Below are positions 1 through 64,000 of a DNA stretch of 64,000 bases, one piece after another. The position numbers and the translations under genes are program-made. The stretch comes from Arcobacter caeni (lineage in GTDB: Bacteria; Campylobacterota; Campylobacteria; Campylobacterales; Arcobacteraceae), in contig NZ_MUXE01000002.1 of assembly GCF_003063245.1 (NCBI RefSeq), positions 62,001 to 126,000 of the forward strand. The letters are read 5' to 3'. The notes beneath the pieces are model-generated. The model was not told the DNA's origin, ran no database searches, and was given only the letters and a program-made list of their open reading frames with translations. Each line of letters starts with the position of its first letter. Positions within the stretch are counted from its first letter, which is position 1.

Positions 1-399
1 CAAAATAATATAATCTTTTGCATTTGTAAGTTTTGCTAAAGTTGCAATCGTATCTTCTAAAGTTGATTTAGAATTTGGTGCGATTGCAAGTGTAAACCAA
101 ATATTATATTTGTGATTTCTTTCATAATTATGTGAAATTCCAGGATGAGAGTTTAGTATTAAAACCGCATCATCAATATCTTCAGGTGCAATCTCAAAAG
201 CAACTAAAGATGAAGTATATCCTAGTTTTTTTGTATCAAATATCGCTGAAGTTTGTCGTATGATTTTGTTTTCTTTTTCTTCTTTTAAGATTCTTAAAAC
301 TTCATCTTCTGTAGTATTTAATTCCTTTGCGATTTCTTCAAAAGGTCGAATAGTAAGTGGAAAGTTTTTTTGTATTCTATATAATATTTGGTCTTTCAT
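1..399 (-). CDS. siroheme decarboxylase subunit, NirD/L/G/H (AhbA/B) family, partial
   Basis: Read on the minus strand from the ATG at 399-397; 133 codons are visible and the C-terminus lies beyond the window edge. The N-terminal ~50 residues are an Lrp/AsnC-like winged helix (FPLTIRPFEEIA), followed by the family's characteristic stretch SHNYERNHKYNIWFT. Proteins of this family decarboxylate siroheme to 12,18-didecarboxysiroheme, the second step of heme d1 synthesis, in the cytoplasm. The nearby nirE, nirF, nirJ, nirC and nirS fit this role. An AGGGG ribosome site precedes the ATG and an FNR-like box lies 57-70 bp upstream (456-469). Which of the D/L/G/H paralogues it is cannot be told from the visible part. 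Confidence 0.85.
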   Translation of the reverse strand, partial: MKDQILYRIQKNFPLTIRPFEEIAKELNTTEDEVLRILKEEKENKIIRQTSAIFDTKKLGYTSSLVAFEIAPEDIDDAVLILNSHPGISHNYERNHKYNIWFTLAIAPNSKSTLEDTIATLAKLTNAKDYIIL

Positions 400-455
400 T
401 TTTTCTGCCCCTAATAAAATTTCAAAAAGTATAACAACAAAAAATTATTTATGCA

Positions 456-469
456 TTGATTTAAAACAA
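456..469. promoter_or_regulatory. FNR/DNR-like box
   Basis: TTGAT-TTAA-AACAA, 9 of 10 match to TTGAT-N4-ATCAA, in the divergent gap between the siroheme decarboxylase gene (ATG at 399, minus) and the 547 gene (plus). Its distance fits activation of the nir gene on the minus strand. Binding by a Crp/Fnr-type regulator is inferred. Confidence 0.5.
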
Positions 470-546
470 CTAAATTACTTGATATGAATTAAGAGTTTTA
501 TTTTTTAATTTAAATATAATAAATCTAGTATTATGAAGGAAGATAA

Positions 547-921
547 ATGAAAAAGAAATTATTATTATTTGCATTTTTTGCAATGTTTATGTTTTTAGGA
601 ATTATGGCTTTAAAAGAAGGAATGCCTAGTCCAAAAAATGAAAGAGTTTATGCAGTTTTACAAAAACATATGCCTTATACTTTAGAAAAAAGAGTAGGTG
701 GATATTCTATTGTAAGTAATGAAACAGGGATAAAAGAAAAGCCACCAGCAAAAGAGTTGTTTTTAAGACTAGAGCAACTTGAAAAATTATGGGGTGAAGA
801 TTTCTTGAAATTAGAAAATAATACTTTGATAATTTTAGATAAAGATAAAAATGAAGTAGAAAGAGTAGAATTAAAAACAAAAGATGAATTAGACTGGGTT
901 AAAAATTATTTTAGTTTTTAA
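547..921 (+). CDS. small membrane-anchored protein of unknown function
   Basis: 124 residues with a good AAGGA site just upstream of the ATG. Residues 3-21 form one hydrophobic helix (signal anchor or uncleaved signal peptide; no lipobox cysteine). The remainder is a charged, probably periplasmic domain of about 100 residues rich in Lys and Glu. No catalytic motif or cysteine is visible and I do not recognise the family. It sits between heme d1 genes and a Crp-type regulator, but on the opposite strand from the nir genes, so a link to nitrite reduction is only positional. Confidence 0.7.
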   Translation: MKKKLLLFAFFAMFMFLGIMALKEGMPSPKNERVYAVLQKHMPYTLEKRVGGYSIVSNETGIKEKPPAKELFLRLEQLEKLWGEDFLKLENNTLIILDKDKNEVERVELKTKDELDWVKNYFSF

Positions 922-939
922 TTGATGAAAATTAGAGTA

Positions 940-980
940 AACAGTAGGTTATAATTATTTATTGATTATAATCTACTGTT
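940..980 (+). promoter_or_regulatory. 16-bp inverted repeat containing an FNR-like box, in front of the Crp-type regulator
   Basis: Arms 940-955 and 965-980 are complementary except for one G-T pair, around a 9-base loop. There is no T-run after it, so it is a poor terminator for the 547 gene. Within it, 962-975 reads TTGAT-TATA-ATCTA, 9 of 10 match to an FNR/DNR box. It ends 17 bases before the regulator's ATG, which suits autoregulation or repression. The function is inferred. Confidence 0.45.
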
Positions 981-997
981 AAAGATTAGGAGTTTAT

Positions 998-1630
998 ATG
1001 AAGAATAAGTTAAAAGAGATATATTTATTTAAAGATTTATGTGATGAAACTTTAGACAGAATAGGTGAATTTACTACTTTTCTAAAATTATCAAAAGATA
1101 ATGTTTTATTTTACGAAGGAGATGATCCAAAATATCTTTTCTTATTGAAAAAAGGTATAGTGAAACTTTATAAAACTTCATCAAATGATAAAGAGATACT
1201 TTTAAAATATTTCCATTCAAATGAATTAATAGCTGAAGTTGCAAATTTTGAACAAATTCCATATCCAGCAACTGCGCAATCTTTTACAGATACAGAAGTC
1301 TTACGAATTGATTTTGTAAGTTTAAAAGACATAATTTATTCAGACCCAAATTTGTCTTTTTTGATTCAAACTTCTTTAATAAAAAAAATAAGAAACCTTG
1401 AAAATATAGTATCTTTACATGTTGTTTTAGATTCAAAAGAAAGAATAGCAAAATACCTATGTGACCACTCAGAAGAGTTTTTTAATACAAAAAATATAAT
1501 AGTTGCAGAAATCCTAAACATCTCACCTGAGACACTTTCAAGAATGTTAAGAGTATTTAAAAATGATGGATTAATTGATAATAAAAAGAAGACAGTAGAT
1601 AAAGAACGATTAAGCGCTTTATTTTTATAA
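998..1630 (+). CDS. Crp/Fnr-family transcription regulator
   Basis: 210 residues. The cyclic-nucleotide-binding-like beta-roll covers about residues 10-120 (VLFYEGDDPKYLFLLKKGIVKLY) and a helix-turn-helix lies near residues 165-195 (EILNISPETLSRMLRVFK). Only two cysteines are present and they are not clustered as in FNR, so an O2-sensing 4Fe-4S cluster is unlikely. DNR/NssR-type NO or nitrite regulators are the nearest functional analogues, and the flanking denitrification genes support that. AGGAG lies ahead of the ATG. The gene is convergent with nirE. The signal it senses is inferred. Confidence 0.85.
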   Translation: MKNKLKEIYLFKDLCDETLDRIGEFTTFLKLSKDNVLFYEGDDPKYLFLLKKGIVKLYKTSSNDKEILLKYFHSNELIAEVANFEQIPYPATAQSFTDTEVLRIDFVSLKDIIYSDPNLSFLIQTSLIKKIRNLENIVSLHVVLDSKERIAKYLCDHSEEFFNTKNIIVAEILNISPETLSRMLRVFKNDGLIDNKKKTVDKERLSALFL

Positions 1631-1649
1631 GATTTTTATAATGCTTTTG

Positions 1650-1676
1650 ATTAAGTGGTTATTTAAACCACTTAAT
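1650..1676 (+). terminator. intrinsic terminator of the Crp-type regulator gene
   Basis: Eleven-base arms 1650-1660 and 1666-1676 flank a 5-base loop and are followed by TTTTA on the plus strand. The left arm overlaps the nirE stop codon. It serves the plus-strand regulator gene and may also act on the convergent nir operon. Confidence 0.6.
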
Positions 1677-2390
1677 TTTATCTCTTAAAGTTACAACTTC
1701 ACCAATAACAATAATAGCAGGTGTTGGCATATCTTTTGAAAGCTCAACTATTGTTTCTAAAGTTCCTACAACAACTTCTTGTTCAGGAGTACTTCCCTTT
1801 GAAATTACAGCACATGGATAATCTTTTCTTTTCCCAAGATTCATAAGTTTTCTAGTGATTAGTTTGATATTATGGAATCCCATTAAAAATACTATTGTTT
1901 CATCATTTAAGAAAGTTTGCCACTCTATTTGTGATATTTTTTTCTTTGGTGTTTCATGTCCCGTTACTACTCTAAAAGAAGTAGTTATTCCTCTATGAGT
2001 TACAGGAATTCCAGCATAGGCTGGAACAGCTACTGATGAGCTAATACCTGGAATTATTTCAAACTTTATATCTCTATCAAAAAGATAAATAGCTTCTTCT
2101 CCACCTCTTCCAAATACAAAAGGATCACCACCTTTTAATCTTACAACATTTTCATATTTTAACGCAGCTTGATAAATGATTTCATTTATTTCATCTTGAG
2201 GAACAGAGTGTTTCCCATCTTGTTTTCCAACATAAATCATTTCGCAACCATCTTTTGCCATTTCAAGAATTCCTGGATTTGCAAGTCTATCATAGATGAT
2301 TATATCAGCTTCTTTTACTACTCTTGCTGCTTTTAGAGTCATTAACTCCATGTCACCAGGACCAGCTCCAGTTAAATATACTTTTGCCAT
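1659..2390 (-). CDS. nirE: uroporphyrinogen-III C-methyltransferase
   Basis: 243 residues, the usual length for a stand-alone SUMT. It methylates uroporphyrinogen III twice with SAM to give precorrin-2, the branch point to siroheme and heme d1. The N-terminal glycine motif VYLTGAGPGD, the GDPFVFGRGGEE signature near residue 85 and the PGISS segment are visible. It is the last gene of a tight operon with nirC, nirJ and nirF (2-4 base gaps), hence nirE rather than cobA or cysG. There is no CysG-type fusion. Confidence 0.93.
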   Translation of the reverse strand: MAKVYLTGAGPGDMELMTLKAARVVKEADIIIYDRLANPGILEMAKDGCEMIYVGKQDGKHSVPQDEINEIIYQAALKYENVVRLKGGDPFVFGRGGEEAIYLFDRDIKFEIIPGISSSVAVPAYAGIPVTHRGITTSFRVVTGHETPKKKISQIEWQTFLNDETIVFLMGFHNIKLITRKLMNLGKRKDYPCAVISKGSTPEQEVVVGTLETIVELSKDMPTPAIIVIGEVVTLRDKIKWFK

Positions 2391-2392
2391 GA

Positions 2393-3487
2393 TTATTTTC
2401 CATCCTCATATATAAATATTCCCGAAGGTTTTTTAACATTAAATATTTCTCTATTTAAAAACCACTCTTTTGTGTGTATAACTGCGATTTTATTAGTATC
2501 ATTTACCGATACATAAAGTTGTGGAGAATTTTCTGACCATCTAACATGTAATACTTTTCCATCAAAATTAAATGTATGAACAATTTCTAAAGTTGTAGTA
2601 TCAATTATTTGAATAGTTGGAAAATCTTTTCCAGAATATGTAACTGCTAAATATTTTTTATCAGGGCTTAAACTTGTAAATACAGGTAATCCTTGAGTTT
2701 GAATATTTTTTACAAATTTAAAATCATTGTCATAAACCATTACTTTATTATCACCAACTGCTGGAACAAATATTTTATCTCCACCAATTGACCAAAATCC
2801 AAAATGAGGAACTTTTAAAACCATTTGTCTATTTTCATCTAAGAAAACATCAATTTTTTTGTATTCCATTTTCTTTAAATCAAGTACACCAAAATGTTTT
2901 GAAGTAAAAAATCCAACTATATATTTTTCATCTTTTATCATAGCATCAAAAGGAAGTTCTCCAACATCTTTAAATTCTTTAAATAATTTAAAATTGGGTT
3001 TGTTTTTACCTTCATTCATATCTTTGTAAACTGAAATTGTGTCATTATCCATTTGTGAGAATATTAGATAATTTTCATATGTTTTAATTCCAACATTTTT
3101 TGAATTTGTTTGAATTTTTTCTAAAGGTTTTAAATCTCTATCTAAAATATCAACACTTTTATCATCATAGTTTGCAACTGCAACATAGTTTGCTCCAATT
3201 ACAAAACCAATTGCTGATTTTGAAGTTTTATATTCTGCTAAGATTTTTTCAGAATCAGGGTCAAATTTTACTACGAAACCATCCCTTGAAATTACATAAC
3301 CATCTTTTCCATCAAATTTTACAACACCATGATTCATGTTATGCATACCTTCAATATTGGTTCTTTTTACACCATTGTAGATTGTTGCTAATGATTCACT
3401 TTCTCTTTCAACTACGAAAAATTTCTCTTTTGCCAAAACCCAGCTACTTGCAATACTTACAATTAGCAATAAATTTAATAATTTCAT
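2393..3487 (-). CDS. nirF: heme d1 biosynthesis protein NirF
   Basis: 364 residues with an N-terminal signal peptide (about 1-19, cut after VLA), so periplasmic. The body is an eight-bladed cytochrome d1-like propeller without a heme c motif. NirF is known as the dihydro-heme d1 dehydrogenase that makes the last acrylate double bond. Seen here: histidines in GMHNMNHGVVKFDGKDG near residue 48 and d1-domain-like blades throughout. NirN is a related alternative, but it would carry a CxxCH domain, which is absent. Two bases separate it from nirE. Confidence 0.88.
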   Translation of the reverse strand: MKLLNLLLIVSIASSWVLAKEKFFVVERESESLATIYNGVKRTNIEGMHNMNHGVVKFDGKDGYVISRDGFVVKFDPDSEKILAEYKTSKSAIGFVIGANYVAVANYDDKSVDILDRDLKPLEKIQTNSKNVGIKTYENYLIFSQMDNDTISVYKDMNEGKNKPNFKLFKEFKDVGELPFDAMIKDEKYIVGFFTSKHFGVLDLKKMEYKKIDVFLDENRQMVLKVPHFGFWSIGGDKIFVPAVGDNKVMVYDNDFKFVKNIQTQGLPVFTSLSPDKKYLAVTYSGKDFPTIQIIDTTTLEIVHTFNFDGKVLHVRWSENSPQLYVSVNDTNKIAVIHTKEWFLNREIFNVKKPSGIFIYEDGK

Positions 3488-3490
3488 TTC

Positions 3491-4612
3491 CTATCTCCTA
3501 GTTTCTTCTAAAGTTAAATAACATGATGGATCTTCTTCCCACAAATCCCCACTAATTGCATATGCACGCGATCTTGAACCTCCGTTACAAATTTCAATAT
3601 ATCTACATTGCGCACATCTTCCTTTTATTTGTCTTGGATGTTCTCGCAGTTTATTTAAGATTTCATTTGATTTAGAAGTCCAAATCTCATCAAAAGGTGT
3701 TTCTAAATAATTTCCAACAACAAAAGGAAAAAATGGATCAGGTTTTACATTTCCAGCCCAGTCCATATTTCCAAGTCTATGACCAGCTGAATTTCCTCCC
3801 CAAGTTTTTAGCTTTTGCTTTAAAGTTTCTACAAAATCTGGATACTCTTTTTTAAATCTATTTAAAAGCATTATTGCATCCATTTCCATATTTCCAGTTA
3901 CTAAATCAATATTATTTCCATTTTTGTAATATTCAAATGCTTTATCAATAATAAATTCAACATATTTTTTTCTTTGTTCTTTTGATATATCTATTTCAAG
4001 ATTATCTTTTCCTCTACCTGAATAAACAAGATGTGAAATATATAGTTTATCAACTTTAAGCTCTTCACATAACTCAAACATTGCATAAAAACTATCCTGT
4101 GTCTCTTTTGTGATTGTAAATCTAATTCCAGCATTTCCACCATGAGCTTGTATTAATTTAATAGCTTCAATAGATTTTTTATATGCACCTTTTTGACCTC
4201 TAAATTGGTCATGAATTTCTTCAATTCCATCTATTGAAATACCAATATAATTAAAAGTTTCTATAATTTGATCTACATTTTTAGGACTTACATAAATTCC
4301 ATTAGTAGACAAATATGTCATTATATTATATTTTTTCATAACTTTAGCAATATCAAAAATATCTTTTCTTAAAAGTGGTTCTCCACCTGAAAAAATAACA
4401 AAATTTACACCACCAGCTTTTAGTTTTGAAATTGTTTGTTCAATCTCTTCAAAAGTCAAAGTATCTTTTTCATTTGCATCAGCTTTGCTATAACAGTGAT
4501 GGCAAAGTAAATTACATCTATTTGTAAAATTCCATATCATAATAGAACCATCTAATGTTCTTGATTTTTGATTTTCGAGAGTTGATTTAATCAAATTTGA
4601 TAATCTAAACAT
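3491..4612 (-). CDS. nirJ: radical SAM heme d1 biosynthesis protein NirJ
   Basis: 373 residues. C33, C37 and C40 (NRCNLLCHHCYS) form the radical SAM CxxxCxxC cluster, with GGEP near residue 77. The C-terminal SPASM-like half has CAQCRYIEICNGG and a final cysteine in DPSCYL for a second cluster. NirJ replaces two propionate side chains by oxo groups during heme d1 synthesis. It sits 4 bases after nirC and 3 bases before nirF. The related AhbD/PqqE families differ in context. Confidence 0.92.
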   Translation of the reverse strand: MFRLSNLIKSTLENQKSRTLDGSIMIWNFTNRCNLLCHHCYSKADANEKDTLTFEEIEQTISKLKAGGVNFVIFSGGEPLLRKDIFDIAKVMKKYNIMTYLSTNGIYVSPKNVDQIIETFNYIGISIDGIEEIHDQFRGQKGAYKKSIEAIKLIQAHGGNAGIRFTITKETQDSFYAMFELCEELKVDKLYISHLVYSGRGKDNLEIDISKEQRKKYVEFIIDKAFEYYKNGNNIDLVTGNMEMDAIMLLNRFKKEYPDFVETLKQKLKTWGGNSAGHRLGNMDWAGNVKPDPFFPFVVGNYLETPFDEIWTSKSNEILNKLREHPRQIKGRCAQCRYIEICNGGSRSRAYAISGDLWEEDPSCYLTLEETRR

Positions 4613-4616
4613 TTTC

Positions 4617-4943
4617 CTAATCCTTTTTTGATTTGTATGATAGTATAAAATCGGTAATAGCGTCTAGTTGCTCTTGAGATAATTCATCTTTAAAGCTAGG
4701 CATTACTGATCTTTTATAACCTAATTGTTTATACATTGATTTAGGAGCTATTATTTGCCCTTGAATCTCTCCTACAGTTCTTTTGTCTGCTATTTGTTCA
4801 AATGATGGACCAAAAGCAACTGAAGTTTCGTGATGACAGCCCCAACAATATTGTTTAAATACTTTCTCTCCATCTAATGCTGAAGCATTTAAAAGATTAA
4901 AAGAAAATATTAGTACAAGAGGTATTTTATACTTAATACTCAT
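4617..4943 (-). CDS. nirC: periplasmic cytochrome c-55X
   Basis: 108 residues: signal peptide about 1-20, single heme c site C33-x-x-C36-H37 (YCWGCHH) and a likely methionine ligand in SVMPSF near residue 83. NirC is a small electron carrier or heme d1 helper for cytochrome cd1. It is the first gene of the nirCJFE operon and is preceded by a perfect FNR-type box (5000-5013). Confidence 0.9.
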   Translation of the reverse strand: MSIKYKIPLVLIFSFNLLNASALDGEKVFKQYCWGCHHETSVAFGPSFEQIADKRTVGEIQGQIIAPKSMYKQLGYKRSVMPSFKDELSQEQLDAITDFILSYKSKKD

Positions 4944-4999
4944 GTTGTACTCCTTTTTTTGATATAGATAAATCTTAACATAAAGAAAAATCTAAAGGA

Positions 5000-5013
5000 T
5001 TGATTGGTGTCAA
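5000..5013. promoter_or_regulatory. perfect FNR/DNR box upstream of nirC
   Basis: TTGAT-TGGT-GTCAA matches TTGAY-N4-RTCAA at all ten positions. Its centre is about 63 bases from the nirC ATG. A minus-strand -10-like TAAGAT (4972-4977) lies where a class II activated promoter would have it. It could also affect the divergent Sel1 gene. Confidence 0.7.
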
Positions 5014-5065
5014 TAAATAATTAATAAAAATGGGTAGAATAAGATATATATTTATTAAGGAAAAG

Positions 5066-5689
5066 ATGATGAAGAAATTCTTATTTTCAATGGCTTGTGT
5101 AAGTTTCTTATTTGGAAATGACTATGATGTAGGACTTGATTTTTACAAAAATAAACAGTATCAAAATGCCTATGAATATTTTTTAAAGAGTGCTAATACT
5201 GGTAATTCTCAAGCAGCACATAATTTAGCAATTATGTATCACAATGGTGATGGTGTTAAAAAAGATACAACAGAATCAATAAAATGGTTACAAATTGCAA
5301 GTGATGCAAAAAATCCTTATGCAATGACACAACTTGGAAATAATTACATGAATGGTTTAGGTGTTCCAAAAGATTATAAAAAAGCAATAGCACTTTTTAC
5401 AGAAGCTGCACTTTTGGATAATCCACAAGCTGCTTATAATTTAGGATATATGTATACAATTGGAATTGGAGTTCCTATAAATAATGAAACAGGAGCTTCT
5501 TGGTATGAAAAAGCTGCATTATTAGGTGATGAAAATGCTCAAATAAATTTAGGTTTTATGTATATGTCAGGACAAGGTATTCCAAAAGATATGAAAAAAG
5601 CTGCAATGTATATTAAAAAAGCAAAAGATAATGGAAATGAAAAAGCTGCTTCTTTATGGGAACAATTTGAGTTAGAAAAAGAGTTATAG
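5066..5689 (+). CDS. secreted Sel1-repeat protein
   Basis: 207 residues from the ATG at 5066 (the AAGG site at 5057-5060 favours this or the ATG at 5069 over upstream starts). A signal peptide covers about the first 18 residues. The rest is four to five Sel1/TPR-like repeats of about 36 residues, visible as AAHNLAIMYHNGDGVKKD, then AMTQLGNNYMNGLGVPKD and AQINLGFMYMSGQGIPKD. Such alpha-solenoids bind other proteins; Helicobacter Hcp proteins are relatives. Its specific partner is unknown. Confidence 0.85.
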   Translation: MMKKFLFSMACVSFLFGNDYDVGLDFYKNKQYQNAYEYFLKSANTGNSQAAHNLAIMYHNGDGVKKDTTESIKWLQIASDAKNPYAMTQLGNNYMNGLGVPKDYKKAIALFTEAALLDNPQAAYNLGYMYTIGIGVPINNETGASWYEKAALLGDENAQINLGFMYMSGQGIPKDMKKAAMYIKKAKDNGNEKAASLWEQFELEKEL

Positions 5690-5697
5690 GATTTAAA

Positions 5698-5883
5698 ATG
5701 CATATTATAATGACTTTGGCGTTTACTAGTGTTCTTTTAGTATTTATGATTTATCCTGCTATTAAAATAGTTGGTTTTTTAGAGACTAAGATGGAAATTA
5801 GTGACAGAATGTATAGTATTTTAACAGTATCAATAACAATAGTTTTAGCTTTGATTGTTGGTGCTGGATTATATTTTATTTAG
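5698..5883 (+). CDS. small two-helix membrane protein of unknown function
   Basis: 61 residues, 8 bases after the Sel1 gene and so probably co-transcribed. Two hydrophobic helices (about 3-27 and 39-60) flank a short charged loop (ETKMEISDR). No family recognised. It overlaps the end of the convergent thioredoxin-like gene by 8 bases. Confidence 0.6.
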   Translation: MHIIMTLAFTSVLLVFMIYPAIKIVGFLETKMEISDRMYSILTVSITIVLALIVGAGLYFI

Positions 5884-6295
5884 TTTTTAAATCTATTGAA
5901 TATAAAATATTTAGAAACTCTTCTTTTGAATTAAACTTATAAATAGGGTGAGTTAAATATGACTCATCCTCATACGATACAAAAAATATACTCGGAAAAC
6001 TTGTTGTATAAAATAGCTCTATTGGATATGAAGTTTTGTGTTCAATTGTTATTAAAACGCTTATAAATTTTTTATTTATATACTCTATGTAATCTTGATT
6101 TATAAAATACTGCTTTAAAATCTCATTTGAATTATTGTTTTTACTTGATGCTATAAAAAGCATTAGATTCTTTTTCTCTTTTTGCGCTGTTATTAAAGCT
6201 TTATCATAAGAATGATACCAAGAAATATTGTTTGGAATATTATTTGAAAATAGATTTGAAAGAAGTAAGATTAGAATTAAAAGTATTTTATACAT
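5876..6295 (-). CDS. secreted thioredoxin-fold protein lacking the CxxC
   Basis: 139 residues with an N-terminal hydrophobic signal (about 1-17). The pattern WYHSYDKALITAQKEKKNLML, then INKKFISVLI, then a cis-proline-type SFPSIFF follows the Thioredoxin_7/DUF255-like fold. At the expected redox site it reads SSKNNNSN, so both cysteines are missing. It is therefore unlikely to be a redox enzyme; a binding or chaperone role near nirS is possible. It lies just downstream of the nirS terminator on the same strand. Confidence 0.6.
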   Translation of the reverse strand: MYKILLILILLLSNLFSNNIPNNISWYHSYDKALITAQKEKKNLMLFIASSKNNNSNEILKQYFINQDYIEYINKKFISVLITIEHKTSYPIELFYTTSFPSIFFVSYEDESYLTHPIYKFNSKEEFLNILYSIDLKTK

Positions 6296-6303
6296 AATAT
6301 AAA

Positions 6304-6329
6304 AATACCCATCTTAAAAGATGGGTATT
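6304..6329. terminator. bidirectional terminator downstream of nirS
   Basis: Near-perfect stem 6304-6314 / 6319-6329 (TACCCATC paired with GATGGGTA) with T-runs in both directions (TTTTT on the minus strand from 6305-6301, ATTTTT on the plus strand). It lies between the nirS stop and the next gene. Confidence 0.8.
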
Positions 6330-6341
6330 AATTTTTCCTAA

Positions 6342-8060
6342 TTAAGCACCAGGAATAGTTTGTCTGTGTTCAACAGAATAAGTAAATGTAGGAGTAGTTA
6401 AGTTGTTAATATATTTAACAAATTTACCACTATCTGATTCATAAATACCAATTCTTCCAGTCGTCCACTCAGAAATCATAGTCCATTTACCATGATTTGC
6501 AGGTTCAGCGTGTAATAATCTTGGTTGAACAGGATTTTTAACTTTTTCACCTAATTTATCTGTATATTTGATAATTTTATCTTTTCCAATTTGTGGATCA
6601 GATTCAGGGAAAGTAATCGTTTCATATTGTGTTGCATCCCAAGTTTGTAAAACTTTTTTAGTTTTAGCATCAATTAATTGACCTTCAGTTTTTCCAACTT
6701 TTACAATTTTATCTGCTTCTAAAGTTTCTTTATTGATTAAGTAAACTTCATTATAAGTTTCAGGACTTCCAATTACAGTATCTGCCCAGATATAAGGAGT
6801 TTCATGAGCAGTTCCTACGAATAATCCACCACCAGAAGTTGGAACTTTTTTAACAATTTCCCAGTTTGAATCCCAAATTACAACAGAACCAATGTTCATA
6901 GAAACAGTTGCGTGTAATTGTTTTCCCATTGTTTTATTAAACCAAGAAGATCCTTGACCTGGATGTGGTTTAGATTTTTCACCGGTGTAAACTTTTGCAG
7001 CTAAATTTTTCTCTTTAAAGTCTACGATACCCATAACATCACTTCCTTGAGAAGCAATCATATAGTATCTACCGAAATCTTTACCTTCATCTTCATTTAA
7101 GAATGCATCATGTAAAATTTTTCCAATGTTAGCAACATCTCCAACGATTGGGAATCCAGGTTTAGAATAATCAATTAAATATACTCTTCCTGCATCTTTT
7201 AATGCCATTGCAAAATAAGGTCCATAAGGAGTATCAGCTAATGATGCAACCCTAGAAGCTTCAATTTGTCCATCCATATTGATAACAGCAGATGTATCAT
7301 AAGCTTTTAACGGCTCAAGAGTCATAGCATCACATAAAACTGCTCCACCTGGAGTGTAGTTTCCTGCAATTACATATTTTCCATCTGGAGAAACTGCAAG
7401 TCCTCTTGATTCAAATCCAACTTGTACTGAAGCAATTGCTGGTTGACCAGGTGCTGCAATATCAAACATTGTTAATCTTCCAGATCTAGAAATTGAGTAT
7501 GCATATCTTGGATTTTTCTTATTTGTAACAGTAACATGTACAGCAAATCCAGCTTTATGTCTAGATAAAACTTTTCCAGTTGTACTATCAATAAAGTCAA
7601 CTAAAGAAGCATCTCTTTCTGTTGCAAATGTAACATCAAGAACTGATTTAGTATCAACTGCATTTGGATATTTTTTAGCTAATTCTTCTCTATCAGCTAG
7701 TTTTGTCCAAGTACCTTTGATTTCTTCTAAATTTAATTTAAAGTTAGTATTGTCTTTCCAGTTCATTAACCAGTCAACCATTCCATCTGCATCATCTTTA
7801 CTAAATGAATGTTGCCATTGAGGCATTGCAGTATTAGGAATACCATTTAAGATATCATCTCTTAATACATGTCTTTCTTTTTTCTTTAAAGCATCTGGTC
7901 TTAAATCAGAACCAACTCCACCTTGGTGAATTGGACCATGACATCCTTGACACTCTTTTTCATATACATTTGCGAAATTCATAGTTGAACTTCCTGCAAA
8001 TAAAGAACTTGCTGCTATTACTGAACACGCCGTTAAACTTAAAATTTTTCCAATTTTCAT
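6342..8060 (-). CDS. nirS: cytochrome cd1 nitrite reductase (NO-forming)
   Basis: 572 residues from the ATG at 8060, chosen because AAGGAAAA lies just upstream and a clean signal peptide (1-22) follows; an open frame reaches 8108 but has no signal sequence at its start. The cytochrome c domain has C37-x-x-C40-H41. The eight-bladed heme d1 propeller follows, with the two active-site histidine contexts KPHPGQGS and LHATVSMN. It reduces nitrite to NO in the periplasm with electrons from cytochromes such as NirC. Full length and intact. No perfect FNR box is seen upstream. Confidence 0.96.
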   Translation of the reverse strand: MKIGKILSLTACSVIAASSLFAGSSTMNFANVYEKECQGCHGPIHQGGVGSDLRPDALKKKERHVLRDDILNGIPNTAMPQWQHSFSKDDADGMVDWLMNWKDNTNFKLNLEEIKGTWTKLADREELAKKYPNAVDTKSVLDVTFATERDASLVDFIDSTTGKVLSRHKAGFAVHVTVTNKKNPRYAYSISRSGRLTMFDIAAPGQPAIASVQVGFESRGLAVSPDGKYVIAGNYTPGGAVLCDAMTLEPLKAYDTSAVINMDGQIEASRVASLADTPYGPYFAMALKDAGRVYLIDYSKPGFPIVGDVANIGKILHDAFLNEDEGKDFGRYYMIASQGSDVMGIVDFKEKNLAAKVYTGEKSKPHPGQGSSWFNKTMGKQLHATVSMNIGSVVIWDSNWEIVKKVPTSGGGLFVGTAHETPYIWADTVIGSPETYNEVYLINKETLEADKIVKVGKTEGQLIDAKTKKVLQTWDATQYETITFPESDPQIGKDKIIKYTDKLGEKVKNPVQPRLLHAEPANHGKWTMISEWTTGRIGIYESDSGKFVKYINNLTTPTFTYSVEHRQTIPGA

Positions 8061-8120
8061 AATGTTTTCCTTACCTTTTTTTAATGTAATTTCATACCTT
8101 ACTACCAATAAATAGTCTCT

Positions 8121-8135
8121 TAGAACGCAGTTCTA
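8121..8135. promoter_or_regulatory. palindrome TAGAAC-GCA-GTTCTA upstream of nirS
   Basis: A perfect 6-base inverted repeat around GCA, about 60 bases before the nirS ATG, with a third GTTCTA copy at 8150-8155. It may be the operator of nirS, which has only a weak (7 of 10) FNR-like match nearby. Which regulator binds is unknown. Confidence 0.35.
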
Positions 8136-8154
8136 CTATTTATACAATTGTTCT

Positions 8155-8180
8155 AATCAAGAGAAAAACTTCTCTTGATT
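8155..8180. terminator. stem-loop at the end of the norCB operon
   Basis: Perfect 10-base arms 8155-8164 and 8171-8180 with a 6-base loop, starting 1 base after the stop of the 51-residue gene on the minus strand. In that direction no T-run follows, so it is a weak terminator or a 3'-end stabiliser. The T-run is on the plus-strand side, where no gene needs it. Confidence 0.4.
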
Positions 8181-8181
8181 T

Positions 8182-8337
8182 TTATTTTTGTTCGTCTTCT
8201 AGTCTTTTTTTCTCTTGTCTATAAATCCAGAACATTGGAAGTACAATAAAAGTATGAAGAAAAATAGTTAATGTTAATGGACCTTGGTTTAATATTGCAA
8301 AAAAACTAGGTACTAAATCTGTCATTGGTTCAAACAT
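8182..8337 (-). CDS. small single-helix membrane protein in the nor operon
   Basis: A 51-residue frame starting 9 bases after the norB stop with GGAG at the right distance; it fills the otherwise empty gap between norB and nirS. It begins MFEPMTDLVPSFFA, has one hydrophobic helix (about residues 10-38, containing LTIFLHTFIVLPMFWIY) and a very charged tail (RQEKKRLEDEQK). The spacing and ribosome site make it a real gene of the nor operon. A role as a small subunit or assembly factor of NO reductase is inferred. I do not recognise a named family. Confidence 0.7.
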   Translation of the reverse strand: MFEPMTDLVPSFFAILNQGPLTLTIFLHTFIVLPMFWIYRQEKKRLEDEQK

Positions 8338-8346
8338 GTTATCTCC

Positions 8347-9768
8347 TTATCTTTCGTGTCTAGGGCTTTTAGAAGTAGTTAATAAATCTTTAACTAAGTA
8401 TAAAAATCCAACAAATGTCATAATACCAGTTGCTAATCTCCATCCAAGACCTTGAACAAACCATACCATATCTTGAGATACGAAGAATCCTTCCCAAGTT
8501 GCTCCTAATTGAGCTCTTTCAACTAATACTTGACCATATCCAGCAACAGTTAAAGAAACAGTCATACCTAATACACCAAATGTGATAAGGAAGATTGCCA
8601 TTTTAGACTCAAATGTTGCTTTCATTACTTTAATACTATTTTTACCTTGTACTCCCATATAGAACATACCTATTAAAATAGTTGCATATGCTCCAAAGAA
8701 TGCCAAGTGACCGTGCGCCGATGTAAATTGTGTACCGTGTGTATAAATATTTACTTGTGGTAATGTGTGGAAGAATCCCCAAACACCAGCACCAAGGAAG
8801 TTACCAAATGCATTTGTAACAAACCAAGCAAAAGCAGGTGAATTGTTCATAGTTTTCTCACCAGAACCGCTACCTTCTTTAATACCTGTTTCTTTTCCCC
8901 AGTCATAAACAACATGAACAAACATAGCAACTAAAGGAACAGGCTCAAGTGCTGAGAATAGTGCTCCAATTTCCCACCAGTACTCAGGTGTACCAATCCA
9001 GAAGTAGTGATGTCCCATACCTAAGATTCCAGATCCAAATAACATTGAAACTTCAATCCATAGCCACATTTCTACAACTTCTCTTCTAGCTCCAATGATT
9101 TTGATTAATCCATAAGATAATAAACAACCAACAAAAACTTCCCAAGTTGCTTCAACCCATAAGTGAATTACCCACCACCACCAGTATTGATCCATAGAGA
9201 TATTATCTGTAAAGAACATACCTGCAAGATATAGACCAGCAAGTGCAAGAACATCCGCCATTAATACAGTTACAATACCTGTTTGTTTACCTTTTATTGC
9301 AGTTGCAAAAAGGTTAAATACGAATATTAAAACAACAACAACTATACCAATATCAGCCCATCTTGGAGCTTCAATATATTCTCTACCTTCGTTAATTAAC
9401 CAAATAGTTGATTCACTAGCAGGTCCAACTTGAACTAAAATAAATACTAAAACTACAACTGTAACAGCAGCAGTTAAAACATAAAATCCTAATTTACCAA
9501 GTTTGATTCCTACAGTTTCTATTCCAGTTTCATCTGGTAATAAATAATAAACAGAACCAATCATTGCGTATAACATCCATACAACTAAAGCGTTGATATG
9601 TACCATTCTAGCTACAGAGAAATCAAAGATTTCAAAAAGAAAACTTGGATATAAAAACTGAGTAGCAGCAATAAGACCCATTACTAATTGAGCACCAAAT
9701 AAAATAGCTGCAACTACGAAATAGTTAATAGCTAATTTTTGAGATTCAAATTTTAAATTATTTGCCAT
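8347..9768 (-). CDS. norB: nitric oxide reductase large subunit
   Basis: 473 residues, about 12 transmembrane helices, of the heme-copper oxidase superfamily. Heme and FeB ligand contexts are visible: VHINALVVWML in an early helix, HLWVEATWEVF, GHHYFWIG and HGHLAFFGAY. It reduces two NO to N2O, with electrons from the c-heme of NorC, so it is a cNor rather than the longer quinol-dependent qNor. Its start overlaps the norC end by 11 bases. Confidence 0.95.
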   Translation of the reverse strand: MANNLKFESQKLAINYFVVAAILFGAQLVMGLIAATQFLYPSFLFEIFDFSVARMVHINALVVWMLYAMIGSVYYLLPDETGIETVGIKLGKLGFYVLTAAVTVVVLVFILVQVGPASESTIWLINEGREYIEAPRWADIGIVVVVLIFVFNLFATAIKGKQTGIVTVLMADVLALAGLYLAGMFFTDNISMDQYWWWWVIHLWVEATWEVFVGCLLSYGLIKIIGARREVVEMWLWIEVSMLFGSGILGMGHHYFWIGTPEYWWEIGALFSALEPVPLVAMFVHVVYDWGKETGIKEGSGSGEKTMNNSPAFAWFVTNAFGNFLGAGVWGFFHTLPQVNIYTHGTQFTSAHGHLAFFGAYATILIGMFYMGVQGKNSIKVMKATFESKMAIFLITFGVLGMTVSLTVAGYGQVLVERAQLGATWEGFFVSQDMVWFVQGLGWRLATGIMTFVGFLYLVKDLLTTSKSPRHER

Positions 9769-10432
9769 GAATCGCTCCTGTTACACCATCTGTTGACATT
9801 CTTGCGAAGTTTCTTGGGAAACCATTTGTATCAATTGATGACATATGTTTTAAAAATGCTACAAGACCCATTGCTTCTTTTTCAGTAATACCAAGATTTG
9901 GCATCATTCTTTGATGTGTTGGGAATTGAGACGGATTTTGTAAAAATTTAGACATAGCTTCTTCTTTCGTAGTAGAATTAGTCATACCTAAATATGCTCC
10001 GTTTGGTCCCCATGCTGGATCTAACCAAGCTTTTGTTAAATCTGGAGCATAATATGCACCATTTCCAAGTAATGTATGACAATTCATACAGTTTTTCGCT
10101 TGACTTCCTAATTTACCTAAATGAAGAAGTTCCGCAGCTTCTTGTTCAGACCAATCATCTCTACCAAAGAATTTCTCTTTTTCACCAATAACTGGCACCT
10201 CATGACCTCTTCTTGTATCCATTTTATAATCAATATTATAATTGATTACTGTTGGACCTGGTACTCTTTTTGTAATACCGTTTTTAAGATCAGCGTCCGT
10301 TCCCATTTTAATTTGACCCATTGAATCGAATGTTAACCAAATTAATAGTATTGCAGCAAAACCAGTTACCCACGCAGCTGATTTTCTCCAAAAAGGAATA
10401 CTCGTCCATACTGAAACAACTTTTTTTGACAC
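9758..10432 (-). CDS. norC: nitric oxide reductase cytochrome c subunit
   Basis: 224 residues. One N-terminal membrane anchor (about 20-36) is followed by a periplasmic domain with a single heme site C115-x-x-C118-H119 (NCMNCHTLLG) and a likely Met ligand in QRMMPNLG. It passes electrons to NorB. At 224 residues it is longer than the ~150 of Pseudomonas NorC, with an insert before the heme site. A GGAGGAA-type site precedes it. Confidence 0.93.
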   Translation of the reverse strand: MSKKVVSVWTSIPFWRKSAAWVTGFAAILLIWLTFDSMGQIKMGTDADLKNGITKRVPGPTVINYNIDYKMDTRRGHEVPVIGEKEKFFGRDDWSEQEAAELLHLGKLGSQAKNCMNCHTLLGNGAYYAPDLTKAWLDPAWGPNGAYLGMTNSTTKEEAMSKFLQNPSQFPTHQRMMPNLGITEKEAMGLVAFLKHMSSIDTNGFPRNFARMSTDGVTGAIHGK

Positions 10433-10448
10433 TTGTTCCTCCTAAAAT

Positions 10449-10775
10449 TTATTGTTCATATCTTTGCTCAGACCTAATATTTAAGTAATAATAAAGATGT
10501 GGTAAAATTAAATAACACACCATAGTTACCATTAATGCTTTAATAGTAAAATCATTACTTTGAATTTTGTCTGCGACATAGTACATACAATATGTTTGCA
10601 AAGCCCAAAAAATATATGCAAAAGGCATGTATATTTTTTTTAATCTTTCCATTTTTACTAGCGTATAAATAGCTACGTAAAACAGTCCAAATAGTAAAAC
10701 AAAAGCTGAAGATAAAAATATAGGCAAGAAATCGTCAAGGGCAATTTCTGGTCTAATAATCATGATTGGTTCCAT
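10449..10775 (-). CDS. membrane protein of the nor operon, unknown function
   Basis: 108 residues with three predicted transmembrane helices (about 16-38, 47-66 and 78-98). It is the first gene of the nor transcription unit, 16 bases before norC, and is preceded by an FNR-like box. No metal-binding motif is obvious. Its position suggests help in NO reductase assembly or electron entry, but no function can be assigned. Confidence 0.75.
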   Translation of the reverse strand: MEPIMIIRPEIALDDFLPIFLSSAFVLLFGLFYVAIYTLVKMERLKKIYMPFAYIFWALQTYCMYYVADKIQSNDFTIKALMVTMVCYLILPHLYYYLNIRSEQRYEQ

Positions 10776-10842
10776 TTTTTTCTCCTTATTTTGAAATACC
10801 AGAACTATGGAAAAATTTTAGTCTAAACCCAAGGAGAAAAAA

Positions 10843-10856
10843 ATGATATATGTCAA
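10843..10856 (-). promoter_or_regulatory. FNR/DNR-like box of the nor operon
   Basis: On the minus strand TTGAC-ATAT-ATCAT, 9 of 10 match. Its centre lies about 75 bases before the ATG of the first nor-operon gene, leaving room for a -10 at about 10815-10825 and a short leader. Confidence 0.55.
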
Positions 10857-10879
10857 TATTAAAAAAGTAAAAAAATATT

Positions 10880-11878
10880 TTATTTTGTTTTACAAGATTT
10901 TAATAATTTATCTAATTCATTTTTAAGTTCTTGTAGCTTTTTTGTTGAACTTATTAGTTCTTCTTGGGTTTGAATAACTATATCTTCACTTTTATTAAGT
11001 TGTACTGATATTTCTGCTGAGTTGGTTAGTTCACTAATTATAATATCGAATTCATCAGTAATTTCTTCGAGTTTTATTGATGCATTTTTTGATTGTTCAA
11101 CTGCATTTGCTGAATAAGTCATTGCTGAATTTATTTTATCAATAAAGCAATTAATTGTATCAGTAGCTTCTACAATTTCTTTTTCAGCTTCAATTTGAAT
11201 TGGTTCTAGTGGCTCATTTGTAGGGTTTTCAACAATTTTTTTAGATAATTCAAAGAATCTTTTTACATTTTCTTCCATTGTTTTTAATTGATTAAAACTA
11301 TACATCATTAAAAATAAGATTATTAATCCAAAAATGTATTGAATAGTTTTTAAATAATCACTTTTTTCTTCCATATGTGAAGTATACATAGAAACCAAAA
11401 TATTAACTTCATTTAGTAGCGTTGTATTCATAGTATAAATAGAATCAATTGTATTTTTGAATTTTTGTTCATTTATATTATCTTTTGAATCAATAATATT
11501 TTTAAATTCGTTTATAGTTAAATAAAAATTATTCCATAGAAGTTCAACTTTTGCGATTTGTTTTTCAATTTCATTTGTTGGAGCTTTATAAATACCTAGT
11601 TCATCATTTCCATTTTTTAAAGAATTTAGATTATAAATAAACTCAATTGTTGCATTGTCTAATTCATTATATATTTGATTATTATTGTGATATATATAAA
11701 AAATACTTTTAGATATCTTTTGTGTCAGCATTCTTTGCTTCCCAGCTATATTTATAACTTGAGCATCTTTTTTGTTTTTTTCATTTAAGTAGATTGTCGT
11801 GATAATTATACTTGTCATTAATATAATGAAAAATATTCCAATTAATTTTATTTTTGTGCTTATTGTATTTGGTTTCAT
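10880..11878 (-). CDS. NarX/PilJ-type membrane sensor without an output domain
   Basis: 332 residues. The first transmembrane helix (about 8-28) is followed by a periplasmic helical domain that opens with INIAGKQRMLTQKISK, the P-box-like signature of NarX/NarQ and PilJ N-terminal domains that bind nitrate or nitrite. A second helix (about 180-197) leads to a cytoplasmic coiled coil (about 245-328). There is no histidine-kinase, HAMP-kinase or chemoreceptor signalling module. Its start overlaps the end of the upstream Crp-type regulator gene by 4 bases, so the two are translationally coupled. It may sense nitrate/nitrite and act through protein contact; that is inference. Confidence 0.75.
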   Translation of the reverse strand: MKPNTISTKIKLIGIFFIILMTSIIITTIYLNEKNKKDAQVINIAGKQRMLTQKISKSIFYIYHNNNQIYNELDNATIEFIYNLNSLKNGNDELGIYKAPTNEIEKQIAKVELLWNNFYLTINEFKNIIDSKDNINEQKFKNTIDSIYTMNTTLLNEVNILVSMYTSHMEEKSDYLKTIQYIFGLIILFLMMYSFNQLKTMEENVKRFFELSKKIVENPTNEPLEPIQIEAEKEIVEATDTINCFIDKINSAMTYSANAVEQSKNASIKLEEITDEFDIIISELTNSAEISVQLNKSEDIVIQTQEELISSTKKLQELKNELDKLLKSCKTK

Positions 11879-12540
11879 ATCCCAATTCCTCTAAAAATAG
11901 ATACTAAGGCTTCGTTATTTGTAATTTTCACAGTTCCAGCATCGACTTGAATAATTTCATTTCTTGATAATCTTTTTAAAACTCTTGATAAAGTTTCTGG
12001 CTGAATATGAAGCATAAATGAGACTTCTTGTCTTTTTAATTTATTAAACATTTCCAAATCTTGACTTAACATAAAAGCAACTTTTGCAGTTGCATCAAAA
12101 ACTAATTCTCTATTTACGATACATTGTAATTGGTGAGTTTTGTTTAGTAAAATTTCTAATAATTCCATTGTTAAAATATTTTTTGATAAAAAATATTCTT
12201 GGAATTTTTCAAAATTAATAGATAATACAATTGAATTTTCAATAAATTCTGCATTAGAAAAACAGTATATTTCTTTATTATTAGTAGATGTGAGTTCACT
12301 AATCATAGAGTTTTTATAAATATGATATAAAAATATTTCATTATTAAATTTATCAACTTTATAAATTTTAATAAGACCTTCAACTAAAAAAAGCAAATTT
12401 TTACTTATATCACTTTCATAATATAAAATTGATTTATTAGGCTGTTTTGATACAGTTGAAATGGAAGCAATGATATTTATTTGTTCATCATTTAAGTTAT
12501 TAAAAAAACTTATTTTTCTAATAATTTTTTGTAGAGTCAC
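11875..12540 (-). CDS. Crp/Fnr-family transcription regulator
   Basis: 221 residues: beta-roll sensor domain (about 10-120) and C-terminal helix-turn-helix with MLHIQPETLSRVLKRLSR. Cysteines are few and not in an FNR cluster pattern. It is coupled to the NarX/PilJ-type sensor gene downstream and lies upstream of the nor operon on the same strand. It differs clearly from the regulator at 998. Control of nir/nor genes is inferred from position. Confidence 0.85.
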   Translation of the reverse strand: MTLQKIIRKISFFNNLNDEQINIIASISTVSKQPNKSILYYESDISKNLLFLVEGLIKIYKVDKFNNEIFLYHIYKNSMISELTSTNNKEIYCFSNAEFIENSIVLSINFEKFQEYFLSKNILTMELLEILLNKTHQLQCIVNRELVFDATAKVAFMLSQDLEMFNKLKRQEVSFMLHIQPETLSRVLKRLSRNEIIQVDAGTVKITNNEALVSIFRGIGI

Positions 12541-12624
12541 ATCGAACCTTCATATTGTTTTATTTAAGCTATTGTATATTATGCTTGTAAAAATACTAAT
12601 TAAAGACATAAAATAAGGTTAAAA

Positions 12625-13542
12625 ATGAGTTTTAAAAAATATATAAAAGCAGTTGGAACAGGTCCTAAGGGAAACAGAGATTTAGCAGAAGCAGAAGTAA
12701 TTGATGCAATAGAGTTAATCTTAGAAAACAAAGTTACACAAGCCCAAATTGGCGCATTTTTGATTGCTTGGAGAACAAAACTTGAAACAGATGATGAATT
12801 AACAGCAGCTGTAAAAGCTTTGAAAAAATACATTAAATTTACAAAAATAGAAAATTCGCTTGAACTTGGTTATTCTTTTGATGGAAGAGAAAATAATCCA
12901 TTTTTATTTCCACTTTATGAAAATATCTTAAAAGAATTTCATGAAAAAAATAAAGATATTACACCTTTAAATCTTGTAATCTCAGGAGATTTTCTTCAAC
13001 CTGCAAAAAATGGTTTAACTACAAAAGATATTTTTAATTCAATTGACAAGGGTCAATATGTACACTATTTTGATAGGATAGAATACTTAAAAGAGTTGAG
13101 TGATTTAACAAAATTAAGAGAAGAACTAGGTTTAAGAACAGTTTTTAATACAATTGAAAAACTTTTAAATCCAGCTTCGAGTGATTTTGGTGTTACGGCT
13201 GCTTTTCATAAACCTTATGTAAAAAAATACATAGCTATGTTTAAAGAATATTATAAAGATGTTATAGTTTTAAAAGGTGCAGAGGGAAGTCCTGAAGTAT
13301 TTAGTAATGGGAAATATTGGGAAGAAGTGGATGGACAAGTTATTGAAATCCAATTTTCATTGAGTGATTTTGGAATCACTTATGATAAAACTTATGAAAA
13401 TATTTCTTTAGAAGAAGCTTTAGAAATAGTTAAAAATCCAAGTGATGAGATTTTAAAACTAGCAAAATTCAATATTGCATTGTATTTAGTATTTGCTCAA
13501 AGAGTAAATAATCTTGAAGATGCATGGAAAAGGTTAAATTAA
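12625..13542 (+). CDS. TrpD2/YbiB-like protein (anthranilate phosphoribosyltransferase fold)
   Basis: 305 residues resembling glycosyltransferase family 3: an N-terminal helical domain (ELILENKVTQAQIGAFLIAWRT split over about 30-50) and a C-terminal domain with LRTVFNTIEKLLNPAS and LKGAEGSPE. It lacks the GTGGD phosphoribosyl-pyrophosphate loop of true TrpD, so it is more like the TrpD2/YbiB nucleic-acid-binding relatives. AAGG lies before the ATG. It stands alone upstream of moaA. Confidence 0.75.
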   Translation: MSFKKYIKAVGTGPKGNRDLAEAEVIDAIELILENKVTQAQIGAFLIAWRTKLETDDELTAAVKALKKYIKFTKIENSLELGYSFDGRENNPFLFPLYENILKEFHEKNKDITPLNLVISGDFLQPAKNGLTTKDIFNSIDKGQYVHYFDRIEYLKELSDLTKLREELGLRTVFNTIEKLLNPASSDFGVTAAFHKPYVKKYIAMFKEYYKDVIVLKGAEGSPEVFSNGKYWEEVDGQVIEIQFSLSDFGITYDKTYENISLEEALEIVKNPSDEILKLAKFNIALYLVFAQRVNNLEDAWKRLN

Positions 13543-13600
13543 TTTTACCTTTTAAGCTAGTTTATACTATTCTAGAAGCTATTAAAAATAGGAATAAAAT

Positions 13601-14575
13601 ATGCTAATAGATGGATTTGGAAGAAAACATGATTATCTAAGAGTTTCAGTAACTGAAAGATGTAATTTTAGATGTCAATACTGTATGCCAGAAAAACCCT
13701 TTTCTTGGGTTCCAAAAGAAAACTTACTTTCGTACGAGGATTTATTTAAATTTATAAAAGCATCAATTGATGAAGGTATAAAAAAAGTAAGAATAACAGG
13801 TGGTGAACCTCTTTTAAGAGAAGGTTTAGAACAATTTATAAAAATGATATATGACTATAAAAATGATATAGATTTGGCTTTAACTACAAATGGTTTTTTA
13901 TTGCCAAATGCTGCTCAAAAATTAAAAGATGCTGGACTTAAACGAATAAATATTTCTCTTGATTCATTAAATGCAGCTACTGCTGCAAAAATTGCACAAA
14001 AAGATGTTTTAGAAACAGTTCTTGAAGGAATTCAAGCAGCAGCTGATGCAGGACTTAAAATAAAAATAAATTGTGTTCCAATAAAAGGAATAAATGATGT
14101 TGATTTAGTTGAAGTTTTGGATTTTTGTAAAAGTAAAGGTTATGTTGTTAGATTTATTGAATTTATGGAAAATAATCATGCAAAAGATGGTGCAAAAGGG
14201 TTAAATTCTGATGAAATAAAAGCAATAATTGCAACAAAATACCCAAATTTTAAAATGGTTCCAAGAGATAATAGTTCACCTGCACAATATTATGAACTTG
14301 AAGATGGTTTTCAGTTTGGAATAATAGAACCACATAAAGATGATTTTTGTGCTGCTTGTAATAGAATCAGACTAACAGCTGAGGGATTTTTAATACCTTG
14401 TTTATATTTTGAAGATGCAATGAGTATCAAAGATGCAGTTAGAAGTAACAATATTGATGAAGCAGTTGCAATTTTAAAAAAAGTATTAGCAGGAAAACCA
14501 GAAAAAAATAAATGGTCAAATAAAAAAGATGATAATGAAATTTCAACTAGAGCTTTTTACCAAACAGGTGGATGA
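13601..14575 (+). CDS. moaA: GTP 3',8-cyclase (molybdenum cofactor biosynthesis)
   Basis: 324 residues. The radical SAM cluster C21-x3-C25-x2-C28 ([12 protein letters not shown]), the [10 protein letters not shown] motif, and a C-terminal cluster ([13 protein letters not shown] plus PCLYF) are all present, and the protein ends with the GG pair needed for activity. It converts GTP to 3',8-cH2GTP, the first step to molybdopterin. Isolated from other moa genes in this window. The full length agrees with the family. Confidence 0.95.
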
Positions 14576-14674
14576 AAACAATTGTTTAAAGTAAAAATAA
14601 AGTAAAGTTTAAATATAATTTGCGCTCATTTATTATAAATGAAAAAATTAACATATACCTATTAGGAGGTCAAC

Positions 14675-14947
14675 ATGGCTTTAGATCAGGAAGTAAAAGC
14701 AGCTATAATAGCAAAATACGGAAAAAAAGATGGTGATACAGGTTCATCAGAAGTTCAAATTGCTTTATTAACAGAGCAAGTTAAAATATTAACAGAACAT
14801 TTAAAAGTTTTCAAAAAAGATCACTCTTCAAGATTAGGTCTATTAAAAATGGTTGGTAAAAGAAAAAGATTATTAAAATACTTAAGAAGTAAAAATTATG
14901 CTTCATTTGTTGAATTAGTAGCTTCTTTAGGAATTAGAGCTAAATAA
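14675..14947 (+). CDS. rpsO: 30S ribosomal protein S15
   Basis: 90 residues, with the typical [14 protein letters not shown] and [19 protein letters not shown] segments. AGGAGG is placed ideally before the ATG, a TATAAT-like -10 lies in the short upstream gap, and a strong terminator follows, so it is a single-gene unit. It binds 16S rRNA in the small subunit platform. Confidence 0.98.
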
Positions 14948-14970
14948 TTTTAGTTTTTTGTCTAAAAAAA

Positions 14971-15002
14971 GGGTTGTAGCATTGCTACAACCCTTTTTTT
15001 TT
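14971..15002 (+). terminator. strong intrinsic terminator after rpsO
   Basis: Ten-base GC-containing stem (GGGTTGTAGC / GCTACAACCC) with a 3-base loop, an A-run before it and about nine T after it. It could work in both directions. Confidence 0.9.
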
Positions 15003-15089
15003 GTCTAAATATTTCAATTGACTGATTTTAATAACGAATCTTAATAATAGTTCTTGTAGAATAAACAAAAAACATTGGAAATATATAAC

Positions 15090-15488
15090 ATGTTATTAAC
15101 AAAAAAGAGTGAATACGCATTATTATCTTTAATTGCCATTGCAAAAAGTGATGAGCCAAAGAATGTAGATGAGTTATCAAGAGAATTAAATATATCAAAA
15201 TCATTTTTAGCAAAAATTATGCAAAATCTTGCAAAACAAAATTTAGTTATATCTCATAGAGGTGTAAATGGCGGTTTTGCTTTAAATAAATCTTGGGAAT
15301 CAATTACGATTTTAGAGATAGTTATTGCAGCAGAAGAAAAAATACCATCTGTATTTGAGTGTTCTCCCTCAGCTGATAATTGTCCAAACCAAGTAGCAAT
15401 GCTTTGTACTATTTGGCCTTTATTAAATAATTTACAACTGAAAATCAATGATTTCTTAGAAAAATTAACATTAAAAGATATTGCTTAA
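15090..15488 (+). CDS. Rrf2-family transcription regulator, probably Fe-S binding
   Basis: 132 residues from the ATG at 15090 (MLLTKKSEYALLSL is the normal Rrf2 start; GGAA lies ahead). Winged helix with ELNISKSFLAKIMQNLAK, then GGFALNK of the wing. Three cysteines near residues 90-105, spaced C-x6-C-x7-C (ECSPSADNCPNQ...MLC), suggest a 2Fe-2S or 4Fe-4S cluster as in IscR or NsrR. Its target is unknown. NsrR-like NO sensing would suit this genome, but the spacing is not exactly that of either. Its stop codon shares one base with the next ATG. Confidence 0.85.
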   Translation: MLLTKKSEYALLSLIAIAKSDEPKNVDELSRELNISKSFLAKIMQNLAKQNLVISHRGVNGGFALNKSWESITILEIVIAAEEKIPSVFECSPSADNCPNQVAMLCTIWPLLNNLQLKINDFLEKLTLKDIA

Positions 15489-16534
15489 TGAAATTGTTTC
15501 ATATTTCTCATACAGATTTAGATGGATATGGATGTCAATTAATTACAAAAGAGTATTTTAAAGAAGGTTTTTTTTATAATGCAAATTATGGTTTAGAAGT
15601 AAAATTAAGTATAAAAAAAGTTTTAGAACAAGTTTTAGAATATAAAGAAGATGAAATTCTTATATTAATAAGTGATTTAAACTTAACTTTTCAAGAAGCA
15701 AAAGATTTAGATAATGAAATAGATAAACTTATAAAAATTGGATATAAAATTAAACTTCAACTTTTAGATCATCACATAAGTGGTAAAAAAGCTGCTGAAA
15801 CTTTTCCTTGGTATTATTTAGATGATAAAAGATGTGCTACGAAAATAGTTTACGATTATATATTTGAAGAGTATGACGGTTTTGAACATAATACAAGTTC
15901 TTGGTTAAAACCTTTAGTTGATACGATAAATGCTGTTGATATTTGGCTTGAAAATGAAATAAAAAATTTTGAATTTGGAAAAGTTTTAATGTCAATGATT
16001 ACAAAAGTTAGAGAAATAAATAATATTTTATTTGCTGATTTAAATAGAGATTTTAGATGTCATTTACTAAAACAAGCTGCAAAATACCTTGATGTTGTTG
16101 ATGGGCACATAAAATTAGATAATGATGTTCATTTTATAAAAAAAGATTTTCTAAAATTAAGTGAAAAAGATGATACTTTAGATAATTTATCTGCAACCTA
16201 TCTTGTAAAAACATTAGTTGATGTAAAAGATGATTTAACAGTTACTTATAAAGGTCACAAAGGACTTTTAACTTATTGTTTAGGTTCTATTTCAATTCCC
16301 GCAAATGCTTTTTTAAGAGCAAATCCTGAGTATGATTTTTTTATTGATATAAATAAAAAAGGAAATGCTTCTTTTCGTGCTGATGGAAAAGTTGATGTTT
16401 CATTAATGGCTTCAAAACTGGCAAATGGTGGTGGACATGTAAATGCAAGTGGTGGAAAATTTGATGACTTTCGAGAAGTTATTGATTTTTCTGAAGTTAA
16501 AACTTATATACAAAATAAGCTAGATAAAATCTAG
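15488..16534 (+). CDS. DHH-family phosphoesterase
   Basis: 348 residues. DHH-domain motifs are SHTDLDGYGC (residues 7-16), SDLNLT and LLDHHIS; the DHHA1 end has GGGHVNASGG. These bind two Mn or Mg ions. Families with this layout are oligoribonuclease NrnA/NrnB and cyclic-dinucleotide phosphodiesterases; the length fits NrnB-like enzymes. One base overlaps the Rrf2 gene, so both are probably one transcript. Confidence 0.8.
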   Translation: MKLFHISHTDLDGYGCQLITKEYFKEGFFYNANYGLEVKLSIKKVLEQVLEYKEDEILILISDLNLTFQEAKDLDNEIDKLIKIGYKIKLQLLDHHISGKKAAETFPWYYLDDKRCATKIVYDYIFEEYDGFEHNTSSWLKPLVDTINAVDIWLENEIKNFEFGKVLMSMITKVREINNILFADLNRDFRCHLLKQAAKYLDVVDGHIKLDNDVHFIKKDFLKLSEKDDTLDNLSATYLVKTLVDVKDDLTVTYKGHKGLLTYCLGSISIPANAFLRANPEYDFFIDINKKGNASFRADGKVDVSLMASKLANGGGHVNASGGKFDDFREVIDFSEVKTYIQNKLDKI

Positions 16535-16605
16535 TTTATTTCTTTTTTTAGCATACTTTTAAATAATTTATTTATAATAGAGTAATTTATTATAAAGGAT
16601 ATAAA

Positions 16606-17034
16606 ATGGAGTGTGACTTTCCAACTGTAAACTCAAAAAGTGAAGAAATAATAGAAATCTTAAAAAATACAAAAACAATAGCAATTGCTGGACTTTCTCC
16701 TGATCCTTCAAAAGCTTCAAACGCTGTTGCTGCATATTTACAAAGTGTTGGATATAAAATAGTTCCTGTATATCCAAAAGAAGATATGATTTTAGGAGAA
16801 AAAGTTTATAGAACTATTTCAGAAATTCCTTTTAAAATCGATATGGTTGATATTTTTAGAAAACCAGATGCAATAGCTGAAATTGTGAATGAAGTGATAA
16901 AAATTGGTAATATTGATACTGTTTGGTTTCAATTGGGACTTGTGAATAATGAAGCAGCAGCTCTTGCAAAAGAAGCTGGTTTAAATGTAGTACAAAATAA
17001 ATGTACGAAAATAGAGCATAGAAATTTATTCTAA
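16606..17034 (+). CDS. CoA-binding domain protein (YccU-like)
   Basis: 142 residues with a Rossmann-type CoA-binding fold: TIAIAGLSPDPSKASNAVA near residues 26-45, VDIFRKPD and FQLGLVNNEA. Family members are small stand-alone CoA-binding proteins of unknown physiological role. It ends 4 bases inside the convergent histidine kinase gene. Confidence 0.85.
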   Translation: MECDFPTVNSKSEEIIEILKNTKTIAIAGLSPDPSKASNAVAAYLQSVGYKIVPVYPKEDMILGEKVYRTISEIPFKIDMVDIFRKPDAIAEIVNEVIKIGNIDTVWFQLGLVNNEAAALAKEAGLNVVQNKCTKIEHRNLF

Positions 17035-18314
17035 ATAAGCTCTTTTGGTGTGTTGCATCTCAAAACAAGTTTAGCAACACATCCACTTTTTTGGTCATCT
17101 CTATTTAGAAGAGTTATTTTTGCTCTTAGTGCATCAGCAGCATTTTTTGCTAAAAATAAACCTAATCCAACTCCACTTTGATTTCCTATTCTTTTAAATG
17201 GAGCAAATAAATCTACATCTTCTGGTATTCCAATCCCTTCATCTGTTACAGTTATGATTATTTTTTCTTTAGTTTTTTTTAATCTAATAGAAATTGATTT
17301 TTCATTTGGCGTAAATTTAATAGCATTTTGAACGAAATTTTGTAATATTTGATTAAATAAAGTTAGTTGAATAGAAGTATTTAAATGGTTTACATTTGAA
17401 AAAAAAGTGATAATAATATTTTTTTGAGCACTTAACATTCTATAATCATTTGTTTTTTTCTTTATATATTCAACCAAATCTAGATTTATAGTTTGTTCAA
17501 ATTGTGCGCCTTCAGTTCTTCCTATATCCAAAATTGAAGAAATCATTTTATTCATTTCATCAATTTGTTTTACAGTCAAATTTAAAGCTTCTTCATATTG
17601 TTCAACTTCTCTTTTTTTTCTTAAAGTCACTTCATTTTTTAATTTCATAACCGCAAGTGGAGTTTTAAGTTCATGCGCGGCACCGATAAAGAGTTCTTTT
17701 TTAAATTTTACATAGGTTTCAATTCTATTTGTTAGTGTATTTATAGAGTTTGCAAGAGAATGAAATTCTATTGGTAAATCTTTTTTATCTATTTGTGTTA
17801 AAGAGTTTTCATCCATATTTGATAATTTTTTATTGATTTGAATGATAGGTTTTAAAAGAGATTTTGAAACTATTAAAGAATAAATAAGCATCAAAATAAA
17901 ACCAGGAATTGCTAAAACAAAAAGATTTTTAAATATTACAGAATATAAAAGTTCTCGTTCAAAACTTATATTTTTATCAATTTCTAAAAAAAGTTTATTT
18001 TCTAAATCAAATGGGTAAAGAAGTTTTATAAAATAATCACCATGCTTTTGATAGTTTAAGAATTTATAATTTCCTAATTGTATATTTTCAACTAGATTAA
18101 TTGTTATATTATCATTTTCAACGGGAACAAAACTATTAGTAGAAAGTGAAGATTTGTAAAGTTGTTCTGCATGGATTAACATATTTTTTTGAATATCGTC
18201 ATAAACGGTACTTCTAGCATATTCATAAAATATAAATGAGAGAGTAATAATGAAAAGTGAGGTAGCTATAATCAGTTTACTATAAAACTGTTTATAAATA
18301 CTTTTACTTTCCAT
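17031..18314 (-). CDS. membrane sensor histidine kinase
   Basis: 427 residues. Two transmembrane helices (about 12-30 and 133-155) enclose a periplasmic sensor region of about 100 residues. HAMP-like linker, phosphoacceptor box FIGAAHELKTPLAVMK, N-box NAIKFTP, and DEGIGIP and GVGLGLFLAK of the ATPase domain follow. It pairs with the OmpR-type regulator 17 bases upstream. Stimulus unknown. Confidence 0.92.
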   Translation of the reverse strand: MESKSIYKQFYSKLIIATSLFIITLSFIFYEYARSTVYDDIQKNMLIHAEQLYKSSLSTNSFVPVENDNITINLVENIQLGNYKFLNYQKHGDYFIKLLYPFDLENKLFLEIDKNISFERELLYSVIFKNLFVLAIPGFILMLIYSLIVSKSLLKPIIQINKKLSNMDENSLTQIDKKDLPIEFHSLANSINTLTNRIETYVKFKKELFIGAAHELKTPLAVMKLKNEVTLRKKREVEQYEEALNLTVKQIDEMNKMISSILDIGRTEGAQFEQTINLDLVEYIKKKTNDYRMLSAQKNIIITFFSNVNHLNTSIQLTLFNQILQNFVQNAIKFTPNEKSISIRLKKTKEKIIITVTDEGIGIPEDVDLFAPFKRIGNQSGVGLGLFLAKNAADALRAKITLLNRDDQKSGCVAKLVLRCNTPKELI

Positions 18315-18331
18315 TTATTTCAAGAGCCTAA

Positions 18332-19021
18332 TTATTTAGCTTTTGGGTCTTCTATTTTATTTGGGTAACAGAATCTATAACCTCTTCTTCTGATTGTTTC
18401 AATAGTAGAAATATTCAATGGTTTATCCATTTTTTGTCTAATTTGATTAATCGCAACTTCAATTACATTTGGAGTAACTAATTCAGGTTCTTCCCAAATT
18501 GCATCAAGTAATTGTTCTTTTGAAACGATTTGGTCTCTGTGTCTTGCTAAGTGCGTTAAAACTTCAAAAGGTTTACCTTTTAATTCAATTTCTTCACCTG
18601 CATATTCAATTTTTTCTTCATCAGGATTGATTATTAAATCATCAATTTCTATGATATTTGTTCCACCAAATCTAAGTCTTGCTTCGATTCTAGCTAATAA
18701 AATATCAAAATCAAATGGTTTTTTAATAAAATCATCAGCACCTGATTTTAGTGCTTCAATTTCACTTTCTTTATCATCTCTTGCTGAGATAATAACAACA
18801 GCAGTTCTTGAACTTCTATTTTTAACTAATTTACATAGTTCAATTCCGTCACCATCTGGTAACATCCAATCAGTTAATACTAAATCGTAGTTTCTAATGT
18901 CGATAAAGTATTCAGCATCTTTATAATTTTCAGCTGTATCTACTTGATATCCAAAGTCTGAAAGACCTTCTTGTAGTGTTCTATTTAGTGTTATTTCGTC
19001 TTCAATAATCAAAATTCTCAT
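18332..19021 (-). CDS. OmpR/PhoB-type response regulator
   Basis: 229 residues: receiver domain with acidic pair E7-D8 and phosphorylation site D51 (DLVLTDWMLPDGDG), conserved KKPFDFDILLARIEARL, then a winged-helix DNA-binding domain ending ETIRRRGYRF. First gene of a two-gene unit with the histidine kinase. It is a second, weaker candidate for binding the 11-bp repeats found in the PQQ region. Confidence 0.93.
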   Translation of the reverse strand: MRILIIEDEITLNRTLQEGLSDFGYQVDTAENYKDAEYFIDIRNYDLVLTDWMLPDGDGIELCKLVKNRSSRTAVVIISARDDKESEIEALKSGADDFIKKPFDFDILLARIEARLRFGGTNIIEIDDLIINPDEEKIEYAGEEIELKGKPFEVLTHLARHRDQIVSKEQLLDAIWEEPELVTPNVIEVAINQIRQKMDKPLNISTIETIRRRGYRFCYPNKIEDPKAK

Positions 19022-19240
19022 TATTATTCCTTAAATTTAAGTTAAGTTTAAATTTTGACGGAATTGTATCATAAAAATTTCGAAATTTAAAGTGTTTTTA
19101 AGCTAAATTTTAAAATTCATAAAATAGAAATTTATAAAACTAAAATATTATATAAAAATAGCTATTTTTTAGTGATAAATCAACTGTTTATTAACTATGA
19201 ATTGATAAAATACGCAAAATATAAAATCCCAAGGAAAATT

Positions 19241-20044
19241 ATGAAAAGAATAGTAACAAGTTTAGTTGCATCAATAGTTTTAGTAACTGTTTTAAATGCA
19301 AGTGATTATGGTTCAGTTGATGGTGATGCAATCACAAAACAAGATATTGCGATGATTTTACAAGATCAAAGAATAGATTTTGATAAATTACCTGATACTT
19401 CAAAAAAACAAGTAATTGAACAAATTGTAAATAAAAAATTAATTGCAAAAAATGCAATTAAAAATGGAATTGAAAAAGATCCTCAATATGTAGAAGCAAT
19501 GAATGGAATTAAAGAAGATTTAGCTCTTCAAGTTTGGCAAAAAAATGAAGTTGACAAATTAAAATTTACAGATCAAGATAAAAAAGATTTCTTTGAAAAA
19601 AATAAAGATAAATTTGTAATGCCTGAAATTTTAGAATCAAGACATATTTTAGTAAAAACAGAAGCAGAAGCAAAAGCTATTATTATTGAACTTGATAAAG
19701 CTGCAAAAAAAGAAGACAAATTTGCTGAATTAGCAAAAACTAAATCAGCTGATGCAACTTCTCAAAATGGTGGATACTTAGGAAAAGTTCCTGCTGATAA
19801 ATTAGTTCCTGAATTTACAGCTGCTGCAAAAGCATTAGCTAAAAATACATATTCTAAAACACCTGTGAAAACTGAGTTTGGTTATCATATAATTTTCTTA
19901 AAAGACAAAACAGCTCCAAAAGCATTAACTTATGCTGAAGTTGAACCAAAAATTTCTCAAATTTTAGTTGGAAATGCTTTTAGTAAAAAAATAAAAGAAT
20001 TAACAGACGAATTAAAAAAAGATGCAAAAATAGTTATTAAGTAA
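19241..20044 (+). CDS. peb4: periplasmic PpiC/SurA-type peptidyl-prolyl isomerase, PEB4 homologue
   Basis: 267 residues from the ATG at 19241 (AAGGAAAA directly ahead). Signal peptide 1-21, a helical chaperone region around residues 30-110, a parvulin domain at about 115-225 (SRHILVKTEAEAKAII, GGYLGKVP, KTEFGYHIIFLKD) and a C-terminal helix. It helps outer-membrane proteins fold. The order peb4 then fba is the same as in Campylobacter jejuni (as I recall, Cj0596-Cj0597). Confidence 0.9.
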   Translation: MKRIVTSLVASIVLVTVLNASDYGSVDGDAITKQDIAMILQDQRIDFDKLPDTSKKQVIEQIVNKKLIAKNAIKNGIEKDPQYVEAMNGIKEDLALQVWQKNEVDKLKFTDQDKKDFFEKNKDKFVMPEILESRHILVKTEAEAKAIIIELDKAAKKEDKFAELAKTKSADATSQNGGYLGKVPADKLVPEFTAAAKALAKNTYSKTPVKTEFGYHIIFLKDKTAPKALTYAEVEPKISQILVGNAFSKKIKELTDELKKDAKIVIK

Positions 20045-20053
20045 GGGAATAAA

Positions 20054-21124
20054 ATGGGTGTATTAGATGTTGTGAAACCAGGAGTTTTAACTGGAAGTGA
20101 AGCAAAAAAACTTTTTGCATATGCAAAAGAGAATAATTTTGCAATTCCTGCTGTAAATGTAGTTGGAACAGATTCTGTAAATGCTGTTTTAGAAGTTGCA
20201 GCAAAAGTTAATTCACCAATTATTATCCAATTTTCAAATGGTGGAGCAGGTTTTTATGCTGGAAAAGGTTTAAAAACTGCTAATGCTGCCGTTCTAGGTG
20301 GAATTAGTGGTGCGAATCATGTTCATATGATGGCTGAAGCTTATGGAATTCCTGTGATTTTACATACAGACCATGCTGCTAAAAAACTTTTACCTTGGAT
20401 TGATGGATTATTAGATGCTGGAAAAGTTCATTTTGAAAAAACTGGACGACCTTTATTTACTTCTCATATGCTTGATTTAAGTGAAGAGCCTTTAGAAGAA
20501 AATATCGAAATTTGTGTTGAGTATTTCAAAAAAATGAATGCACTTGATATGATGCTTGAAATTGAACTTGGAATTACAGGTGGAGAAGAAGATGGTATTG
20601 ATAACTCAGATGTTGATAATTCGCTTCTTTATACTCAACCTGAAGAAGTTTGTTATGCTTATGAAGAGTTAAGTAAAGTTGGAAGTAATTTTACAATAGC
20701 TGCAAGTTTTGGAAATGTTCATGGGGTTTATAAACCAGGAAATGTTCAATTAAGTCCAAAAATTTTAGATAATTCTCAAAAATATATCCAAAATAAAATT
20801 GGAACATCATCAGCTCAACCAGTTGATTTTGTATTCCATGGTGGTTCAGGATCTTTACTTGAAGAAATCAGAGAAGCTATTACTTATGGTGTTATTAAAA
20901 TGAATATTGACACAGATACACAATGGGCAACTTGGGATGGTGTTAGAGCTTATGAAGCTAAATATCATGGATATTTACAAGGACAAATTGGAAACCCTGA
21001 GGGTTCTGATAAACCTAATAAAAATTATTATGATCCAAGAAAATGGATTCGAGCTGGGCAAGAAACTATGATTGCTAGACTTGAAGTTGCATTTAGTGAT
21101 TTATGTGCTTTAAATAAAAACTAA
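20054..21124 (+). CDS. fbaA: class II fructose-bisphosphate aldolase
   Basis: 356 residues. The zinc ligands are visible in HTDHAAKK and in FHGGSGS, with FGNVHGVY and EIELGITGGEEDG for substrate and metal binding. It catalyses reversible cleavage of fructose-1,6-bisphosphate, mainly gluconeogenic in this group. Nine bases after peb4, with a terminator after it. Confidence 0.96.
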   Translation: MGVLDVVKPGVLTGSEAKKLFAYAKENNFAIPAVNVVGTDSVNAVLEVAAKVNSPIIIQFSNGGAGFYAGKGLKTANAAVLGGISGANHVHMMAEAYGIPVILHTDHAAKKLLPWIDGLLDAGKVHFEKTGRPLFTSHMLDLSEEPLEENIEICVEYFKKMNALDMMLEIELGITGGEEDGIDNSDVDNSLLYTQPEEVCYAYEELSKVGSNFTIAASFGNVHGVYKPGNVQLSPKILDNSQKYIQNKIGTSSAQPVDFVFHGGSGSLLEEIREAITYGVIKMNIDTDTQWATWDGVRAYEAKYHGYLQGQIGNPEGSDKPNKNYYDPRKWIRAGQETMIARLEVAFSDLCALNKN

Positions 21125-21136
21125 TTAAAGTTAAAA

Positions 21137-21168
21137 GGGTAAATAATTTGATTATTTGCCCTTTTTTT
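21137..21168 (+). terminator. intrinsic terminator after fbaA
   Basis: Eleven-base arms 21137-21147 and 21151-21161 with one G-T pair, 3-base loop, then about eight T. Confidence 0.85.
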
Positions 21169-21217
21169 TAATAAAAATCTATCTTAAAACTATATAATAT
21201 ATTCAAAGGAAAATCCA

Positions 21218-22657
21218 ATGAATATATCTTTAAATAAAAAAAATATCCACAAAATAGACTCAAGTGCTGAAATAATTATTTTAAATAAAACTAAAAATTT
21301 AGAACAAAATCAAGAAGAATTACTTGAAAATATTAATTTTTATGAAAAATCTTTTAACACATATTTTGATATAAAAAACAATATATTATATGTTTCATGT
21401 TTGAAATTTAAAAAAGAAAATATAAAAACAGCTTTTTGCACAGCAATTAGATTTTTCAAAAATCTAAAAATAGAAAATCTTAAAATCAATATTACTCAAG
21501 CAAAAAAAGAGTTAGAACTTCAAACTATTGTTGAGGGATTAGTTTTAGGAAATTATGAATTTCTAAAATATAAATCTTCAAATGAAAAAGAGAAAATTAA
21601 AAATATAAATATTTGTACAAAATCATCTTCTAAAACAAAAGAAGAACTAGAAATCGAATTAAAAAAAGCTTTTATTATTTGTAATAGTGTGAATTTTACA
21701 AAAGATATAGTAAATAATTCACCACAAGATTATTATCCTCAAATTATGGCAGATGATGCTTTGAAAATTGCAGAAAAACATAAAAATATTGAATGTAAGA
21801 TTTTTGGTGAAGATTATTTAAAACAAAAAGGAATGAATGCACTTTATAGTGTTGGAATTGCTTCGCCACATGAAAGTAAATTAATTCATTTAACATACAA
21901 AGTCAAAAATCCAATAGCCAAAATTATTCTTGTGGGAAAAGGTGTAACTTATGACACGGGAGGAATGAGTTTAAAGCGTGGTGATGGAATGGTTTCTATG
22001 AAGTGTGACAAAGCTGGAGCTGCAAGTATTATGGGAGTTATACAAGCTCTTGGAAGTCTTGAATTACCTTTTGAAGTTCATGGAATTCTAGGAGCCGTTG
22101 AAAATATGATTGGTGGGGATGCATATAAACCAGGTGATATTTTAAAAGCTGCAAATAGCAAAACAATAGAAGTTACAAATACAGATGCGGAAGGGCGATT
22201 GGTTTTAGCTGATTGTTTAGTTTATGCTCAAAAAAATATTCAAGATTTTGATTATATTTTTGATTTAGCCACATTAACGGGAGCTAGTATTGGAGCTTTT
22301 GGTGGATATACAACTGCTGTTATGGGATACAATGAAAAAACAAAAAAGAAGATTTTAAAAGCTTCAAAGAAATCAGGTGAATTAGTAGGATTTTTACCTT
22401 TTAATGATTATTTAGAAAAATTATTAGAAAGCCAAGTTGCAGATTTTGTAAATACAAGTGCAAATAAAAATGGTGCAGCAATAACAGCAAGTTTATTTTT
22501 AAGTAAATTTATAAAAAATAAAAATAAGAAAAAATGGCTACATTTTGATATTGCGGGTCCATCATATAGACAAGAAAATTGGGCTTATCACTCTTATGGT
22601 GCAACAGGAGTTGCTATTAGATTACTTATTAAGTTTATGGAAGATTTGAAAAAATAG
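21218..22657 (+). CDS. pepA: leucyl aminopeptidase (M17)
   Basis: 479 residues. Two-metal catalytic C-terminal domain with VGKGVTYDTGGMSLK, the signature NTDAEGRLVLAD and LTGAS; divergent N-terminal domain. It releases N-terminal amino acids from peptides in the cytoplasm. AAAGGAAAA lies ahead of the ATG. It abuts the convergent metallohydrolase gene with no gap. Confidence 0.95.
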   Translation: MNISLNKKNIHKIDSSAEIIILNKTKNLEQNQEELLENINFYEKSFNTYFDIKNNILYVSCLKFKKENIKTAFCTAIRFFKNLKIENLKINITQAKKELELQTIVEGLVLGNYEFLKYKSSNEKEKIKNINICTKSSSKTKEELEIELKKAFIICNSVNFTKDIVNNSPQDYYPQIMADDALKIAEKHKNIECKIFGEDYLKQKGMNALYSVGIASPHESKLIHLTYKVKNPIAKIILVGKGVTYDTGGMSLKRGDGMVSMKCDKAGAASIMGVIQALGSLELPFEVHGILGAVENMIGGDAYKPGDILKAANSKTIEVTNTDAEGRLVLADCLVYAQKNIQDFDYIFDLATLTGASIGAFGGYTTAVMGYNEKTKKKILKASKKSGELVGFLPFNDYLEKLLESQVADFVNTSANKNGAAITASLFLSKFIKNKNKKKWLHFDIAGPSYRQENWAYHSYGATGVAIRLLIKFMEDLKK

Positions 22658-22674
22658 TTATTTTTTCAAATCTT
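22641..22674. terminator. terminator built from the two convergent stop codons
   Basis: Perfect 16-base arms 22641-22656 and 22659-22674 around GT. The pepA stop (22655-22657) and the metallohydrolase stop (22660-22658) meet at its tip. A T-run follows on the plus strand; the minus-strand side has a weak one. Confidence 0.7.
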
Positions 22675-23569
22675 TTTCATATAAAGGATAAAGATTTATA
22701 ACAGATCTTTCAAACTCTTCTTTAAACATAGTAAAACTCTCAAACTCTTTTGGAATGGGTTTTTCTAATATCTCAAAAATATCAAGACCTTCTTTTACTG
22801 AACTTTTTAAAGTACTATCTAAATAGTTTAAATAAGCAATATTCTCTTTTATAGGTTCTTTTGTTTTAGATGCATGACCATGACCAGGAACTAAAATAGA
22901 ATAATCAATTTTTTGAAGTTCTTCTAGGGATTTTATCCAGTTTTGCATATTTGCATGGGGAGTTGTAAGGGTTCTTTTATTAAAAACTAAATCAGAAGCA
23001 TAAAGAATTTTTGTATTTTCATCATAGATTGCAATATCACTTTGGGTATGTCCATCTAGGTGTAAGATATCTAATTTATAACCATCTAAATTCAAAGTTT
23101 TTGCCGTAAGAACTTGATTTGGAGCTTTGATTTTTGTGTCATTCATAGCTTCACCAACTAAATTTACTAAGTTTACTATATATAAATCTCCATTTTGTTC
23201 TATCTCATTTTTTGTAAATTCAGCTGCATAAATATCACTAGAAGAAAAAGCACTATTTCCTAAAAAATGATCAGGATGATGGTGGGTATTTAAAATATAT
23301 TTAATTGGTTTTGAAGTGATTTTTTCTATTTGTTTTTTTACTTGTTCCCCATATGATTTTGAACTTCCCGTATCAATTAAGATAACACTATTTGAAGTAA
23401 TTATAAAAGAAGCATTTGCAATATCCCCACCATTTTCTTTAGAAAAATATTCCTCTTTTCCATAAAAATAGTAACTATTTTCAGATAGTTTTATAGGTTT
23501 TAATTTATAATCAAAATCATTTGAAAAACTCAAAGTCAAATAACATATAATAAAAATAAAATATTTCAT
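22658..23569 (-). CDS. quinoprotein-relay zinc metallohydrolase (MBL fold, SoxH-like)
   Basis: 303 residues with signal peptide (about 1-16). Zinc-binding THHHPDHFLGN near residue 98, then DTGSSKSYG, GHTQSDIAI and VPGHGHAS, all typical of the metallo-beta-lactamase fold. It follows the SoxYZ-like carrier gene with a 4-base overlap. This pairing is known for the 'quinoprotein relay system' families that accompany PQQ dehydrogenases. The substrate is not known for the family. Last gene of the pedF operon. Confidence 0.82.
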   Translation of the reverse strand: MKYFIFIICYLTLSFSNDFDYKLKPIKLSENSYYFYGKEEYFSKENGGDIANASFIITSNSVILIDTGSSKSYGEQVKKQIEKITSKPIKYILNTHHHPDHFLGNSAFSSSDIYAAEFTKNEIEQNGDLYIVNLVNLVGEAMNDTKIKAPNQVLTAKTLNLDGYKLDILHLDGHTQSDIAIYDENTKILYASDLVFNKRTLTTPHANMQNWIKSLEELQKIDYSILVPGHGHASKTKEPIKENIAYLNYLDSTLKSSVKEGLDIFEILEKPIPKEFESFTMFKEEFERSVINLYPLYEKDLKK

Positions 23570-24306
23570 TTTATATCCGAGCTAAATTCATTTCCATCAA
23601 TATCTGTAAACTCAATTTTATAATCATCTGATTTCATTAAAGTTTCAAAGATAAATCTTGGATTTTCACTAATTGCAGAGTATGTTAATATATTTGCTAA
23701 AATTTTATCTTCAGCTTTGATAGTTATTTTATTAATATAAAATTCACTATTTCCAAAAACTAAACCTGTTTCCATTGGGTGAAAAATTGAGGCTTTTAAT
23801 CTATAAATATCTCCAATTTTAAAAATATCACCTTTTATTTTTCCTAAAAGTTTTTCAAAATCTGTATTTGATGAACTTATACTTGACACAGAACATCCAC
23901 CACCAAAACTTTTGATATTATTACTTCCTATATGCCAAAGATTATTCTCATCTAAAACTAAAGCACGAATAGGAGTCTCTTGAGCTACTTTTATATTTAA
24001 TGAAATTAGAGCTAATAGATTTTTTAAATCCATATCAATTATTTTTGGAATTGGATTTAAATCAGCAAATACAATTAATCTTTTTGCATTTTTTATAGCT
24101 TTTGCATCAACAAAAATAGGTACTTGGATTGGATTATCTGCAAAGGAAGGAACATTGATTTTTATATTTTTATCATCAAATATATATTTTTCATTATTAA
24201 TAATTTCTTTTAAAATATCATCAAAAGTAGGGGATGCAACAGGATTATTTGCATAAGAGTTTTGAATTAGTAAAAATTGCACTAATATAAAAAAAATATA
24301 TTTCAT
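23566..24306 (-). CDS. quinoprotein dehydrogenase-associated SoxYZ-like carrier protein
   Basis: 246 residues with signal peptide (about 1-19). A SoxY-like N-terminal half contains the carrier-type motif FGGGCSVSSI near residue 137 (one Cys as the likely attachment point, compare GGCGG in SoxY). A SoxZ-like C-terminal half has IFHPMETGL. The fusion matches the SoxYZ-like family seen next to PQQ alcohol dehydrogenases. What it carries is unknown. Tightly coupled to the metallohydrolase gene. Confidence 0.82.
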   Translation of the reverse strand: MKYIFFILVQFLLIQNSYANNPVASPTFDDILKEIINNEKYIFDDKNIKINVPSFADNPIQVPIFVDAKAIKNAKRLIVFADLNPIPKIIDMDLKNLLALISLNIKVAQETPIRALVLDENNLWHIGSNNIKSFGGGCSVSSISSSNTDFEKLLGKIKGDIFKIGDIYRLKASIFHPMETGLVFGNSEFYINKITIKAEDKILANILTYSAISENPRFIFETLMKSDDYKIEFTDIDGNEFSSDIK

Positions 24307-24315
24307 GGTTTTTCC

Positions 24316-25185
24316 TTATTGTTTTTTTGAAACTGGTGAAAGATAATTAACTCCAAAATTTTCAAAGATTTTTTTAATTTCACCATTTTCATAAGCTTCA
24401 TCAATAAGCCCATCTATGTGATAACTTAAATCTCTATAGTTACTTGAAACTGCTGTTGCTAAGTCCCATTGTGATTTCATTTGTGGAATATCTTCTGTAA
24501 GATAATATTTATCAGCGTTGTTTTTATAATCTAATAAATACTCTATTTGTGATTTTAAACCAGCAACTGCATCAATTTTTCCACTTTTTAAATCATTTAT
24601 TGCATCAGTAAATTTATTGTAATGTTTAATATTTTTACTCAATAATCCTCTTGCAAAACCACTTATATGTAAATCTGGAAGTAAATCAATTTCAACACCA
24701 ATTGTTTGATATGCAAAAATCCCCAAAGTGTTTATTTGTGGAATAACAGCTTTATTTGTAGCTATTATCCACTTTTCACTTTGGTATGGACCTTTTATTG
24801 AAACCATATCCGTTTCAAGTTGTCCCGTTGATTTATCAGTAATTCTTAAATAATCATAGTCATAAGGAATTCTAAGCATTACATCTGCTTTATTCTTATG
24901 AACTACATTTCCTCTCCAAATATTGTTTCTTAAATCACTTGCTAAATTTTCATCAAAACTTGTAAAAGACCAAACTGGTTTTACATCTAATGATTTTGCA
25001 ATCATTTTTCCAAGTTCAATATCAATTCCTTTAGGAACTCCATCTTCAATAAAAGAGTAAGGAGGAAAATCTTCATAAATAGCAATAATTACTTCGCCAC
25101 TTTTTTTGATATCATCAATACTTCTTGCAAATAAACTTATTGAAAGAAACAAAGTTAATAAAGATAATTTAAGAATTTTTTTCAT
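24316..25185 (-). CDS. MoxJ-like quinoprotein-associated periplasmic binding protein
   Basis: 289 residues: signal peptide (about 1-20), then a class II solute-binding fold (EDFPPYSFIEDGVPKGIDIE, IWRGNVVHKNKADVMLRIPYD). This sequence type belongs to the 'quinoprotein dehydrogenase-associated probable ABC transporter substrate-binding protein' family, related to MoxJ/XoxJ. Those are thought to help activate or load PQQ dehydrogenases in the periplasm. It sits 9 bases after pedF and 9 bases before the SoxYZ-like gene; no transporter genes adjoin it. Confidence 0.82.
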   Translation of the reverse strand: MKKILKLSLLTLFLSISLFARSIDDIKKSGEVIIAIYEDFPPYSFIEDGVPKGIDIELGKMIAKSLDVKPVWSFTSFDENLASDLRNNIWRGNVVHKNKADVMLRIPYDYDYLRITDKSTGQLETDMVSIKGPYQSEKWIIATNKAVIPQINTLGIFAYQTIGVEIDLLPDLHISGFARGLLSKNIKHYNKFTDAINDLKSGKIDAVAGLKSQIEYLLDYKNNADKYYLTEDIPQMKSQWDLATAVSSNYRDLSYHIDGLIDEAYENGEIKKIFENFGVNYLSPVSKKQ

Positions 25186-25194
25186 CTGAATACT

Positions 25195-25608
25195 TTATTG
25201 ATCTTGGTGTAAAGAAAGTAAATATGTTCTAATTGCCCACATAGCTTCTTGGTTTAAAACACCTTCAAATGGAGGCATATATACATTTCCATTTCTAACA
25301 GCACCTGTTCTAATTTTTTCCATAAACCATTCATCACCTTCTATACCTGGATCTAGATATCTTAAATCAGGTGCAATTCCACCAGAAACAGCTTCAAGCC
25401 CATGACATCTAGCACAGTTTTCTGTATATCCATGTTCACCAATTTCTCTTGCTTTTTCATTTCCTACATATGGATTTTTTTCTAACCATTCAGCTCCAAC
25501 TGGTGCTAAACCTTTTGTATCAACTGCTTGTGGAGTTACACTTCCATGTCCAAATGCGAATACTGTAGTTGTTAATACAGCTAAACCTAATTTTTGAATT
25601 TTATTCAT
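25195..25608 (-). CDS. pedF: cytochrome c-550 PedF
   Basis: 137 residues. Signal peptide (about 1-19), then the PedF-specific GHGSVTPQAVDTKGL, one heme c site C65-x-x-C68-H69 (NCARCHG) and a Met ligand in YMPPFEG. It accepts electrons from the PQQ alcohol dehydrogenase in the periplasm. First gene of a four-gene operon driven by a GCTATA-repeat promoter. Confidence 0.9.
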   Translation of the reverse strand: MNKIQKLGLAVLTTTVFAFGHGSVTPQAVDTKGLAPVGAEWLEKNPYVGNEKAREIGEHGYTENCARCHGLEAVSGGIAPDLRYLDPGIEGDEWFMEKIRTGAVRNGNVYMPPFEGVLNQEAMWAIRTYLLSLHQDQ

Positions 25609-25639
25609 AAGAATCCCTTTTAATTTTTTTCTTGCTGGA

Positions 25640-25671
25640 ATTATAAACAGTTTTTATAGCCTGATTATAGC
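25640..25671 (-). promoter_or_regulatory. GCTATA-repeat promoter of the pedF operon
   Basis: On the minus strand two GCTATA elements lie 11 bp apart (25671-25666 and 25660-25655). A perfect -10, TATAAT (25645-25640), starts 15 bases after the start of the nearer element. The predicted leader is about 25 bases. No TTGACA-like -35, so an activator is expected. Confidence 0.75.
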
Positions 25672-25692
25672 AACAAAAAATATTTGAAAAAG

Positions 25693-25724
25693 GCTATATT
25701 AGGGCTATAAAATTGATATACAAT
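25693..25724 (+). promoter_or_regulatory. GCTATA-repeat promoter of the second ABC transporter operon
   Basis: GCTATA at 25693 and 25704 (11 bp apart) and -10 TACAAT at 25719-25724, 15 bases after the start of the nearer repeat. It is back to back with the pedF promoter. Confidence 0.75.
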
Positions 25725-25752
25725 TCATGAATAAAATAAAAGGGAAGAAAAA

Positions 25753-26712
25753 ATGCTATATAAATTAATAACAATTATATTTCTAAGTATTACGAGTTTA
25801 TGTGCGCAAGAGAGTCTAAAAATAGGTGTTTTAGCTTTTGGAACAGTAAACTGGGAGCTTAATGTTATAAAGTCTCATAAACTAGATGAAAAATATGGTT
25901 TTAATTTAGAAATCGTAAATTTAGCTTCAAAAAATGCCCAATTAGTTGCACTACAAGCCAAAAGTGTAGATATTATTGTAAATGACTGGGTTTGGGTAAA
26001 TACTCAAAAAGCAAATGGAAAAGATTTTAATTTTTATCCATATTCAAAAGCTACTGGAACTTTAGTTGTAAATGAAGCAAATAATATTAAAACTTTACTT
26101 GATTTAAAAGGAAAAGAGCTAGGAATTGCAGGTGGTGCTTATGATAAAACATGGTTGTTATTTAGAGCATATAGTAAAAATAAATATGATATTGATTTAA
26201 AAGATATAGTAACTCCTGTATATGCAAGTGCGCCAATTTTATATAAAAAAATGCAAGATAAATCTTTGGAAGCAAGTATTAATTTTTGGCAATTTAATTC
26301 AAAATTAGAAAATGAAAATATAAAACATTTAGTAGAAATTGAAGAAGTATATAAAGATTTAGGCTTGAAAGAAGATGTTTCTTTTGTTGGTTGGGTATTT
26401 AATAAGGATTTTGGATTAACTAACAAGGACTTAATAAACTCATTTTTAAAAGCTTCAATTGAGAGTAAAAATATACTAAAAACTAATGATAAAGAATGGG
26501 ATAGAATAAAACCAATAATGGAAGTAAAATCTAATGGTGAATTTCAAGCTTTAAAAGATGGTTATAAAAAAGGAATAATAGAAAATTTTGATGAATCAAA
26601 TATATCTGATTTACAAAAAGTTTACAAAATACTTTCTCAAGATAGTTCAGAGGATTTAGGGAAAAGTACTTCTCTAAATAATGATATATTTTGGAAATTT
26701 GACTCGAAATAG
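25753..26712 (+). CDS. NitT/TauT-like ABC transporter substrate-binding protein
   Basis: 319 residues with signal peptide (about 1-18). Periplasmic binding fold of the SsuA/TauA/ThiY kind: LKIGVLAFGTVNWELNVIKS, VNDWVWVNTQ and LDLKGKELGIAGGAYDKTW. It begins a four-gene operon with a permease, an ATPase and a DUF411 protein, under a PQQ-regulon promoter. The ligand is unknown; a compound or metal needed for alcohol oxidation is a reasonable guess from context. Confidence 0.8.
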   Translation: MLYKLITIIFLSITSLCAQESLKIGVLAFGTVNWELNVIKSHKLDEKYGFNLEIVNLASKNAQLVALQAKSVDIIVNDWVWVNTQKANGKDFNFYPYSKATGTLVVNEANNIKTLLDLKGKELGIAGGAYDKTWLLFRAYSKNKYDIDLKDIVTPVYASAPILYKKMQDKSLEASINFWQFNSKLENENIKHLVEIEEVYKDLGLKEDVSFVGWVFNKDFGLTNKDLINSFLKASIESKNILKTNDKEWDRIKPIMEVKSNGEFQALKDGYKKGIIENFDESNISDLQKVYKILSQDSSEDLGKSTSLNNDIFWKFDSK

Positions 26713-26724
26713 GATTAAAAATAT

Positions 26725-27459
26725 ATGAATAATTCAAATAAACTTTTGTCAATATGTCTGCTTGTAATATTGTGGCAATCAATAGCAATAGTTGCAAATA
26801 CTGATGTTTTCCCATCTATTATAGATATTTTAGGAAGTTTATTTGATCATTTAATAAATAAAGATTTGATATTTAATTTAGGGATAACTCTACAAAGAGT
26901 TTTTATAGCTTTTGTCTTTTCTATGTTTATTGGAATATTTTTTGGGATTATTATGGGTTTATTTCCAAAAATCGACTCTTTTTTTGATATTTTTCTAATA
27001 ATTGGATTAAATATTCCAGCTCTTGTATCGATAATTATCTGTTATATTTGGTTTGGATTAAGTGATTTTTCTGCAATATTAGCCGTTGTAATAAATAAAG
27101 TTCCAATTATTATTGTAAATATTAGAGAAGGTGTAAAAGCCATGAATAAAAAATATTTACAATTGGCTCAAGTTTATGAGATTCCAAAAAAAGATTTAAT
27201 TAGAAAAATATATTTACCACAGATTTATCCATATATTATTGCAACAACCAGATTAACCATATCTTTAATTTGGAAAATAGTTTTAGTTGTTGAACTTCTA
27301 GGAAGAAGTAATGGAATAGGTTTTCAAATGGCAATGTTTTTTCAGAATTTTGATATTACATCTATTTTTGCTTATTCATTTGCTTTTATATTTATTGTTA
27401 TATTAATAGAAAAATTAATATTAAATCCACTTGAGAAAAAAGCAAAAAGATGGAGATAA
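26725..27459 (+). CDS. ABC transporter permease, NitT/TauT-like
   Basis: 244 residues with about six transmembrane helices. The EAA-type loop is visible at EGVKAMNKKYLQLAQVYEIP near residues 132-151, where the ATPase docks. Twelve bases after the binding-protein gene and 1 base before the ATPase ATG. Confidence 0.85.
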   Translation: MNNSNKLLSICLLVILWQSIAIVANTDVFPSIIDILGSLFDHLINKDLIFNLGITLQRVFIAFVFSMFIGIFFGIIMGLFPKIDSFFDIFLIIGLNIPALVSIIICYIWFGLSDFSAILAVVINKVPIIIVNIREGVKAMNKKYLQLAQVYEIPKKDLIRKIYLPQIYPYIIATTRLTISLIWKIVLVVELLGRSNGIGFQMAMFFQNFDITSIFAYSFAFIFIVILIEKLILNPLEKKAKRWR

Positions 27460-27460
27460 A

Positions 27461-28159
27461 ATGATAAAAATTAATATTCAAGAAAAAAGTTTTAATGAAA
27501 TAAAAATTTTAGAAAATATAAATATTTCATTAGAAGAAACAGAGTTTTTATCAATCATTGGACCATCTGGTTGTGGCAAAACTACTTTTTTAAATATTGT
27601 TTCTTCTTTGGATAAAAATTTCAAAGGAAGTATAGATCTAAACTCTTCAAATATTGGTTTTGTGTTTCAAGACTCAAGACTAATTCCTTGGCTTACCATA
27701 AAAGAAAATCTTTTAATAATCTCAAAGCAAAAAGATATTATTTTTATAAATGAACTTTTAAAATTAGTAAATTTAGAAAATCTTTTAGATTTATATCCAA
27801 AAGATTTATCAGGTGGAATGGCAAGAAGAGTCTCATTTGTCCGAGCTTTTGTAAACAAACCAAAACTTATATTTTTAGATGAACCTTTTATCTCTTTGGA
27901 TTATCCAACTGCAACTGCTTTGAAAAAAGATTTTTTAGAGTTATGCAAAAAATTTAATACAACTATAATTTTAGTAACTCATGATTTAAGTGAAGCGATT
28001 TATCTATCAAATAGAATTATATTTTTTAGTAAAAAACCAGCTTCTATTATTTTTGAATATAAAAATTTTAATAATCAAGAGTTTAATCTGAAAAAAATAG
28101 ATGAATTAAAAAATGAATTATTAGAAAAACACCCACATATTTTAGAAGGATTTTTATGA
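27461..28159 (+). CDS. ABC transporter ATP-binding protein, NitT/TauT-like
   Basis: 232 residues from the ATG at 27461 (GGAG ahead, right after the permease stop; an in-frame start at 27431 would overlap the permease). Walker A GPSGCGKTT, Q-loop FQDSRLIPWLTIKENL, signature LSGGMARRV, Walker B LIFLDEP and a switch histidine in VTHDLSEA. It overlaps the next ATG by 4 bases. Confidence 0.9.
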   Translation: MIKINIQEKSFNEIKILENINISLEETEFLSIIGPSGCGKTTFLNIVSSLDKNFKGSIDLNSSNIGFVFQDSRLIPWLTIKENLLIISKQKDIIFINELLKLVNLENLLDLYPKDLSGGMARRVSFVRAFVNKPKLIFLDEPFISLDYPTATALKKDFLELCKKFNTTIILVTHDLSEAIYLSNRIIFFSKKPASIIFEYKNFNNQEFNLKKIDELKNELLEKHPHILEGFL

Positions 28160-28554
28160 AAAAAATAATACTTATACCCTTATTAGCTTTATCTTTATAT
28201 GCTCAAAATGAGATTCAAATTTTTAAACCAGTTACTAGCACTTGTCCTCAATCTTGGCTGGATGATATAAAAAAAGATCTGGATGAGGTGAAAATTGTTT
28301 CGTTAGTTGATGTGAAAGAATTAAAAAGACAAATAGGAATTCCAAGAGAGATTCAATCTTGTAATACTTCAATTCTAAATGATTATGTATTTGAGGGAAA
28401 TGTTCCATCCCTTGCAATAAAAGATTTTTTAAAAAATACTCCAAAAAATGCAATTGGATTATCTCTTCCTGCTTATGAAAATGATAAAGAAGAAAAAATA
28501 GTATTTATTATTTTTCAAGATAAAACTTATAAAGAATTTGGGAAATATCATTAA
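28156..28554 (+). CDS. DUF411 (CopG-like) periplasmic protein
   Basis: 132 residues with signal peptide (about 1-16). The DUF411 pattern is visible: CPQSWLDDIK, then IPREIQSCNTSILNDYVFEG, NVPSLAIKDFLKNTPKNAIG and LSLPAY. Family members are linked to metal (often copper) handling through the conserved cysteines. It is translationally coupled to the ABC ATPase, which suggests that the transporter moves a metal or metal complex; that is inference. Confidence 0.75.
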   Translation: MKKIILIPLLALSLYAQNEIQIFKPVTSTCPQSWLDDIKKDLDEVKIVSLVDVKELKRQIGIPREIQSCNTSILNDYVFEGNVPSLAIKDFLKNTPKNAIGLSLPAYENDKEEKIVFIIFQDKTYKEFGKYH

Positions 28555-28619
28555 AAATAAGTAATATTTTTTTCAAATAAAATTCCAATTAAGACTCAAT
28601 AAAATAATTTTTAACCCTT

Positions 28620-28695
28620 GCTATAATTAAGCTATGTAAAGGCTATAGATAGGCTATTTAAGGGCTATTCTAGGGCTATAACTCTGAAGTATAAT
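28620..28695 (+). promoter_or_regulatory. six-repeat GCTATA promoter of the porin gene
   Basis: GCTAT elements start at 28620, 28631, 28642, 28653, 28664 and 28675, an exact 11-bp period. A perfect -10 TATAAT (28690-28695) starts 15 bases after the start of the last element. This is the longest array in the window. The leader is about 50 bases. Confidence 0.8.
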
Positions 28696-28751
28696 AACGA
28701 ATGCGGAATTTATTCTGATTAAATTCTTGTAAAAATTATTAAGGACTAAAA

Positions 28752-29951
28752 ATGAAAAAACTAGGATTATTAAGTTTAGCAGCATCAATTGTTGTAAGCT
28801 CTGCTGTAGCTGCAAACATAGAATTAGCATCTGATTTAAAAGTTTCAGGAGATGCTCAAGTGCGAGGAATATCTGTAAAAGGTGATACTGATACTGTAAA
28901 AAAAGATAAACAAATACTTGATTCAGAAATAAATCTAAACTTAGATTTTACAACTTTAGAAAAAGTAAAAGTTCATACAGCAATCAAATTACAAAATGAT
29001 GCGTGGGGAGATAATTCAAATGATACATTTACATGGGAAGAAGCATATGTAACTGTTCCATTTAATGAAAATAAATTATTAATTGCAGGAAGAATAAACG
29101 ATACTTACGGAACACCTTTTTATGGCTCTAATGGGGATAAAATTGATTTAGCACTTTTAGGATATACACCTGTTGAAAATGTTTTATTATATGCTTTTGA
29201 TTTTAAAGCAGTTGAAGGTAAAAATGATGACCAAACTGCATTTTTTGGAGTAAATTCATCAGGTACAGGTGTTGGAGATTTTGATGCTTATGGATTAGGT
29301 GGTCAAGTTACAATTGATAAGTTATTAGTTGGTGGAAGATATGTTTATTTACAAAATAATACAGAAACATCAACAGCTTCAAATATTTATAATGATGCAA
29401 CAAGTCATATGTTTAATGCTTTTGCAATGGGAGAAGTTGCTGATTTAGATTTACAAGCACAAATAGAAAAAAGAATAGGTGATAGAACAAATTCATCTAT
29501 TGCAAAAAGTGATGAAAAAATGTTAGGAGCTTATTTAAAAGTTTCTAAAGAAATAAATGATTTTAATGTAGGAGTTGCTGGAGTTATGACAAAAGATGGA
29601 TATGTTTCAGGTGAAAATTTACCAGTTACTTATCTAACAAATGATGATTTAGGAACAGCTTCTTTAGATAGAGTTGGTTCTTATGGAGATACTTCATTAG
29701 TGGCTTTAAACTTTGCTTATGAAGCTACAAAAGATTTAACTCTTGAAGCAAATCTAGGATTACATAATATTAAAGATGCAACATTTGCGTCTATTGATAA
29801 AGATTTAAAAATCACAGAATATGACGCAGGATTAGCTTATAAACTTAATAAAAGCGCAATTGTTAGTTTAAGATATGCATTAGGTACTTTTGATGAAAGT
29901 AGCCTAGAAGATATGCAAACTATTGTAGCTGCTGTTAATATTGATTTCTAA
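28752..29951 (+). CDS. outer-membrane porin (Campylobacterota MOMP-like)
   Basis: 399 residues: signal peptide (1-20, cut after AVAA), then alternating beta-strand sequence rich in Asp, Asn and Gly ending in a terminal phenylalanine (AVNIDF), which is the usual barrel end. It probably lets small solutes such as alcohols into the periplasm. Its promoter carries six copies of the PQQ-regulon repeat, so strong co-induction with alcohol oxidation is inferred. Confidence 0.82.
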   Translation: MKKLGLLSLAASIVVSSAVAANIELASDLKVSGDAQVRGISVKGDTDTVKKDKQILDSEINLNLDFTTLEKVKVHTAIKLQNDAWGDNSNDTFTWEEAYVTVPFNENKLLIAGRINDTYGTPFYGSNGDKIDLALLGYTPVENVLLYAFDFKAVEGKNDDQTAFFGVNSSGTGVGDFDAYGLGGQVTIDKLLVGGRYVYLQNNTETSTASNIYNDATSHMFNAFAMGEVADLDLQAQIEKRIGDRTNSSIAKSDEKMLGAYLKVSKEINDFNVGVAGVMTKDGYVSGENLPVTYLTNDDLGTASLDRVGSYGDTSLVALNFAYEATKDLTLEANLGLHNIKDATFASIDKDLKITEYDAGLAYKLNKSAIVSLRYALGTFDESSLEDMQTIVAAVNIDF

Positions 29952-29957
29952 AAATAA

Positions 29958-30062
29958 ATGAAAATTATAAAAGAACACGGTAGTGGTATGGTAGGAATAA
30001 TAGGACTTATTGGTATTTATATCAATATGTTTTATCAAATTCGCTATATTTTAACTCATTAG
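29958..30062 (+). CDS. possible 34-residue membrane peptide
   Basis: A short frame six bases after the porin stop, beginning MKIIKEHGSGMVGIIGLIG and having one hydrophobic helix of about 20 residues. No clear ribosome site, so it may not be translated. It lies just before a hairpin and would be co-transcribed with the porin. Confidence 0.3.
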   Translation: MKIIKEHGSGMVGIIGLIGIYINMFYQIRYILTH

Positions 30063-30064
30063 AA

Positions 30065-30088
30065 ATTCCCAAGCTAGAGCTTGGGAAT
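30065..30088. terminator. hairpin between porin and LLM oxidoreductase genes
   Basis: Perfect ten-base arms 30065-30074 and 30079-30088 (ATTCCCAAGC / GCTTGGGAAT) with a 4-base loop. T-runs are short on both sides, so termination strength is uncertain; it serves convergent genes. Confidence 0.6.
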
Positions 30089-30130
30089 ATAATGAAACGA
30101 GTATTTTTCTAGGAAGAAAAAAGTTTTATG

Positions 30131-31129
30131 TCACTCAAACCAAACTTTCGAAATCAGCTCATAAGATTTTATTCTATCTTCTGGATTATGTATCATGCAA
30201 TTTATCATTATTTCATTTGCGCCAGTTCTTGCAATCAAATTTTCAAGTCTTTTTTTGACAACTTCTGGAGTTCCCCATATTGATTCTCTTGTTTTGTGTC
30301 TTATGCTTTTTTCTTCCCACTCTTGCCATAAACTATTCATATCTTTTGTGGGTTTTTGTAATTGTTTATCATCACCTCTATTTAGATAAAGAAATTTTTG
30401 AAGTTCACTTGTGGCTAAATATTGAGCTTCTTCATTTGTTTGGGCACAAATCACATTTATACAAATCATTACATAAGGTTCTTTTAGTTGTGCAGATGCT
30501 TTGAAATTTGCATGATATATTTTTACTGCATCATCCATTGAATCAGGCGCAAAGTGTGAAGCAAATACAAAAGGCAAACCTTTTTGTGCAGCTAGTTCGG
30601 CACTAAAAGTACTAGAACCTAGCAACCAAATTGGAATATTCAATCCATATCCTGGTATTGCTTTAACTGCTTTATTTCCAGCTTCATTTGATAAATAATA
30701 TTGTAAATATTTAAGCATCATAGGAAAATCTGAACCGTCATTATTTGGGTCCCGTCGCAGAGCCAACATTGTTTGTCTATCCGTCCCAGGTGCTCTTCCT
30801 AAACCTAAATCGATTCTATTAGGATATAAAGACTCCAAAGTTCCAAATTGTTCAGCAATAACCAATGGCGCATGATTAGGAAGCATGATTCCACCTGAAC
30901 CAATTCTGATTTTGTTGGTTTTTGCTCCAATATAACTTAAAATTACAGAAGTTGCAGCACTAGCAATTCCACTAAAATTGTGATGTTCGGCAACCCAATA
31001 TCTAGTAAATCCAAACTCTTCAACAGCTTGAGCAAGTTTTGTACTGTTTTCTATGGCTTGTGATATTGAAAATCCCTGTGCAATAGGAACTAAATCTAAT
31101 ACGCATAGTGGTATTTTTTTATTATTCAT
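30131..31129 (-). CDS. LLM-class flavin-dependent oxidoreductase (luciferase-like)
   Basis: 332 residues of the bacterial-luciferase fold: VLDLVPIAQG at the N-terminus, RYWVAEHHN, GSGGIMLPNHAPLVIAEQFG, LGLGRAPGTD and WLLGSS. These match the MsnO8-type subgroup. Such enzymes use FMN or F420; here FMN or FMNH2 is likely. Substrate unknown. It has no GCTATA repeats, so it seems outside the PQQ regulon despite its position. Confidence 0.85.
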   Translation of the reverse strand: MNNKKIPLCVLDLVPIAQGFSISQAIENSTKLAQAVEEFGFTRYWVAEHHNFSGIASAATSVILSYIGAKTNKIRIGSGGIMLPNHAPLVIAEQFGTLESLYPNRIDLGLGRAPGTDRQTMLALRRDPNNDGSDFPMMLKYLQYYLSNEAGNKAVKAIPGYGLNIPIWLLGSSTFSAELAAQKGLPFVFASHFAPDSMDDAVKIYHANFKASAQLKEPYVMICINVICAQTNEEAQYLATSELQKFLYLNRGDDKQLQKPTKDMNSLWQEWEEKSIRHKTRESIWGTPEVVKKRLENLIARTGANEIMINCMIHNPEDRIKSYELISKVWFE

Positions 31130-31343
31130 AATTTCTCCATTTAAAAGAATAGTGTATAAAAATTTCTTTTATTGTAGTAGAACAAAATTATGATAAGCTT
31201 GTCTGAAAATGTAGATTTTGGAATTTCTTTTAGAGCTTTGGAATAAGAAAAGTTAGATAGGATTTCTCCTATTAAAAATACTTTGACATGAAATATTTAA
31301 TGGTCTCAGTGGTTTAGGAGAAACTTTAAGAGTCTGCTATATA
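31130..31343. other. 214-base gap with no gene recognised
   Basis: AT-rich spacer between two minus-strand genes. A short hairpin (ATAGGA / TCCTAT at 31257-31272) without a T-run is the only structure seen. No convincing frame or repeat. Confidence 0.5.
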
Positions 31344-32270
31344 TTATTTTACTTTCTTGTGAGTTTCATTAATACCTATTTTAAAAGTATTTCTTTTTTC
31401 TTCTCTTTTTCTTGCCTCAATTTTCTCATCCAATATGACTTCTATACCCATTTTTAAAATATTGAAATGTGTAAGACACTCATCTTCTGATAATTCATGA
31501 ATACCTTTACTTACAACACTATAATATTCTTTATGTTCAACAAGTATTATAGGAAGATAATCTCTTAATAGTTCTATTCTTTCATCCATTTTTTTAGGTA
31601 CAAAGTCATCTTCAGCTATTACACCATCTTTTATTGCTTTGTCTTTTGCTTCATAAATAAAACCTTCGAAAATTCTTCTTAAATATACATACGAACCAGC
31701 TCCTACTCCGTGACTAGCCAAGCCTATTGCTTTATGATAATTTCTACCTTCATCTGAACCTAATTCTTTTTTATATTTGTTAATTTCTGTATTATCTTCA
31801 AGGTCTAATAAGGTTGGGAATTGTCCTGATTTCTGAATAAAAGAGTTTTGTATAGTAAATATAAAATATATTCTATGGTCGTGATTATGAGTACAGTAAA
31901 ACTCAAGAATAAAAGTTCTGTTTTCTCTTATCTCAATTTCTTTCATAAAAGCTATAACTGATTTCACCTCTTCTAATTTATCATACTCTTCCTCGTTGAA
32001 ATCATTAATATAATTATGAGGTGTAGTTTTTGTTGATAAACTTTTATTTTTGATTAAATCATTTCTAAATGTTCTAGTTGCTTTACATTCAGGACAATAA
32101 CAACTAATAGCTCCATTAAAAAACTCTATTTCAATTACTCTATCAATATCGTTTTCATTATCTCTATCAATTTTAAACTTTTTATATAATTGAGTTTTTA
32201 GAAAAAAATCTTCAGGAGCTGGTATTCTTGTTTTTTCACTATCTTCTAGTTCATCTAAATACTCACTCAT
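31344..32270 (-). CDS. zinc-ribbon protein of unknown function (DUF4145-like)
   Basis: 308 residues, soluble. A CPEC pair near residue 59 with further cysteines (YCPECKATR, YCTHNH) suggests a zinc ribbon. The C-terminal helical region (SVVSKGIHELSEDECLTHF, then a very charged tail) resembles HEPN-like DUF4145 domains. It is flanked by loose spacers on both sides and interrupts the PQQ region, so it may be an insertion. No function assigned. Confidence 0.6.
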   Translation of the reverse strand: MSEYLDELEDSEKTRIPAPEDFFLKTQLYKKFKIDRDNENDIDRVIEIEFFNGAISCYCPECKATRTFRNDLIKNKSLSTKTTPHNYINDFNEEEYDKLEEVKSVIAFMKEIEIRENRTFILEFYCTHNHDHRIYFIFTIQNSFIQKSGQFPTLLDLEDNTEINKYKKELGSDEGRNYHKAIGLASHGVGAGSYVYLRRIFEGFIYEAKDKAIKDGVIAEDDFVPKKMDERIELLRDYLPIILVEHKEYYSVVSKGIHELSEDECLTHFNILKMGIEVILDEKIEARKREEKRNTFKIGINETHKKVK

Positions 32271-32393
32271 ATAATGTCTTTATTTTAATAATTGTTCTGA
32301 TTATAGCTAAACCACTCTTTAAAAAATAGGAAAAGGAGACAGTCAACTTTTTTTGAAAGTGTTAATTTTTCTCGTTCACAAATTCCACAAAAA

Positions 32394-32864
32394 TCAATCT
32401 AAACTTTTAAGAATCAAACTCTTTAAAACCTCATTTATTGTATTTGCCATTTTATCACCATCTTTAAAAGCTTTGTATTTTTTGTATGAAACATAGATTG
32501 AATTATCACTATTTTTATAAATAGATATTCCAAGTGGGCAGTAGTTTATATTGTTAAAATTTTCTTCCAACATCTCAAAAGTAAAACTACTTTTACAAAT
32601 TCCTAGATTTATTCCTTTTTCTAAAACACCTTTTTTTTCAAGAAGAACAGCAACCTCATTTGTAGCTTTTGCGAGATTTAATTCATAAACTATTGTAAAA
32701 CCCTCAAAGTTTATTTCATCTTTTAAACTAAGTAATTTTTCATCAAAATTTGCTTTATCAACTTTTACGACAAATAAATTTTCACTTTCCGTTATTTCAT
32801 AGTTTGCTTTTAAAAAAGACAAAAATACAAAAGTGAGTAAAAAAATTTTATTCATTTTTTGCAT
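32394..32864 (-). CDS. DUF302 periplasmic protein
   Basis: 156 residues: signal peptide (about 1-20), then the DUF302 pattern (GFTIVYELNLAKA, LGICKSSFTFEMLE and NYCPLGISIYKNSD). DUF302 proteins often sit beside PQQ-dependent dehydrogenase and ABC genes; their activity is unknown. Its start overlaps the end of the binding-protein gene by 13 bases (the second Met would reduce this to 4), so it is co-transcribed from the GCTATA promoter at 34027-34058. Confidence 0.75.
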   Translation of the reverse strand: MQKMNKIFLLTFVFLSFLKANYEITESENLFVVKVDKANFDEKLLSLKDEINFEGFTIVYELNLAKATNEVAVLLEKKGVLEKGINLGICKSSFTFEMLEENFNNINYCPLGISIYKNSDNSIYVSYKKYKAFKDGDKMANTINEVLKSLILKSLD

Positions 32865-34000
32865 TCCATTTCATGTGGTGCAATTCCTAGTGTGTCCAAA
32901 TCAGTAATTGGGTGTAAAAATTCAACTTGTGGTGAAGTTGAAATTAAAGCTTTTGGTTGAACCAGTGAAATTGGAATTCTAATTTGACCATTATAATCTC
33001 TAAAAGAGAGTTTTCTTCCCATATAAGCTGCCACATCAAAATCATCTGAATAAATAAAATCAAGATTTGTTTTTAAATCAGCTGTGTTTGTTTTTGAAAT
33101 TGCTGTGATAATTGTTCTAACTGCTAACCAATTTGAATAATCCTTTGATTCCATCCATCTTGAAGCAAACTTTTCAAATCTACTTTGCATTTGAGCTGCG
33201 CCCCATTGTTCAATTACTTTATGCCATAAAACGGGAGTGAGTCCTTGAGTTCCTGCAACTGGTCTTGGAAGCCAAGAGTTAAAATATACAAATTCGCCAA
33301 AATCTCCATAATAATCAGCCAATAAAATCACATCATAATCTTTTGCTTGGGTAAATGCTGGAAATTCATCTGAGGCTTTTCTTCTAATATCGCTATTATT
33401 TTCCCAAGATTTTTCAGCAACTATTTTTGCTCCAAATTTTTTCGCTGCTCTTTTTATATCTTCTTTTATTAATAAATCTTTTGGATTTGTTCCATTAAGT
33501 AAAAGAATCTTTTTAAAATCTCTTTTTACTAAAAATTGCATCAAACCATCATAAAGCATTGCATTACTAGCACTTGTATGAAGTAAGTTTTTTTCACAAA
33601 TAGTTTTTCTAAGATTTGTATTTTCACTACTTGCATTTATTAATAAAACATCCTTTGAAAGTGGATTTTTTAGAAGTTTTTCTAAAAGTGAATCTTCAAC
33701 ATTTAAAATTACATATTGATTTTTGTTTTTTATAAACTCTTCAAAAGTAGAGATTAATTCATTTTCATCATAAGAAACTTTTGTTTCAAGGGTGAAGTTT
33801 TGATTTAAAAATTTCGCACTTTTATTGCTATCAATTATGGCAATTTGCGCTCCTTTTAATCCTAAATCAGTTGGTTCTTCTATTACATTAGATAAAACGG
33901 GTGGTTTTTCTATTTTTTGTTCTAAATATAAAATATTTACATTTAAAACATCAGCTTTTATAATACTTAATAAAAATAGTAAAGATAGGAATATTTTCAT
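32852..34000 (-). CDS. substrate-binding protein of the PQQ-alcohol-dehydrogenase-system ABC transporter
   Basis: 382 residues with signal peptide (about 1-16) and a periplasmic binding fold of the branched-chain amino-acid type: GAQIAIIDSN, LLINASSENTNLR, ILLLNGTNPKD, WLPRPVAGTQG and SFRDYNGQIRIPISLVQP. The last motif and the matching ATPase and permease genes (37075, 37802) mark the known 'PQQ-dependent alcohol dehydrogenase system' family. The transported compound is not established. Confidence 0.85.
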   Translation of the reverse strand: MKIFLSLLFLLSIIKADVLNVNILYLEQKIEKPPVLSNVIEEPTDLGLKGAQIAIIDSNKSAKFLNQNFTLETKVSYDENELISTFEEFIKNKNQYVILNVEDSLLEKLLKNPLSKDVLLINASSENTNLRKTICEKNLLHTSASNAMLYDGLMQFLVKRDFKKILLLNGTNPKDLLIKEDIKRAAKKFGAKIVAEKSWENNSDIRRKASDEFPAFTQAKDYDVILLADYYGDFGEFVYFNSWLPRPVAGTQGLTPVLWHKVIEQWGAAQMQSRFEKFASRWMESKDYSNWLAVRTIITAISKTNTADLKTNLDFIYSDDFDVAAYMGRKLSFRDYNGQIRIPISLVQPKALISTSPQVEFLHPITDLDTLGIAPHEMECKK

Positions 34001-34026
34001 TTTTGCCCCTTTTTTAATTTGTAGTT

Positions 34027-34058
34027 ATTATATAAAATATTTATAGCTTGAGTTTAGC
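34027..34058 (-). promoter_or_regulatory. GCTATA-repeat promoter, minus direction (ABC binding protein)
   Basis: Minus-strand elements GCTAAA (34058-34053) and GCTATA (34047-34042), 11 bp apart; -10 TATAAT (34032-34027) starts 15 bases after the start of the nearer one. Leader about 20 bases. Confidence 0.75.
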
Positions 34059-34089
34059 AAAGGTGTCGCTAAACTCAAGCTATAAATAT
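34037..34089. repeat. perfect 22-bp inverted repeat formed by two opposed GCTATA promoters
   Basis: Arms 34037-34058 and 34068-34089 are exactly complementary, with a 9-base centre. It consists of the two back-to-back repeat pairs and lies in a divergent gap, so it is an operator rather than a terminator. Confidence 0.85.
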
Positions 34090-34099
34090 AGTATAGAAT
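34068..34099 (+). promoter_or_regulatory. GCTATA-repeat promoter, plus direction (beta-propeller operon)
   Basis: GCTAAA at 34068 and GCTATA at 34079, 11 bp apart; -10 TAGAAT (34094-34099) starts 15 bases after the start of the second. Leader about 19 bases, followed by AGGAGATAACATG. Confidence 0.75.
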
Positions 34100-34124
34100 T
34101 TGTTCATATCAAATAGGAGATAAC

Positions 34125-35087
34125 ATGAAGAAAAAGATTTTAACAGTTGCAGTTTTAACAAGCTCATTATTAGCAGATACTATTTATGTTTCAAATGAAA
34201 AAGACAATACTATATCTGTAATTGATTCAGTAACAAACAAAGTAACTGATACTATAAAAGTTGGTCAAAGACCAAGGGGAATATTATTGAATAATGATAA
34301 AACTCAATTATATATTTGTGCAAGTGATGATGACACGGTACAAGTATTAGATTTAAAATCAAAAAAGATTTTATATAATCTTCCCTCAGGTGAAGATCCA
34401 GAACAATTTGCTTTAACTCCTGATGGAAAAGAGTTATATATTTCAAATGAAGATGATGCAATTGTAACAGTTGTTGATACGATAAATAAAAGTGTAACAA
34501 GCCAAATAGAAGTTGGTGTTGAACCTGAGGGAATGGCTATAAGTCCAGATGGAAGTGTAGCTATTAATACAACTGAAACATCAAATTTTTTACATTGGAT
34601 TGATACAAAAACAAAGAAAATAATTCATACTACTTTGGTTGATCAAAGACCGAGACATATAGAATTCTCAAAAACAGGAGATAGAGTTTGGGCTTCAAGT
34701 GAAATAGGTGGAACTGTGATGATAGTTGATTCAACAACAAAAGAATCTATTGGTAAAGTTACATTTAAAATTCCTGGAGTTTTCAAAGATTTAATTCAAC
34801 CAGTTGGAATAAAATTAACATCAGATGGAAAATATGCTTTTATTGCACTTGGACCTGCTAATCATGTGGCTGTTGTTGATGCTAAAACATTTAAAGTTAT
34901 AAAATATTTATTAGTTGGAAAAAGAGTTTGGCAATTAGCTTTTGCGCAAAATGAATCAAAACTTTACACAACAAATGGTGTTAGTGGAGATGTTTCAATT
35001 ATTGATGTAAATGAGTTAAAAGTTGAAAAAACTATTAAAGTAGGTCGTTATCCTTGGGGCTTGGCTGTAATACCAAGTAATAAATAA
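34125..35087 (+). CDS. PQQ-associated YVTN beta-propeller protein
   Basis: 320 residues with signal peptide (about 1-17). Seven YVTN-type blades: IYVSNEKDNTISVIDSVTNK, LYICASDDDTVQVLDL, LYISNEDDAIVTVVDT and so on. It corresponds to the 'PQQ-dependent catabolism-associated beta-propeller' family encoded with the alcohol-system ABC transporter. Periplasmic; role unknown. First gene of an operon with the FIST chemoreceptor and the ABC ATPase and permease. Confidence 0.87.
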   Translation: MKKKILTVAVLTSSLLADTIYVSNEKDNTISVIDSVTNKVTDTIKVGQRPRGILLNNDKTQLYICASDDDTVQVLDLKSKKILYNLPSGEDPEQFALTPDGKELYISNEDDAIVTVVDTINKSVTSQIEVGVEPEGMAISPDGSVAINTTETSNFLHWIDTKTKKIIHTTLVDQRPRHIEFSKTGDRVWASSEIGGTVMIVDSTTKESIGKVTFKIPGVFKDLIQPVGIKLTSDGKYAFIALGPANHVAVVDAKTFKVIKYLLVGKRVWQLAFAQNESKLYTTNGVSGDVSIIDVNELKVEKTIKVGRYPWGLAVIPSNK

Positions 35088-35102
35088 TAATTAGGAAAAA
35101 AA

Positions 35103-37073
35103 ATGAACAACCCTCTTAAATATATTCGTATAGTTGATACAAAAGAGGCAAATTTAGAAAATGATATAAAATCACTATCAAATGATTTTAATACAAAATT
35201 AATATTGGGTTTTATTTCTCCCCATATTAATTTTGAGAATGTATCAAAAAAAATAAAATCGGCCTTTTCAAATGATGTAAAAATAGTATTAAGTTCAACC
35301 GCAGGTGAATTATGTACTTTTAATTTAGAACAAAAAAAAGATAATTTGTATAAAGATGCAAGTGGCGTGTGGGATAATATTGTATTACAAGCTTTTAGTG
35401 ATGAAATAATAGACCAAGTTGAAATCTTAACTATTCCACTGCACAGTGAAAATATAACAACTCAAACAATCTCACATAATCAAAGAATAGAAAAAATAAA
35501 AGATGAGATAGATAAACAAAAAATTCCATTTAAAATAAACCATGAAAATTGTTATGCACTTACTTTTGTGGATGGTTTATCAAATAGTGAAAGTTTTTTA
35601 ACAGAAGCTATTTATGCAAGTGGGAAATTACCTTGTTTGATTATTGGTGGAAGTGCTGGAGGGAAGTTCGATTTTAAAGAGACATTTATATTTAATAATG
35701 AACAAACTTTAAGACATAACGCAATAATTATTCTTACAAAATTAAAATCAAATATCAAATATGGAGTATTCAAATCTCAAAGTTGTGAAAAAACAAACTT
35801 GAGTTTTTTAGTTGCTCAATCAAATATGTTAAATAGAAGTGTTCAAAGTATATTAAATTCAAAGGGAAATAGAATTGTAAATTTTGTAGATGCCTTATGT
35901 TTTCACTTAAATTGTTCTTTGGAAAATTTAAAAACTGTATTAGCTGATTATACTTTTGCCATTGAAGTTGATGGAGAACTTTATATTAGGTCTGTTTCAA
36001 ATCTTGATATTGAAAATAAACAAATTTCATTTTTTTGTGATATTTCCTTTGGAGATTTATTATATTTAGTAAAAAATAAAGAGTTTGTTTCCCAAACTAA
36101 TATTGATTTTGCTAACTTTTCAGCAAGAAAAAAAACAAAACCAATTGGTGGAATATTAAATGATTGTATCTTACGAAGATTATTAAATACAGCAAACCTA
36201 AACTCTTTAAAAACTTTTAATGATATTCCCCTTGCTGGTTTTTCCACATTTGGAGAACTTTTAGGATTAAATATCAACCAAACTTTAACAGCACTATTTT
36301 TTTATGAAGTTGAGAATAAAAATGATTTTTATGATGAATATGTGGATAATTTTGTTCATAAATATGCAAAATTCAGTGGATATTTTATCCAAAGAGAAAT
36401 TCATAAATATCAACTAATAGCAAAAGTAAGAATGGCTGTAATAAATAGTTTAAAAGAGGCTTTTCCACTGATTAAAGATATGGTTGAAATTTTAAATTAT
36501 GTGTATGAAGATACAACTCAAACTAATAAATTAATTATACAAATGACAAAAAAATTTGAAAGTTTCTCAACAGATATTTTAAGTAATGTGCAAACAAATT
36601 CAATACTTGTAGGAAATATGGATAATTTAACAAAAAATGCAAGGGATACAAAACAAGTATTATCTTCAATATCAAGTATTGCAATTCAAACAAATCTCTT
36701 AGCCCTAAATGCTGCAATTGAAGCCTCAAGAGCAGGGGAGTTTGGAAATGGGTTTAAAGTTGTTGCTGATGAGGTGAAAAAATTAGCATCAAAAACACAA
36801 GTTAGTTTAAGTGATAGTAATCATTCAGTTGATGTAACAATAAAAAGTGTAGCTTCTATTTCAGAAGATATTAAAAATGCGAGTAAAAAATTATCAAATG
36901 TATCTTTAGATATGGAATTAATAAATGAAACTATAGGAAAAATACATGATAACTCAAATCATAGTAATGGTTTTATAGGAAATAAAAAAACAAGTTTTGA
37001 GAATCTAATTTCTAGTATGAATGTAATTGAAAAAATACAACAACAGTTAGAAATTCTAGAAAGTAATTTTTAA
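35103..37073 (+). CDS. soluble FIST-domain methyl-accepting chemotaxis protein
   Basis: 656 residues, no transmembrane helix. FIST N and C domains occupy about residues 20-430 ([49 protein letters not shown]). A chemoreceptor signalling hairpin is at about 480-600, with the conserved tip [23 protein letters not shown] domains are thought to bind small ligands in the cytoplasm. Placed between the propeller and the ABC ATPase genes, it probably steers the cell by alcohol or metabolite sensing; that is inference. The same sensor type occurs in the kinase at 51525. Confidence 0.88.
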
Positions 37074-37074
37074 A

Positions 37075-37797
37075 ATGGAAAATATAGCTTTAGAATTAAA
37101 AAATATAGATTATTCTTATGGGGAAAAAAGAGTTTTAAATAATATCTCTTTTTGCATAAAAGAGGGAACTTTTTCTGTTTTATTAGGACTTAATGGTGCT
37201 GGTAAATCTACTATTTTTTCTTTAATTACAAGATTGCAAAGTCTTACAAGTGGAGAAATATCTATAAATAACTACTCAATCAAAGAGTATTCAAATGCTT
37301 TAAAAGATTTAGGAATTGTTTTTCAAGAACCAACTTTAGATTTGGATTTAACAGTTAAACAAAATCTTTATTATTATGGAGCTTTAAAAGGTTTAAATTT
37401 TAAAGAAACTATTAAATCAATAGAAGATGAAATAAAAAAATTAGAATTAGAAAATATTTTAGATACACAAGTTCGAAAACTAAATGGAGGACATAGAAGA
37501 AGAGTTGAGATTTTAAGAGCTTTGATTAATAAACCAAAATTACTTTTGTTAGACGAACCAACAGTTGGACTTGATTTAAAAAGTAGATTTGATATTTTAA
37601 ATTATGTAAAAGATTTGGTACATACAAAAAATATTTCTGTTTTATGGATAACTCATCTTTTTGATGAGGTTGAGCAAAATGACAATGTTACGGTTATTAA
37701 AGCAGGGCAAATTGTTGAATCAGGAATTGTAAAAGATATTGTAGAAAAATATAAACAAGAAAATTTGGTTGATACATTTAACCATCTAGTTAGGTAA
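37075..37797 (+). CDS. ABC transporter ATP-binding protein, PQQ alcohol dehydrogenase system
   Basis: 240 residues. Walker A GLNGAGKST, Q-loop FQEPTLDLDLTVKQNL, Walker B LLLLDEPTVGLD and switch His in ITHLFDE. The signature is LNGGHRRRVE rather than LSGGQ, which is typical of this PQQ-system family. One base after the chemoreceptor gene and 4 bases before the permease gene. Confidence 0.9.
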   Translation: MENIALELKNIDYSYGEKRVLNNISFCIKEGTFSVLLGLNGAGKSTIFSLITRLQSLTSGEISINNYSIKEYSNALKDLGIVFQEPTLDLDLTVKQNLYYYGALKGLNFKETIKSIEDEIKKLELENILDTQVRKLNGGHRRRVEILRALINKPKLLLLDEPTVGLDLKSRFDILNYVKDLVHTKNISVLWITHLFDEVEQNDNVTVIKAGQIVESGIVKDIVEKYKQENLVDTFNHLVR

Positions 37798-37801
37798 TAA
37801 A

Positions 37802-38584
37802 ATGAAAAAATATATATATTGTATGAAAGGAATAGTTTATAAAGAACTAATCCGATTTTTAAAACAAAAAAGTAGATTTTTTTCTGCACTTGTGCGACCA
37901 CTCTTATGGTTGTTTATTTTTTCAGTTGGGTTTAAATCAGCTTTAGGTTTAGCAATAATTCCACCTTATGAGACATATATTACTTATGAAACATATATTG
38001 TTCCAGGACTTGTGGGAATGGTTTTACTTTTTAATGGAATGCAAAGCTCACTAACTATGATATTTGACCGTGAAATGGGAAGTATGAAAATACTTTTAAC
38101 TTCATATATAAATAGAAATTATCTTCTATTTTGTAAAATGTTTGCAACGGCCATAGTATCAACTTTACAAGCTCTTACTTTTTTAATAATTGCAAAAATT
38201 TATGGAGTTGAACTTTCAATTAGTGGAATACTTTTAACAATACCAATTATTATGATTTCATCAATAATTTTAAATGCTTTTGCACTTTTTATATCATCTG
38301 TTATTAAACAGTTGGAAAATTTTGCAACTGTTATGAATTTTGTGATTTTTCCTATGTTTTTTTTAAGTTCAGCTCTTTATCCCTTATGGAAAATAAAAGA
38401 TTCATCAATTTTGATTTTTAATATTTCATCTTTTAATCCATTTACACATATTGTAGAATCAATTCGTTTCTGTCTTTATGGTAAATTTGACTTAGAATTG
38501 TTTTTTATTTTAGGATTTTTATTCGTTATCAGCCTAATAATGGCCTTTGTAGGTTTTAAATCTAAGAAAATAAGTCATAGCTAA
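37802..38584 (+). CDS. ABC transporter permease, PQQ alcohol dehydrogenase system (PedC-like)
   Basis: 260 residues, six transmembrane helices, ABC-2 type: FLKQKSRFFSALVRPLLWL at the start, GMQSSLTMIFDREMGSMK in the cytoplasmic loop, and FFLSSALYPLWKI. ABC-2 permeases usually export. It is the last gene before exaA; a GCTATA element of the exaA promoter overlaps its final codons. Confidence 0.88.
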   Translation: MKKYIYCMKGIVYKELIRFLKQKSRFFSALVRPLLWLFIFSVGFKSALGLAIIPPYETYITYETYIVPGLVGMVLLFNGMQSSLTMIFDREMGSMKILLTSYINRNYLLFCKMFATAIVSTLQALTFLIIAKIYGVELSISGILLTIPIIMISSIILNAFALFISSVIKQLENFATVMNFVIFPMFFLSSALYPLWKIKDSSILIFNISSFNPFTHIVESIRFCLYGKFDLELFFILGFLFVISLIMAFVGFKSKKISHS

Positions 38585-38611
38585 ACTTAGGCTATATTTG
38601 TTATGTATACT
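38580..38611 (+). promoter_or_regulatory. GCTATA-repeat promoter of the quinoprotein alcohol dehydrogenase gene
   Basis: GCTAAA at 38580 and GCTATA at 38591, 11 bp apart; -10 TATACT (38606-38611) starts 15 bases after the start of the second. The first element spans the permease stop codon. Leader about 44 bases. Confidence 0.75.
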
Positions 38612-38661
38612 TTCGATAAGACAAATTTTTAGTTTGTTAGGACAAAAATTAAGGAGAAAAA

Positions 38662-40446
38662 ATGATTAAAAAAAAGCTACTAACTAGTGCCGCGGCCGTT
38701 ACACTTTGTGCATTAATTAGCGCTTCTGCGAATAGTAACACAACTAAAGTTACAGAACCATCATACAATCCAGTTACATATAATGAGATTTTAAATGATG
38801 AAAAAACAACAAATGATGTTTTGACTTATGGTATGGGACAAAGAGGACAAAGATTTTCACCTTTAGAACAAATCAATAAAAAAACTATTAAAGATTTAGT
38901 TCCTGTATGGAATTTCTCTTTTGGTGGTGAAAAGCAAAGAGGGCAAGAGTCTCAACCGATTATTAAAGATGGTGTTATGTATGTAACTGCATCTTACTCA
39001 AGAGTTTTTGCTATTGATATAGCAACGGGTGAAGAGTTATGGCAATATGATGCAAAGTTACCTGATGCGATTTTACCATGTTGTGATGTTATAAATAGAG
39101 GTGTTGCAATTTATGATAATCTAGTAATTTTTGGAACACTTGATGCTAAATTAGTGGCACTTGATAGAAAAACTGGGAATGTAGTTTGGAAACAAAAAAT
39201 TGCAGATTATAAAGATGGTTATTCAATAACTGCTGCTCCACTTATTGTAAAAGATAAAATTATTACAGGTGTTGCTGGTGGTGAGTTTGGAATTGTTGGA
39301 AAAGTAGAAGCTAGAGATCCTAAAACTGGTGAAGTAGTTTGGACAAGACCAACTGTTGAAGGACATATGGGTTACCTAAATGGTAAAGAAAATGGAATTA
39401 CTGGTGGTGAAGCTGGTAAAACATGGCCTGGAGATTTATGGAAAAATGGTGGAGCTGCAACATGGCTTGGTGGAACATATGATCCTGAAACAAATTTAAT
39501 TTTTATGGGTACTGGAAATCCTGCTCCTTGGAATTCACATTTAAGACCAGGAGATAATTTATACTCTTCTTCAAGATTAGCGTTAAATCCAGATACTGGA
39601 GAAATAGTTTGGCATTTTCAATCTACTCCACATGATGGTTGGGATTTTGATGGTGTAAATGAATTAATTTCATTTGATTATAAAGATAAAGATGGGAAAA
39701 CTGTAAAAGCAGCAGCTACTGCTGATAGAAATGGATTCTTCTATGTCCTAAATAGAGAAAATGGTAAATTCATTACTGCCAATCCATTTGTTTCTAATAT
39801 TACATGGGCAAAAGGTATTGATAAAAATGGTAGACCTCTTTATATAGATGAAGCAAGACCTGGAAACCCAGGAGAAGAAAGTAAAGGAACATCAGTATTT
39901 GCAGTACCTGCCTTCTTGGGTGCTAAAAACTGGATGCCAATGGCATATTCTCAAAAAACAAAAAATTTCTATGTTCCATCTAATGAGTGGGGAATGGATA
40001 TTTGGAATCAACCTATTTCTTATAAAAAAGGTGCAGCATATTTAGGTGCAGGATTCACTATTAAACCAGTTTTTGAAGACCATATTGGTTCTTTAAAAGC
40101 AATTGAGCCATTAACTGGAAAAGTAAAATGGGAATATAAAAATCCTGCACCATTATGGGGTGGAGTTTTAACAACAGCTGGTGGCATTGTAATGACAGGA
40201 ACTCCTGAAGGAAAATTATTAGCATTTGATGATGAAACAGGTGAAATTTTATATAAATTCCAACTTGGATCAGGAATTGTTGGTTCTCCTGTTACTTGGG
40301 AACAAGATGGTGAACAATATATTGCAATCGTTTCAGGTTGGGGTGGAGCGGTTCCTTTATGGGGTGGTGAAGTTGCAAAACAGATTAAAAACATCAACCA
40401 AGGTGGAACGGTTCATGTATTTAAATTACACAAAACTAAAAAATAA
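38662..40446 (+). CDS. exaA: PQQ-dependent (quinoprotein) alcohol dehydrogenase
   Basis: 594 residues: signal peptide (about 1-23), then an eight-bladed propeller with tryptophan-docking motifs ([30 protein letters not shown]). C140-C141 form the vicinal disulfide over PQQ. Catalytic D328 lies in [12 protein letters not shown]330, two residues on, is the position that in XoxF, ExaF and PedH binds a lanthanide and is Ala or Ser in calcium enzymes such as MxaF. It oxidises ethanol-type alcohols in the periplasm and passes electrons to PedF. No fused heme domain. pqqA follows after 24 bases. Confidence 0.92.
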
Positions 40447-40470
40447 ATCTTAAGAAAGGAGGAAACTATT

Positions 40471-40545
40471 ATGAAATGGGAAACACCGATGTTCGTTGAT
40501 AACAGATTTGGTTTTGAAGTGACAATGTATATTTGTCATGAATAA
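40471..40545 (+). CDS. pqqA: PQQ precursor peptide PqqA
   Basis: 24 residues, with an AAGGAGG ribosome site 8 bases ahead. The invariant Glu and Tyr that are joined to form PQQ are E16 and Y20 in FGFEVTMYICHE, flanked as in known PqqA peptides (compare FEVTMY). It lies between exaA and pqqB and is followed by a terminator hairpin, which would make pqqA more abundant than pqqB-E. Confidence 0.92.
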   Translation: MKWETPMFVDNRFGFEVTMYICHE

Positions 40546-40581
40546 TAGATAAAACCGTTTGATTAGTAAAAATTTAGTTTG

Positions 40582-40613
40582 GCAAGAAAGAGTTTCCTCT
40601 TTCTTGCTTTTTT
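40582..40613 (+). terminator. hairpin with T-run between pqqA and pqqB
   Basis: Perfect 11-base arms 40582-40592 and 40597-40607, 4-base loop, then six T. Probably a partial terminator, as no other clear promoter was seen for pqqB. Confidence 0.75.
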
Positions 40614-40668
40614 GATAATTGAGTTTATAAAAAATAGATTCACTTATCAAAAAATATGAGGGAAAAAT

Positions 40669-41580
40669 ATGAGAATAGAAATATTAGGTTCAAGTGCAGG
40701 GGGTGGACTTCCTCAGTTTAATTGCAATTGCCATAACTGTAAAGGTTATAGAGAGGGAAAAAGTACAATTAAAAGAAGAACACAAAGCTCAATAACTATT
40801 AGTGAAGATGGACAAAATTGGGTTTTATTTAATACTTCACCTGATATTTTAGAACAAATACATAATTCGCCATTTTTACATCCTAAAGAAAGAAGAGAAA
40901 CAAAAATAAAAGCGATAGTTTTTATTGATGCTCAAATTGACCATACCACAGGACTTTTGATGTTAAGAGAAGGTTGTCCTCATCCTGTTTATTGCACAAA
41001 AGAGGTTCAAGAAGAACTTAATACTTCTTTCCCTTTATTTAAAATGTTAGAACATTGGGATGGTGGTGGAACTATTTATAATGAAATAATTTTAAATAAA
41101 CCTTTTGAAATTCCTGTTATGCCAAACCATGAATTTTATGCAATGCCTTTGATTTCAAACGCACCTCCATATTCAAAATATAGAGATAAACCAAGAGATG
41201 GAGATAATATCGGAGTTATTGTAGTAAATAAAGAAACAGGAAAAAGACTTTTTTATCTTCCAGGACTTGGAGTATTACAAAAACATATTATTGAAGAGAT
41301 GGCAAAAGCTGATGTTTTATTAGTTGATGGGACATTATGGAGCAATGATGAGATGATAAAAAATGGTTTTTCAACAAAACTTGGAACTGATATGGGACAT
41401 TTACCTTTAAGTGATAAAGGTGGCTTAATTGAGCTTTTAGACAAGTTAGTACATCCACGAAAAATATTAATACATATAAATAATACAAATCCTATCTTAG
41501 ATGAATCAAGTCCTGAATATAAAGAACTTATATCTCACGGTATTGAAATATCTTATGATGGTATGTGTATAGAAATCTAA
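40669..41580 (+). CDS. pqqB: PQQ biosynthesis protein PqqB
   Basis: 303 residues of the metallo-beta-lactamase fold: [18 protein letters not shown] at the N-terminus (the family's extra zinc site), [17 protein letters not shown] and LVDGTLW. PqqB is known as an iron-dependent, O2-using hydroxylase of the tyrosine part of the PQQ precursor. First of pqqBCDE. Confidence 0.95.
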
Positions 41581-41609
41581 AAAATCAATCTAAATTAAAA
41601 GGAGAAAAG

Positions 41610-42320
41610 ATGCAAGAGGCTTATAGTAAAGAAGAGTTTGAATCAAAACTAAGAGATATGGGAAGAATGTATCATATTCATCACCCTTTTCATATAAGAA
41701 TGTACGAAGGTACTTGTACAAAAGAAGAGATTCAAGGTTGGGTTGCAAATAGATTTTATTATCAATGTATGATTCCAATTAAAGATGCAGCTATTATGTC
41801 AAATTGTCCCAGTTTAGTTGATAGAAGAAAATGGATTGATAGAATCACAGACCATGATAGTGTTGGTGGTGGAATCGAAGCTTGGTTGGAATTAGGCGAA
41901 GCTGTTGGATTAAATAAAGAGGATTTAGTTTCCCATAAATTTTTATTACCATCTGTAAAATTTGCTGTTGATGCTTATGTAAATTTTGCAAGACAAAGAC
42001 CTTGGAAAGAAGCTGCAATGTCATCTTTAACAGAGATGTTTGCACCTCAAATCCATCAACAAAGACTTAGCACTTGGCCTGATAATTACCCTTGGATTGA
42101 ACAAAAAGGTTTAAGATATTTCCAAAAAAGATTAAGTGAAGCAAGAAGAGATGTGCAACATGGTTTAGCTATTACTCTTGAAGAGTTTAATACAAGAGAA
42201 TTACAAGAAAAAGCTTTCTCGATTTTACAGTTTAAATTAGATATTTTATGGACAATTTGCGATGCTTTATATTTAGCCTATGAGTTAAAAAGACCACCAT
42301 ATTTTAATTGCGAGAAATAA
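41610..42320 (+). CDS. pqqC: PQQ synthase PqqC
   Basis: 236 residues from the ATG at 41610 (AAAGGAG ahead). Highly conserved: [51 protein letters not shown] and LQFKLDILW, covering the active-site Tyr, His, Arg and Lys residues known from Klebsiella PqqC. It performs the final ring closure and O2-dependent eight-electron oxidation. It is the canonical copy; a divergent second copy lies at 49639. Confidence 0.95.
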
Positions 42321-42321
42321 A

Positions 42322-42585
42322 ATGGAAAATAAAAAAATAAAACTAAATCCAAATTTCCAGTTTCAATGGGAAGAAAAACAAAACTGTTATGTATTACTTT
42401 ATCCAGAAGGTATGGTTCAATTAAACCAAAGTGCGGGAGAAATTTTAAATCTTTGTGACGGTGAAAAAGATGTTGAAGAGATAAATAAACTTTTATGTAA
42501 AAAATTTGAAATGCAAGATTTAACAGCTGATATAAATGCTTTTTTAGAAGAAGCACAAAATAGAAATTGGATACATTATGAATAA
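42322..42585 (+). CDS. pqqD: PqqA-binding chaperone PqqD
   Basis: 87 residues, RRE fold. QFQWEEKQNCYVLLYPEGMV and LNQSAGEILNLCDG are the PqqD hallmark segments. It presents PqqA to PqqE. Two bases after pqqC and overlapping pqqE by 8 bases. It is the only pqqD in the window, so it would have to serve both PqqE copies. Confidence 0.93.
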   Translation: MENKKIKLNPNFQFQWEEKQNCYVLLYPEGMVQLNQSAGEILNLCDGEKDVEEINKLLCKKFEMQDLTADINAFLEEAQNRNWIHYE

Positions 42586-43678
42586 TGAAATAAAACCACC
42601 GTTATGGATTCTTTTAGAATTAACACACAAATGCCCTTTGGAGTGTGCATATTGTTATAACCAACTTGATTTTGCAAATACAAAAGATGTTATGAGCAAA
42701 GAAGATTGGTTTAGAGTGATGGAGCAAGCACGAGATATGGGAGCTGTTCAATTAGGAATTAGTGGAGGAGAACCTTTATTAAACAAAGATGTAGTTGAAA
42801 TTGTAAGAAAAGCAAATGATTTAAAATTTTATACAAATCTTATAACTTCAGGAGTTGGTGCTCCAAAAGGTGTTGTTGCAAAACTAAAAGAGGCTGGTCT
42901 TAAAACAGTGCAATTAGGTATTCAATCACATGATAAAAACACTATGACTTTGATTACAAATAATAAAAGTGCCTATGATGAAAAAATTGCCTTTGCAAAA
43001 GAGATAAAAGAAGCAGGACTTCAATTAATCGTAAATACTTGTATAACTAGACAAAATATCCATCAAGTTGGAGAAATTATCGAGTTTGCTGAAAGTTTAG
43101 GGGCAAATTATTTAGAGATTGCAAATATCCAGTATTATGGTTGGGCACTAAAAAATGTAAATGCCTTACTTCCATCACAAGAGCAAATCACAAAAGCTAG
43201 AGAAGTTACAAAATATTACAGAGAACAAAGAAAAGATATGAAAGTATTTTTTGTAGTTCCTGATTATTTTGCAACAAGACCAAAAGCCTGTATGAATGGA
43301 TGGGGAACAACATTTTTAACTATAAACCCTGATGGTGTAGCACTTCCTTGTAATACTGCAAATACTCTACCACTTACATTTCCAAATGTAAAAGAGTTTT
43401 CAATAAAAGAAATATGGAATGAATCAAAAGCATTTAATTATTTCAGAGGTGATTCCTGGATGCAAGAACCGTGTAGAACTTGTGATGAAAAAGAGAAAGA
43501 TTTTGGAGGATGCCGATGCCAAGCATTTGCCCTAACAGGCGATATGAATGCAACTGATCCTGTGTGTATAAAATCACCAAATCATGGTGTAATAAATAAA
43601 AAAATAGAAGATAGCATGATTTTTTCAGAAGATAAAATTATTCATAGAAATAGATTAAACTCTTTAACTTTTATGTAA
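42578..43678 (+). CDS. pqqE: radical SAM PqqA Glu-Tyr cyclase PqqE
   Basis: 366 residues. C19-x3-C23-x2-C26 (KCPLECAYCY) for the SAM cluster; SPASM auxiliary-cluster cysteines in PKACMNGWG, LPCNTANT, EPCRTCDEKEKDFGGCRC and DPVC. It links the Glu gamma carbon and Tyr ring of PqqA. Very similar to the second copy at 46507. Confidence 0.95.
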   Translation: MNNEIKPPLWILLELTHKCPLECAYCYNQLDFANTKDVMSKEDWFRVMEQARDMGAVQLGISGGEPLLNKDVVEIVRKANDLKFYTNLITSGVGAPKGVVAKLKEAGLKTVQLGIQSHDKNTMTLITNNKSAYDEKIAFAKEIKEAGLQLIVNTCITRQNIHQVGEIIEFAESLGANYLEIANIQYYGWALKNVNALLPSQEQITKAREVTKYYREQRKDMKVFFVVPDYFATRPKACMNGWGTTFLTINPDGVALPCNTANTLPLTFPNVKEFSIKEIWNESKAFNYFRGDSWMQEPCRTCDEKEKDFGGCRCQAFALTGDMNATDPVCIKSPNHGVINKKIEDSMIFSEDKIIHRNRLNSLTFM

Positions 43679-43692
43679 AAGTTAAAGAGTTT
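43657..43692. terminator. 16-bp stem-loop between pqqE and the convergent hemerythrin-PAS gene
   Basis: Perfect arms 43657-43672 and 43677-43692 with a 4-base loop; the pqqE stop lies in the loop and second arm. T-runs are weak on both sides, but the stem is long and placed between convergent genes. Confidence 0.6.
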
Positions 43693-43696
43693 GACT

Positions 43697-44611
43697 CTAA
43701 ACTAAAAGTCTTTTTTCTTCTTTCCTATCTTTTATATCAGTAATATCTTGAGTAATTTCCATTACTCCTTTATAGGTTTTATTTTCATCCCTAATTGCAA
43801 AAAATCTAATATGTATTAATTTATCCTTGAAATTTATCCAAAATTCAGCACTATCTTTTTTCCCATTTTTAAAAGATTCTAATATTTGTAAAACTTGATC
43901 AACACTTTTTGGAGGATGACAAAATTTTACTTCTCTTCCAATTATTCCAGGACTTCTTGGAAAAATTCTTTCATCCCCATTATTATAAAAAACAACTCTA
44001 TCATTTTCATCTACATAAGTTATATCAAGAGGTAAATGTTTGAATATTAGATTTACTTGATTTGGTGTTAAAAAATCTTCATCGTAAGAAATAGCATCTA
44101 TTTCAATTTCAAGTTTTTTAGTTTTTGCGAGATTTTTTAAATTCTTATCTTCAATATCAATCATAAAACCAATTTCTTTATCTCCTATACTTATTTCCTG
44201 CCATTCTGTATTATTTAAAGAATTAATGGCATTTGGAAACAAGGTAGTTTCTTCAAGTAAAATCATATGATTCATATTATTAATTAAATCTTCAATCATA
44301 AAGGTTATATCGGAAAACTTATTTTCTTCGATTTTTCTTTTTATTTGTTTTAATTCATCTCTTATTTGATCATGAAAAGTCCACATGTACTGAGTGGTTG
44401 TTTCCCAACCATATCTTTCAATATATGGGAAAAGTTGATTTTCTTTTCTTGTATAATGTTTATCAACTTCATTTAAATGATTGAAAATATTATAAAATGT
44501 TTCAAAATCATTTTCAATATTAATATATTTAATCTGATTTAATAGCCCTTTTATTAATATATTTTCATTTAAATAAATTTCTATAGGATGATTTTTATCA
44601 AGATTTTTCAT
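43697..44611 (-). CDS. hemerythrin-HHE / PAS sensor protein (DUF438-like)
   Basis: 304 residues. A hemerythrin-like helical bundle covers about 1-150, with iron-ligand-type residues in HYTRKENQLFPYIERYG, FHDQIRDELK and HMILLEETTLFP. A PAS domain is at about 190-295 (LPLDITYVDENDRVVFYNNG, FCHPPKSVDQVLQIL). No kinase or DNA-binding part. Such proteins may sense O2 or NO through a di-iron centre or heme. It is the last gene of the six-gene pqqE2/U32 operon, 11 bases after the upstream gene. Confidence 0.8.
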   Translation of the reverse strand: MKNLDKNHPIEIYLNENILIKGLLNQIKYINIENDFETFYNIFNHLNEVDKHYTRKENQLFPYIERYGWETTTQYMWTFHDQIRDELKQIKRKIEENKFSDITFMIEDLINNMNHMILLEETTLFPNAINSLNNTEWQEISIGDKEIGFMIDIEDKNLKNLAKTKKLEIEIDAISYDEDFLTPNQVNLIFKHLPLDITYVDENDRVVFYNNGDERIFPRSPGIIGREVKFCHPPKSVDQVLQILESFKNGKKDSAEFWINFKDKLIHIRFFAIRDENKTYKGVMEITQDITDIKDRKEEKRLLV

Positions 44612-44622
44612 TAGTTTTATCC

Positions 44623-45588
44623 TTAACTAATTTTCATTTTTTCTTCTTTAGTACTATTTATTAAAGAGCCTAATCTTTTTCTTTTCTGATTTTTCCATCT
44701 ATTTCCTAATTCTTGCATCTCTTCCTCATAAATAGCAAGATTTGTATTAATATCCTTTTTTAATGAATCAATTACTTTTCTGTAAAATTTAACTATATCT
44801 TGTATTAAATCAACGGGTTTTTCTCTACCAGATATTTTAAAAACTTCTGTATTTATTTTCATAAAATAAGGTAATTGTCTCAGCATTAAGTTAGCATCAT
44901 GTTTTAATTTTGCTTTTTTATTTTCTTTACCATCACTTTTTAAATCCCAAGCAGCTTGACAAACTCTATAGCATTCTTTACTTCCTCTGTTTGCGCTTGC
45001 TTTTTCATTTTTTGCTTCTTCTTGTTCACTTACTTCTCTATAGCTTAAATAAGAGCTCATAATACAATTTCCTGGACAGAGCTTTCCTGTTTGTGTTGTT
45101 TCATAAAAAAATGTTTCAAGTCCAATATTTGAGACTTTTTTTACTTCTTTAAAATCATTATCATCCCATCTATAAGGAAGAACAATTAAATCACTACCTA
45201 ATTCTTCATAAAATTTTACATCCATTGCGTTTGAAATTCCACTACCAACACTTACATGAATTTTACTATCAGGAAAATTACTTTTTAAATATTTCAAAAC
45301 TCCAATATCAGAAGCAATATATCCATGTGCTCCCATATGATGGTAAGTACTTATTTTCTTCAAGTAAGCTTTCATTTCTAAAGGTGATGGAAAAGTGTTT
45401 ATAACAATTCTAACTTCAGCATTATTTTTATTTGCATAATCAATCATAAGCTGAATGTCTTTATCAGAAGCTTCTGAATCATTTGTTCTTCTGCTCCATC
45501 CTGTTGGACCAACATAAATTGCATCAGCTCCTGCATCTATCGCTGCATAAGCCATATCTAAATTACCAGCTGGTGCTAAGATTTCCAT
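44623..45588 (-). CDS. U32-family (UbiU-like) protein, copy A
   Basis: 321 residues. Typical U32 start MEILAPAGNLDMAYAAIDAG with DAIYVGPTGWSRR. Four cysteines (LCPGNCIMSS and KECYRVCQ) can hold a 4Fe-4S cluster, as in UbiU, UbiV and RlhA. Those relatives hydroxylate without O2, or hydroxylate rRNA; 'peptidase U32' is the older name. It is a paralogue of the 47631 gene. Not seen as part of any standard pqq operon I know. Fourteen bases after the aminotransferase gene. Confidence 0.8.
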   Translation of the reverse strand: MEILAPAGNLDMAYAAIDAGADAIYVGPTGWSRRTNDSEASDKDIQLMIDYANKNNAEVRIVINTFPSPLEMKAYLKKISTYHHMGAHGYIASDIGVLKYLKSNFPDSKIHVSVGSGISNAMDVKFYEELGSDLIVLPYRWDDNDFKEVKKVSNIGLETFFYETTQTGKLCPGNCIMSSYLSYREVSEQEEAKNEKASANRGSKECYRVCQAAWDLKSDGKENKKAKLKHDANLMLRQLPYFMKINTEVFKISGREKPVDLIQDIVKFYRKVIDSLKKDINTNLAIYEEEMQELGNRWKNQKRKRLGSLINSTKEEKMKIS

Positions 45589-45602
45589 AATTTTCTCCTT
45601 TT

Positions 45603-46520
45603 TTATAATATGTATGTTAAATATTTATTATATTTTAAAGTATTTCCATAAATTAAATTAAAATATGCCTTTTGTATTTTCTTTGTGATTTTTCCTGTTT
45701 GTGAATTATTTATAACTCTATTGTCAATTTCATAAAAAGGTGTAATCTCAGCAGCTGTTCCTGTAGAAAAAGCTTCGTCACAAATGTATACTTCATCTCT
45801 TGTAATATTTCTTCTTCGAACTTTAATACCCATATTTTTAGCTAATTTTATAACTGTATCTTGTGTAATTGATTCTAGTGAATTATCATTTGGTGGAGTA
45901 ATTAAAGTTTTATTTCTTACCATAAAAAAACATTCTCCACTAGCTTCTGCAATAAATCCATTGTCATCTAATAATAAAGCTACATCATATCCACAATCTA
46001 AAGCTTCTTTTTTTGACATTTGAGAGTTTAAATAATTTGATACAGCTTTTGCTTTTGACATGGTTGAATTAATAGAATTTCTTCTAAAAGATGATATTTT
46101 TGCTTTTATACCAGTTTTTAATCCATCTTTATCGATAAGACTACTCCATTCCCAAGCGATAATAGAAAATCTTACTTTGCATTCACTTGGTAATATTCCT
46201 AAATTTCCATCTGCATAATAAATAATAGGTCTTATATAAATATTATTTTTAAATTCATTTTTTTTAATAAGAGTTACAATTGCATCTTTAATTTCCTTAT
46301 ATGAATAAGGACTATCAATCATTACTATTTTTGCAGAATCTAATAATCTTTTTATATGTTTTTTAAGCCTAAATATTGCTAAACCATTTTTTGTTTTATA
46401 TGCTCTGATACCTTCAAAAACACCATTTCCATAATGTAATGTATGAGTTGTTATATGAATATTTGCATCTTCCCATTTTAAAAGTTTGCCATCCATCCAT
46501 ATATATTTAGCAGTTTGCAT
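45603..46520 (-). CDS. class IV aminotransferase (branched-chain-type)
   Basis: 305 residues from the ATG at 46520 (a TTG at 46532 is possible). It resembles IlvE: HTLHYGNGVFEGIRAYKT, the PLP lysine in SKAKAVSNYLNS, AEASGECFFMV and DEAFSTGTAAEITP. It is placed between pqqE2 and U32 copy A with a 14-base overlap, so it is probably not the housekeeping IlvE. What it transaminates in a quinone-cofactor setting is unknown; PqqE-type chemistry does not require it. Confidence 0.82.
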   Translation of the reverse strand: MQTAKYIWMDGKLLKWEDANIHITTHTLHYGNGVFEGIRAYKTKNGLAIFRLKKHIKRLLDSAKIVMIDSPYSYKEIKDAIVTLIKKNEFKNNIYIRPIIYYADGNLGILPSECKVRFSIIAWEWSSLIDKDGLKTGIKAKISSFRRNSINSTMSKAKAVSNYLNSQMSKKEALDCGYDVALLLDDNGFIAEASGECFFMVRNKTLITPPNDNSLESITQDTVIKLAKNMGIKVRRRNITRDEVYICDEAFSTGTAAEITPFYEIDNRVINNSQTGKITKKIQKAYFNLIYGNTLKYNKYLTYIL

Positions 46521-47634
46521 GATTTTTGCCAATAAAATTAATAGAATTATTTCTATTTCTATAAATTAATCCATCATTTGATGTTTCTAGTGCTCTATTT
46601 ATAGTGTCTGTTATTATATTATGATGTTGTGATTTTTCACATACAGGATCAGTTGCATTCATATCATTTGTTAGTGCAAAGGCTTGGCATCTGCATCCTC
46701 CAAAATCTTTTTCTTTTTCATTACAAGTTCTACAAGGCTCGCTCATCCAAGAATCACCTCTGAAATAATTAAAAGAATTTGATCTATTCCAAATCTCTTC
46801 TAAAGAATAATCTTTTACATTTGGAAATTTAAGAGGAAGAGTATTTGCCATATTACATGGAAGAGCATCTCCTTCTGGGTTTATAGTTAAAAAAGTAGTT
46901 CCCCAACCATTCATACAAGCTTTTGGTCTTACTTCATAATAATCTGGTACAACAAAATATACTTTCATTTTATTGTTTTTATTTTCTCTGTAAGTGTGGG
47001 TTATTTTTCTTGCTTTTTCAATTTGTTCTTTTGAGGGTAATAATTTATCTATATTTTCTAATGCCCAACCATAATATTGAACATTTGCTAATTCTAAATA
47101 ATTTGCCCCTACATCATTTGCATATTCAATTATTTTATCAACATGGTCAATATTTAGCTTATGAATGGTTGAGTTAATAATTAGTTGAATACCTTCTTTT
47201 TTAACTTCTTTTATAAAATTTTGTTTTTGCTCGTAGGCTGTTTTATTATTAGTAAGTAATGTAATTATATCTTTATCATGAGATTGAATACCAATTTGAA
47301 CTGTTTTTAAACCAGCTTCTTTTAATTTTTGAACAATTCCAATAGGAGCACTTACTCCTGATGTGATTAAATTTGTATAAAATCCTAAATCATTGGCTTT
47401 TTTAACCAATTCAGGTAAATCCTTATTTAATAAAGGTTCTCCACCTGAAAAACCAATCTGAACAGCTCCCATTTCTCTTGCTTGTTCCATTACTCTAAAC
47501 CAATCTTCTTTTTGCATTTTGTCATCAATCTTTGCAAAATCAAGTTGATTGTAACAATAAGGACATTCTAAAGGACATTTATGAGTTAATTCTAACAATA
47601 TCCATAATGGTGGTTTGGTTTTAATTTCATTCAT
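46507..47634 (-). CDS. pqqE: second PqqE-type radical SAM enzyme
   Basis: 375 residues, clearly paralogous to the pqqE at 42578, with C20-x3-C24-x2-C27 (KCPLECPYCY) and all auxiliary-cluster cysteines kept (KACMNGWG, LPCNMANT, EPCRTCNEKEKDFGGCRC, DPVC). The C-terminal tail is longer and different, ending in NHANC. All catalytic parts are intact, so it should still crosslink PqqA or a similar peptide. It overlaps the upstream U32 gene by 4 bases. No second pqqA or pqqD is nearby. Confidence 0.9.
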   Translation of the reverse strand: MNEIKTKPPLWILLELTHKCPLECPYCYNQLDFAKIDDKMQKEDWFRVMEQAREMGAVQIGFSGGEPLLNKDLPELVKKANDLGFYTNLITSGVSAPIGIVQKLKEAGLKTVQIGIQSHDKDIITLLTNNKTAYEQKQNFIKEVKKEGIQLIINSTIHKLNIDHVDKIIEYANDVGANYLELANVQYYGWALENIDKLLPSKEQIEKARKITHTYRENKNNKMKVYFVVPDYYEVRPKACMNGWGTTFLTINPEGDALPCNMANTLPLKFPNVKDYSLEEIWNRSNSFNYFRGDSWMSEPCRTCNEKEKDFGGCRCQAFALTNDMNATDPVCEKSQHHNIITDTINRALETSNDGLIYRNRNNSINFIGKNHANC

Positions 47635-48608
47635 AGCTTTTTTACACCTTCCATATTTCGATAAGATTTGGCTTTATTCATTAAAACGGCTACTCTTTTT
47701 TGTTTTTGTTTATTCCATTCATATCTTAAGTCTTCTAATTCTTTTGTATAAGAACTTAAATCTTTTATAATTCCATTTTCAATTTGTGTAATTACTTTTT
47801 TATAAAACTTAATAACTTTACAAATAGTTTCAATAGGTCTTTCTCTTCCTGAGATTTTAAAAACTTTTACTCCGCAGTTTATAAAATCAACTAATTGTTC
47901 TTGAATTAAATTTGTATCTTGTTTTAAAATCGATTTAGATTCTTTTGCATTATCGTTTATTTCCCAAGGTACTTGACAAATTCTATAACACTCTTTACTC
48001 CCTCTATTTGCACTTCCATATTCATTTGTTTTTTCTTCTTCTTTAAACCAATCTCTATACTGAAAAAATGAACTCATAATGCAATTTCCTGGGCAAATTT
48101 TGCCTGTTTTAATTGTATTATATAAAAAAGCTTCAAGTGTGATATTTGAGATTTCTTTTATTTTCTCAAATTCATCAGTGTTCCATCTAAAAGGTAAAAC
48201 AATTACATCAGCACCCATTTCTTCAAAAAATTTTACATCTAAAGCATTAGATACTCCTGCTCCAATACTTACATGAATTTGTGTATTTGGAAATTTATCT
48301 CTTAAAAGTTTTACAATACCTACATCTGTTACTATAAAACCAGATGCACCCATATTATGAAATTTTGTAACTTTTTTTATAAAAAGAGCCATTTCAAAAG
48401 GAGTAGGATAGGTATTAACTACAATTTTTATTTTTTTATTGAATTTATTTGCATATTCAATCATTTGTTCTATTTCATCATCGTTTACTTCTGATTCCAT
48501 AGGTCTTCTACTCCAACCTTTAGGACCGGCATATACAGCATCTGCTCCAGCATCAATTGCAGCTATTGCCATTTCTAAACTTCCTGCTGGAGCTAGAATT
48601 TCAGTCAT
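47631..48608 (-). CDS. U32-family (UbiU-like) protein, copy B
   Basis: 325 residues, paralogue of the 44623 protein: TEILAPAGSLEMAIAAIDAG, YAGPKGWSRRPME, then KICPGNCIMSS and KECYRICQVPW with the same four cysteines. It overlaps the UbiV-like gene by 8 bases and pqqE2 by 4, so stoichiometric production with both is likely. An O2-independent hydroxylase role is inferred from UbiU. Confidence 0.8.
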   Translation of the reverse strand: MTEILAPAGSLEMAIAAIDAGADAVYAGPKGWSRRPMESEVNDDEIEQMIEYANKFNKKIKIVVNTYPTPFEMALFIKKVTKFHNMGASGFIVTDVGIVKLLRDKFPNTQIHVSIGAGVSNALDVKFFEEMGADVIVLPFRWNTDEFEKIKEISNITLEAFLYNTIKTGKICPGNCIMSSFFQYRDWFKEEEKTNEYGSANRGSKECYRICQVPWEINDNAKESKSILKQDTNLIQEQLVDFINCGVKVFKISGRERPIETICKVIKFYKKVITQIENGIIKDLSSYTKELEDLRYEWNKQKQKRVAVLMNKAKSYRNMEGVKKL

Positions 48609-49518
48609 TACTATCTCTTTTATAATAATCTTGACCTGTTAATCCAAAATAATATCCATTGCATAAACCTTCATGAGCTAAAGCAGATAAAATTTCAATT
48701 TTATCTGTGTAATAAATATCCTCTTTATTTATAGCCTTTTGAATAATCTCTTTATAAATAGCACCTGTTGTTTCTATAAACTCACTACTTTCTCCATGAC
48801 TTTGAATAAGAAAATTCTTGACACCTTTTTCTAATAAATCTACAATATGCTCAGCCATACATAAATCTTTACCACTAATCGTCATTCTTCCTGTATCTTT
48901 CATCGACCATTCACCTTGTTGCCTAGTTAACCAATGGTCTTTACTACATGCAAAACCACAATTACTTTCATCATTACCATTTTGCTCCATAATAAAACAA
49001 GTTTCTGATGCAACAAGTGGAATTTTTCCATGAACAACAAAAGTAGTTTCAATTGGAGTTTCATCTTTTATGAAGATTGATTCTTCAATACTTAACTCAG
49101 GACTTGGTTGTACTCTTGAAACACCATATTTTTGAAGTACTTTTATTGTCTCTATTGTATAGATATTTCCAAATACACCAAAATGAATAGGAATAGTATT
49201 GTTTAAATCTCTTAATAAAAGAAGAACTCCTAGATTATGTACTTCAAAAGCATCAACTTTTAGTTCAATAGCTCTTTTAATAAGCTCTTTCATCCAATCC
49301 ATATCTTTATTTTCAGGTACTGCATAAAGCCTTAGATAACATTTTTTATTTAATTGTTTTAAATAACTAATAGTTTTTTCTAAATCTTCACTATTAGAAC
49401 AAAAATTATTTGGATATAAAGGACATGAAACATCACCCAAATATAAGGCATCATAGGAAGAAATATCTGTTCTTATTAATTGCTCATAATTGCTAATTGT
49501 TGTTGATAGTTCGATCAT
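48601..49518 (-). CDS. U32-family protein with UbiV-type cysteine spacing
   Basis: 305 residues from the ATG at 49518 (GGAG ahead; upstream in-frame starts lack a site). It differs from copies A and B: GKIPLVASETCF begins a C-x12-C-x3-C set (ETCF...NCGFAC), with earlier cysteines near residues 32-40. This is the spacing I recall for the 4Fe-4S site of UbiV. LCNGYYFG near the C-terminus is also UbiV-like. UbiV works as a heterodimer with UbiU in O2-independent quinone ring hydroxylation. First gene of the six-gene operon. Confidence 0.8.
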   Translation of the reverse strand: MIELSTTISNYEQLIRTDISSYDALYLGDVSCPLYPNNFCSNSEDLEKTISYLKQLNKKCYLRLYAVPENKDMDWMKELIKRAIELKVDAFEVHNLGVLLLLRDLNNTIPIHFGVFGNIYTIETIKVLQKYGVSRVQPSPELSIEESIFIKDETPIETTFVVHGKIPLVASETCFIMEQNGNDESNCGFACSKDHWLTRQQGEWSMKDTGRMTISGKDLCMAEHIVDLLEKGVKNFLIQSHGESSEFIETTGAIYKEIIQKAINKEDIYYTDKIEILSALAHEGLCNGYYFGLTGQDYYKRDSND

Positions 49519-49545
49519 TTTAAACTCCAATAATAAATTTATCAA

Positions 49546-49577
49546 ACTTTACTGAAATTTTATAGCGTAAATATAGC
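49546..49577 (-). promoter_or_regulatory. GCTATA-repeat promoter of the U32/pqqE2 operon
   Basis: Minus-strand GCTATA at 49577-49572 and 49566-49561, 11 bp apart; -10-like TAAAGT (49551-49546) starts 15 bases after the start of the nearer one. The -10 is weak (4 of 6). Confidence 0.65.
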
Positions 49578-49607
49578 TATATTTGAGCTATAAAAATCTA
49601 GTAAAAT
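49576..49607 (+). promoter_or_regulatory. GCTATA-repeat promoter of the second pqqC gene
   Basis: GCTATA at 49576 and 49587, 11 bp apart; -10 TAAAAT (49602-49607) starts 15 bases after the start of the second. Its first element overlaps the outermost element of the opposite promoter by 2 bases (TATAGCTATA). Confidence 0.7.
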
Positions 49608-49638
49608 TCTAAAATATGATTAGAAAAGAGGATAGATT

Positions 49639-50373
49639 ATGAATAATGGTTATTCTAAAAAAGAGTTTGAAATGAAATTGCGAGAGATGGAATATATGTA
49701 TCACCTTTATCATCCTTTTCAACAAAAAATGAATAGTGGAAATTTTACAAAACGCCAAATGCAAGGTTGGGTTGCAAATAGATTTTATTATCAATATACG
49801 ATACCTACAAAAGATTTAGCAATAATATCTAATAATCCTCCCATAGAACATAGAAGATTATGGATTCAAAGAGTAAAGACTCATATTAAACCAAATGGTG
49901 CATTAGATGCGTGGCTTGATTTAGGCGTTGCAGTAGGACTTAGTAAAGATGATTTATTATCTTTTAAATATGTTCTTCCAGGAGTAAAATTTGCAATTGA
50001 TGCTTATTTAAATTATACAAAAAGATCAGGATGGGAAGAATCAGTAGCTTCTTCTCTTAGTGAAATGTTTGCTATTAAACTTCATAAGTTAAGATTAGAT
50101 ACTTGGCCATTATTATATCCATGGATAGATGAAAATGCTTTGCTTTATTTTAAAAAAAGATTAAATGATACACCAAAAGACAATATCCATGCTTTAGATA
50201 TTGTATTAAATCATTTTAATACTTATGAATTACAGAAAGAAGTATTCAAAATCTTAAAATTTAAATTAGATGTTTTATGGACAATGCTAGATTATATGTA
50301 TTTAGCATATGAGTTAAATAAAGAGCCTTATTTTAACATTAAAAACTCAAATACTAAATATCTTATAGAATAA
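49639..50373 (+). CDS. second, divergent PqqC-type protein
   Basis: 244 residues. Kept from PqqC: YHLYHP (Tyr-His pair), [11 protein letters not shown], a His at the DHD position (now RVKTHIKPNG), LHKLRLDTWP (His and Arg), YFKKRL and LKFKLDVLW (Lys). Changed: the third residue after the first His is Tyr instead of His, the two acidic residues around the middle His are lost, and APQIHQ is AIKLHK. It may therefore catalyse a related reaction or use another oxidant. It is transcribed away from the U32 operon from a shared regulatory gap. Confidence 0.85.
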   Translation: MNNGYSKKEFEMKLREMEYMYHLYHPFQQKMNSGNFTKRQMQGWVANRFYYQYTIPTKDLAIISNNPPIEHRRLWIQRVKTHIKPNGALDAWLDLGVAVGLSKDDLLSFKYVLPGVKFAIDAYLNYTKRSGWEESVASSLSEMFAIKLHKLRLDTWPLLYPWIDENALLYFKKRLNDTPKDNIHALDIVLNHFNTYELQKEVFKILKFKLDVLWTMLDYMYLAYELNKEPYFNIKNSNTKYLIE

Positions 50374-50380
50374 AATAGAA

Positions 50381-50821
50381 TTATTTTCTAGTGGTATATT
50401 CTAAAATTTTTACTATTTGAGAAGTATTTGTTGCCCATGCTAAAGATGCTGCATCTACTTCTTTTAGTGGGTGAATTAATTCTTCAGAATGAAGAGTAAT
50501 ATATGGCTTGTTTAGTGCTGTGCAAATTCCTGCATCGAATGCTACATTCCATTGTTTATATTTTTCTCCAAATCTAATAATTACTATATCTGCTTTTTGA
50601 ATTAGAGTTTTTGTTCTTAGTACATTAATTTTAGCACTTTTATGGTCTTTCCAAAATGCTTTATTCTCTTCTCCTAAAATATTTCCAGCATTATCAGAAG
50701 CTTCATGATCATTTATTGCAGATAAAAAAGTAATTGGTAACATTAGCTCATTACATCCATTAATTATTTCATCTCTCCATTCAGAGTGAATTTCTCCCGA
50801 AAGATATATTGTGTAATTCAT
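50381..50821 (-). CDS. YtoQ-family protein
   Basis: 146 residues beginning MNYTIYLSGEIHSEWRDEI, with FLSAINDHEASDNAG and DIVIIRFGEKYKQWNVAFDAG, the YtoQ pattern (nucleoside 2-deoxyribosyltransferase-like fold). Function unknown. It follows the response regulator gene on the same strand by 47 bases and may share its transcript. Confidence 0.82.
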   Translation of the reverse strand: MNYTIYLSGEIHSEWRDEIINGCNELMLPITFLSAINDHEASDNAGNILGEENKAFWKDHKSAKINVLRTKTLIQKADIVIIRFGEKYKQWNVAFDAGICTALNKPYITLHSEELIHPLKEVDAASLAWATNTSQIVKILEYTTRK

Positions 50822-50868
50822 ATTAGTCCTTTTAAAAATATTTATTGTAAAGATTGTTTGTATAAAAT

Positions 50869-51528
50869 CTATTCAGGTCTTTCTATCATATATCCGCTTC
50901 CTCTAATATTTTTTATAAAATCCTCTTTTAATACAGTTTTTACTCTATTAACTTCAGCTCTAATAGTTGCATTATCAATATAATCATCATTCCAAACATA
51001 CTCTCTAAACATATCATATTGCACAACTAAACTTCTATTTAGAGCTAAAAGTTCTATTATTTGAAGTTGTCTTTTTGGCAAAATATGAGGTTCATTATTA
51101 AATAATAGAGTCATATTTTCAGAATCGAAACTATAATGTTTTGATAATCTTTTATGCCTTTGAGGAACTATTCTTGTTTTTAAAATTTTATTAATTCTTA
51201 AAGTTAATTCTTTTAAATGAAATGGCTTTTTCAAATAATCAAAACAACCTAAATCAAAAGCCCTTGAAATATCTTCAATATCAATAAGTGCTGAAATATA
51301 AATAGTTGGAATCATTCTTTTTTGTTCATGCATTTTTTCTAAAATAGTAAAACCATCAATATCTGGAAGATTTATATCTAAAATCAATAAATCAAATTTT
51401 TCTTTTTCTAAAATATCCAACGATTCACTACCTGTTTTTACACTTTTTATTGCATGTCCTGTTGAAATGATATATTCTGTTATCATTTCATTTAGCATAA
51501 CATCGTCTTCTACTAATAATATTTTCAT
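50869..51528 (-). CDS. OmpR/PhoB-type response regulator, candidate PQQ-regulon controller
   Basis: 219 residues: receiver domain with E7-D8-D9 and phosphorylation site D51 (DLLILDINLPDIDG), KKPFHLKELTLRINK, then a winged helix with LLALNRSLVVQYDMFREYVW and a DNA-recognition end VLKEDFIKNIRGSGYMI. It overlaps the FIST kinase gene by 4 bases. PhoB-class proteins bind 11-bp direct repeats. This gene lies in the middle of nine promoters with 11-bp GCTATA repeats, so it is the best candidate to bind them; inference. Confidence 0.9.
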   Translation of the reverse strand: MKILLVEDDVMLNEMITEYIISTGHAIKSVKTGSESLDILEKEKFDLLILDINLPDIDGFTILEKMHEQKRMIPTIYISALIDIEDISRAFDLGCFDYLKKPFHLKELTLRINKILKTRIVPQRHKRLSKHYSFDSENMTLLFNNEPHILPKRQLQIIELLALNRSLVVQYDMFREYVWNDDYIDNATIRAEVNRVKTVLKEDFIKNIRGSGYMIERPE

Positions 51529-53432
51529 AATATTTCCTTAAATGTATATGTGAATGAAGCCCAATTTTTACCTGATTCTAGTTTTATTCCAACATTTTCT
51601 TCGCTACAAATTCTTTTTACTAAATTTAGTCCAAGACCAAAGCCATCTTTTGAAACTTCTTCTCTATAATATTCTTCAAATATTTTTTGAGGATCTAGAA
51701 TTTGAGCAGATTTACTTTCTACAATAAAATCACAATTGTTATTTAGTAATTCTAATTTTATATTTATAATTTCATTTGGAAGAGTATATTTTATTGCATT
51801 TGTTAAATTATTATCTATAATTCTTTGAAGTTTTGTTTCATTGAAATTTAATATAATTTTATGTTTAGAGCTTTTAAATTTAAATTCAGATTTTACTTTT
51901 AGTGCAGAAGATGAAAAAAAATCTATTCTAGCTCTTATAAAATCAACTAAATCTATTTTATGTGATGCTTGGTTTACTTGATCTTTTTTTACTAAATAAC
52001 TCAAATCATCATAAATACTAAAAATATTTTTCATAGCAACTTCAATATTAGATAGATATTTATTTTTCCCAAATTCCATTTCAAACATTTCAATATTTCC
52101 CATAATTACAGATAAGGGAGTATTTGTTTCATGAACAGCATGTTTTAAAAACTGTTTTTGAGAAGTTATTAAATTTTGAGCATAAATATTACCTTCTTCA
52201 AGCTCTTTGGATTGAATATTATAATCAGTAGAGGATTGTTGTATTAAGTGTGTTAATGCTTGTAAACTTTTTGCATGATCACTTAATTTTGTATTTTCAT
52301 TTTCATGTATTGCGTCAGGTTGTGTAGTTGTTTGTTCTTGTTCACTTAAGGCTAATATAGTTAGTGTTTGATTTAAAAGTTCATTTTTCCCTTTATTATG
52401 ATAAAACTCCCCATAGGTAAAAAAACCAGCAGTTGACGCAATTTTTGAAAAAGGTTTTATTTCTATATTTATTAAATCAGGCATATATCTTCGTCTTGCC
52501 ATACATGCATATATAAAAAAAGTTTCTGTATCTTTTATATAACCTTTTGTAAATAAGGACTTCAAAGGATTATTCATAATTAATTCAACATTTCCAAATC
52601 CTAGTTTTACAATATCTCCTTTGTGAAGATTTCCTGCAAAACTTAAACTTCCATCTTCATGTTTTGCAATAACTGCTCTTGCAATTGGAATTTTATTTTT
52701 TTGTACAATTAATGGAAATTCAATTCCGGTTGCAGGAAGTGAACTAGCTACATAAGTACCTAAGTATTTTTCGTAAAAATCTAAAGGAGTAAGTCCTGAA
52801 ATTTTATAAACTCTATTTCCCTCAACCTCTTCAATTTCATGCTCAATTCCAATAGGTGACCAATTAAAATTATAGGCATTAGTAACTTTTAAAGATGTTG
52901 AGTTCAAAGAAACTCCAACTGCTCCTTGTGTTAATATTTTATTTTGACAAGAAATAAATGTTTGCATAAAATCAGCATTATCACCGGCCATTCCACCACA
53001 TACAATTATTTTATCATTGATTGAGCTAATTCCATTTAAAAATTCTTCACCATTTGTTTTTTCTCCATCTGTAAATGTAATTAATAGTTTGGTTTCTTCA
53101 CTACAAAGTGCTGAGGCTAATTTTACACCATTTGAAAAAGAGTCAATTTCATCTACTGAAACGATTTTTAATGTGGTTTTTTCAAATATAGAAATTGCAA
53201 CCACTGTATTTAATGTAGTAATTTGCGAATCATTTATTTCCCCATCTGTCGATGAACCTATACAAATAGCTTGTGGTAACTCTTTTGCGATTACATTTAA
53301 GATATATTCTAAAATATCTTTTTTTTCTCCACAAAATATTTGGATTAATAAATTTTTCTCATTCTTAAAAATAGAGAAATCTATTATTCTTTCGATTGGT
53401 TTTTGATTTAGTGTGTAATTAAATGTTTTCAT
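51525..53432 (-). CDS. soluble FIST-domain histidine kinase
   Basis: 635 residues, no transmembrane helix. FIST N domain about 25-215 (ICIGSSTDGEIND, LLITFTDGEKTNGEEFL, IIVCGGMAGDNADF) and FIST C about 215-345 (ARAVIAKHEDGSLSFAGNLH). Phosphoacceptor box HAVHETNTPLSV (H434), N-box NNLTNAIKYTLP and GFGLGLNLVKR. It detects a cytoplasmic ligand of unknown identity and pairs with the regulator downstream. FIST-type sensor kinases are known in Pseudomonas alcohol-oxidation control. Confidence 0.9.
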   Translation of the reverse strand: MKTFNYTLNQKPIERIIDFSIFKNEKNLLIQIFCGEKKDILEYILNVIAKELPQAICIGSSTDGEINDSQITTLNTVVAISIFEKTTLKIVSVDEIDSFSNGVKLASALCSEETKLLITFTDGEKTNGEEFLNGISSINDKIIVCGGMAGDNADFMQTFISCQNKILTQGAVGVSLNSTSLKVTNAYNFNWSPIGIEHEIEEVEGNRVYKISGLTPLDFYEKYLGTYVASSLPATGIEFPLIVQKNKIPIARAVIAKHEDGSLSFAGNLHKGDIVKLGFGNVELIMNNPLKSLFTKGYIKDTETFFIYACMARRRYMPDLINIEIKPFSKIASTAGFFTYGEFYHNKGKNELLNQTLTILALSEQEQTTTQPDAIHENENTKLSDHAKSLQALTHLIQQSSTDYNIQSKELEEGNIYAQNLITSQKQFLKHAVHETNTPLSVIMGNIEMFEMEFGKNKYLSNIEVAMKNIFSIYDDLSYLVKKDQVNQASHKIDLVDFIRARIDFFSSSALKVKSEFKFKSSKHKIILNFNETKLQRIIDNNLTNAIKYTLPNEIINIKLELLNNNCDFIVESKSAQILDPQKIFEEYYREEVSKDGFGLGLNLVKRICSEENVGIKLESGKNWASFTYTFKEIL

Positions 53433-53501
53433 AGAAAAAGTCTAGCAGATATTTTTAAAAATACAAAGAAAAAAAACTCTTAAAAAGCACGAAAATAAAG
53501 T

Positions 53502-53516
53502 GATTTGTAACAAATC
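53502..53516. promoter_or_regulatory. palindrome in the gap between FIST kinase and aldehyde dehydrogenase genes
   Basis: GATTTGT-A-ACAAATC, a perfect 15-base palindrome about 70 bases before the kinase ATG. It is distinct from the GCTATA repeats next to it and could regulate the kinase operon. Confidence 0.3.
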
Positions 53517-53524
53517 TAATCACT

Positions 53525-53578
53525 GCTATACTCATGCTATACTATAGCTTTATTCACGCTATACTTCTCGTGTAGAAT
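53525..53578 (+). promoter_or_regulatory. four-repeat GCTATA promoter of the aldehyde dehydrogenase gene
   Basis: GCTATA at 53525 and 53536, GCTTTA at 53547, GCTATA at 53558: exact 11-bp period. -10 TAGAAT (53573-53578) starts 15 bases after the start of the last. Leader about 67 bases. Confidence 0.78.
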
Positions 53579-53651
53579 TTCATTAAGCGAAAAGATAAGT
53601 TAATAAAATTAACGACTTTTTCCAAAAAAAAATAAATAAAAAGGGTATAAA

Positions 53652-55148
53652 ATGATCTATAGTAAACCAACATATAAAGCACAATATGAAAACTTCATTG
53701 GTGGAGAATGGCTAGCTCCAATTAGTGGTGAGTATTTTGACAATATTTCTCCAGTTGATGGTGAAGTTTTAACAAGAATTCCAAGATCAAATGAAAAAGA
53801 TTGTGAAGCTGCTATTTTAGCTGCTGATAAAGCATTTCAATCATTCAAACATACATCAGTTGTTGAAAGAAGTACTTTATTAAATAAAATTGCAGATGCA
53901 ATTGAATCAAATTTAGTAAATATTGCAATTGCAGAAACTTTAGATAATGGAAAAGCAGTTAGAGAAACACTAGCTGCTGATGTTCCATTAGTTGTGGATC
54001 ATTTTAGATATTTTGCATCAGTTATAAGAGCAGAATCTGGAACAGTTTCTGATATAGATGAAAATACAATTTCACAAGAAATTCATGAGCCATTTGGTGT
54101 TGTTGCTCAAATCATTCCTTGGAATTTTCCATTATTAATGGCTGCTTGGAAATTAGCACCTGCATTAGCTGCTGGAAATTGTGTTGTAATGAAACCAGCA
54201 AGTGCTACTCCTATGTCAATTTTAATTCTAATGGAAACAATTCAATCAGTATTACCAAAGGGTGTTATTAACATCATTAATGGTGCAGGTGGAAAAATTG
54301 GTAAATATTTATCAACACATGAATTAGTAAAAAAAGTAGGATTCACAGGTGAAACTACAACTGGCCAATTAATTATGCAATATGCAACTGAAAATATTAT
54401 TCCTTCAACTTTAGAACTTGGTGGAAAATCACCAAATATTTTCTTAGAATCAATCATGGACGCGGATGATGAATTCTTTGATAAAGCAATTGAAGGTTTA
54501 GTTTTATTTGCATTTAATTCAGGAGAAGTTTGTACTTGTCCGTCAAGAGCATTAATTCAAGAGTCAATTTATGAGCCATTTATGGCAAGAGTACTTGAAA
54601 GAGTAAAAGCTATTAAATTAGGAAATCCTTTAGATACAGATTGTATGATGGGTGCTCAATGTTCTTTAAATCAAAAAGAAAAAATTACTGAATATATCAA
54701 AATTGGTAAAGAAGAGGGTGCTGAATTATTAATCGGTGGTGATGTTTACGAATCAGAAACTAATCCAAATGGTTTTTATATTCAACCAACTTTATTTAAA
54801 GGTCACAACAAAATGAGAATTTTCCAAGAAGAAATTTTTGGTCCAGTTCTAGCAGTTACAACTTTTAAAGATGAAGAAGAAGCATTAGCAATTGCAAATG
54901 ATACTATTTATGGTTTAGGTTCAGGTGTTTGGTCAAGAGATGCTCACCAATTACATAAATTCTCAAGAGGAATTGAAGCTGGTAGAGTTTGGGTAAATTG
55001 TTATCATATCTATCCATCACATGCATCATTCGGTGGATACAAAAAATCAGGTATCGGAAGAGAAACTCATATGATGATGTTAAACTCTTACAGACATACA
55101 AAAAATATTTTAACTTCTTACAATAAAAATAAATTAGGATTCTTTTAG
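53652..55148 (+). CDS. NAD-dependent aldehyde dehydrogenase (acetaldehyde type, ExaC/AcoD-like)
   Basis: 498 residues. NAD fold with IIPWNFPLLMAAWKLAPALA and GFTGETTTG, active-site ELGGKSPNIF and catalytic C294 in SGEVCTCPSR. It oxidises the aldehyde made by the quinoprotein dehydrogenase to the acid, in the cytoplasm. The four-repeat promoter ties it to the PQQ regulon; DUF779 follows, the usual partner of this aldehyde dehydrogenase type. Confidence 0.92.
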   Translation: MIYSKPTYKAQYENFIGGEWLAPISGEYFDNISPVDGEVLTRIPRSNEKDCEAAILAADKAFQSFKHTSVVERSTLLNKIADAIESNLVNIAIAETLDNGKAVRETLAADVPLVVDHFRYFASVIRAESGTVSDIDENTISQEIHEPFGVVAQIIPWNFPLLMAAWKLAPALAAGNCVVMKPASATPMSILILMETIQSVLPKGVINIINGAGGKIGKYLSTHELVKKVGFTGETTTGQLIMQYATENIIPSTLELGGKSPNIFLESIMDADDEFFDKAIEGLVLFAFNSGEVCTCPSRALIQESIYEPFMARVLERVKAIKLGNPLDTDCMMGAQCSLNQKEKITEYIKIGKEEGAELLIGGDVYESETNPNGFYIQPTLFKGHNKMRIFQEEIFGPVLAVTTFKDEEEALAIANDTIYGLGSGVWSRDAHQLHKFSRGIEAGRVWVNCYHIYPSHASFGGYKKSGIGRETHMMMLNSYRHTKNILTSYNKNKLGFF

Positions 55149-55172
55149 GATTTAATTCTAGAAGAAAATCGC

Positions 55173-55209
55173 AAAAACCCATAGAAAGTTCTCCTCTATG
55201 GGTTTTTTT
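55173..55209 (+). terminator. terminator between aldehyde dehydrogenase and DUF779 genes
   Basis: Twelve-base arms 55173-55184 and 55195-55206 (AAAAACCCATAG / CTATGGGTTTTT) with a 10-base loop and a T-run ending at 55209. Confidence 0.8.
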
Positions 55210-55229
55210 CGTTGTGTAAAGGATATAAA

Positions 55230-55604
55230 ATGTCAACACAAAGAGTAGATGTAACACCTGCCGCTGCAGAAGTTATAGAAAAATTAAAAGAGTTACATGG
55301 TGAATTAGTATTTAACCAAAGTGGTGGTTGCTGTGATGGAACTGCTCCTATGTGTTATGAAAAAGGTGATTTTTATGTTCCTAGTCGAAATGTAAAAATG
55401 GGTGAAATTTGTGGTTGTGAGTTTTTTATAGATAAAGACCAATTTGAATATTTTAAACACTCTTTTATTACTATAGATGTTCGAGAAGAAAAAGCTGCTT
55501 TTGGGAATTCATTTTCTCTAGAAATAGACTTGGGTTATCAGTTTATTACAAAATCAAGAATCTTTACTGATGAAGAATATGCTTCTTTAGAAAAAATAGA
55601 TTAA
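55230..55604 (+). CDS. DUF779 protein, aldehyde dehydrogenase partner
   Basis: 124 residues from the ATG at 55230 (AAAGGAT ahead). FNQSGGCCDGTAPMCY is the DUF779 hallmark, with further Cys in GEICGCEFFID; the cysteines suggest metal binding. DUF779 genes regularly adjoin AcoD-type aldehyde dehydrogenases. Function unproven. A terminator separates it from the dehydrogenase, so expression would rely on read-through or an unseen promoter. Confidence 0.88.
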   Translation: MSTQRVDVTPAAAEVIEKLKELHGELVFNQSGGCCDGTAPMCYEKGDFYVPSRNVKMGEICGCEFFIDKDQFEYFKHSFITIDVREEKAAFGNSFSLEIDLGYQFITKSRIFTDEEYASLEKID

Positions 55605-55610
55605 AAAAAA

Positions 55611-55638
55611 GGGAAAGAGTAAAACTCTTTCCCTTTTT
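55611..55638. terminator. bidirectional terminator between DUF779 and cold-shock genes
   Basis: Ten-base stem GGGAAAGAGT / ACTCTTTCCC with a 3-base loop, eight A before and five T after, serving both convergent genes. Confidence 0.9.
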
Positions 55639-55655
55639 AAACAGTAAAGCTAAAA

Positions 55656-55874
55656 TTATAAAGCTGTAACGTTTTCTGCTTGTAAACCTTTTTCACCTTG
55701 ACCAACTTCAAAAGTTACTTTTTGACCGTCATTTAATGAAACTCTTCCATAACCAGAATTGTTGATGTTTCTGTAATGTACGAATACATCTTTACCACCA
55801 TTTTCTTGCTCGATAAAACCATAACCTTTTTCGCTATTAAACCATTTTACTGTTCCGTTTACTAATGTTGCCAT
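55656..55874 (-). CDS. cspA: cold-shock protein
   Basis: 72 residues, typical Csp: [15 protein letters not shown] (RNP1) and [11 protein letters not shown] (RNP2). It binds single-stranded RNA and DNA. AAAGGAG precedes the ATG. A probable promoter with an extended -10 at 56028-56033 gives a leader of about 146 bases, in line with cold-regulated csp genes. Confidence 0.96.
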
Positions 55875-56027
55875 TGTAACTCCTTTTCTTTTTTGTTAAA
55901 ATATACTTCATTTCTAAAGTGTTGAAGATATAAAATTGAGAATTCTTTAGATTGAGTGTACTTAAAACTAGCGTTACAAGAAAAACATAAACTATAGATG
56001 AACCCTAAACCATCATTCAATACAGAA

Positions 56028-56036
56028 ATTATAGCA
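56028..56036 (-). promoter_or_regulatory. extended -10 promoter of the cold-shock gene
   Basis: Minus-strand TGCTATAAT, a consensus extended -10. The implied start near 56021 leaves a leader of about 146 bases. Confidence 0.5.
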
Positions 56037-56092
56037 CAAAAATTAAAAAAAAAACTTTTTTCATAAATTTTTTTTCTTTTTTATAAAAATAT

Positions 56093-56485
56093 CTATTTTT
56101 TTGCCTCTTCATTTGTCACTAAAGCTAGGTTTTTCAGATCATACTTTTGTAATAAATCTAATATTTTTACTACTCTTTCATACTCTACTTTTTTATCAAT
56201 CCTTACAATTACGGCTTTTTCTTTGTTTTTTATAGCTTTTAGATTATCTTCTAAAGATGCAAAAGATACTTCGATACCTTTAATAGCTAATTTATTTTTA
56301 CTAAGTTCAATAAAAATTTGTTCATCATCAATTTTCATTTCTTTTGCATTTGATGTTGGTAAATCTAAGATAAGTGCTAGTTCTTCTTTCTTAAAAACAG
56401 AAGTTACTATGAAAAATATTAAAAGAATAAAAACAACATCAATAACAGGTGTTAAATCTAAACCTAATGATTCTCTTCTTTTCAT
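56093..56485 (-). CDS. exbD: biopolymer transport protein ExbD
   Basis: 130 residues from the ATG at 56485, which follows the exbB stop directly (a TTG at 56500 would overlap exbB). One transmembrane helix (about 15-35) with the functional Asp in LDLTPVIDVVFILL, then a periplasmic domain. Together with ExbB it powers TonB-dependent outer-membrane uptake. Confidence 0.9.
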   Translation of the reverse strand: MKRRESLGLDLTPVIDVVFILLIFFIVTSVFKKEELALILDLPTSNAKEMKIDDEQIFIELSKNKLAIKGIEVSFASLEDNLKAIKNKEKAVIVRIDKKVEYERVVKILDLLQKYDLKNLALVTNEEAKK

Positions 56486-56486
56486 T

Positions 56487-56960
56487 TTAGTTATTTCCAA
56501 CTAGCTCTTTTTTTGCTTTTAGTTCTATATTATCAATCATTACAATAAAGTGATTGTAAGCAATTTGATGAGGAATTGCTACAATAATTCCAGCAATTGT
56601 AGTGATTAAGGCTATTCCTATTCCACTTGAAAAAATAGTTGGATCACCTAATCCTTTTACTGTAATTTCTTCAAAAGATATATAAACTCCAATAACTGTT
56701 CCTAAAAGACCTAATAAAGGAGAGATAATTGCAATATTTTTTATAACAGTAAGTCCGCTTTCTAGTTTTTTTACTTCATATTCAATTTGAGCAGGAACAG
56801 ATGTTTCTTGAGTTATTTTTCTTTTTATATCAGAAAGTATTTTATTTTTTCTAGGAAGTGTGAAGGCTTTCCATAAGATTATAGTAAATCCAATTATATT
56901 TAATATAATTAAAATATAAACAATAATTCCACCCTTATCTATATAACTCATTAAATTCAT
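56487..56960 (-). CDS. exbB: biopolymer transport protein ExbB (MotA/TolQ/ExbB family)
   Basis: 157 residues if translated from the ATG at 56960 (GGGG ahead; an ATG at 56975 has no visible site). Three transmembrane helices, with the family's ISPLLGLLGTVIGVYISFEE and IGIALITTIAGIIVAIPHQI. Proton channel partner of ExbD; no tonB adjoins. Confidence 0.88.
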   Translation of the reverse strand: MNLMSYIDKGGIIVYILIILNIIGFTIILWKAFTLPRKNKILSDIKRKITQETSVPAQIEYEVKKLESGLTVIKNIAIISPLLGLLGTVIGVYISFEEITVKGLGDPTIFSSGIGIALITTIAGIIVAIPHQIAYNHFIVMIDNIELKAKKELVGNN

Positions 56961-57023
56961 ATTAACCCCAATCATTTTTTTGTATTGTACAAAATTTTTA
57001 TTAATAGATGGTACAATTTAGCC

Positions 57024-57884
57024 ATGAACTACACAAATTCACAAATTCACGAAGTAACTTTTAACAAACAAAAATATTTTATAAAAAGAGATGATTTATT
57101 AAATCCTGATTTCTCTGGAAATAAAGCTAGAAAATTTTATTATTACTTAATAAATGATTTTCCTAATATAAAAAAAGTAGTATCGCATGGCTCAAGCCAA
57201 TCAAATGCGATGTATTCTTTATCTGTTTTATGTAAATTAAAAAATTGGCAATTTGATTATTATGTTGACCATACAGCATCATTTTTAAAAGAAAATCCAA
57301 GTGGAAATTATAAATATGCAATAAAAAATTCAATGAATATAATAGAAAGTAAACTACCAGATTTTTTTGATAAAGAAACTTTATTTATAAATGAAGGTGG
57401 AGCATTAGCGCAAGCAGCTTACGGTATAGAAATTTTAGCCAATGAGATAAAACTTTGGATAAATCAAAATAATATAAAAAATATAAAAATTTTTCTTCCA
57501 AGTGGTACTGGAACTACAGCTCTTTTTTTACAAAAATTTCTTCCTTTTGAAGTATTAACTTGTGCTTGTGTTGGAAATGAAGAATATTTGATAAAACAGT
57601 TTGAATCTCTTGAAAAGAATTATCATCCAACAATTATAAAAACAGATAAAAAATACTATTTTGGTAAGCTTTATAAAGAGTTTTATGAAATACATAATGA
57701 ACTTTTAAATCAAACAAAAATAGAGTTTGATTTTCTTTATGATAGTTTAGGTTGGATTTGTTTTGAAAATTATGTGAAACAATTAAAAGAAGAAAATACA
57801 ACTTTTTTATATATTCATCAAGGTGGAATTATTGGAAATGAATCAATGTATGATAGATATAAACACAAATATTCTTTAATATAA
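57024..57884 (+). CDS. PLP-dependent D-cysteine desulfhydrase / ACC deaminase-like protein
   Basis: 286 residues from the ATG at 57024. FIKRDDLLNPDFSGNKARKF contains the PLP lysine (GNKARK), then SHGSSQSNAMYSL and LPSGTGTTALFL for the phosphate loop. The fold type II family includes D-cysteine desulfhydrase and 1-aminocyclopropane-1-carboxylate deaminase; the substrate cannot be read from sequence. No strong ribosome site. Confidence 0.82.
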   Translation: MNYTNSQIHEVTFNKQKYFIKRDDLLNPDFSGNKARKFYYYLINDFPNIKKVVSHGSSQSNAMYSLSVLCKLKNWQFDYYVDHTASFLKENPSGNYKYAIKNSMNIIESKLPDFFDKETLFINEGGALAQAAYGIEILANEIKLWINQNNIKNIKIFLPSGTGTTALFLQKFLPFEVLTCACVGNEEYLIKQFESLEKNYHPTIIKTDKKYYFGKLYKEFYEIHNELLNQTKIEFDFLYDSLGWICFENYVKQLKEENTTFLYIHQGGIIGNESMYDRYKHKYSLI

Positions 57885-57903
57885 AAAAAGATAGTATTCC
57901 ATT

Positions 57904-59832
57904 ATGTTATCAAAAAAAGAAATCAAACTTATTAAATTTATTAAATATACGCCTATTTTTATAGTAGGAATTATTTGTCTTATTATTACTACTCTTTTAT
58001 CTATTGAAAAGAATATCTCTTTAAAACAAGATTTAGAAAATTTACAAAAAGATTATTTAGAGAAAAATAGAGAAATTATAAAAAATGAAGTACAAAAAGT
58101 TTTTGATTATATTGAACATAAAAAACTAAATAGTGAAGAAGATTTAAGAAAAAACCTAAAAGCAAGAGTTGAAGAAGCTTCTTCTTTGGCCAATTATATT
58201 TATGAAAAATATAAAGATAAAGAGAGTAAAGAACAAATTATTAATAGAATAAAAGATTCTTTAAGAGCTATTAGATTTAATGATAATCGTGGATATTTTT
58301 ATATAAATAGTATGGAAGGAATTAATATTCTTCATCCTATTAACCCAGAATTTGAAAATAAATCGGCTATTAATTATAAAGATAGTTTTGGAAATTTTGT
58401 TTTACAAGATGTAATAAAAAATTTAAAAAATAAAAAAGAGTCTTTTACAACAATCTATTGGCAGAAACCAGAAAATCCAAATCGTCAATATAAAAAAATC
58501 ACTTTTAATAAAATTTTTGAACCATATAATTTTATTATAGGAACAGGTGAGTATTTAAATGATTTTGAAAATATAACAAAAGAAGAAGTTTTATCTTATG
58601 TTTCAACTATTAAATATGATAAGAATGGTTATGTTTTTGTTGTTGATAAAGATGGATTATATTTAAGTCATCTTGATAAATCTTATAATGGATTAAATAG
58701 AATAGAATTAAAAGATAAAAATGGATTTATGATTACAAAAGAGATTGTAGAACTTGCAAAAAATGGTAATAGTGGATATTTGAAATATATTGCAACAGTA
58801 AAACCAGAAACAAAACTTTCATCTGAGAAAATAACCTATGTAAAAGGTTTTAAAGATTGGGATTGGGCAATTGCGACAGGTTTTTATACAGATGAATTAG
58901 AAAAGCAAATTATTGAAAAACAAATACAAATAAAAGATAGATATACAAAAAATTTGATAAATTTATTTTTGATAAGCCTTTTTTTAACAGCTATTTTTCT
59001 TGTCATTTCTTTTTATATTTCAAAAAAGTTTGAAAAAAGATTTTATAAATATAAAGACCAAGTTTTTAGTTATATTAAAAAAAGCAGAGAAAAAGATACT
59101 ATTCTTGCCCAACAATCAAAAATGGCAGCAATGGGAGAAATGCTTGAAAATATTGCCCATCAATGGAGACAACCATTAAGTACAATTTCTACAATTTCTA
59201 CTGGAATTAAAATTCAATATGAATATTCAGAGATAAAAAAAGAAGAAGTTATAAAATCAATGAATACAATAGCCACAACTACAAAATATTTATCACAAAC
59301 TATTGATGATTTTAGGGATTATTTTAATCCTAAAAAAGAAGCTAGAGATTTTAATCTTAGAAATGTTTTTGAAAAAGTTTCAGATTTATTGGAACCTCAA
59401 TTGCATTTAAAAGATATTCAAGTAATAAAAGATATTGATGATGTTACTATTTTTGGAATGGAAAATGAGTTTTTACAAGTAATAATAAATATTTTAAATA
59501 ATTCAAAAGATGAATTTGAAAGAAAAGAGTTTGAGAAAAAATATATATTTATTGATACAAAAATTACACGAGATGAAATAATAATTAGTATAAAAGATAA
59601 TGCAGGTGGAATTGAAAAAGATATTATAAATAGAGTGTTTGAACCATATTTTACAACTAAATTTAAATCAAAAGGCACAGGAATTGGTCTTTATATGTCA
59701 AAAGAAATTATAGAAAAACATATGAAAGGGAATCTTAGTGTTAAAAATGAAAATTATCTTTATAAAGAAAATAATTACGCTGGAGCTAATTTTTCAATAA
59801 TATTTCCTAATAAACAAAAAATATTTAAATAA
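57904..59832 (+). CDS. Cache-domain membrane histidine kinase
   Basis: 642 residues. Transmembrane helices at about 13-33 and 347-368 enclose a double Cache periplasmic sensor (FNDNRGYFYINSMEGINILH near residue 120, YDKNGYVFVVDKDGLYLSH near 238). Phosphoacceptor IAHQWRQPLSTIS, then ILNNSKDEF, IKDNAGGI and GTGIGLYMSK. Such kinases sense small organic ligands. No regulator gene adjoins. Confidence 0.9.
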   Translation: MLSKKEIKLIKFIKYTPIFIVGIICLIITTLLSIEKNISLKQDLENLQKDYLEKNREIIKNEVQKVFDYIEHKKLNSEEDLRKNLKARVEEASSLANYIYEKYKDKESKEQIINRIKDSLRAIRFNDNRGYFYINSMEGINILHPINPEFENKSAINYKDSFGNFVLQDVIKNLKNKKESFTTIYWQKPENPNRQYKKITFNKIFEPYNFIIGTGEYLNDFENITKEEVLSYVSTIKYDKNGYVFVVDKDGLYLSHLDKSYNGLNRIELKDKNGFMITKEIVELAKNGNSGYLKYIATVKPETKLSSEKITYVKGFKDWDWAIATGFYTDELEKQIIEKQIQIKDRYTKNLINLFLISLFLTAIFLVISFYISKKFEKRFYKYKDQVFSYIKKSREKDTILAQQSKMAAMGEMLENIAHQWRQPLSTISTISTGIKIQYEYSEIKKEEVIKSMNTIATTTKYLSQTIDDFRDYFNPKKEARDFNLRNVFEKVSDLLEPQLHLKDIQVIKDIDDVTIFGMENEFLQVIINILNNSKDEFERKEFEKKYIFIDTKITRDEIIISIKDNAGGIEKDIINRVFEPYFTTKFKSKGTGIGLYMSKEIIEKHMKGNLSVKNENYLYKENNYAGANFSIIFPNKQKIFK

Positions 59833-59853
59833 GTTTAGATATAATCCAAAACT

Positions 59854-60363
59854 ATGAAAAAGAACAATATAATATTAATAGGTTTTATGGGTGTTGGTAA
59901 GGGTACAGTAGCTCGTGCATTGGTTAAAAAATCAAATATGTTTGCTATTGATACTGATGATTTAATTGAAAGTATGGAAAACCGAAGAATCAAAAAGATT
60001 TTTGAAGTTGAGGGAGAGCCATATTTTAGAAATTTAGAAAAAAAGGCTGCTTTATGGTTGGAAAAAAGTGTTTTTGACACAATTATTTCAACAGGTGGTG
60101 GATTTTATAAACAAGAAAATATAAATAAAATTGGAAAAGTTGTTTATTTAAAATCATCATTCCAAGGTATTTTAGACAGAATAAATAATGCACCAAATGC
60201 AGAAAATAAATTGAAAAAAAGACCACTTTTACAAAATATGGAAGAGGCTTTAAAACTTTATAATTTAAGAGCAAAAGAGTATGAAAAAGTTGCAAAAATT
60301 ATAGTTGATGTTGAAAATAAAGATATAAAAGATATTGTAAAAGAGATTTTAGGACAAATATAA
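59854..60363 (+). CDS. aroK: shikimate kinase
   Basis: 169 residues. P-loop GFMGVGKGTVAR at residues 9-20 (Gly replaces the usual Ser), shikimate-binding DTDDLIE and STGGGFY, lid region near KKRPLL. It phosphorylates shikimate for aromatic amino-acid synthesis. It ends at the hisD start. Confidence 0.93.
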   Translation: MKKNNIILIGFMGVGKGTVARALVKKSNMFAIDTDDLIESMENRRIKKIFEVEGEPYFRNLEKKAALWLEKSVFDTIISTGGGFYKQENINKIGKVVYLKSSFQGILDRINNAPNAENKLKKRPLLQNMEEALKLYNLRAKEYEKVAKIIVDVENKDIKDIVKEILGQI

Positions 60364-61665
60364 ATGAAAATAATTAATACAAAAGATACAAATTTCAAAA
60401 CTGAATTTGATGGAATTTTAGCCAGAGCAAAAAGTGACATCAAAGGTGTTTCAACAATTGTTATGAATATTATTGATGAAATTGTACTTGATGGAAACAC
60501 TGCTTTAAAAAGACATATTGAAAAGTTTGATAAATGGGAAGTTAAATCAGATGAAGATTTAATGATAAATCCTGCTGATATGAAAAAAGCTTATGACAAT
60601 ATTGATGAAAAATTAAGAGATGCTTTACATATTGCTTATAATAGAATCAAAACTTATCACGAAAAACAAATTCCAAAATCATGGTTAGATTTTGAAGCAA
60701 ATGGAACTATTTTAGGACAAAAAGTGAGTGCTGTTGATAGAGCAGGGCTTTATATTCCAGGTGGAAAAGCTGCATATCCTAGTTCACTTTTAATGAATGC
60801 AATTCCAGCAATCGTAGCTGGTGTAAAAGAAATAGTTGTTTGTACACCAACTCCAAATAATGAAATAAATGAGCTTTTATTAGCTGCTTGTCATTTATGT
60901 GGAATAACAAAAGCATATAAAGTTGGTGGTGCATCAGCAATTGCTGCAATGGCATATGGAACACAAACTATTCCAAAAGTTGATGTAATTACAGGTCCAG
61001 GGAATATTTTTGTGGCAACTGCAAAAAAACTTGTATTTGGTGAAGTAAATATTGATATGATTGCAGGTCCTAGTGAAATTGGAATTCTTGCAGATGAAAC
61101 AGCAAAACCTCACTATTTAGCAATTGATTTATTATCACAAGCTGAACACGATGAGATGGCAAGTTCAATTATGATTACAACTTGTGATGAGGTAGCTTTT
61201 CTTACAAGTAAGGAAGTTGAAAAGTACTTAAAAACTTTAAGTAGAGAAACAATTGCACGAAAATCAATCGAAGATAGAGGGGCTATTATAGTTGCCTCTT
61301 CTATGGAAGAAGCAATAGCTCTTATGAATGAAATTGCACCTGAACACTTAGAAGTTATGACAAAAAATGCATTTGAACTTTTACCATATATTAAACACGC
61401 AGGTGCGATTTTCTTAGGTGAAAATACTCCTGAACCAATTGGTGATTATTTAGCTGGTCCAAATCATACACTTCCAACAGGAAGTACAGCAAAATTTTAT
61501 AGTCCTTTAAATGTGGAAAATTTTATGAAAAAAAGCTCAATAATTAATTTTTCAAAAAATGCTATAAATGAATTAGGTGAAGCTTGTGCCTTACTTGCTG
61601 ATACAGAAGGTTTAACAGCTCATGCAAAAGCTGTTAGAGTAAGATTAGAAAATAACAATAAATAA
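60364..61665 (+). CDS. hisD: histidinol dehydrogenase
   Basis: 433 residues. GLYIPGGKAAYPSSLLMNAI, TGPGNIFVATAKK, the zinc and catalytic region LLSQAEHDEMASS, and NHTLPTGSTAKFYSPL are all present. It oxidises L-histidinol to histidine in two steps. The start follows the aroK stop with no gap. Confidence 0.97.
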   Translation: MKIINTKDTNFKTEFDGILARAKSDIKGVSTIVMNIIDEIVLDGNTALKRHIEKFDKWEVKSDEDLMINPADMKKAYDNIDEKLRDALHIAYNRIKTYHEKQIPKSWLDFEANGTILGQKVSAVDRAGLYIPGGKAAYPSSLLMNAIPAIVAGVKEIVVCTPTPNNEINELLLAACHLCGITKAYKVGGASAIAAMAYGTQTIPKVDVITGPGNIFVATAKKLVFGEVNIDMIAGPSEIGILADETAKPHYLAIDLLSQAEHDEMASSIMITTCDEVAFLTSKEVEKYLKTLSRETIARKSIEDRGAIIVASSMEEAIALMNEIAPEHLEVMTKNAFELLPYIKHAGAIFLGENTPEPIGDYLAGPNHTLPTGSTAKFYSPLNVENFMKKSSIINFSKNAINELGEACALLADTEGLTAHAKAVRVRLENNNK

Positions 61666-61710
61666 TAAGAATTAAATTAAAAAATATAAAGATTAAAGAG
61701 GAAATTATAA

Positions 61711-62013
61711 ATGGCATCATTTAAAGATTGGTTTAATGAAGATGAAGATGATATTTTTATGGGAAGCCCAAAATCAAAGTTTTTTGATGTTTCAAGAGAA
61801 GCTTCAAAAGATATAGTTGAAGAAGAGATTGATAAAATTATTGAAAAATTAGCAGTTTTAGAAATGATTATTAGTGAAGGAAAAGGTGAAAGCTTTGATA
61901 TTAATCAATACATTCAAGACTATACTTTAGATAATATGGCAGAAGTAAAAGCTATGAAAAAAGGTTTATATGTGGAATTTACTGGTGAAATCATCTGTAG
62001 ATTAGACTCATAA
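61711..62013 (+). CDS. DUF2018 protein
   Basis: 100 residues, acidic, mostly helical: SFKDWFNEDEDDIFMGSP at the start and DYTLDNMAEVKAMKKGLY. This small family is restricted to Campylobacterota as far as I know. Function unknown; it sits between hisD and the polyprenyl synthase gene. Confidence 0.85.
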   Translation: MASFKDWFNEDEDDIFMGSPKSKFFDVSREASKDIVEEEIDKIIEKLAVLEMIISEGKGESFDINQYIQDYTLDNMAEVKAMKKGLYVEFTGEIICRLDS

Positions 62014-62026
62014 GGTAAAGATTTAA

Positions 62027-62926
62027 GTGGAAGAATTAGAAAAAGTAAAAAATCAAATAAGAGAATTTGTAAGTGTTTGTAATCATCAAAAAAGTTTAGA
62101 GCTTTTAGAAAAATTAGCAACTGGAAAGATGTTAAGATCTAAACTTATTTTAAAAATTGCTGGAGTTTCACTAGAAAGTATAAAACTTTGTGCAATCGTA
62201 GAGATGATTCATGCAGCATCACTTTTACATGATGATGTAATAGATGAAGCTAATACAAGAAGAGGTCAGCCTAGTGTAAATGCACTTTATGACAATAAAA
62301 CATCTATAATGTTTGGAGATATTTTGTATTCAAGAGCATTTACAGAATTATCTCAAATGGATAAAAATATTGCATATACAATCTCAAATGCTGTAACACT
62401 TTTAAGTATTGGTGAGATGATGGATGTTGATTTAACAAATACTTTTAACAAGTCTTACGACAAATATCTTGATATGATTTATAAAAAAACAGCATCTTTA
62501 ATTGAAGCTTCTGCTAAAGCAGCAGCGATTTTGTCAAAAAAAGATGAAAATAAATATGCTTTATATGGAAAAAATCTAGGACTTGCTTTTCAAATGGTTG
62601 ATGATATTTTGGATATTACACAAGATTCAAAAACTTTGGGAAAACCAGCAATGTTAGATTTTGTTGAGGGGAAAGTAACCATCCCTTATCTTTTACTTCA
62701 CGAAAGAATAGAAAATAAAACAAAATTAGAAGCTTTATATAAAAAAGAGTTAACTAACGATGAAAGTTTATGGATTAAAGAGCAAATGACTATTACAAAA
62801 GCTTTAGAAGATTCAATTACTTTAGCAAAACAAATAGGAAATATTGCGATTGATGCTGTAAAAGATGAAAATGATAGTGAAACTTTAATATTTATTATGA
62901 AAGCAATGATTGAAAGAGAGTTTTAG
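62027..62926 (+). CDS. ispB: polyprenyl diphosphate synthase (menaquinone side chain)
   Basis: 299 residues, starting at a GTG. First aspartate-rich motif LLHDDVIDEA near residue 69, second MVDDILDITQD near 196. Trans-isoprenyl synthases of this length make the quinone side chain; in this group that would be for menaquinone. The neighbour hemA follows the stop directly. Confidence 0.92.
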   Translation: MEELEKVKNQIREFVSVCNHQKSLELLEKLATGKMLRSKLILKIAGVSLESIKLCAIVEMIHAASLLHDDVIDEANTRRGQPSVNALYDNKTSIMFGDILYSRAFTELSQMDKNIAYTISNAVTLLSIGEMMDVDLTNTFNKSYDKYLDMIYKKTASLIEASAKAAAILSKKDENKYALYGKNLGLAFQMVDDILDITQDSKTLGKPAMLDFVEGKVTIPYLLLHERIENKTKLEALYKKELTNDESLWIKEQMTITKALEDSITLAKQIGNIAIDAVKDENDSETLIFIMKAMIEREF

Positions 62927-64000
62927 ATGAGTTACTTAATAATTAGTTTTTCTCACAAAAATATTGATATTAAAATGAGAGAAAAATTAGCTTTTGGTAG
63001 TGTTGAAGATAAAGATAGATTTATAAAAGTACTTTTAGAAAATGAATATACAAAAGAAGTTGTTTTATTATCAACTTGTAATAGAGTTGAAATTATTACA
63101 AGGTCATCAAATATTAAAGTAAGTGCTAAGAATATTATTGAAAAATTGGCTTCATATTCTGGACTTGATTTTGATATTTTGTATGAAAGAGCAGATATTT
63201 ATGATAATGATGGAGCTGTTCATCATCTATTTTCGGTGGCTTCAGCACTTGATTCTTTGGTAATTGGCGAAACGCAAATCGTTGGGCAATTAAAAGATGC
63301 TTTTAGATTTTCACAAGCAAAAAATTACTGTTCTTCAAACATAATAAGAGTAATGCATTATGCTTTTAAATGTGCTGCAAATGTAAGAACTGCTACTTCT
63401 TTAGGAACAGGTTCTGTTTCTGTGGCTTCAACTGCTGTTGCAAAAGCAAAAGATATAATAGGCAATACAAAAGGTGTAAAAGCTTTAGTTATTGGAGCAG
63501 GAGAAATGAGTGAACTTACAATTAAACATCTTGTTTCTTCTGGTTTTGATGTAATATTAACAAGTAGAGATATTAAAAAAGCTCAAATATTAGCTTCAAG
63601 TTTTGAGGCTAATATTCGTGTTGAACCTTATAGTGAACTTACAAATTTATTAGCAAAAACACCTGTAATGATAACAGCAACATCAGCTCCATATCCAGTA
63701 ATTACAAAAGAAAATGCTCCAAGTTCATCAATTGAAAGATACTGGTTTGACATAGCAGTTCCTAGAGATATTGATGAAAATATTTGTCTTAATGATTTAA
63801 GAATTTATTCAGTTGATGATTTACAAGATATAGTGAATGAAAATATGAGTTTACGAGCAGAACAAGCTAAAACAGCATATGCAATTGTAAGTCGTATGTC
63901 AGTAGAGTTTTTTGAATGGTTAAAGTCTTTAGAAATTGAACCTGTTGTAAAACATCTTTATGTTAAAGGTGAATCAATAATTGACAAAAAATTAAAAACG
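62927..64000 (+). CDS. hemA: glutamyl-tRNA reductase, partial
   Basis: 358 codons are visible; the C-terminus is outside the window. Catalytic Cys in LSTCNRVEI near residue 50, GETQIVGQ, the NADPH fold VIGAGEMSEL near 188 and the R-A-E-Q C-terminal helix. It makes glutamate-1-semialdehyde, the first step to all tetrapyrroles including heme d1. It starts right after the polyprenyl synthase stop. Confidence 0.96.
   Translation, partial: MSYLIISFSHKNIDIKMREKLAFGSVEDKDRFIKVLLENEYTKEVVLLSTCNRVEIITRSSNIKVSAKNIIEKLASYSGLDFDILYERADIYDNDGAVHHLFSVASALDSLVIGETQIVGQLKDAFRFSQAKNYCSSNIIRVMHYAFKCAANVRTATSLGTGSVSVASTAVAKAKDIIGNTKGVKALVIGAGEMSELTIKHLVSSGFDVILTSRDIKKAQILASSFEANIRVEPYSELTNLLAKTPVMITATSAPYPVITKENAPSSSIERYWFDIAVPRDIDENICLNDLRIYSVDDLQDIVNENMSLRAEQAKTAYAIVSRMSVEFFEWLKSLEIEPVVKHLYVKGESIIDKKLKT

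Follow-up and report, generated by a model that had tools for sequence, protein, structure and literature searches.

A conserved six-box GCTAT array ahead of a porin-type gene in Arcobacter caeni as a probable activator-dependent promoter of an alcohol/PQQ regulon

The window analysed here, a 64,000-nucleotide stretch of Arcobacter caeni DNA, contains genes of alcohol oxidation and of PQQ synthesis, a two-component system with a FIST-domain histidine kinase, and a porin-type gene preceded by a block of short direct repeats (Table 1). A sequence-only reading had described this block as six GCTAT elements with an unbroken 11-bp period before a perfect TATAAT, and that description is borne out at 28620-28695, where all six boxes are exact and the period is exactly 11 bp throughout. 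A −35 element is absent, the best match to TTGACA at 16–18 bp from the −10 element agreeing at 2 of 6 positions. An A/T tract of the AATAATTTT type lies ∼16–19 bp 5′ of the first box (28603-28612); 8 of 8 orthologous promoters keep it, including those with a different gene upstream, and it is possibly an UP-like element. The porin mRNA leader (28696-28751) is also strongly conserved in eight species. A hairpin in this leader was considered and rejected, since the predicted structure is weak (6 pairs) and is accompanied by no compensatory change.

The window porin protein has no Pfam match even at an E value of 10 and only a weak NCBIfam porin match below the cut-off, and its N-terminus carries a stretch that looks signal-like by eye. 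The structure model was unusable (mean pLDDT 28.7). The orthologue in another genus (G091), which is 47% identical to the window protein, passes the Pfam Porin_4 model with 34.7 bits against a cut-off of 27. The earlier suggestion that regulator sites of an alcohol-oxidation regulon stand before a porin-type gene looks correct.

Nine promoters in the window share a common layout of box, 6 bp, box, 10 bp and TAnnnT. They were found in a scan that allowed one mismatch per pair and returned 15 rows, the other six being sub-windows of the arrays or chance matches, and all nine sit before genes of alcohol oxidation or its surroundings. Two boxes are the rule. As had been stated for the regulon outside the porin promoter, the number is two or four: seven promoters have two boxes (GCTAA as the first box in three of them), and the aldehyde dehydrogenase promoter has four, an array that is also kept in other genera. 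The region at ∼25210-25600, toward which one of the divergent pairs points, probably encodes a small c-type cytochrome, judged by eye. The two opposed pairs at 49562-49591 overlap by two bases (central ATAGCTAT), so that simultaneous occupancy of both promoters is hardly possible; the same two-base overlap is present in G018 (contig C75) and G023 (contig C79). The alcohol cluster also encodes another FIST/NosP-like protein as a fusion to a chemoreceptor signalling domain (35103-37073), and PQQ genes are duplicated within one cluster, two different genes scoring above the cut-off for PqqE (42578-43678 and 46507-47634) and a further two above that for PqqC (41565-42320 and 49639-50373). A search of the open-licence literature found no description of this regulon or motif.

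Table 1. Features of the window that bear on the porin promoter and the alcohol/PQQ regulon.
Feature	Position	Strand	Details
Two boxes	25656..25671	-	N10, TATAAT; divergent, toward putative small c-type cytochrome ∼25600-25210
Two boxes	25693..25708	+	N10, TACAAT; before NMT1/SsuA-like ABC operon from 25753
Six GCTAT boxes	28620..28679	+	Starts 28620, 28631, 28642, 28653, 28664, 28675
−10 element TATAAT	28690..28695	+	10 bp past sixth box
Porin-type gene	28752..29951	+	399-aa ORF, start 56 bp past TATAAT
Two boxes (GCTAA, GCTAT)	34043..34058	-	N10, TATAAT; before PQQ_ABC_bind gene 32852-34000
Two boxes (GCTAA, GCTAT)	34068..34083	+	N10, TAGAAT; before beta-propeller gene 34125-35087
Two boxes (GCTAA, GCTAT)	38580..38595	+	N10, TATACT; before PQQ alcohol dehydrogenase 38662-40446
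Two boxes	49562..49577	-	N10, TAAAGT; before U32-peptidase-like gene 48601-49545
Two boxes	49576..49591	+	N10, TAAAAT; before pqqC-like gene 49639-50373
OmpR/PhoB-family response regulator, proposed box binder	50869..51528	-	
FIST-domain histidine kinase, proposed partner	51525..53432	-	FIST portion NosP-like, fused to HisKA/HATPase
Four-box array (third box GCTTT)	53525..53562	+	N10, TAGAAT 53573-53578; aldehyde dehydrogenase 53652-55148

The boxes are far more frequent than expected by chance. The window has 10 occurrences of GCTAT-N6-GCTAT where 0.07 are expected (100 shuffles, in which the largest count was 1), and these runs comprise 10 pairs, four overlapping triples, all from the porin array, and one sextuple. 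By comparison, 300 first-order Markov sequences of 64 kb, read on both strands, gave 23 pairs, no triples and no sextuples in total. An origin of the array by chance or as a low-complexity repeat is ruled out by the shuffles and the Markov sequences. The whole 2.4-Mb genome contains 17 exact GCTAT pairs, and its only exact triples are the four inside the porin array. Long runs are also uncommon in an order-wide sample, where at least four exact boxes in a row were present in 8 of 398 genomes.

Porin matches are encoded in 15 of 104 genomes of the family. Nine of these belong to the same genus group (the Aliarcobacter group) and are 77–88% identical to the window protein, or are the window protein itself; eight of the nine have a readable promoter, the contig of G018 ending at the gene start. 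All eight readable promoters have the six box positions at an 11-bp period, and in all eight the distance from the last box to the −10 element is exactly 10 bp, the element being TATAAT, or TATGAT in one. Of 240 box letters 239 match GCTAT, the exception being box 5 of G023 (GCTAC). Invariant columns number 29 of 30 in the boxes and 9 of 30 in the spacers (Fisher p=6e-8, with columns treated as independent), and the mean pairwise difference among the eight promoters is 0.8% in the boxes compared with 31% in the spacers and 64% in the N10 before the −10 element. The array and all six of its box positions are under selection, since the boxes stay while the spacers diverge, and repeat expansion as the sole account is rejected for the same reason.

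Outside this group the porin promoter is shorter. The orthologues from another genus (G057 and G060, 61–62% identical) and that from a third (G091) each carry a single box pair, 10 bp upstream of a −10-like hexamer; the matches in G087, G089 and G095 are partial and their promoters were left out of the comparison. The simplest reading is that a two-box porin promoter was extended to six in the Aliarcobacter lineage. These two-box orthologues, together with the two visible boxes at every other regulon promoter except that of aldehyde dehydrogenase, lend some support to a model in which activation comes from the promoter-proximal pair only, the four boxes farther upstream being either neutral remnants of repeat expansion or a sink for titrating the regulator. 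However, all six positions are equally invariant in the eight species against spacers that have diverged as described above, which argues against the idea that only the last two repeats matter, and a sink would need neither the exact 11-bp phase nor the fixed number. We consider this model unlikely.

The number of boxes was also tallied in the fetched loci. Arrays at N10 from a −10-like hexamer comprised 43 with two boxes, 10 with four, 7 with six and 1 with three, once 5 three-box runs and 1 four-box run that form part of longer arrays had been removed; the scan misses the G023 porin array, owing to its variant fifth box. We do not propose that the number of boxes must be even, since the sixes represent one orthologous promoter and nine of the ten fours a second one, and arrays of five boxes are known elsewhere. 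Two further long arrays were observed in another genus, one of six boxes including one GCTAC (L148, 3459-3518) and one of two plus four boxes (L149, 3790-3859). Each is flanked on one side by a porin-like gene other than the one studied here and on the other by a small exported protein, with no −10 element at 10 bp.

The likeliest binder of the boxes appears to be the OmpR-type regulator encoded beside the FIST-domain kinase, between the pqq genes and aldehyde dehydrogenase. The kinase has a NosP-like NCBIfam match below the cut-off. With an orthologue defined by a best E value below 1e-85 (the remaining genomes reach ∼1e-72 or weaker), the regulator is present in 62 of 104 family genomes. The strict pattern GCTATN5GGCTATAN9TANNNT was found in 36 of the 104, all of them among the 62 with the regulator and none among the 42 without it, and this distribution is the ground for proposing the regulator as the binder; within the genus, a box-pair promoter is present in 12 of 14 genomes with the regulator and in 0 of 17 without. 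In both comparisons the genomes share ancestry and are not independent, and against the assignment the strict pattern is lacking in 26 of the 62 regulator-bearing genomes. Of the 26 genomes with exact triple arrays, 25 have the regulator orthologue; in the remaining one (G085) the array consists of T-preceded boxes and lies before an apparent acetate-permease operon. The kinase adjoins the regulator in 29 of 30 fetched regulator loci, the thirtieth beginning at a contig end. A genome from another family of the same order (G349) has the same kinase-regulator pair (55% and 63% identical), divergent from a five-box GCTAT array (L146, 6218-6266) that precedes aldehyde-oxidoreductase-like genes and has no −10 element at 10 bp. 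Two other candidates were rejected: a second OmpR-type regulator in the window (18332-19021) is present in 29 of 31 genus genomes, a distribution that does not follow that of the boxes, and the PQQ alcohol dehydrogenase is the poorer correlate, being present in 27 of the 36 pair-carrying genomes compared with 36 of 36 for the regulator.

The same genome encodes a paralogous kinase-regulator pair (L147, contig C59 of G000, 62001-80000), the regulator of which is 54% identical to the FIST-linked one. Its neighbours, which we take from their sequences to be acetate-permease-like, acetate kinase-like and phosphotransacetylase-like genes, suggest that it probably governs a related regulon for acetate, in which the alcohol pathway ends. 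A TGCTAT-type pair lies before the phosphotransacetylase-like gene near the paralogous regulator. The two regulators have almost the same putative DNA-contacting helix, which would explain the common GCTAT core, and together with the T-preceded boxes at acetate-type genes this makes cross-binding by the paralogue possible. It could be argued, then, that the paralogue or another OmpR-type regulator uses the porin array, alone or jointly, given this helix and the GCTAT pairs and arrays at phosphotransacetylase-like and acetate-permease-like genes. We regard this as quite improbable, because the boxes that the paralogue seems to use have T rather than G before the core and its near relatives (∼54% identical) are found in nearly all genus members, unlike the porin array and the GGCTATA pairs. 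The base flanking the box may separate the sites of the two regulators (GGCTATA versus TGCTAT).

The arrangement of the porin promoter resembles that of class II promoters of the OmpR/PhoB family: the repeat block is fixed relative to the −10 element and takes the place of the −35 element, the direct repeats are spaced by 11 bp, and a regulator with receiver and Trans_reg_C domains is encoded with a histidine kinase. The PHO box consists of two 11-nt direct repeat units that are bound head-to-tail, and PhoB contacts sigma-70 (PMC4415409); the direct repeats of ArcA are likewise 11 bp centre-to-centre (PMC3798270). The spacing of the boxes equals this half-site spacing, which supports an OmpR/PhoB-type binder. 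We consider it likely that the array is a class II activator-dependent porin promoter of the alcohol/PQQ regulon, with the FIST-linked OmpR/PhoB-type regulator as the activator. The kinase would drive the response regulator, each GCTAT would serve as the half-site for one DNA-binding domain, and two neighbouring boxes at 11 bp would hold one head-to-tail dimer, making the six-box array a set of three putative head-to-tail dimer sites. The promoter-proximal dimer would cover the −35 position and, at 10 bp from the −10 element, be placed to contact sigma-70, like PhoB at the pho box, while the two upstream dimers would stabilize it and give higher, probably steeper induction than at two-box promoters. 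The fixed 10-bp spacing and the missing −35 element (best TTGACA match 3 of 6 at 16–18 bp among the porin promoters of the eight species) fit recruitment of sigma-70. The least credible alternative is a repressor or anti-silencer platform whose regulator oligomers would block RNA polymerase or remove a nucleoid protein instead of recruiting sigma-70, as ArcA, which has similar repeats, represses or counter-silences (PMC3798270), but ArcA sites float, whereas every regulon promoter keeps 10 bp to the −10 element and the porin promoters have no −35 element.

Regulator binding, activation, cooperativity and the inducing signal are inferred here, as is steep porin induction through three regulator dimers. 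The precedents of ArcA and Streptomyces PhoP point to cooperative loading of the array. The E. coli ArcA sites described in PMC3798270 have two repeats plus one to three extra, cooperative occupancy is proposed with on-off behaviour at some promoters, and some sites with two to five 11-bp repeats are filled over a narrow concentration range. The PHO boxes of Streptomyces PhoP are built of 11-nt units, and that of pitH2 has four core plus two ancillary units over ∼64 nt that are occupied stepwise (PMC7866108). Against automatic cooperativity, the KdpE DNA-binding domain is described as binding two half-sites independently (PMC3264566). The very high or switch-like porin expression put forward in the sequence-only reading is plausible as a prediction. 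The filament-like loading put forward there goes beyond the evidence, since three head-to-tail dimers of the OmpR/PhoB type account for the geometry.

Runs of as many as six tandem 11-bp repeats are already known for Streptomyces PhoP, those of E. coli ArcA reach five, and CTATA repeats are known from Sulfurospirillum PceP; the array belongs to a known kind of arrangement and is unusual in its regularity and length. Like Streptomyces PhoP, the proposed binder is an OmpR/PhoB-family regulator with tandem 11-nt units, up to six; in contrast to the units of PhoP, which vary in quality (core and ancillary), the six cores here are identical, and the array lies directly upstream of the −10 element with its number conserved across species. 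It differs from ArcA sites, which float relative to the promoter, in being locked 10 bp upstream of the −10 element. In the Campylobacterota, the OmpR-type regulator PceP has three CTATA/CTATW repeats with 6-nt gaps that overlap the −35 region, activation is proposed, and its closest outside relative is noted in Arcobacter (PMC7755780). The core letters CTATA and the 6-nt gaps are shared, but PceP has three repeats and an organohalide regulon, whereas there are two, four or six boxes, an alcohol regulon and a FIST kinase here. The PceP dimer site is proposed as CTATW-N17-CTATW, which leaves the middle repeat for sigma (PMC7755780), and the half-site assignment here could thus differ by one repeat. 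Most promoters here have just two boxes at 11 bp, which favours the 11-bp half-site reading over N17.

Regulation of the EnvZ/OmpR type does not describe the locus, as orthology to OmpR and to OmpF/OmpC was not found: the OmpR model gives the regulator 80.2 bits, with a cut-off of 331, and the window porin has no detectable Pfam porin similarity. OmpR acts at ompF and ompC through several upstream boxes of different affinity. Both E. coli porin genes are under this OmpR-family regulator (PMC3798270). The Pseudomonas ped/exa cluster includes PQQ alcohol dehydrogenases, the porin PP_2662 and a NosP protein beside a histidine kinase (PMC12997753), but its local regulators are LuxR-type (AgmR and PedR2), whereas here the regulator is OmpR-type and the FIST domain is fused to the kinase.

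More tentatively, box number could be a selected gain setting, with two, four and six boxes providing one, two and three dimer sites for one regulator. The Aliarcobacter porin promoter would have gone from two to six boxes and then been held there, which would give it a contiguous assembly of three dimers locked to RNA polymerase and the steepest response in the regulon. Either way, the regulon offers a natural promoter series of the same layout, where a single response regulator is presumed to have one, two or three dimer sites and the effect of site number on the strength and steepness of induction should be measurable without redesign. The analysis may also help to re-read the PceP CTATW-N17-CTATW site as 11-bp half-sites. 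For the Arcobacteraceae, a binding word and a likely regulator are now proposed for a previously unstudied FIST-kinase two-component system of alcohol oxidation.

Follow-up and report, generated by a model that had tools for sequence, protein, structure and literature searches.

In Arcobacter caeni, a set of eight genes located inside a PQQ locus (positions 43697–50821 of the 64,000-nucleotide stretch of contig NZ_MUXE01000002.1 analyzed here, hereafter the window) may allow three related denitrifiers to make PQQ without O2. This U32 module encodes one UbiV-like and two UbiU-like U32 proteins (U32V, U32A, and U32B), a second PqqE (PqqE2), an aminotransferase, a hemerythrin-PAS protein, a second PqqC (PqqC2) and YtoQ. 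Its membership of the PQQ regulon and pathway is supported by a common operator, by its position within the PQQ locus in 3/3 genomes, and by a genome (G008) that relies on PqqE2 alone. The steps of PQQ synthesis considered O2-requiring are PqqB and PqqC, and we know of no organism shown to make PQQ without O2. The pathway is regarded as O2-dependent (PMC11102522), and the occurrence of PQQ enzymes in denitrifiers and anoxic methanol oxidisers despite this need has been named as unsolved (PMC11102522, PMC12423496). The question is now directly testable, with a concrete eight-gene set, relatives lacking the module as natural controls, and G008 carrying PqqE2 alone. If the proposal is correct, a cofactor derived from a peptide would join ubiquinone and RNA among the targets of U32 hydroxylases.

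Organization of the locus and its shared operator

The module is flanked on one side by the canonical pqqABCDE and on the other by the sensor/regulator genes and the aldehyde dehydrogenase of the PQQ alcohol-oxidation locus. The canonical side consists of the PQQ-dependent alcohol dehydrogenase (38662..40446, + strand; TIGR03075, 807.9 bits), pqqA (40471..40545, +; MKWETPMFVDNRFGFEVTMYICHE) and pqqB, pqqC, pqqD, and pqqE (40669..43678, +; profile matches), while the far side starts with a response regulator and a FIST-domain histidine kinase (50869..53432, −), which are conserved beside pqq in the family. Six module genes form one operon on the minus strand, in the order U32V (48601..49518), U32B (47631..48608), pqqE2 (radical SAM/SPASM; 46507..47634), a class IV, IlvE-type aminotransferase (45603..46532), U32A (44623..45588) and the hemerythrin-PAS gene (43697..44611; PF01814 and PF13596). 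Divergent from them is pqqC2 (49639..50373, +), adjoined by ytoQ (50381..50821, −; nucleoside deoxyribosyltransferase-like, TIGR03646, 211.7 bits). All genes and coordinates that the initial annotation gave for 43697–50373 were recovered; ytoQ is a module member just beyond that interval. The operon had been described as overlapping, which holds for its first four genes (U32V/U32B 8 nt, U32B/pqqE2 4 nt, pqqE2/aminotransferase at most 26 nt) and fails further on, where gaps precede U32A (14 nt after the aminotransferase) and the hemerythrin-PAS gene (11 nt after U32A). For U32V, the ATG at 49518 is the most likely start codon, in preference to the TTG at 49545, and the aminotransferase probably starts at an internal ATG. 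All eight genes are under purifying selection (dN/dS 0.09–0.27), and no Rfam match was found anywhere in the window.

The motif TAGC-N9-GCTA is present in six copies in the window versus 0.49 expected, a number reached in 0/100 shuffles. A double operator (49563..49590, copies at 49563 and 49574) lies between U32V and pqqC2, and further copies are placed upstream of the PQQ alcohol dehydrogenase (38578..38594) and between the histidine kinase and the aldehyde dehydrogenase (53545..53561). The operator is kept in relatives, with the double copy ahead of U32V/pqqC2 in all three module genomes. The same repeat promoters had been suggested for the U32 operon and the alcohol dehydrogenase, and this motif indeed precedes both.

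Properties of the U32, PqqE2, and PqqC2 proteins

The three U32 proteins match Pfam PF01136 at 102–116 bits (115.7 for U32V). The C-x12-C-x3-C spacing claimed for the UbiV-like protein is present in U32V, and in the three module genomes all four ligand cysteines (C39, C180, C193, C197) align with CXnCX12CX3C, the [4Fe-4S] ligand motif of UbiV (PMC6747719). For the UbiU-like proteins, paralogues with 52% identity, four cysteines each had been counted: four are common to both, in the pattern CX3CX30CX3C, and U32B has a fifth. From the UbiU ligand set CX6CX16CX38C (C169, C176, C193, C232) only C176 and C232 align. Scores against the NCBIfam equivalogs fall well below the cut-offs, with 72.5 bits for U32V (UbiV, 275 bits) and 120.3 and 113.9 bits for the two UbiU-like proteins (UbiU, 440 bits). 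In the U32 tree, a check that the initial annotation had called for, U32V groups with UbiV (99/98) and U32A and U32B with UbiU (97/93), the UbiV and UbiU sequences forming long branches, while TrhP and RlhA fall outside, and an RNA-modifying type was rejected on this ground. Judged from its sequence, U32V is related to UbiV without belonging to UbiV proper. The modelled structures of U32V and U32B (mean pLDDT 71.5 and 70.4) show a barrel that, among solved structures, matches the U32 protein 5d88 best, with the cysteine-rich segments at pLDDT < 50.

PqqE2 had been annotated as an intact paralogue, in agreement with its TIGR02109 score (480.8 bits, cut-off 381.35) and the retention of 10/10 radical SAM and SPASM cluster cysteines. 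PqqC2 scores 258.8 bits against TIGR02111 (cut-off 240) and, aligned to Klebsiella pneumoniae PqqC, retains H24, R50, Y53, R80, H84, Y128, H154, R157, Y175, R179, and K214. Its designation as a changed PqqC applies to the rate of change (a long branch of 1.07 changes per column) and to the flanks of H84 (DHD to HI) and H154 (APQIHQ to IKLHK/LKIHK), not to the catalytic residues, which are canonical. These residues, together with purifying selection, rule out a dead enzyme or an altered active site, and since every canonical catalytic residue examined is kept, the sequence of PqqC2 carries no mark of O2-free catalysis. The aminotransferase (NF005146, 410.5 bits, cut-off 279) is a second IlvE-like copy, 55% identical to the genome's own IlvE, which is located elsewhere. 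The hemerythrin-PAS protein is likely an O2/NO sensor. No additional PqqB is encoded in the module, the U32 genes standing in its place, and the 38.5–51 kb region contains pqqA as its sole PqqA-like peptide, so a module with its own PqqA was rejected.

Distribution within the genus and beyond

The full module was found in 3/31 genomes of the genus, all three with pqq, always within the PQQ locus and in two different arrangements. Because the three genomes have a common module ancestry, the linkage of module and PQQ genes counts as one event plus one rearrangement. In the loci examined, ytoQ occurs only in the window, L035, and L229, and it adjoins pqqC2 in 3/3 module genomes. All three genomes carry nirS-family genes; two nirS-positive, pqq-positive congeners are devoid of the module. 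None of the 22 genomes of the genus that lack pqqE has the U32 set. G008 (99% complete) has lost the canonical pqqE and PqqE2 is its only PqqE, with PqqA, PqqB, PqqC, and PqqD beside it; PqqE2 must therefore serve the PQQ pathway of this organism, which keeps the same alcohol dehydrogenase (83% identical).

The initial annotation had proposed to look for genomes in which U32 genes co-occur with pqqE/pqqC; outside the genus, the closest U32 sets among the matches listed do not go with pqqE. In these matches, the nearest relatives form a sister group in Methylomirabilis (V-type 46–47%, U-type 37–40% identical), and 0/10 such genomes with the closest sets have pqqE, pqqC being absent as well; in Methylomirabilota the U32 set and pqqE occur together in 4/95 genomes versus 8.3 expected. 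Methylomirabilis was accordingly rejected as a second PQQ case, as these genomes lack pqqE and pqqC and M. oxyfera has no PQQ synthesis genes (PMC6094997). In Ammonifex and in a Bacillota, the U32 triads lie next to benzoate-CoA-ligase-like genes. Plasmid-borne relatives were also rejected, the matches listed being distant U32 proteins (≤ 33% identical).

Proposed pathway, alternative readings, and known systems

The module would be an add-on of the PQQ pathway for alcohol oxidation with nitrogen oxides in place of O2. We lean slightly towards the reading that it is a recruited O2-independent hydroxylase set that would replace PqqB during denitrification, with PqqC2 finishing the synthesis. 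Weighing against this reading are the missing PQQ link of the nearest U32 relatives, the canonical catalytic residues of PqqC2, the two nirS-positive, pqq-positive congeners devoid of the module, the departure of U32A and U32B from the UbiU cysteine spacing and the single origin of the linkage. PqqE2 would join Glu to Tyr in the ordinary PqqA peptide by a crosslink, followed by proteolysis. U32V might then pair with U32A and U32B, each in turn, as UbiU-UbiV-type iron-sulfur hydroxylases, and these pairs would add both quinone oxygens to the Tyr ring without O2, the O2-dependent job of PqqB. Two UbiU-type partners fit such a scheme because the PQQ quinone carbons C4 and C5 each need an inserted oxygen. 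PqqC2 would carry out ring closure and the final oxidation, for which it might use a different electron acceptor. A possible role of the aminotransferase is to regenerate the oxygen donor, which is prephenate for the U32 relative TrhP, and the hemerythrin-PAS protein would sense O2 or NO. The strongest version, a first complete O2-independent PQQ pathway in which V+A and V+B heterodimers, instead of PqqB, hydroxylate separate carbons of the PqqE crosslink and PqqC2 is an O2-free cyclase/dehydrogenase, is put forward tentatively, as a possibility short of even.

The eleven canonical residues checked in PqqC2, the hemerythrin domain beside it and the microaerophilic life of Arcobacter-type bacteria would also suit a microaerobic backup, with PqqE2 and PqqC2 as low-O2 variants, the U32 proteins only assisting (for example by repair, or by PqqB-like hydroxylation at trace O2) and a last oxidation that needs O2. 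This is rather unlikely, as it leaves the recruitment of two hydroxylase-type U32 partners and a V subunit unexplained, and the long branch and altered H84/H154 flanks of PqqC2 exceed the needs of a simple affinity variant. The strong divergence of PqqC2, like the otherwise unaccounted-for aminotransferase and YtoQ, could instead mean that a different dehydrogenase is supplied with a modified form of PQQ or with some other quinone made from a peptide. The initial annotation had left room for such a PQQ variant, which becomes less likely given the single PqqA and the PqqE2 of G008 working with canonical PqqB, PqqC, and PqqD; with the alcohol dehydrogenase retained in G008, and the operator common to that gene and the module, we consider it improbable. 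We give equally little credence to the view that the U32 set serves another end than PQQ, be it a respiratory quinone, some aromatic compound or the modification of RNA, and is merely co-located and co-regulated with alcohol oxidation. Homologous sets without pqq, some by aromatic-acid CoA ligases, speak for it; against it stand pqqE2 within and pqqC2 divergent from the U32 operon in 3/3 genomes, the missing U32 set where the genus lacks pqqE, and the outside position of the RNA-modifying types.

The proposed O2-independent hydroxylase set can be compared with several known systems. UbiU-UbiV are O2-independent ubiquinone hydroxylases (PMC6747719) and share with the module the U32 branches, the adjacency of V-type and U-type genes and an identical V-type iron-sulfur ligand motif, but the module has two U partners with another cysteine spacing, its scores are far under the equivalog cut-offs, and its locus lacks UbiT. 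The module hosts are menaquinone organisms. PqqE2 and PqqC2 are paralogues of the canonical PQQ enzymes, of Campylobacteria lineage. The locus is a new combination of known parts, anoxic PQQ synthesis having already been proposed for the pqqAED-puuD-serC-pyrD cluster of Hyphomicrobium denitrificans (PMC12423496). That cluster likewise belongs to a denitrifier, places a second pqqE by an aminotransferase gene on top of the canonical pqqABCDE and has the same proposed purpose, but neither U32 proteins nor a second pqqC are mentioned for it (PMC12423496). Conversely, the module is not of Hyphomicrobium type: it has no second pqqA or pqqD, PuuD-like and PyrD-like families are absent among its genes, and its aminotransferase is IlvE-type and not SerC. 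The sets of Methylomirabilis (M. oxyfera, L164), Ammonifex, Thermoanaerobaculia, and Methylomirabilota resemble the module in that one V gene and two or three U genes follow each other directly. The Methylomirabilis set also shares an aminotransferase and a PAS regulator; unlike the module, Methylomirabilis-type genomes have a PEP-synthase-like gene and no pqqE/pqqC, and some U32 triads elsewhere lie by CoA ligases.

The PQQ alcohol-oxidation locus and its module

The window from 38.6 to 55.1 kb is a PQQ alcohol-oxidation locus, where a PQQ alcohol dehydrogenase (TIGR03075, 807.9 bits) is followed by pqqA, pqqB, pqqC, pqqD and pqqE, all on the + strand, with genes for a PedF-like cytochrome c and for PQQ-linked beta-propeller and ABC proteins (TIGR03866, TIGR03863, TIGR03864) upstream. 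An eight-gene module (43697–50821) is placed between the canonical pqqE and a response regulator; beyond it there are also a histidine kinase with a FIST domain and an ExaC-like aldehyde dehydrogenase. On the – strand it codes for a UbiV-like U32 protein (U32V), a UbiU-like one (U32B), a second PqqE (PqqE2), an aminotransferase, another UbiU-like protein (U32A) and a hemerythrin-PAS protein, and on the + strand for a second PqqC (PqqC2), transcribed away from the U32V operon and followed by ytoQ. The gene families and arrangement described in the initial annotation were correct in nearly every detail. The deoxyribosyltransferase-like ytoQ (50381–50821) adjoins pqqC2 in each of the three module genomes and is absent from the remaining pqq loci that were examined. 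A denitrification cluster with cytochrome d1-domain proteins and NirJ-like and NorB-like genes lies at 1659–10775.

Among the 31 genomes of the genus, pqqE was present in nine and the U32 set in exactly three, all pqq-positive. The two other carrier species (G008, locus L035; G015, loci L036 and L229, where the module is divided over two contigs) have the entire module, including ytoQ and pqqC2, between alcohol dehydrogenase-pqqA and pqqB, i.e., in a position and orientation different from the window. As the set is confined to pqq-positive genomes of the genus and lies inside the PQQ locus despite this differing arrangement, the module genes are more than chance neighbours. Other pqq-positive Campylobacteria examined had canonical pqqBCDE only. 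Genes of the nirS family were present in all three module genomes but also in two of six pqq-positive genomes without the module, a point against an anoxic role. Comparison of the window with G008 shows purifying selection on all eight genes (dN/dS about 0.09–0.27). Their dS (0.67–0.88) exceeds that of the neighbouring pqqB, pqqC and regulator (0.40–0.49), which suggests a different history or recombination.

Several genera of the family keep the operator TAGC-N9-GCTA. Of its 20 copies in this genome, six lie in the window, where 0.49 would be expected; in 100 shuffles, this number was never reached. Copies at 38578, 49563, 49574 and 53545 belong to the PQQ alcohol regulon: the operator stands 5' of the alcohol dehydrogenase in the window and six other loci, 5' of the aldehyde dehydrogenase/kinase pair in the window and two other genomes, 5' of pqqB in both G015 and G008, and, in two overlapping copies, within the U32V/pqqC2 gap of each of the three module genomes. 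The module is therefore wired into this regulon, and the promoter repeats previously claimed to be shared with the alcohol dehydrogenase are indeed found at both. The neighbouring response regulator would be our guess for the binding protein. A further copy (34055) precedes the PQQ-associated beta-propeller gene (34125), and another (10659), within a gene of the denitrification region, may be chance.

PqqE2 and PqqC2

In G008 (99% complete), PqqE2 is the one PqqE of the whole genome; the canonical pqqE, expected after pqqD, is lost, and pqqD is directly followed by the response regulator (L035 16440–16780). PqqE2 keeps all ten conserved cysteines, and a search of 12.5 kb for a second PqqA-like peptide with a ribosome-binding site matched only the canonical pqqA (40471). 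The simplest reading is therefore that PqqE2 acts on the canonical PqqA and serves the usual pathway. We consider the link between module and PQQ firm and highly probable.

The description of PqqC2 as a changed PqqC held in part. The K. pneumoniae residues H24, R50, Y53, Q54, R80, H84, Y128, H154, R157, Y175, R179 and K214, which include contacts to substrate or O2 described in the PqqC literature, are all kept, but the residues around H84 and H154 are altered in all three species, as is the HPYHI stretch, and the branch is long (about 1.07 changes per column vs. 0.23 for the PqqE2 stem). These changes would fit a shifted chemistry, though they are not proof of it.

Kinship of the U32 proteins

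U32 relatives, taken from the matches listed by a collection scan and from searches covering Methylomirabilota and a second phylum, were found as sets of one V-type (UbiV-like) and two or three U-type (UbiU-like) genes. In a tree of 39 proteins, U32V grouped with E. coli UbiV and V-type proteins (support 99/98), and U32A and U32B with UbiU and U-type proteins (97/93), leaving RlhA and TrhP outside both groups, a topology to be read with caution given the long UbiV and UbiU branches. U32V has all four iron-sulfur cysteines of UbiV in the identical spacing reported for it (CXnCX12CX3C), including the C-x12-C-x3-C noted initially; U32A and U32B keep C176 and C232 of UbiU, but their pattern differs (CX3CX30CX3C). 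Because they score far under the NCBIfam UbiU/UbiV cut-offs, the window proteins are, judged from sequence, kin of these families and not members.

Possible oxygen-independent PQQ synthesis and U32 sets elsewhere

The C4 and C5 quinone oxygens of PQQ are both new, the tyrosine oxygen being lost where the glutamate nitrogen joins; hence PQQ synthesis calls for two hydroxylations, each at a different carbon. PqqB has been named as an iron-dependent hydroxylase (PMC11002830), and both reactions could be provided without O2 by one V protein and its two U partners. In PqqC, the eight-electron oxidation consumes O2 (PMC12423496); if PqqC2 worked without it, some other electron acceptor would be required. 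An aminotransferase recurs, IlvE-type in the module and HisC-type beside the Methylomirabilis U32 set; in a Hyphomicrobium cluster it is SerC (PMC12423496). Prephenate is stated as oxygen donor in the family name of TrhP, and if it served here, the aminotransferase could, speculatively, recycle the leftover keto acid. Our literature search found no paper joining U32 proteins to PQQ synthesis and turned up a single proposal of anoxic PQQ synthesis, made for another set of genes (PMC12423496).

The expected co-occurrence of U32 and pqq genes held within the genus but not for the closest sets found outside it. The nearest set among the matches listed is that of Methylomirabilis (46% identity for V and 38–41% for the U proteins in G494, which we take to be the M. 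oxyfera genome), and Methylomirabilis-type genomes with this set had pqqE in 0/10 and pqqC in 0/10. M. oxyfera was reported to lack PQQ synthesis genes and yet use a PQQ enzyme (PMC6094997). Among 95 Methylomirabilota, V-type genes and pqqE each occurred in 28 genomes and together in four, against 8.3 expected. This U32 clade is therefore not a PQQ enzyme by descent, and recruitment must account for the Arcobacter-type set. Synthesis of PQQ without O2 by the module is still the best explanation, unproven and, in our estimate, with chances slightly better than even.

The conserved Methylomirabilis cluster (L164 2296–12590, M. oxyfera-type; also in L165–L168 and L170), in genomes without pqqE and pqqC, starts with a PAS-LuxR regulator, a HisC-like aminotransferase, U32V and two U-type genes, and continues with an NMT1/SsuA-like protein, apparently without signal peptide, a third U-type gene and a PEP-synthase-like protein. 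In Ammonifex and a Bacillota MAG (L041 2183–6896; L042 270–4832), U-V-U triads lie right behind a benzoate-CoA-ligase-like gene, in L041 also with a branched-chain-type ABC transporter; they may hydroxylate rings anaerobically during the breakdown of aromatic acids. In one Methylomirabilota genome (G562, contig C175; L177, L210), a triad lies ~17 kb from pqqBCDE on the same contig; one TGA in its V gene is read through.
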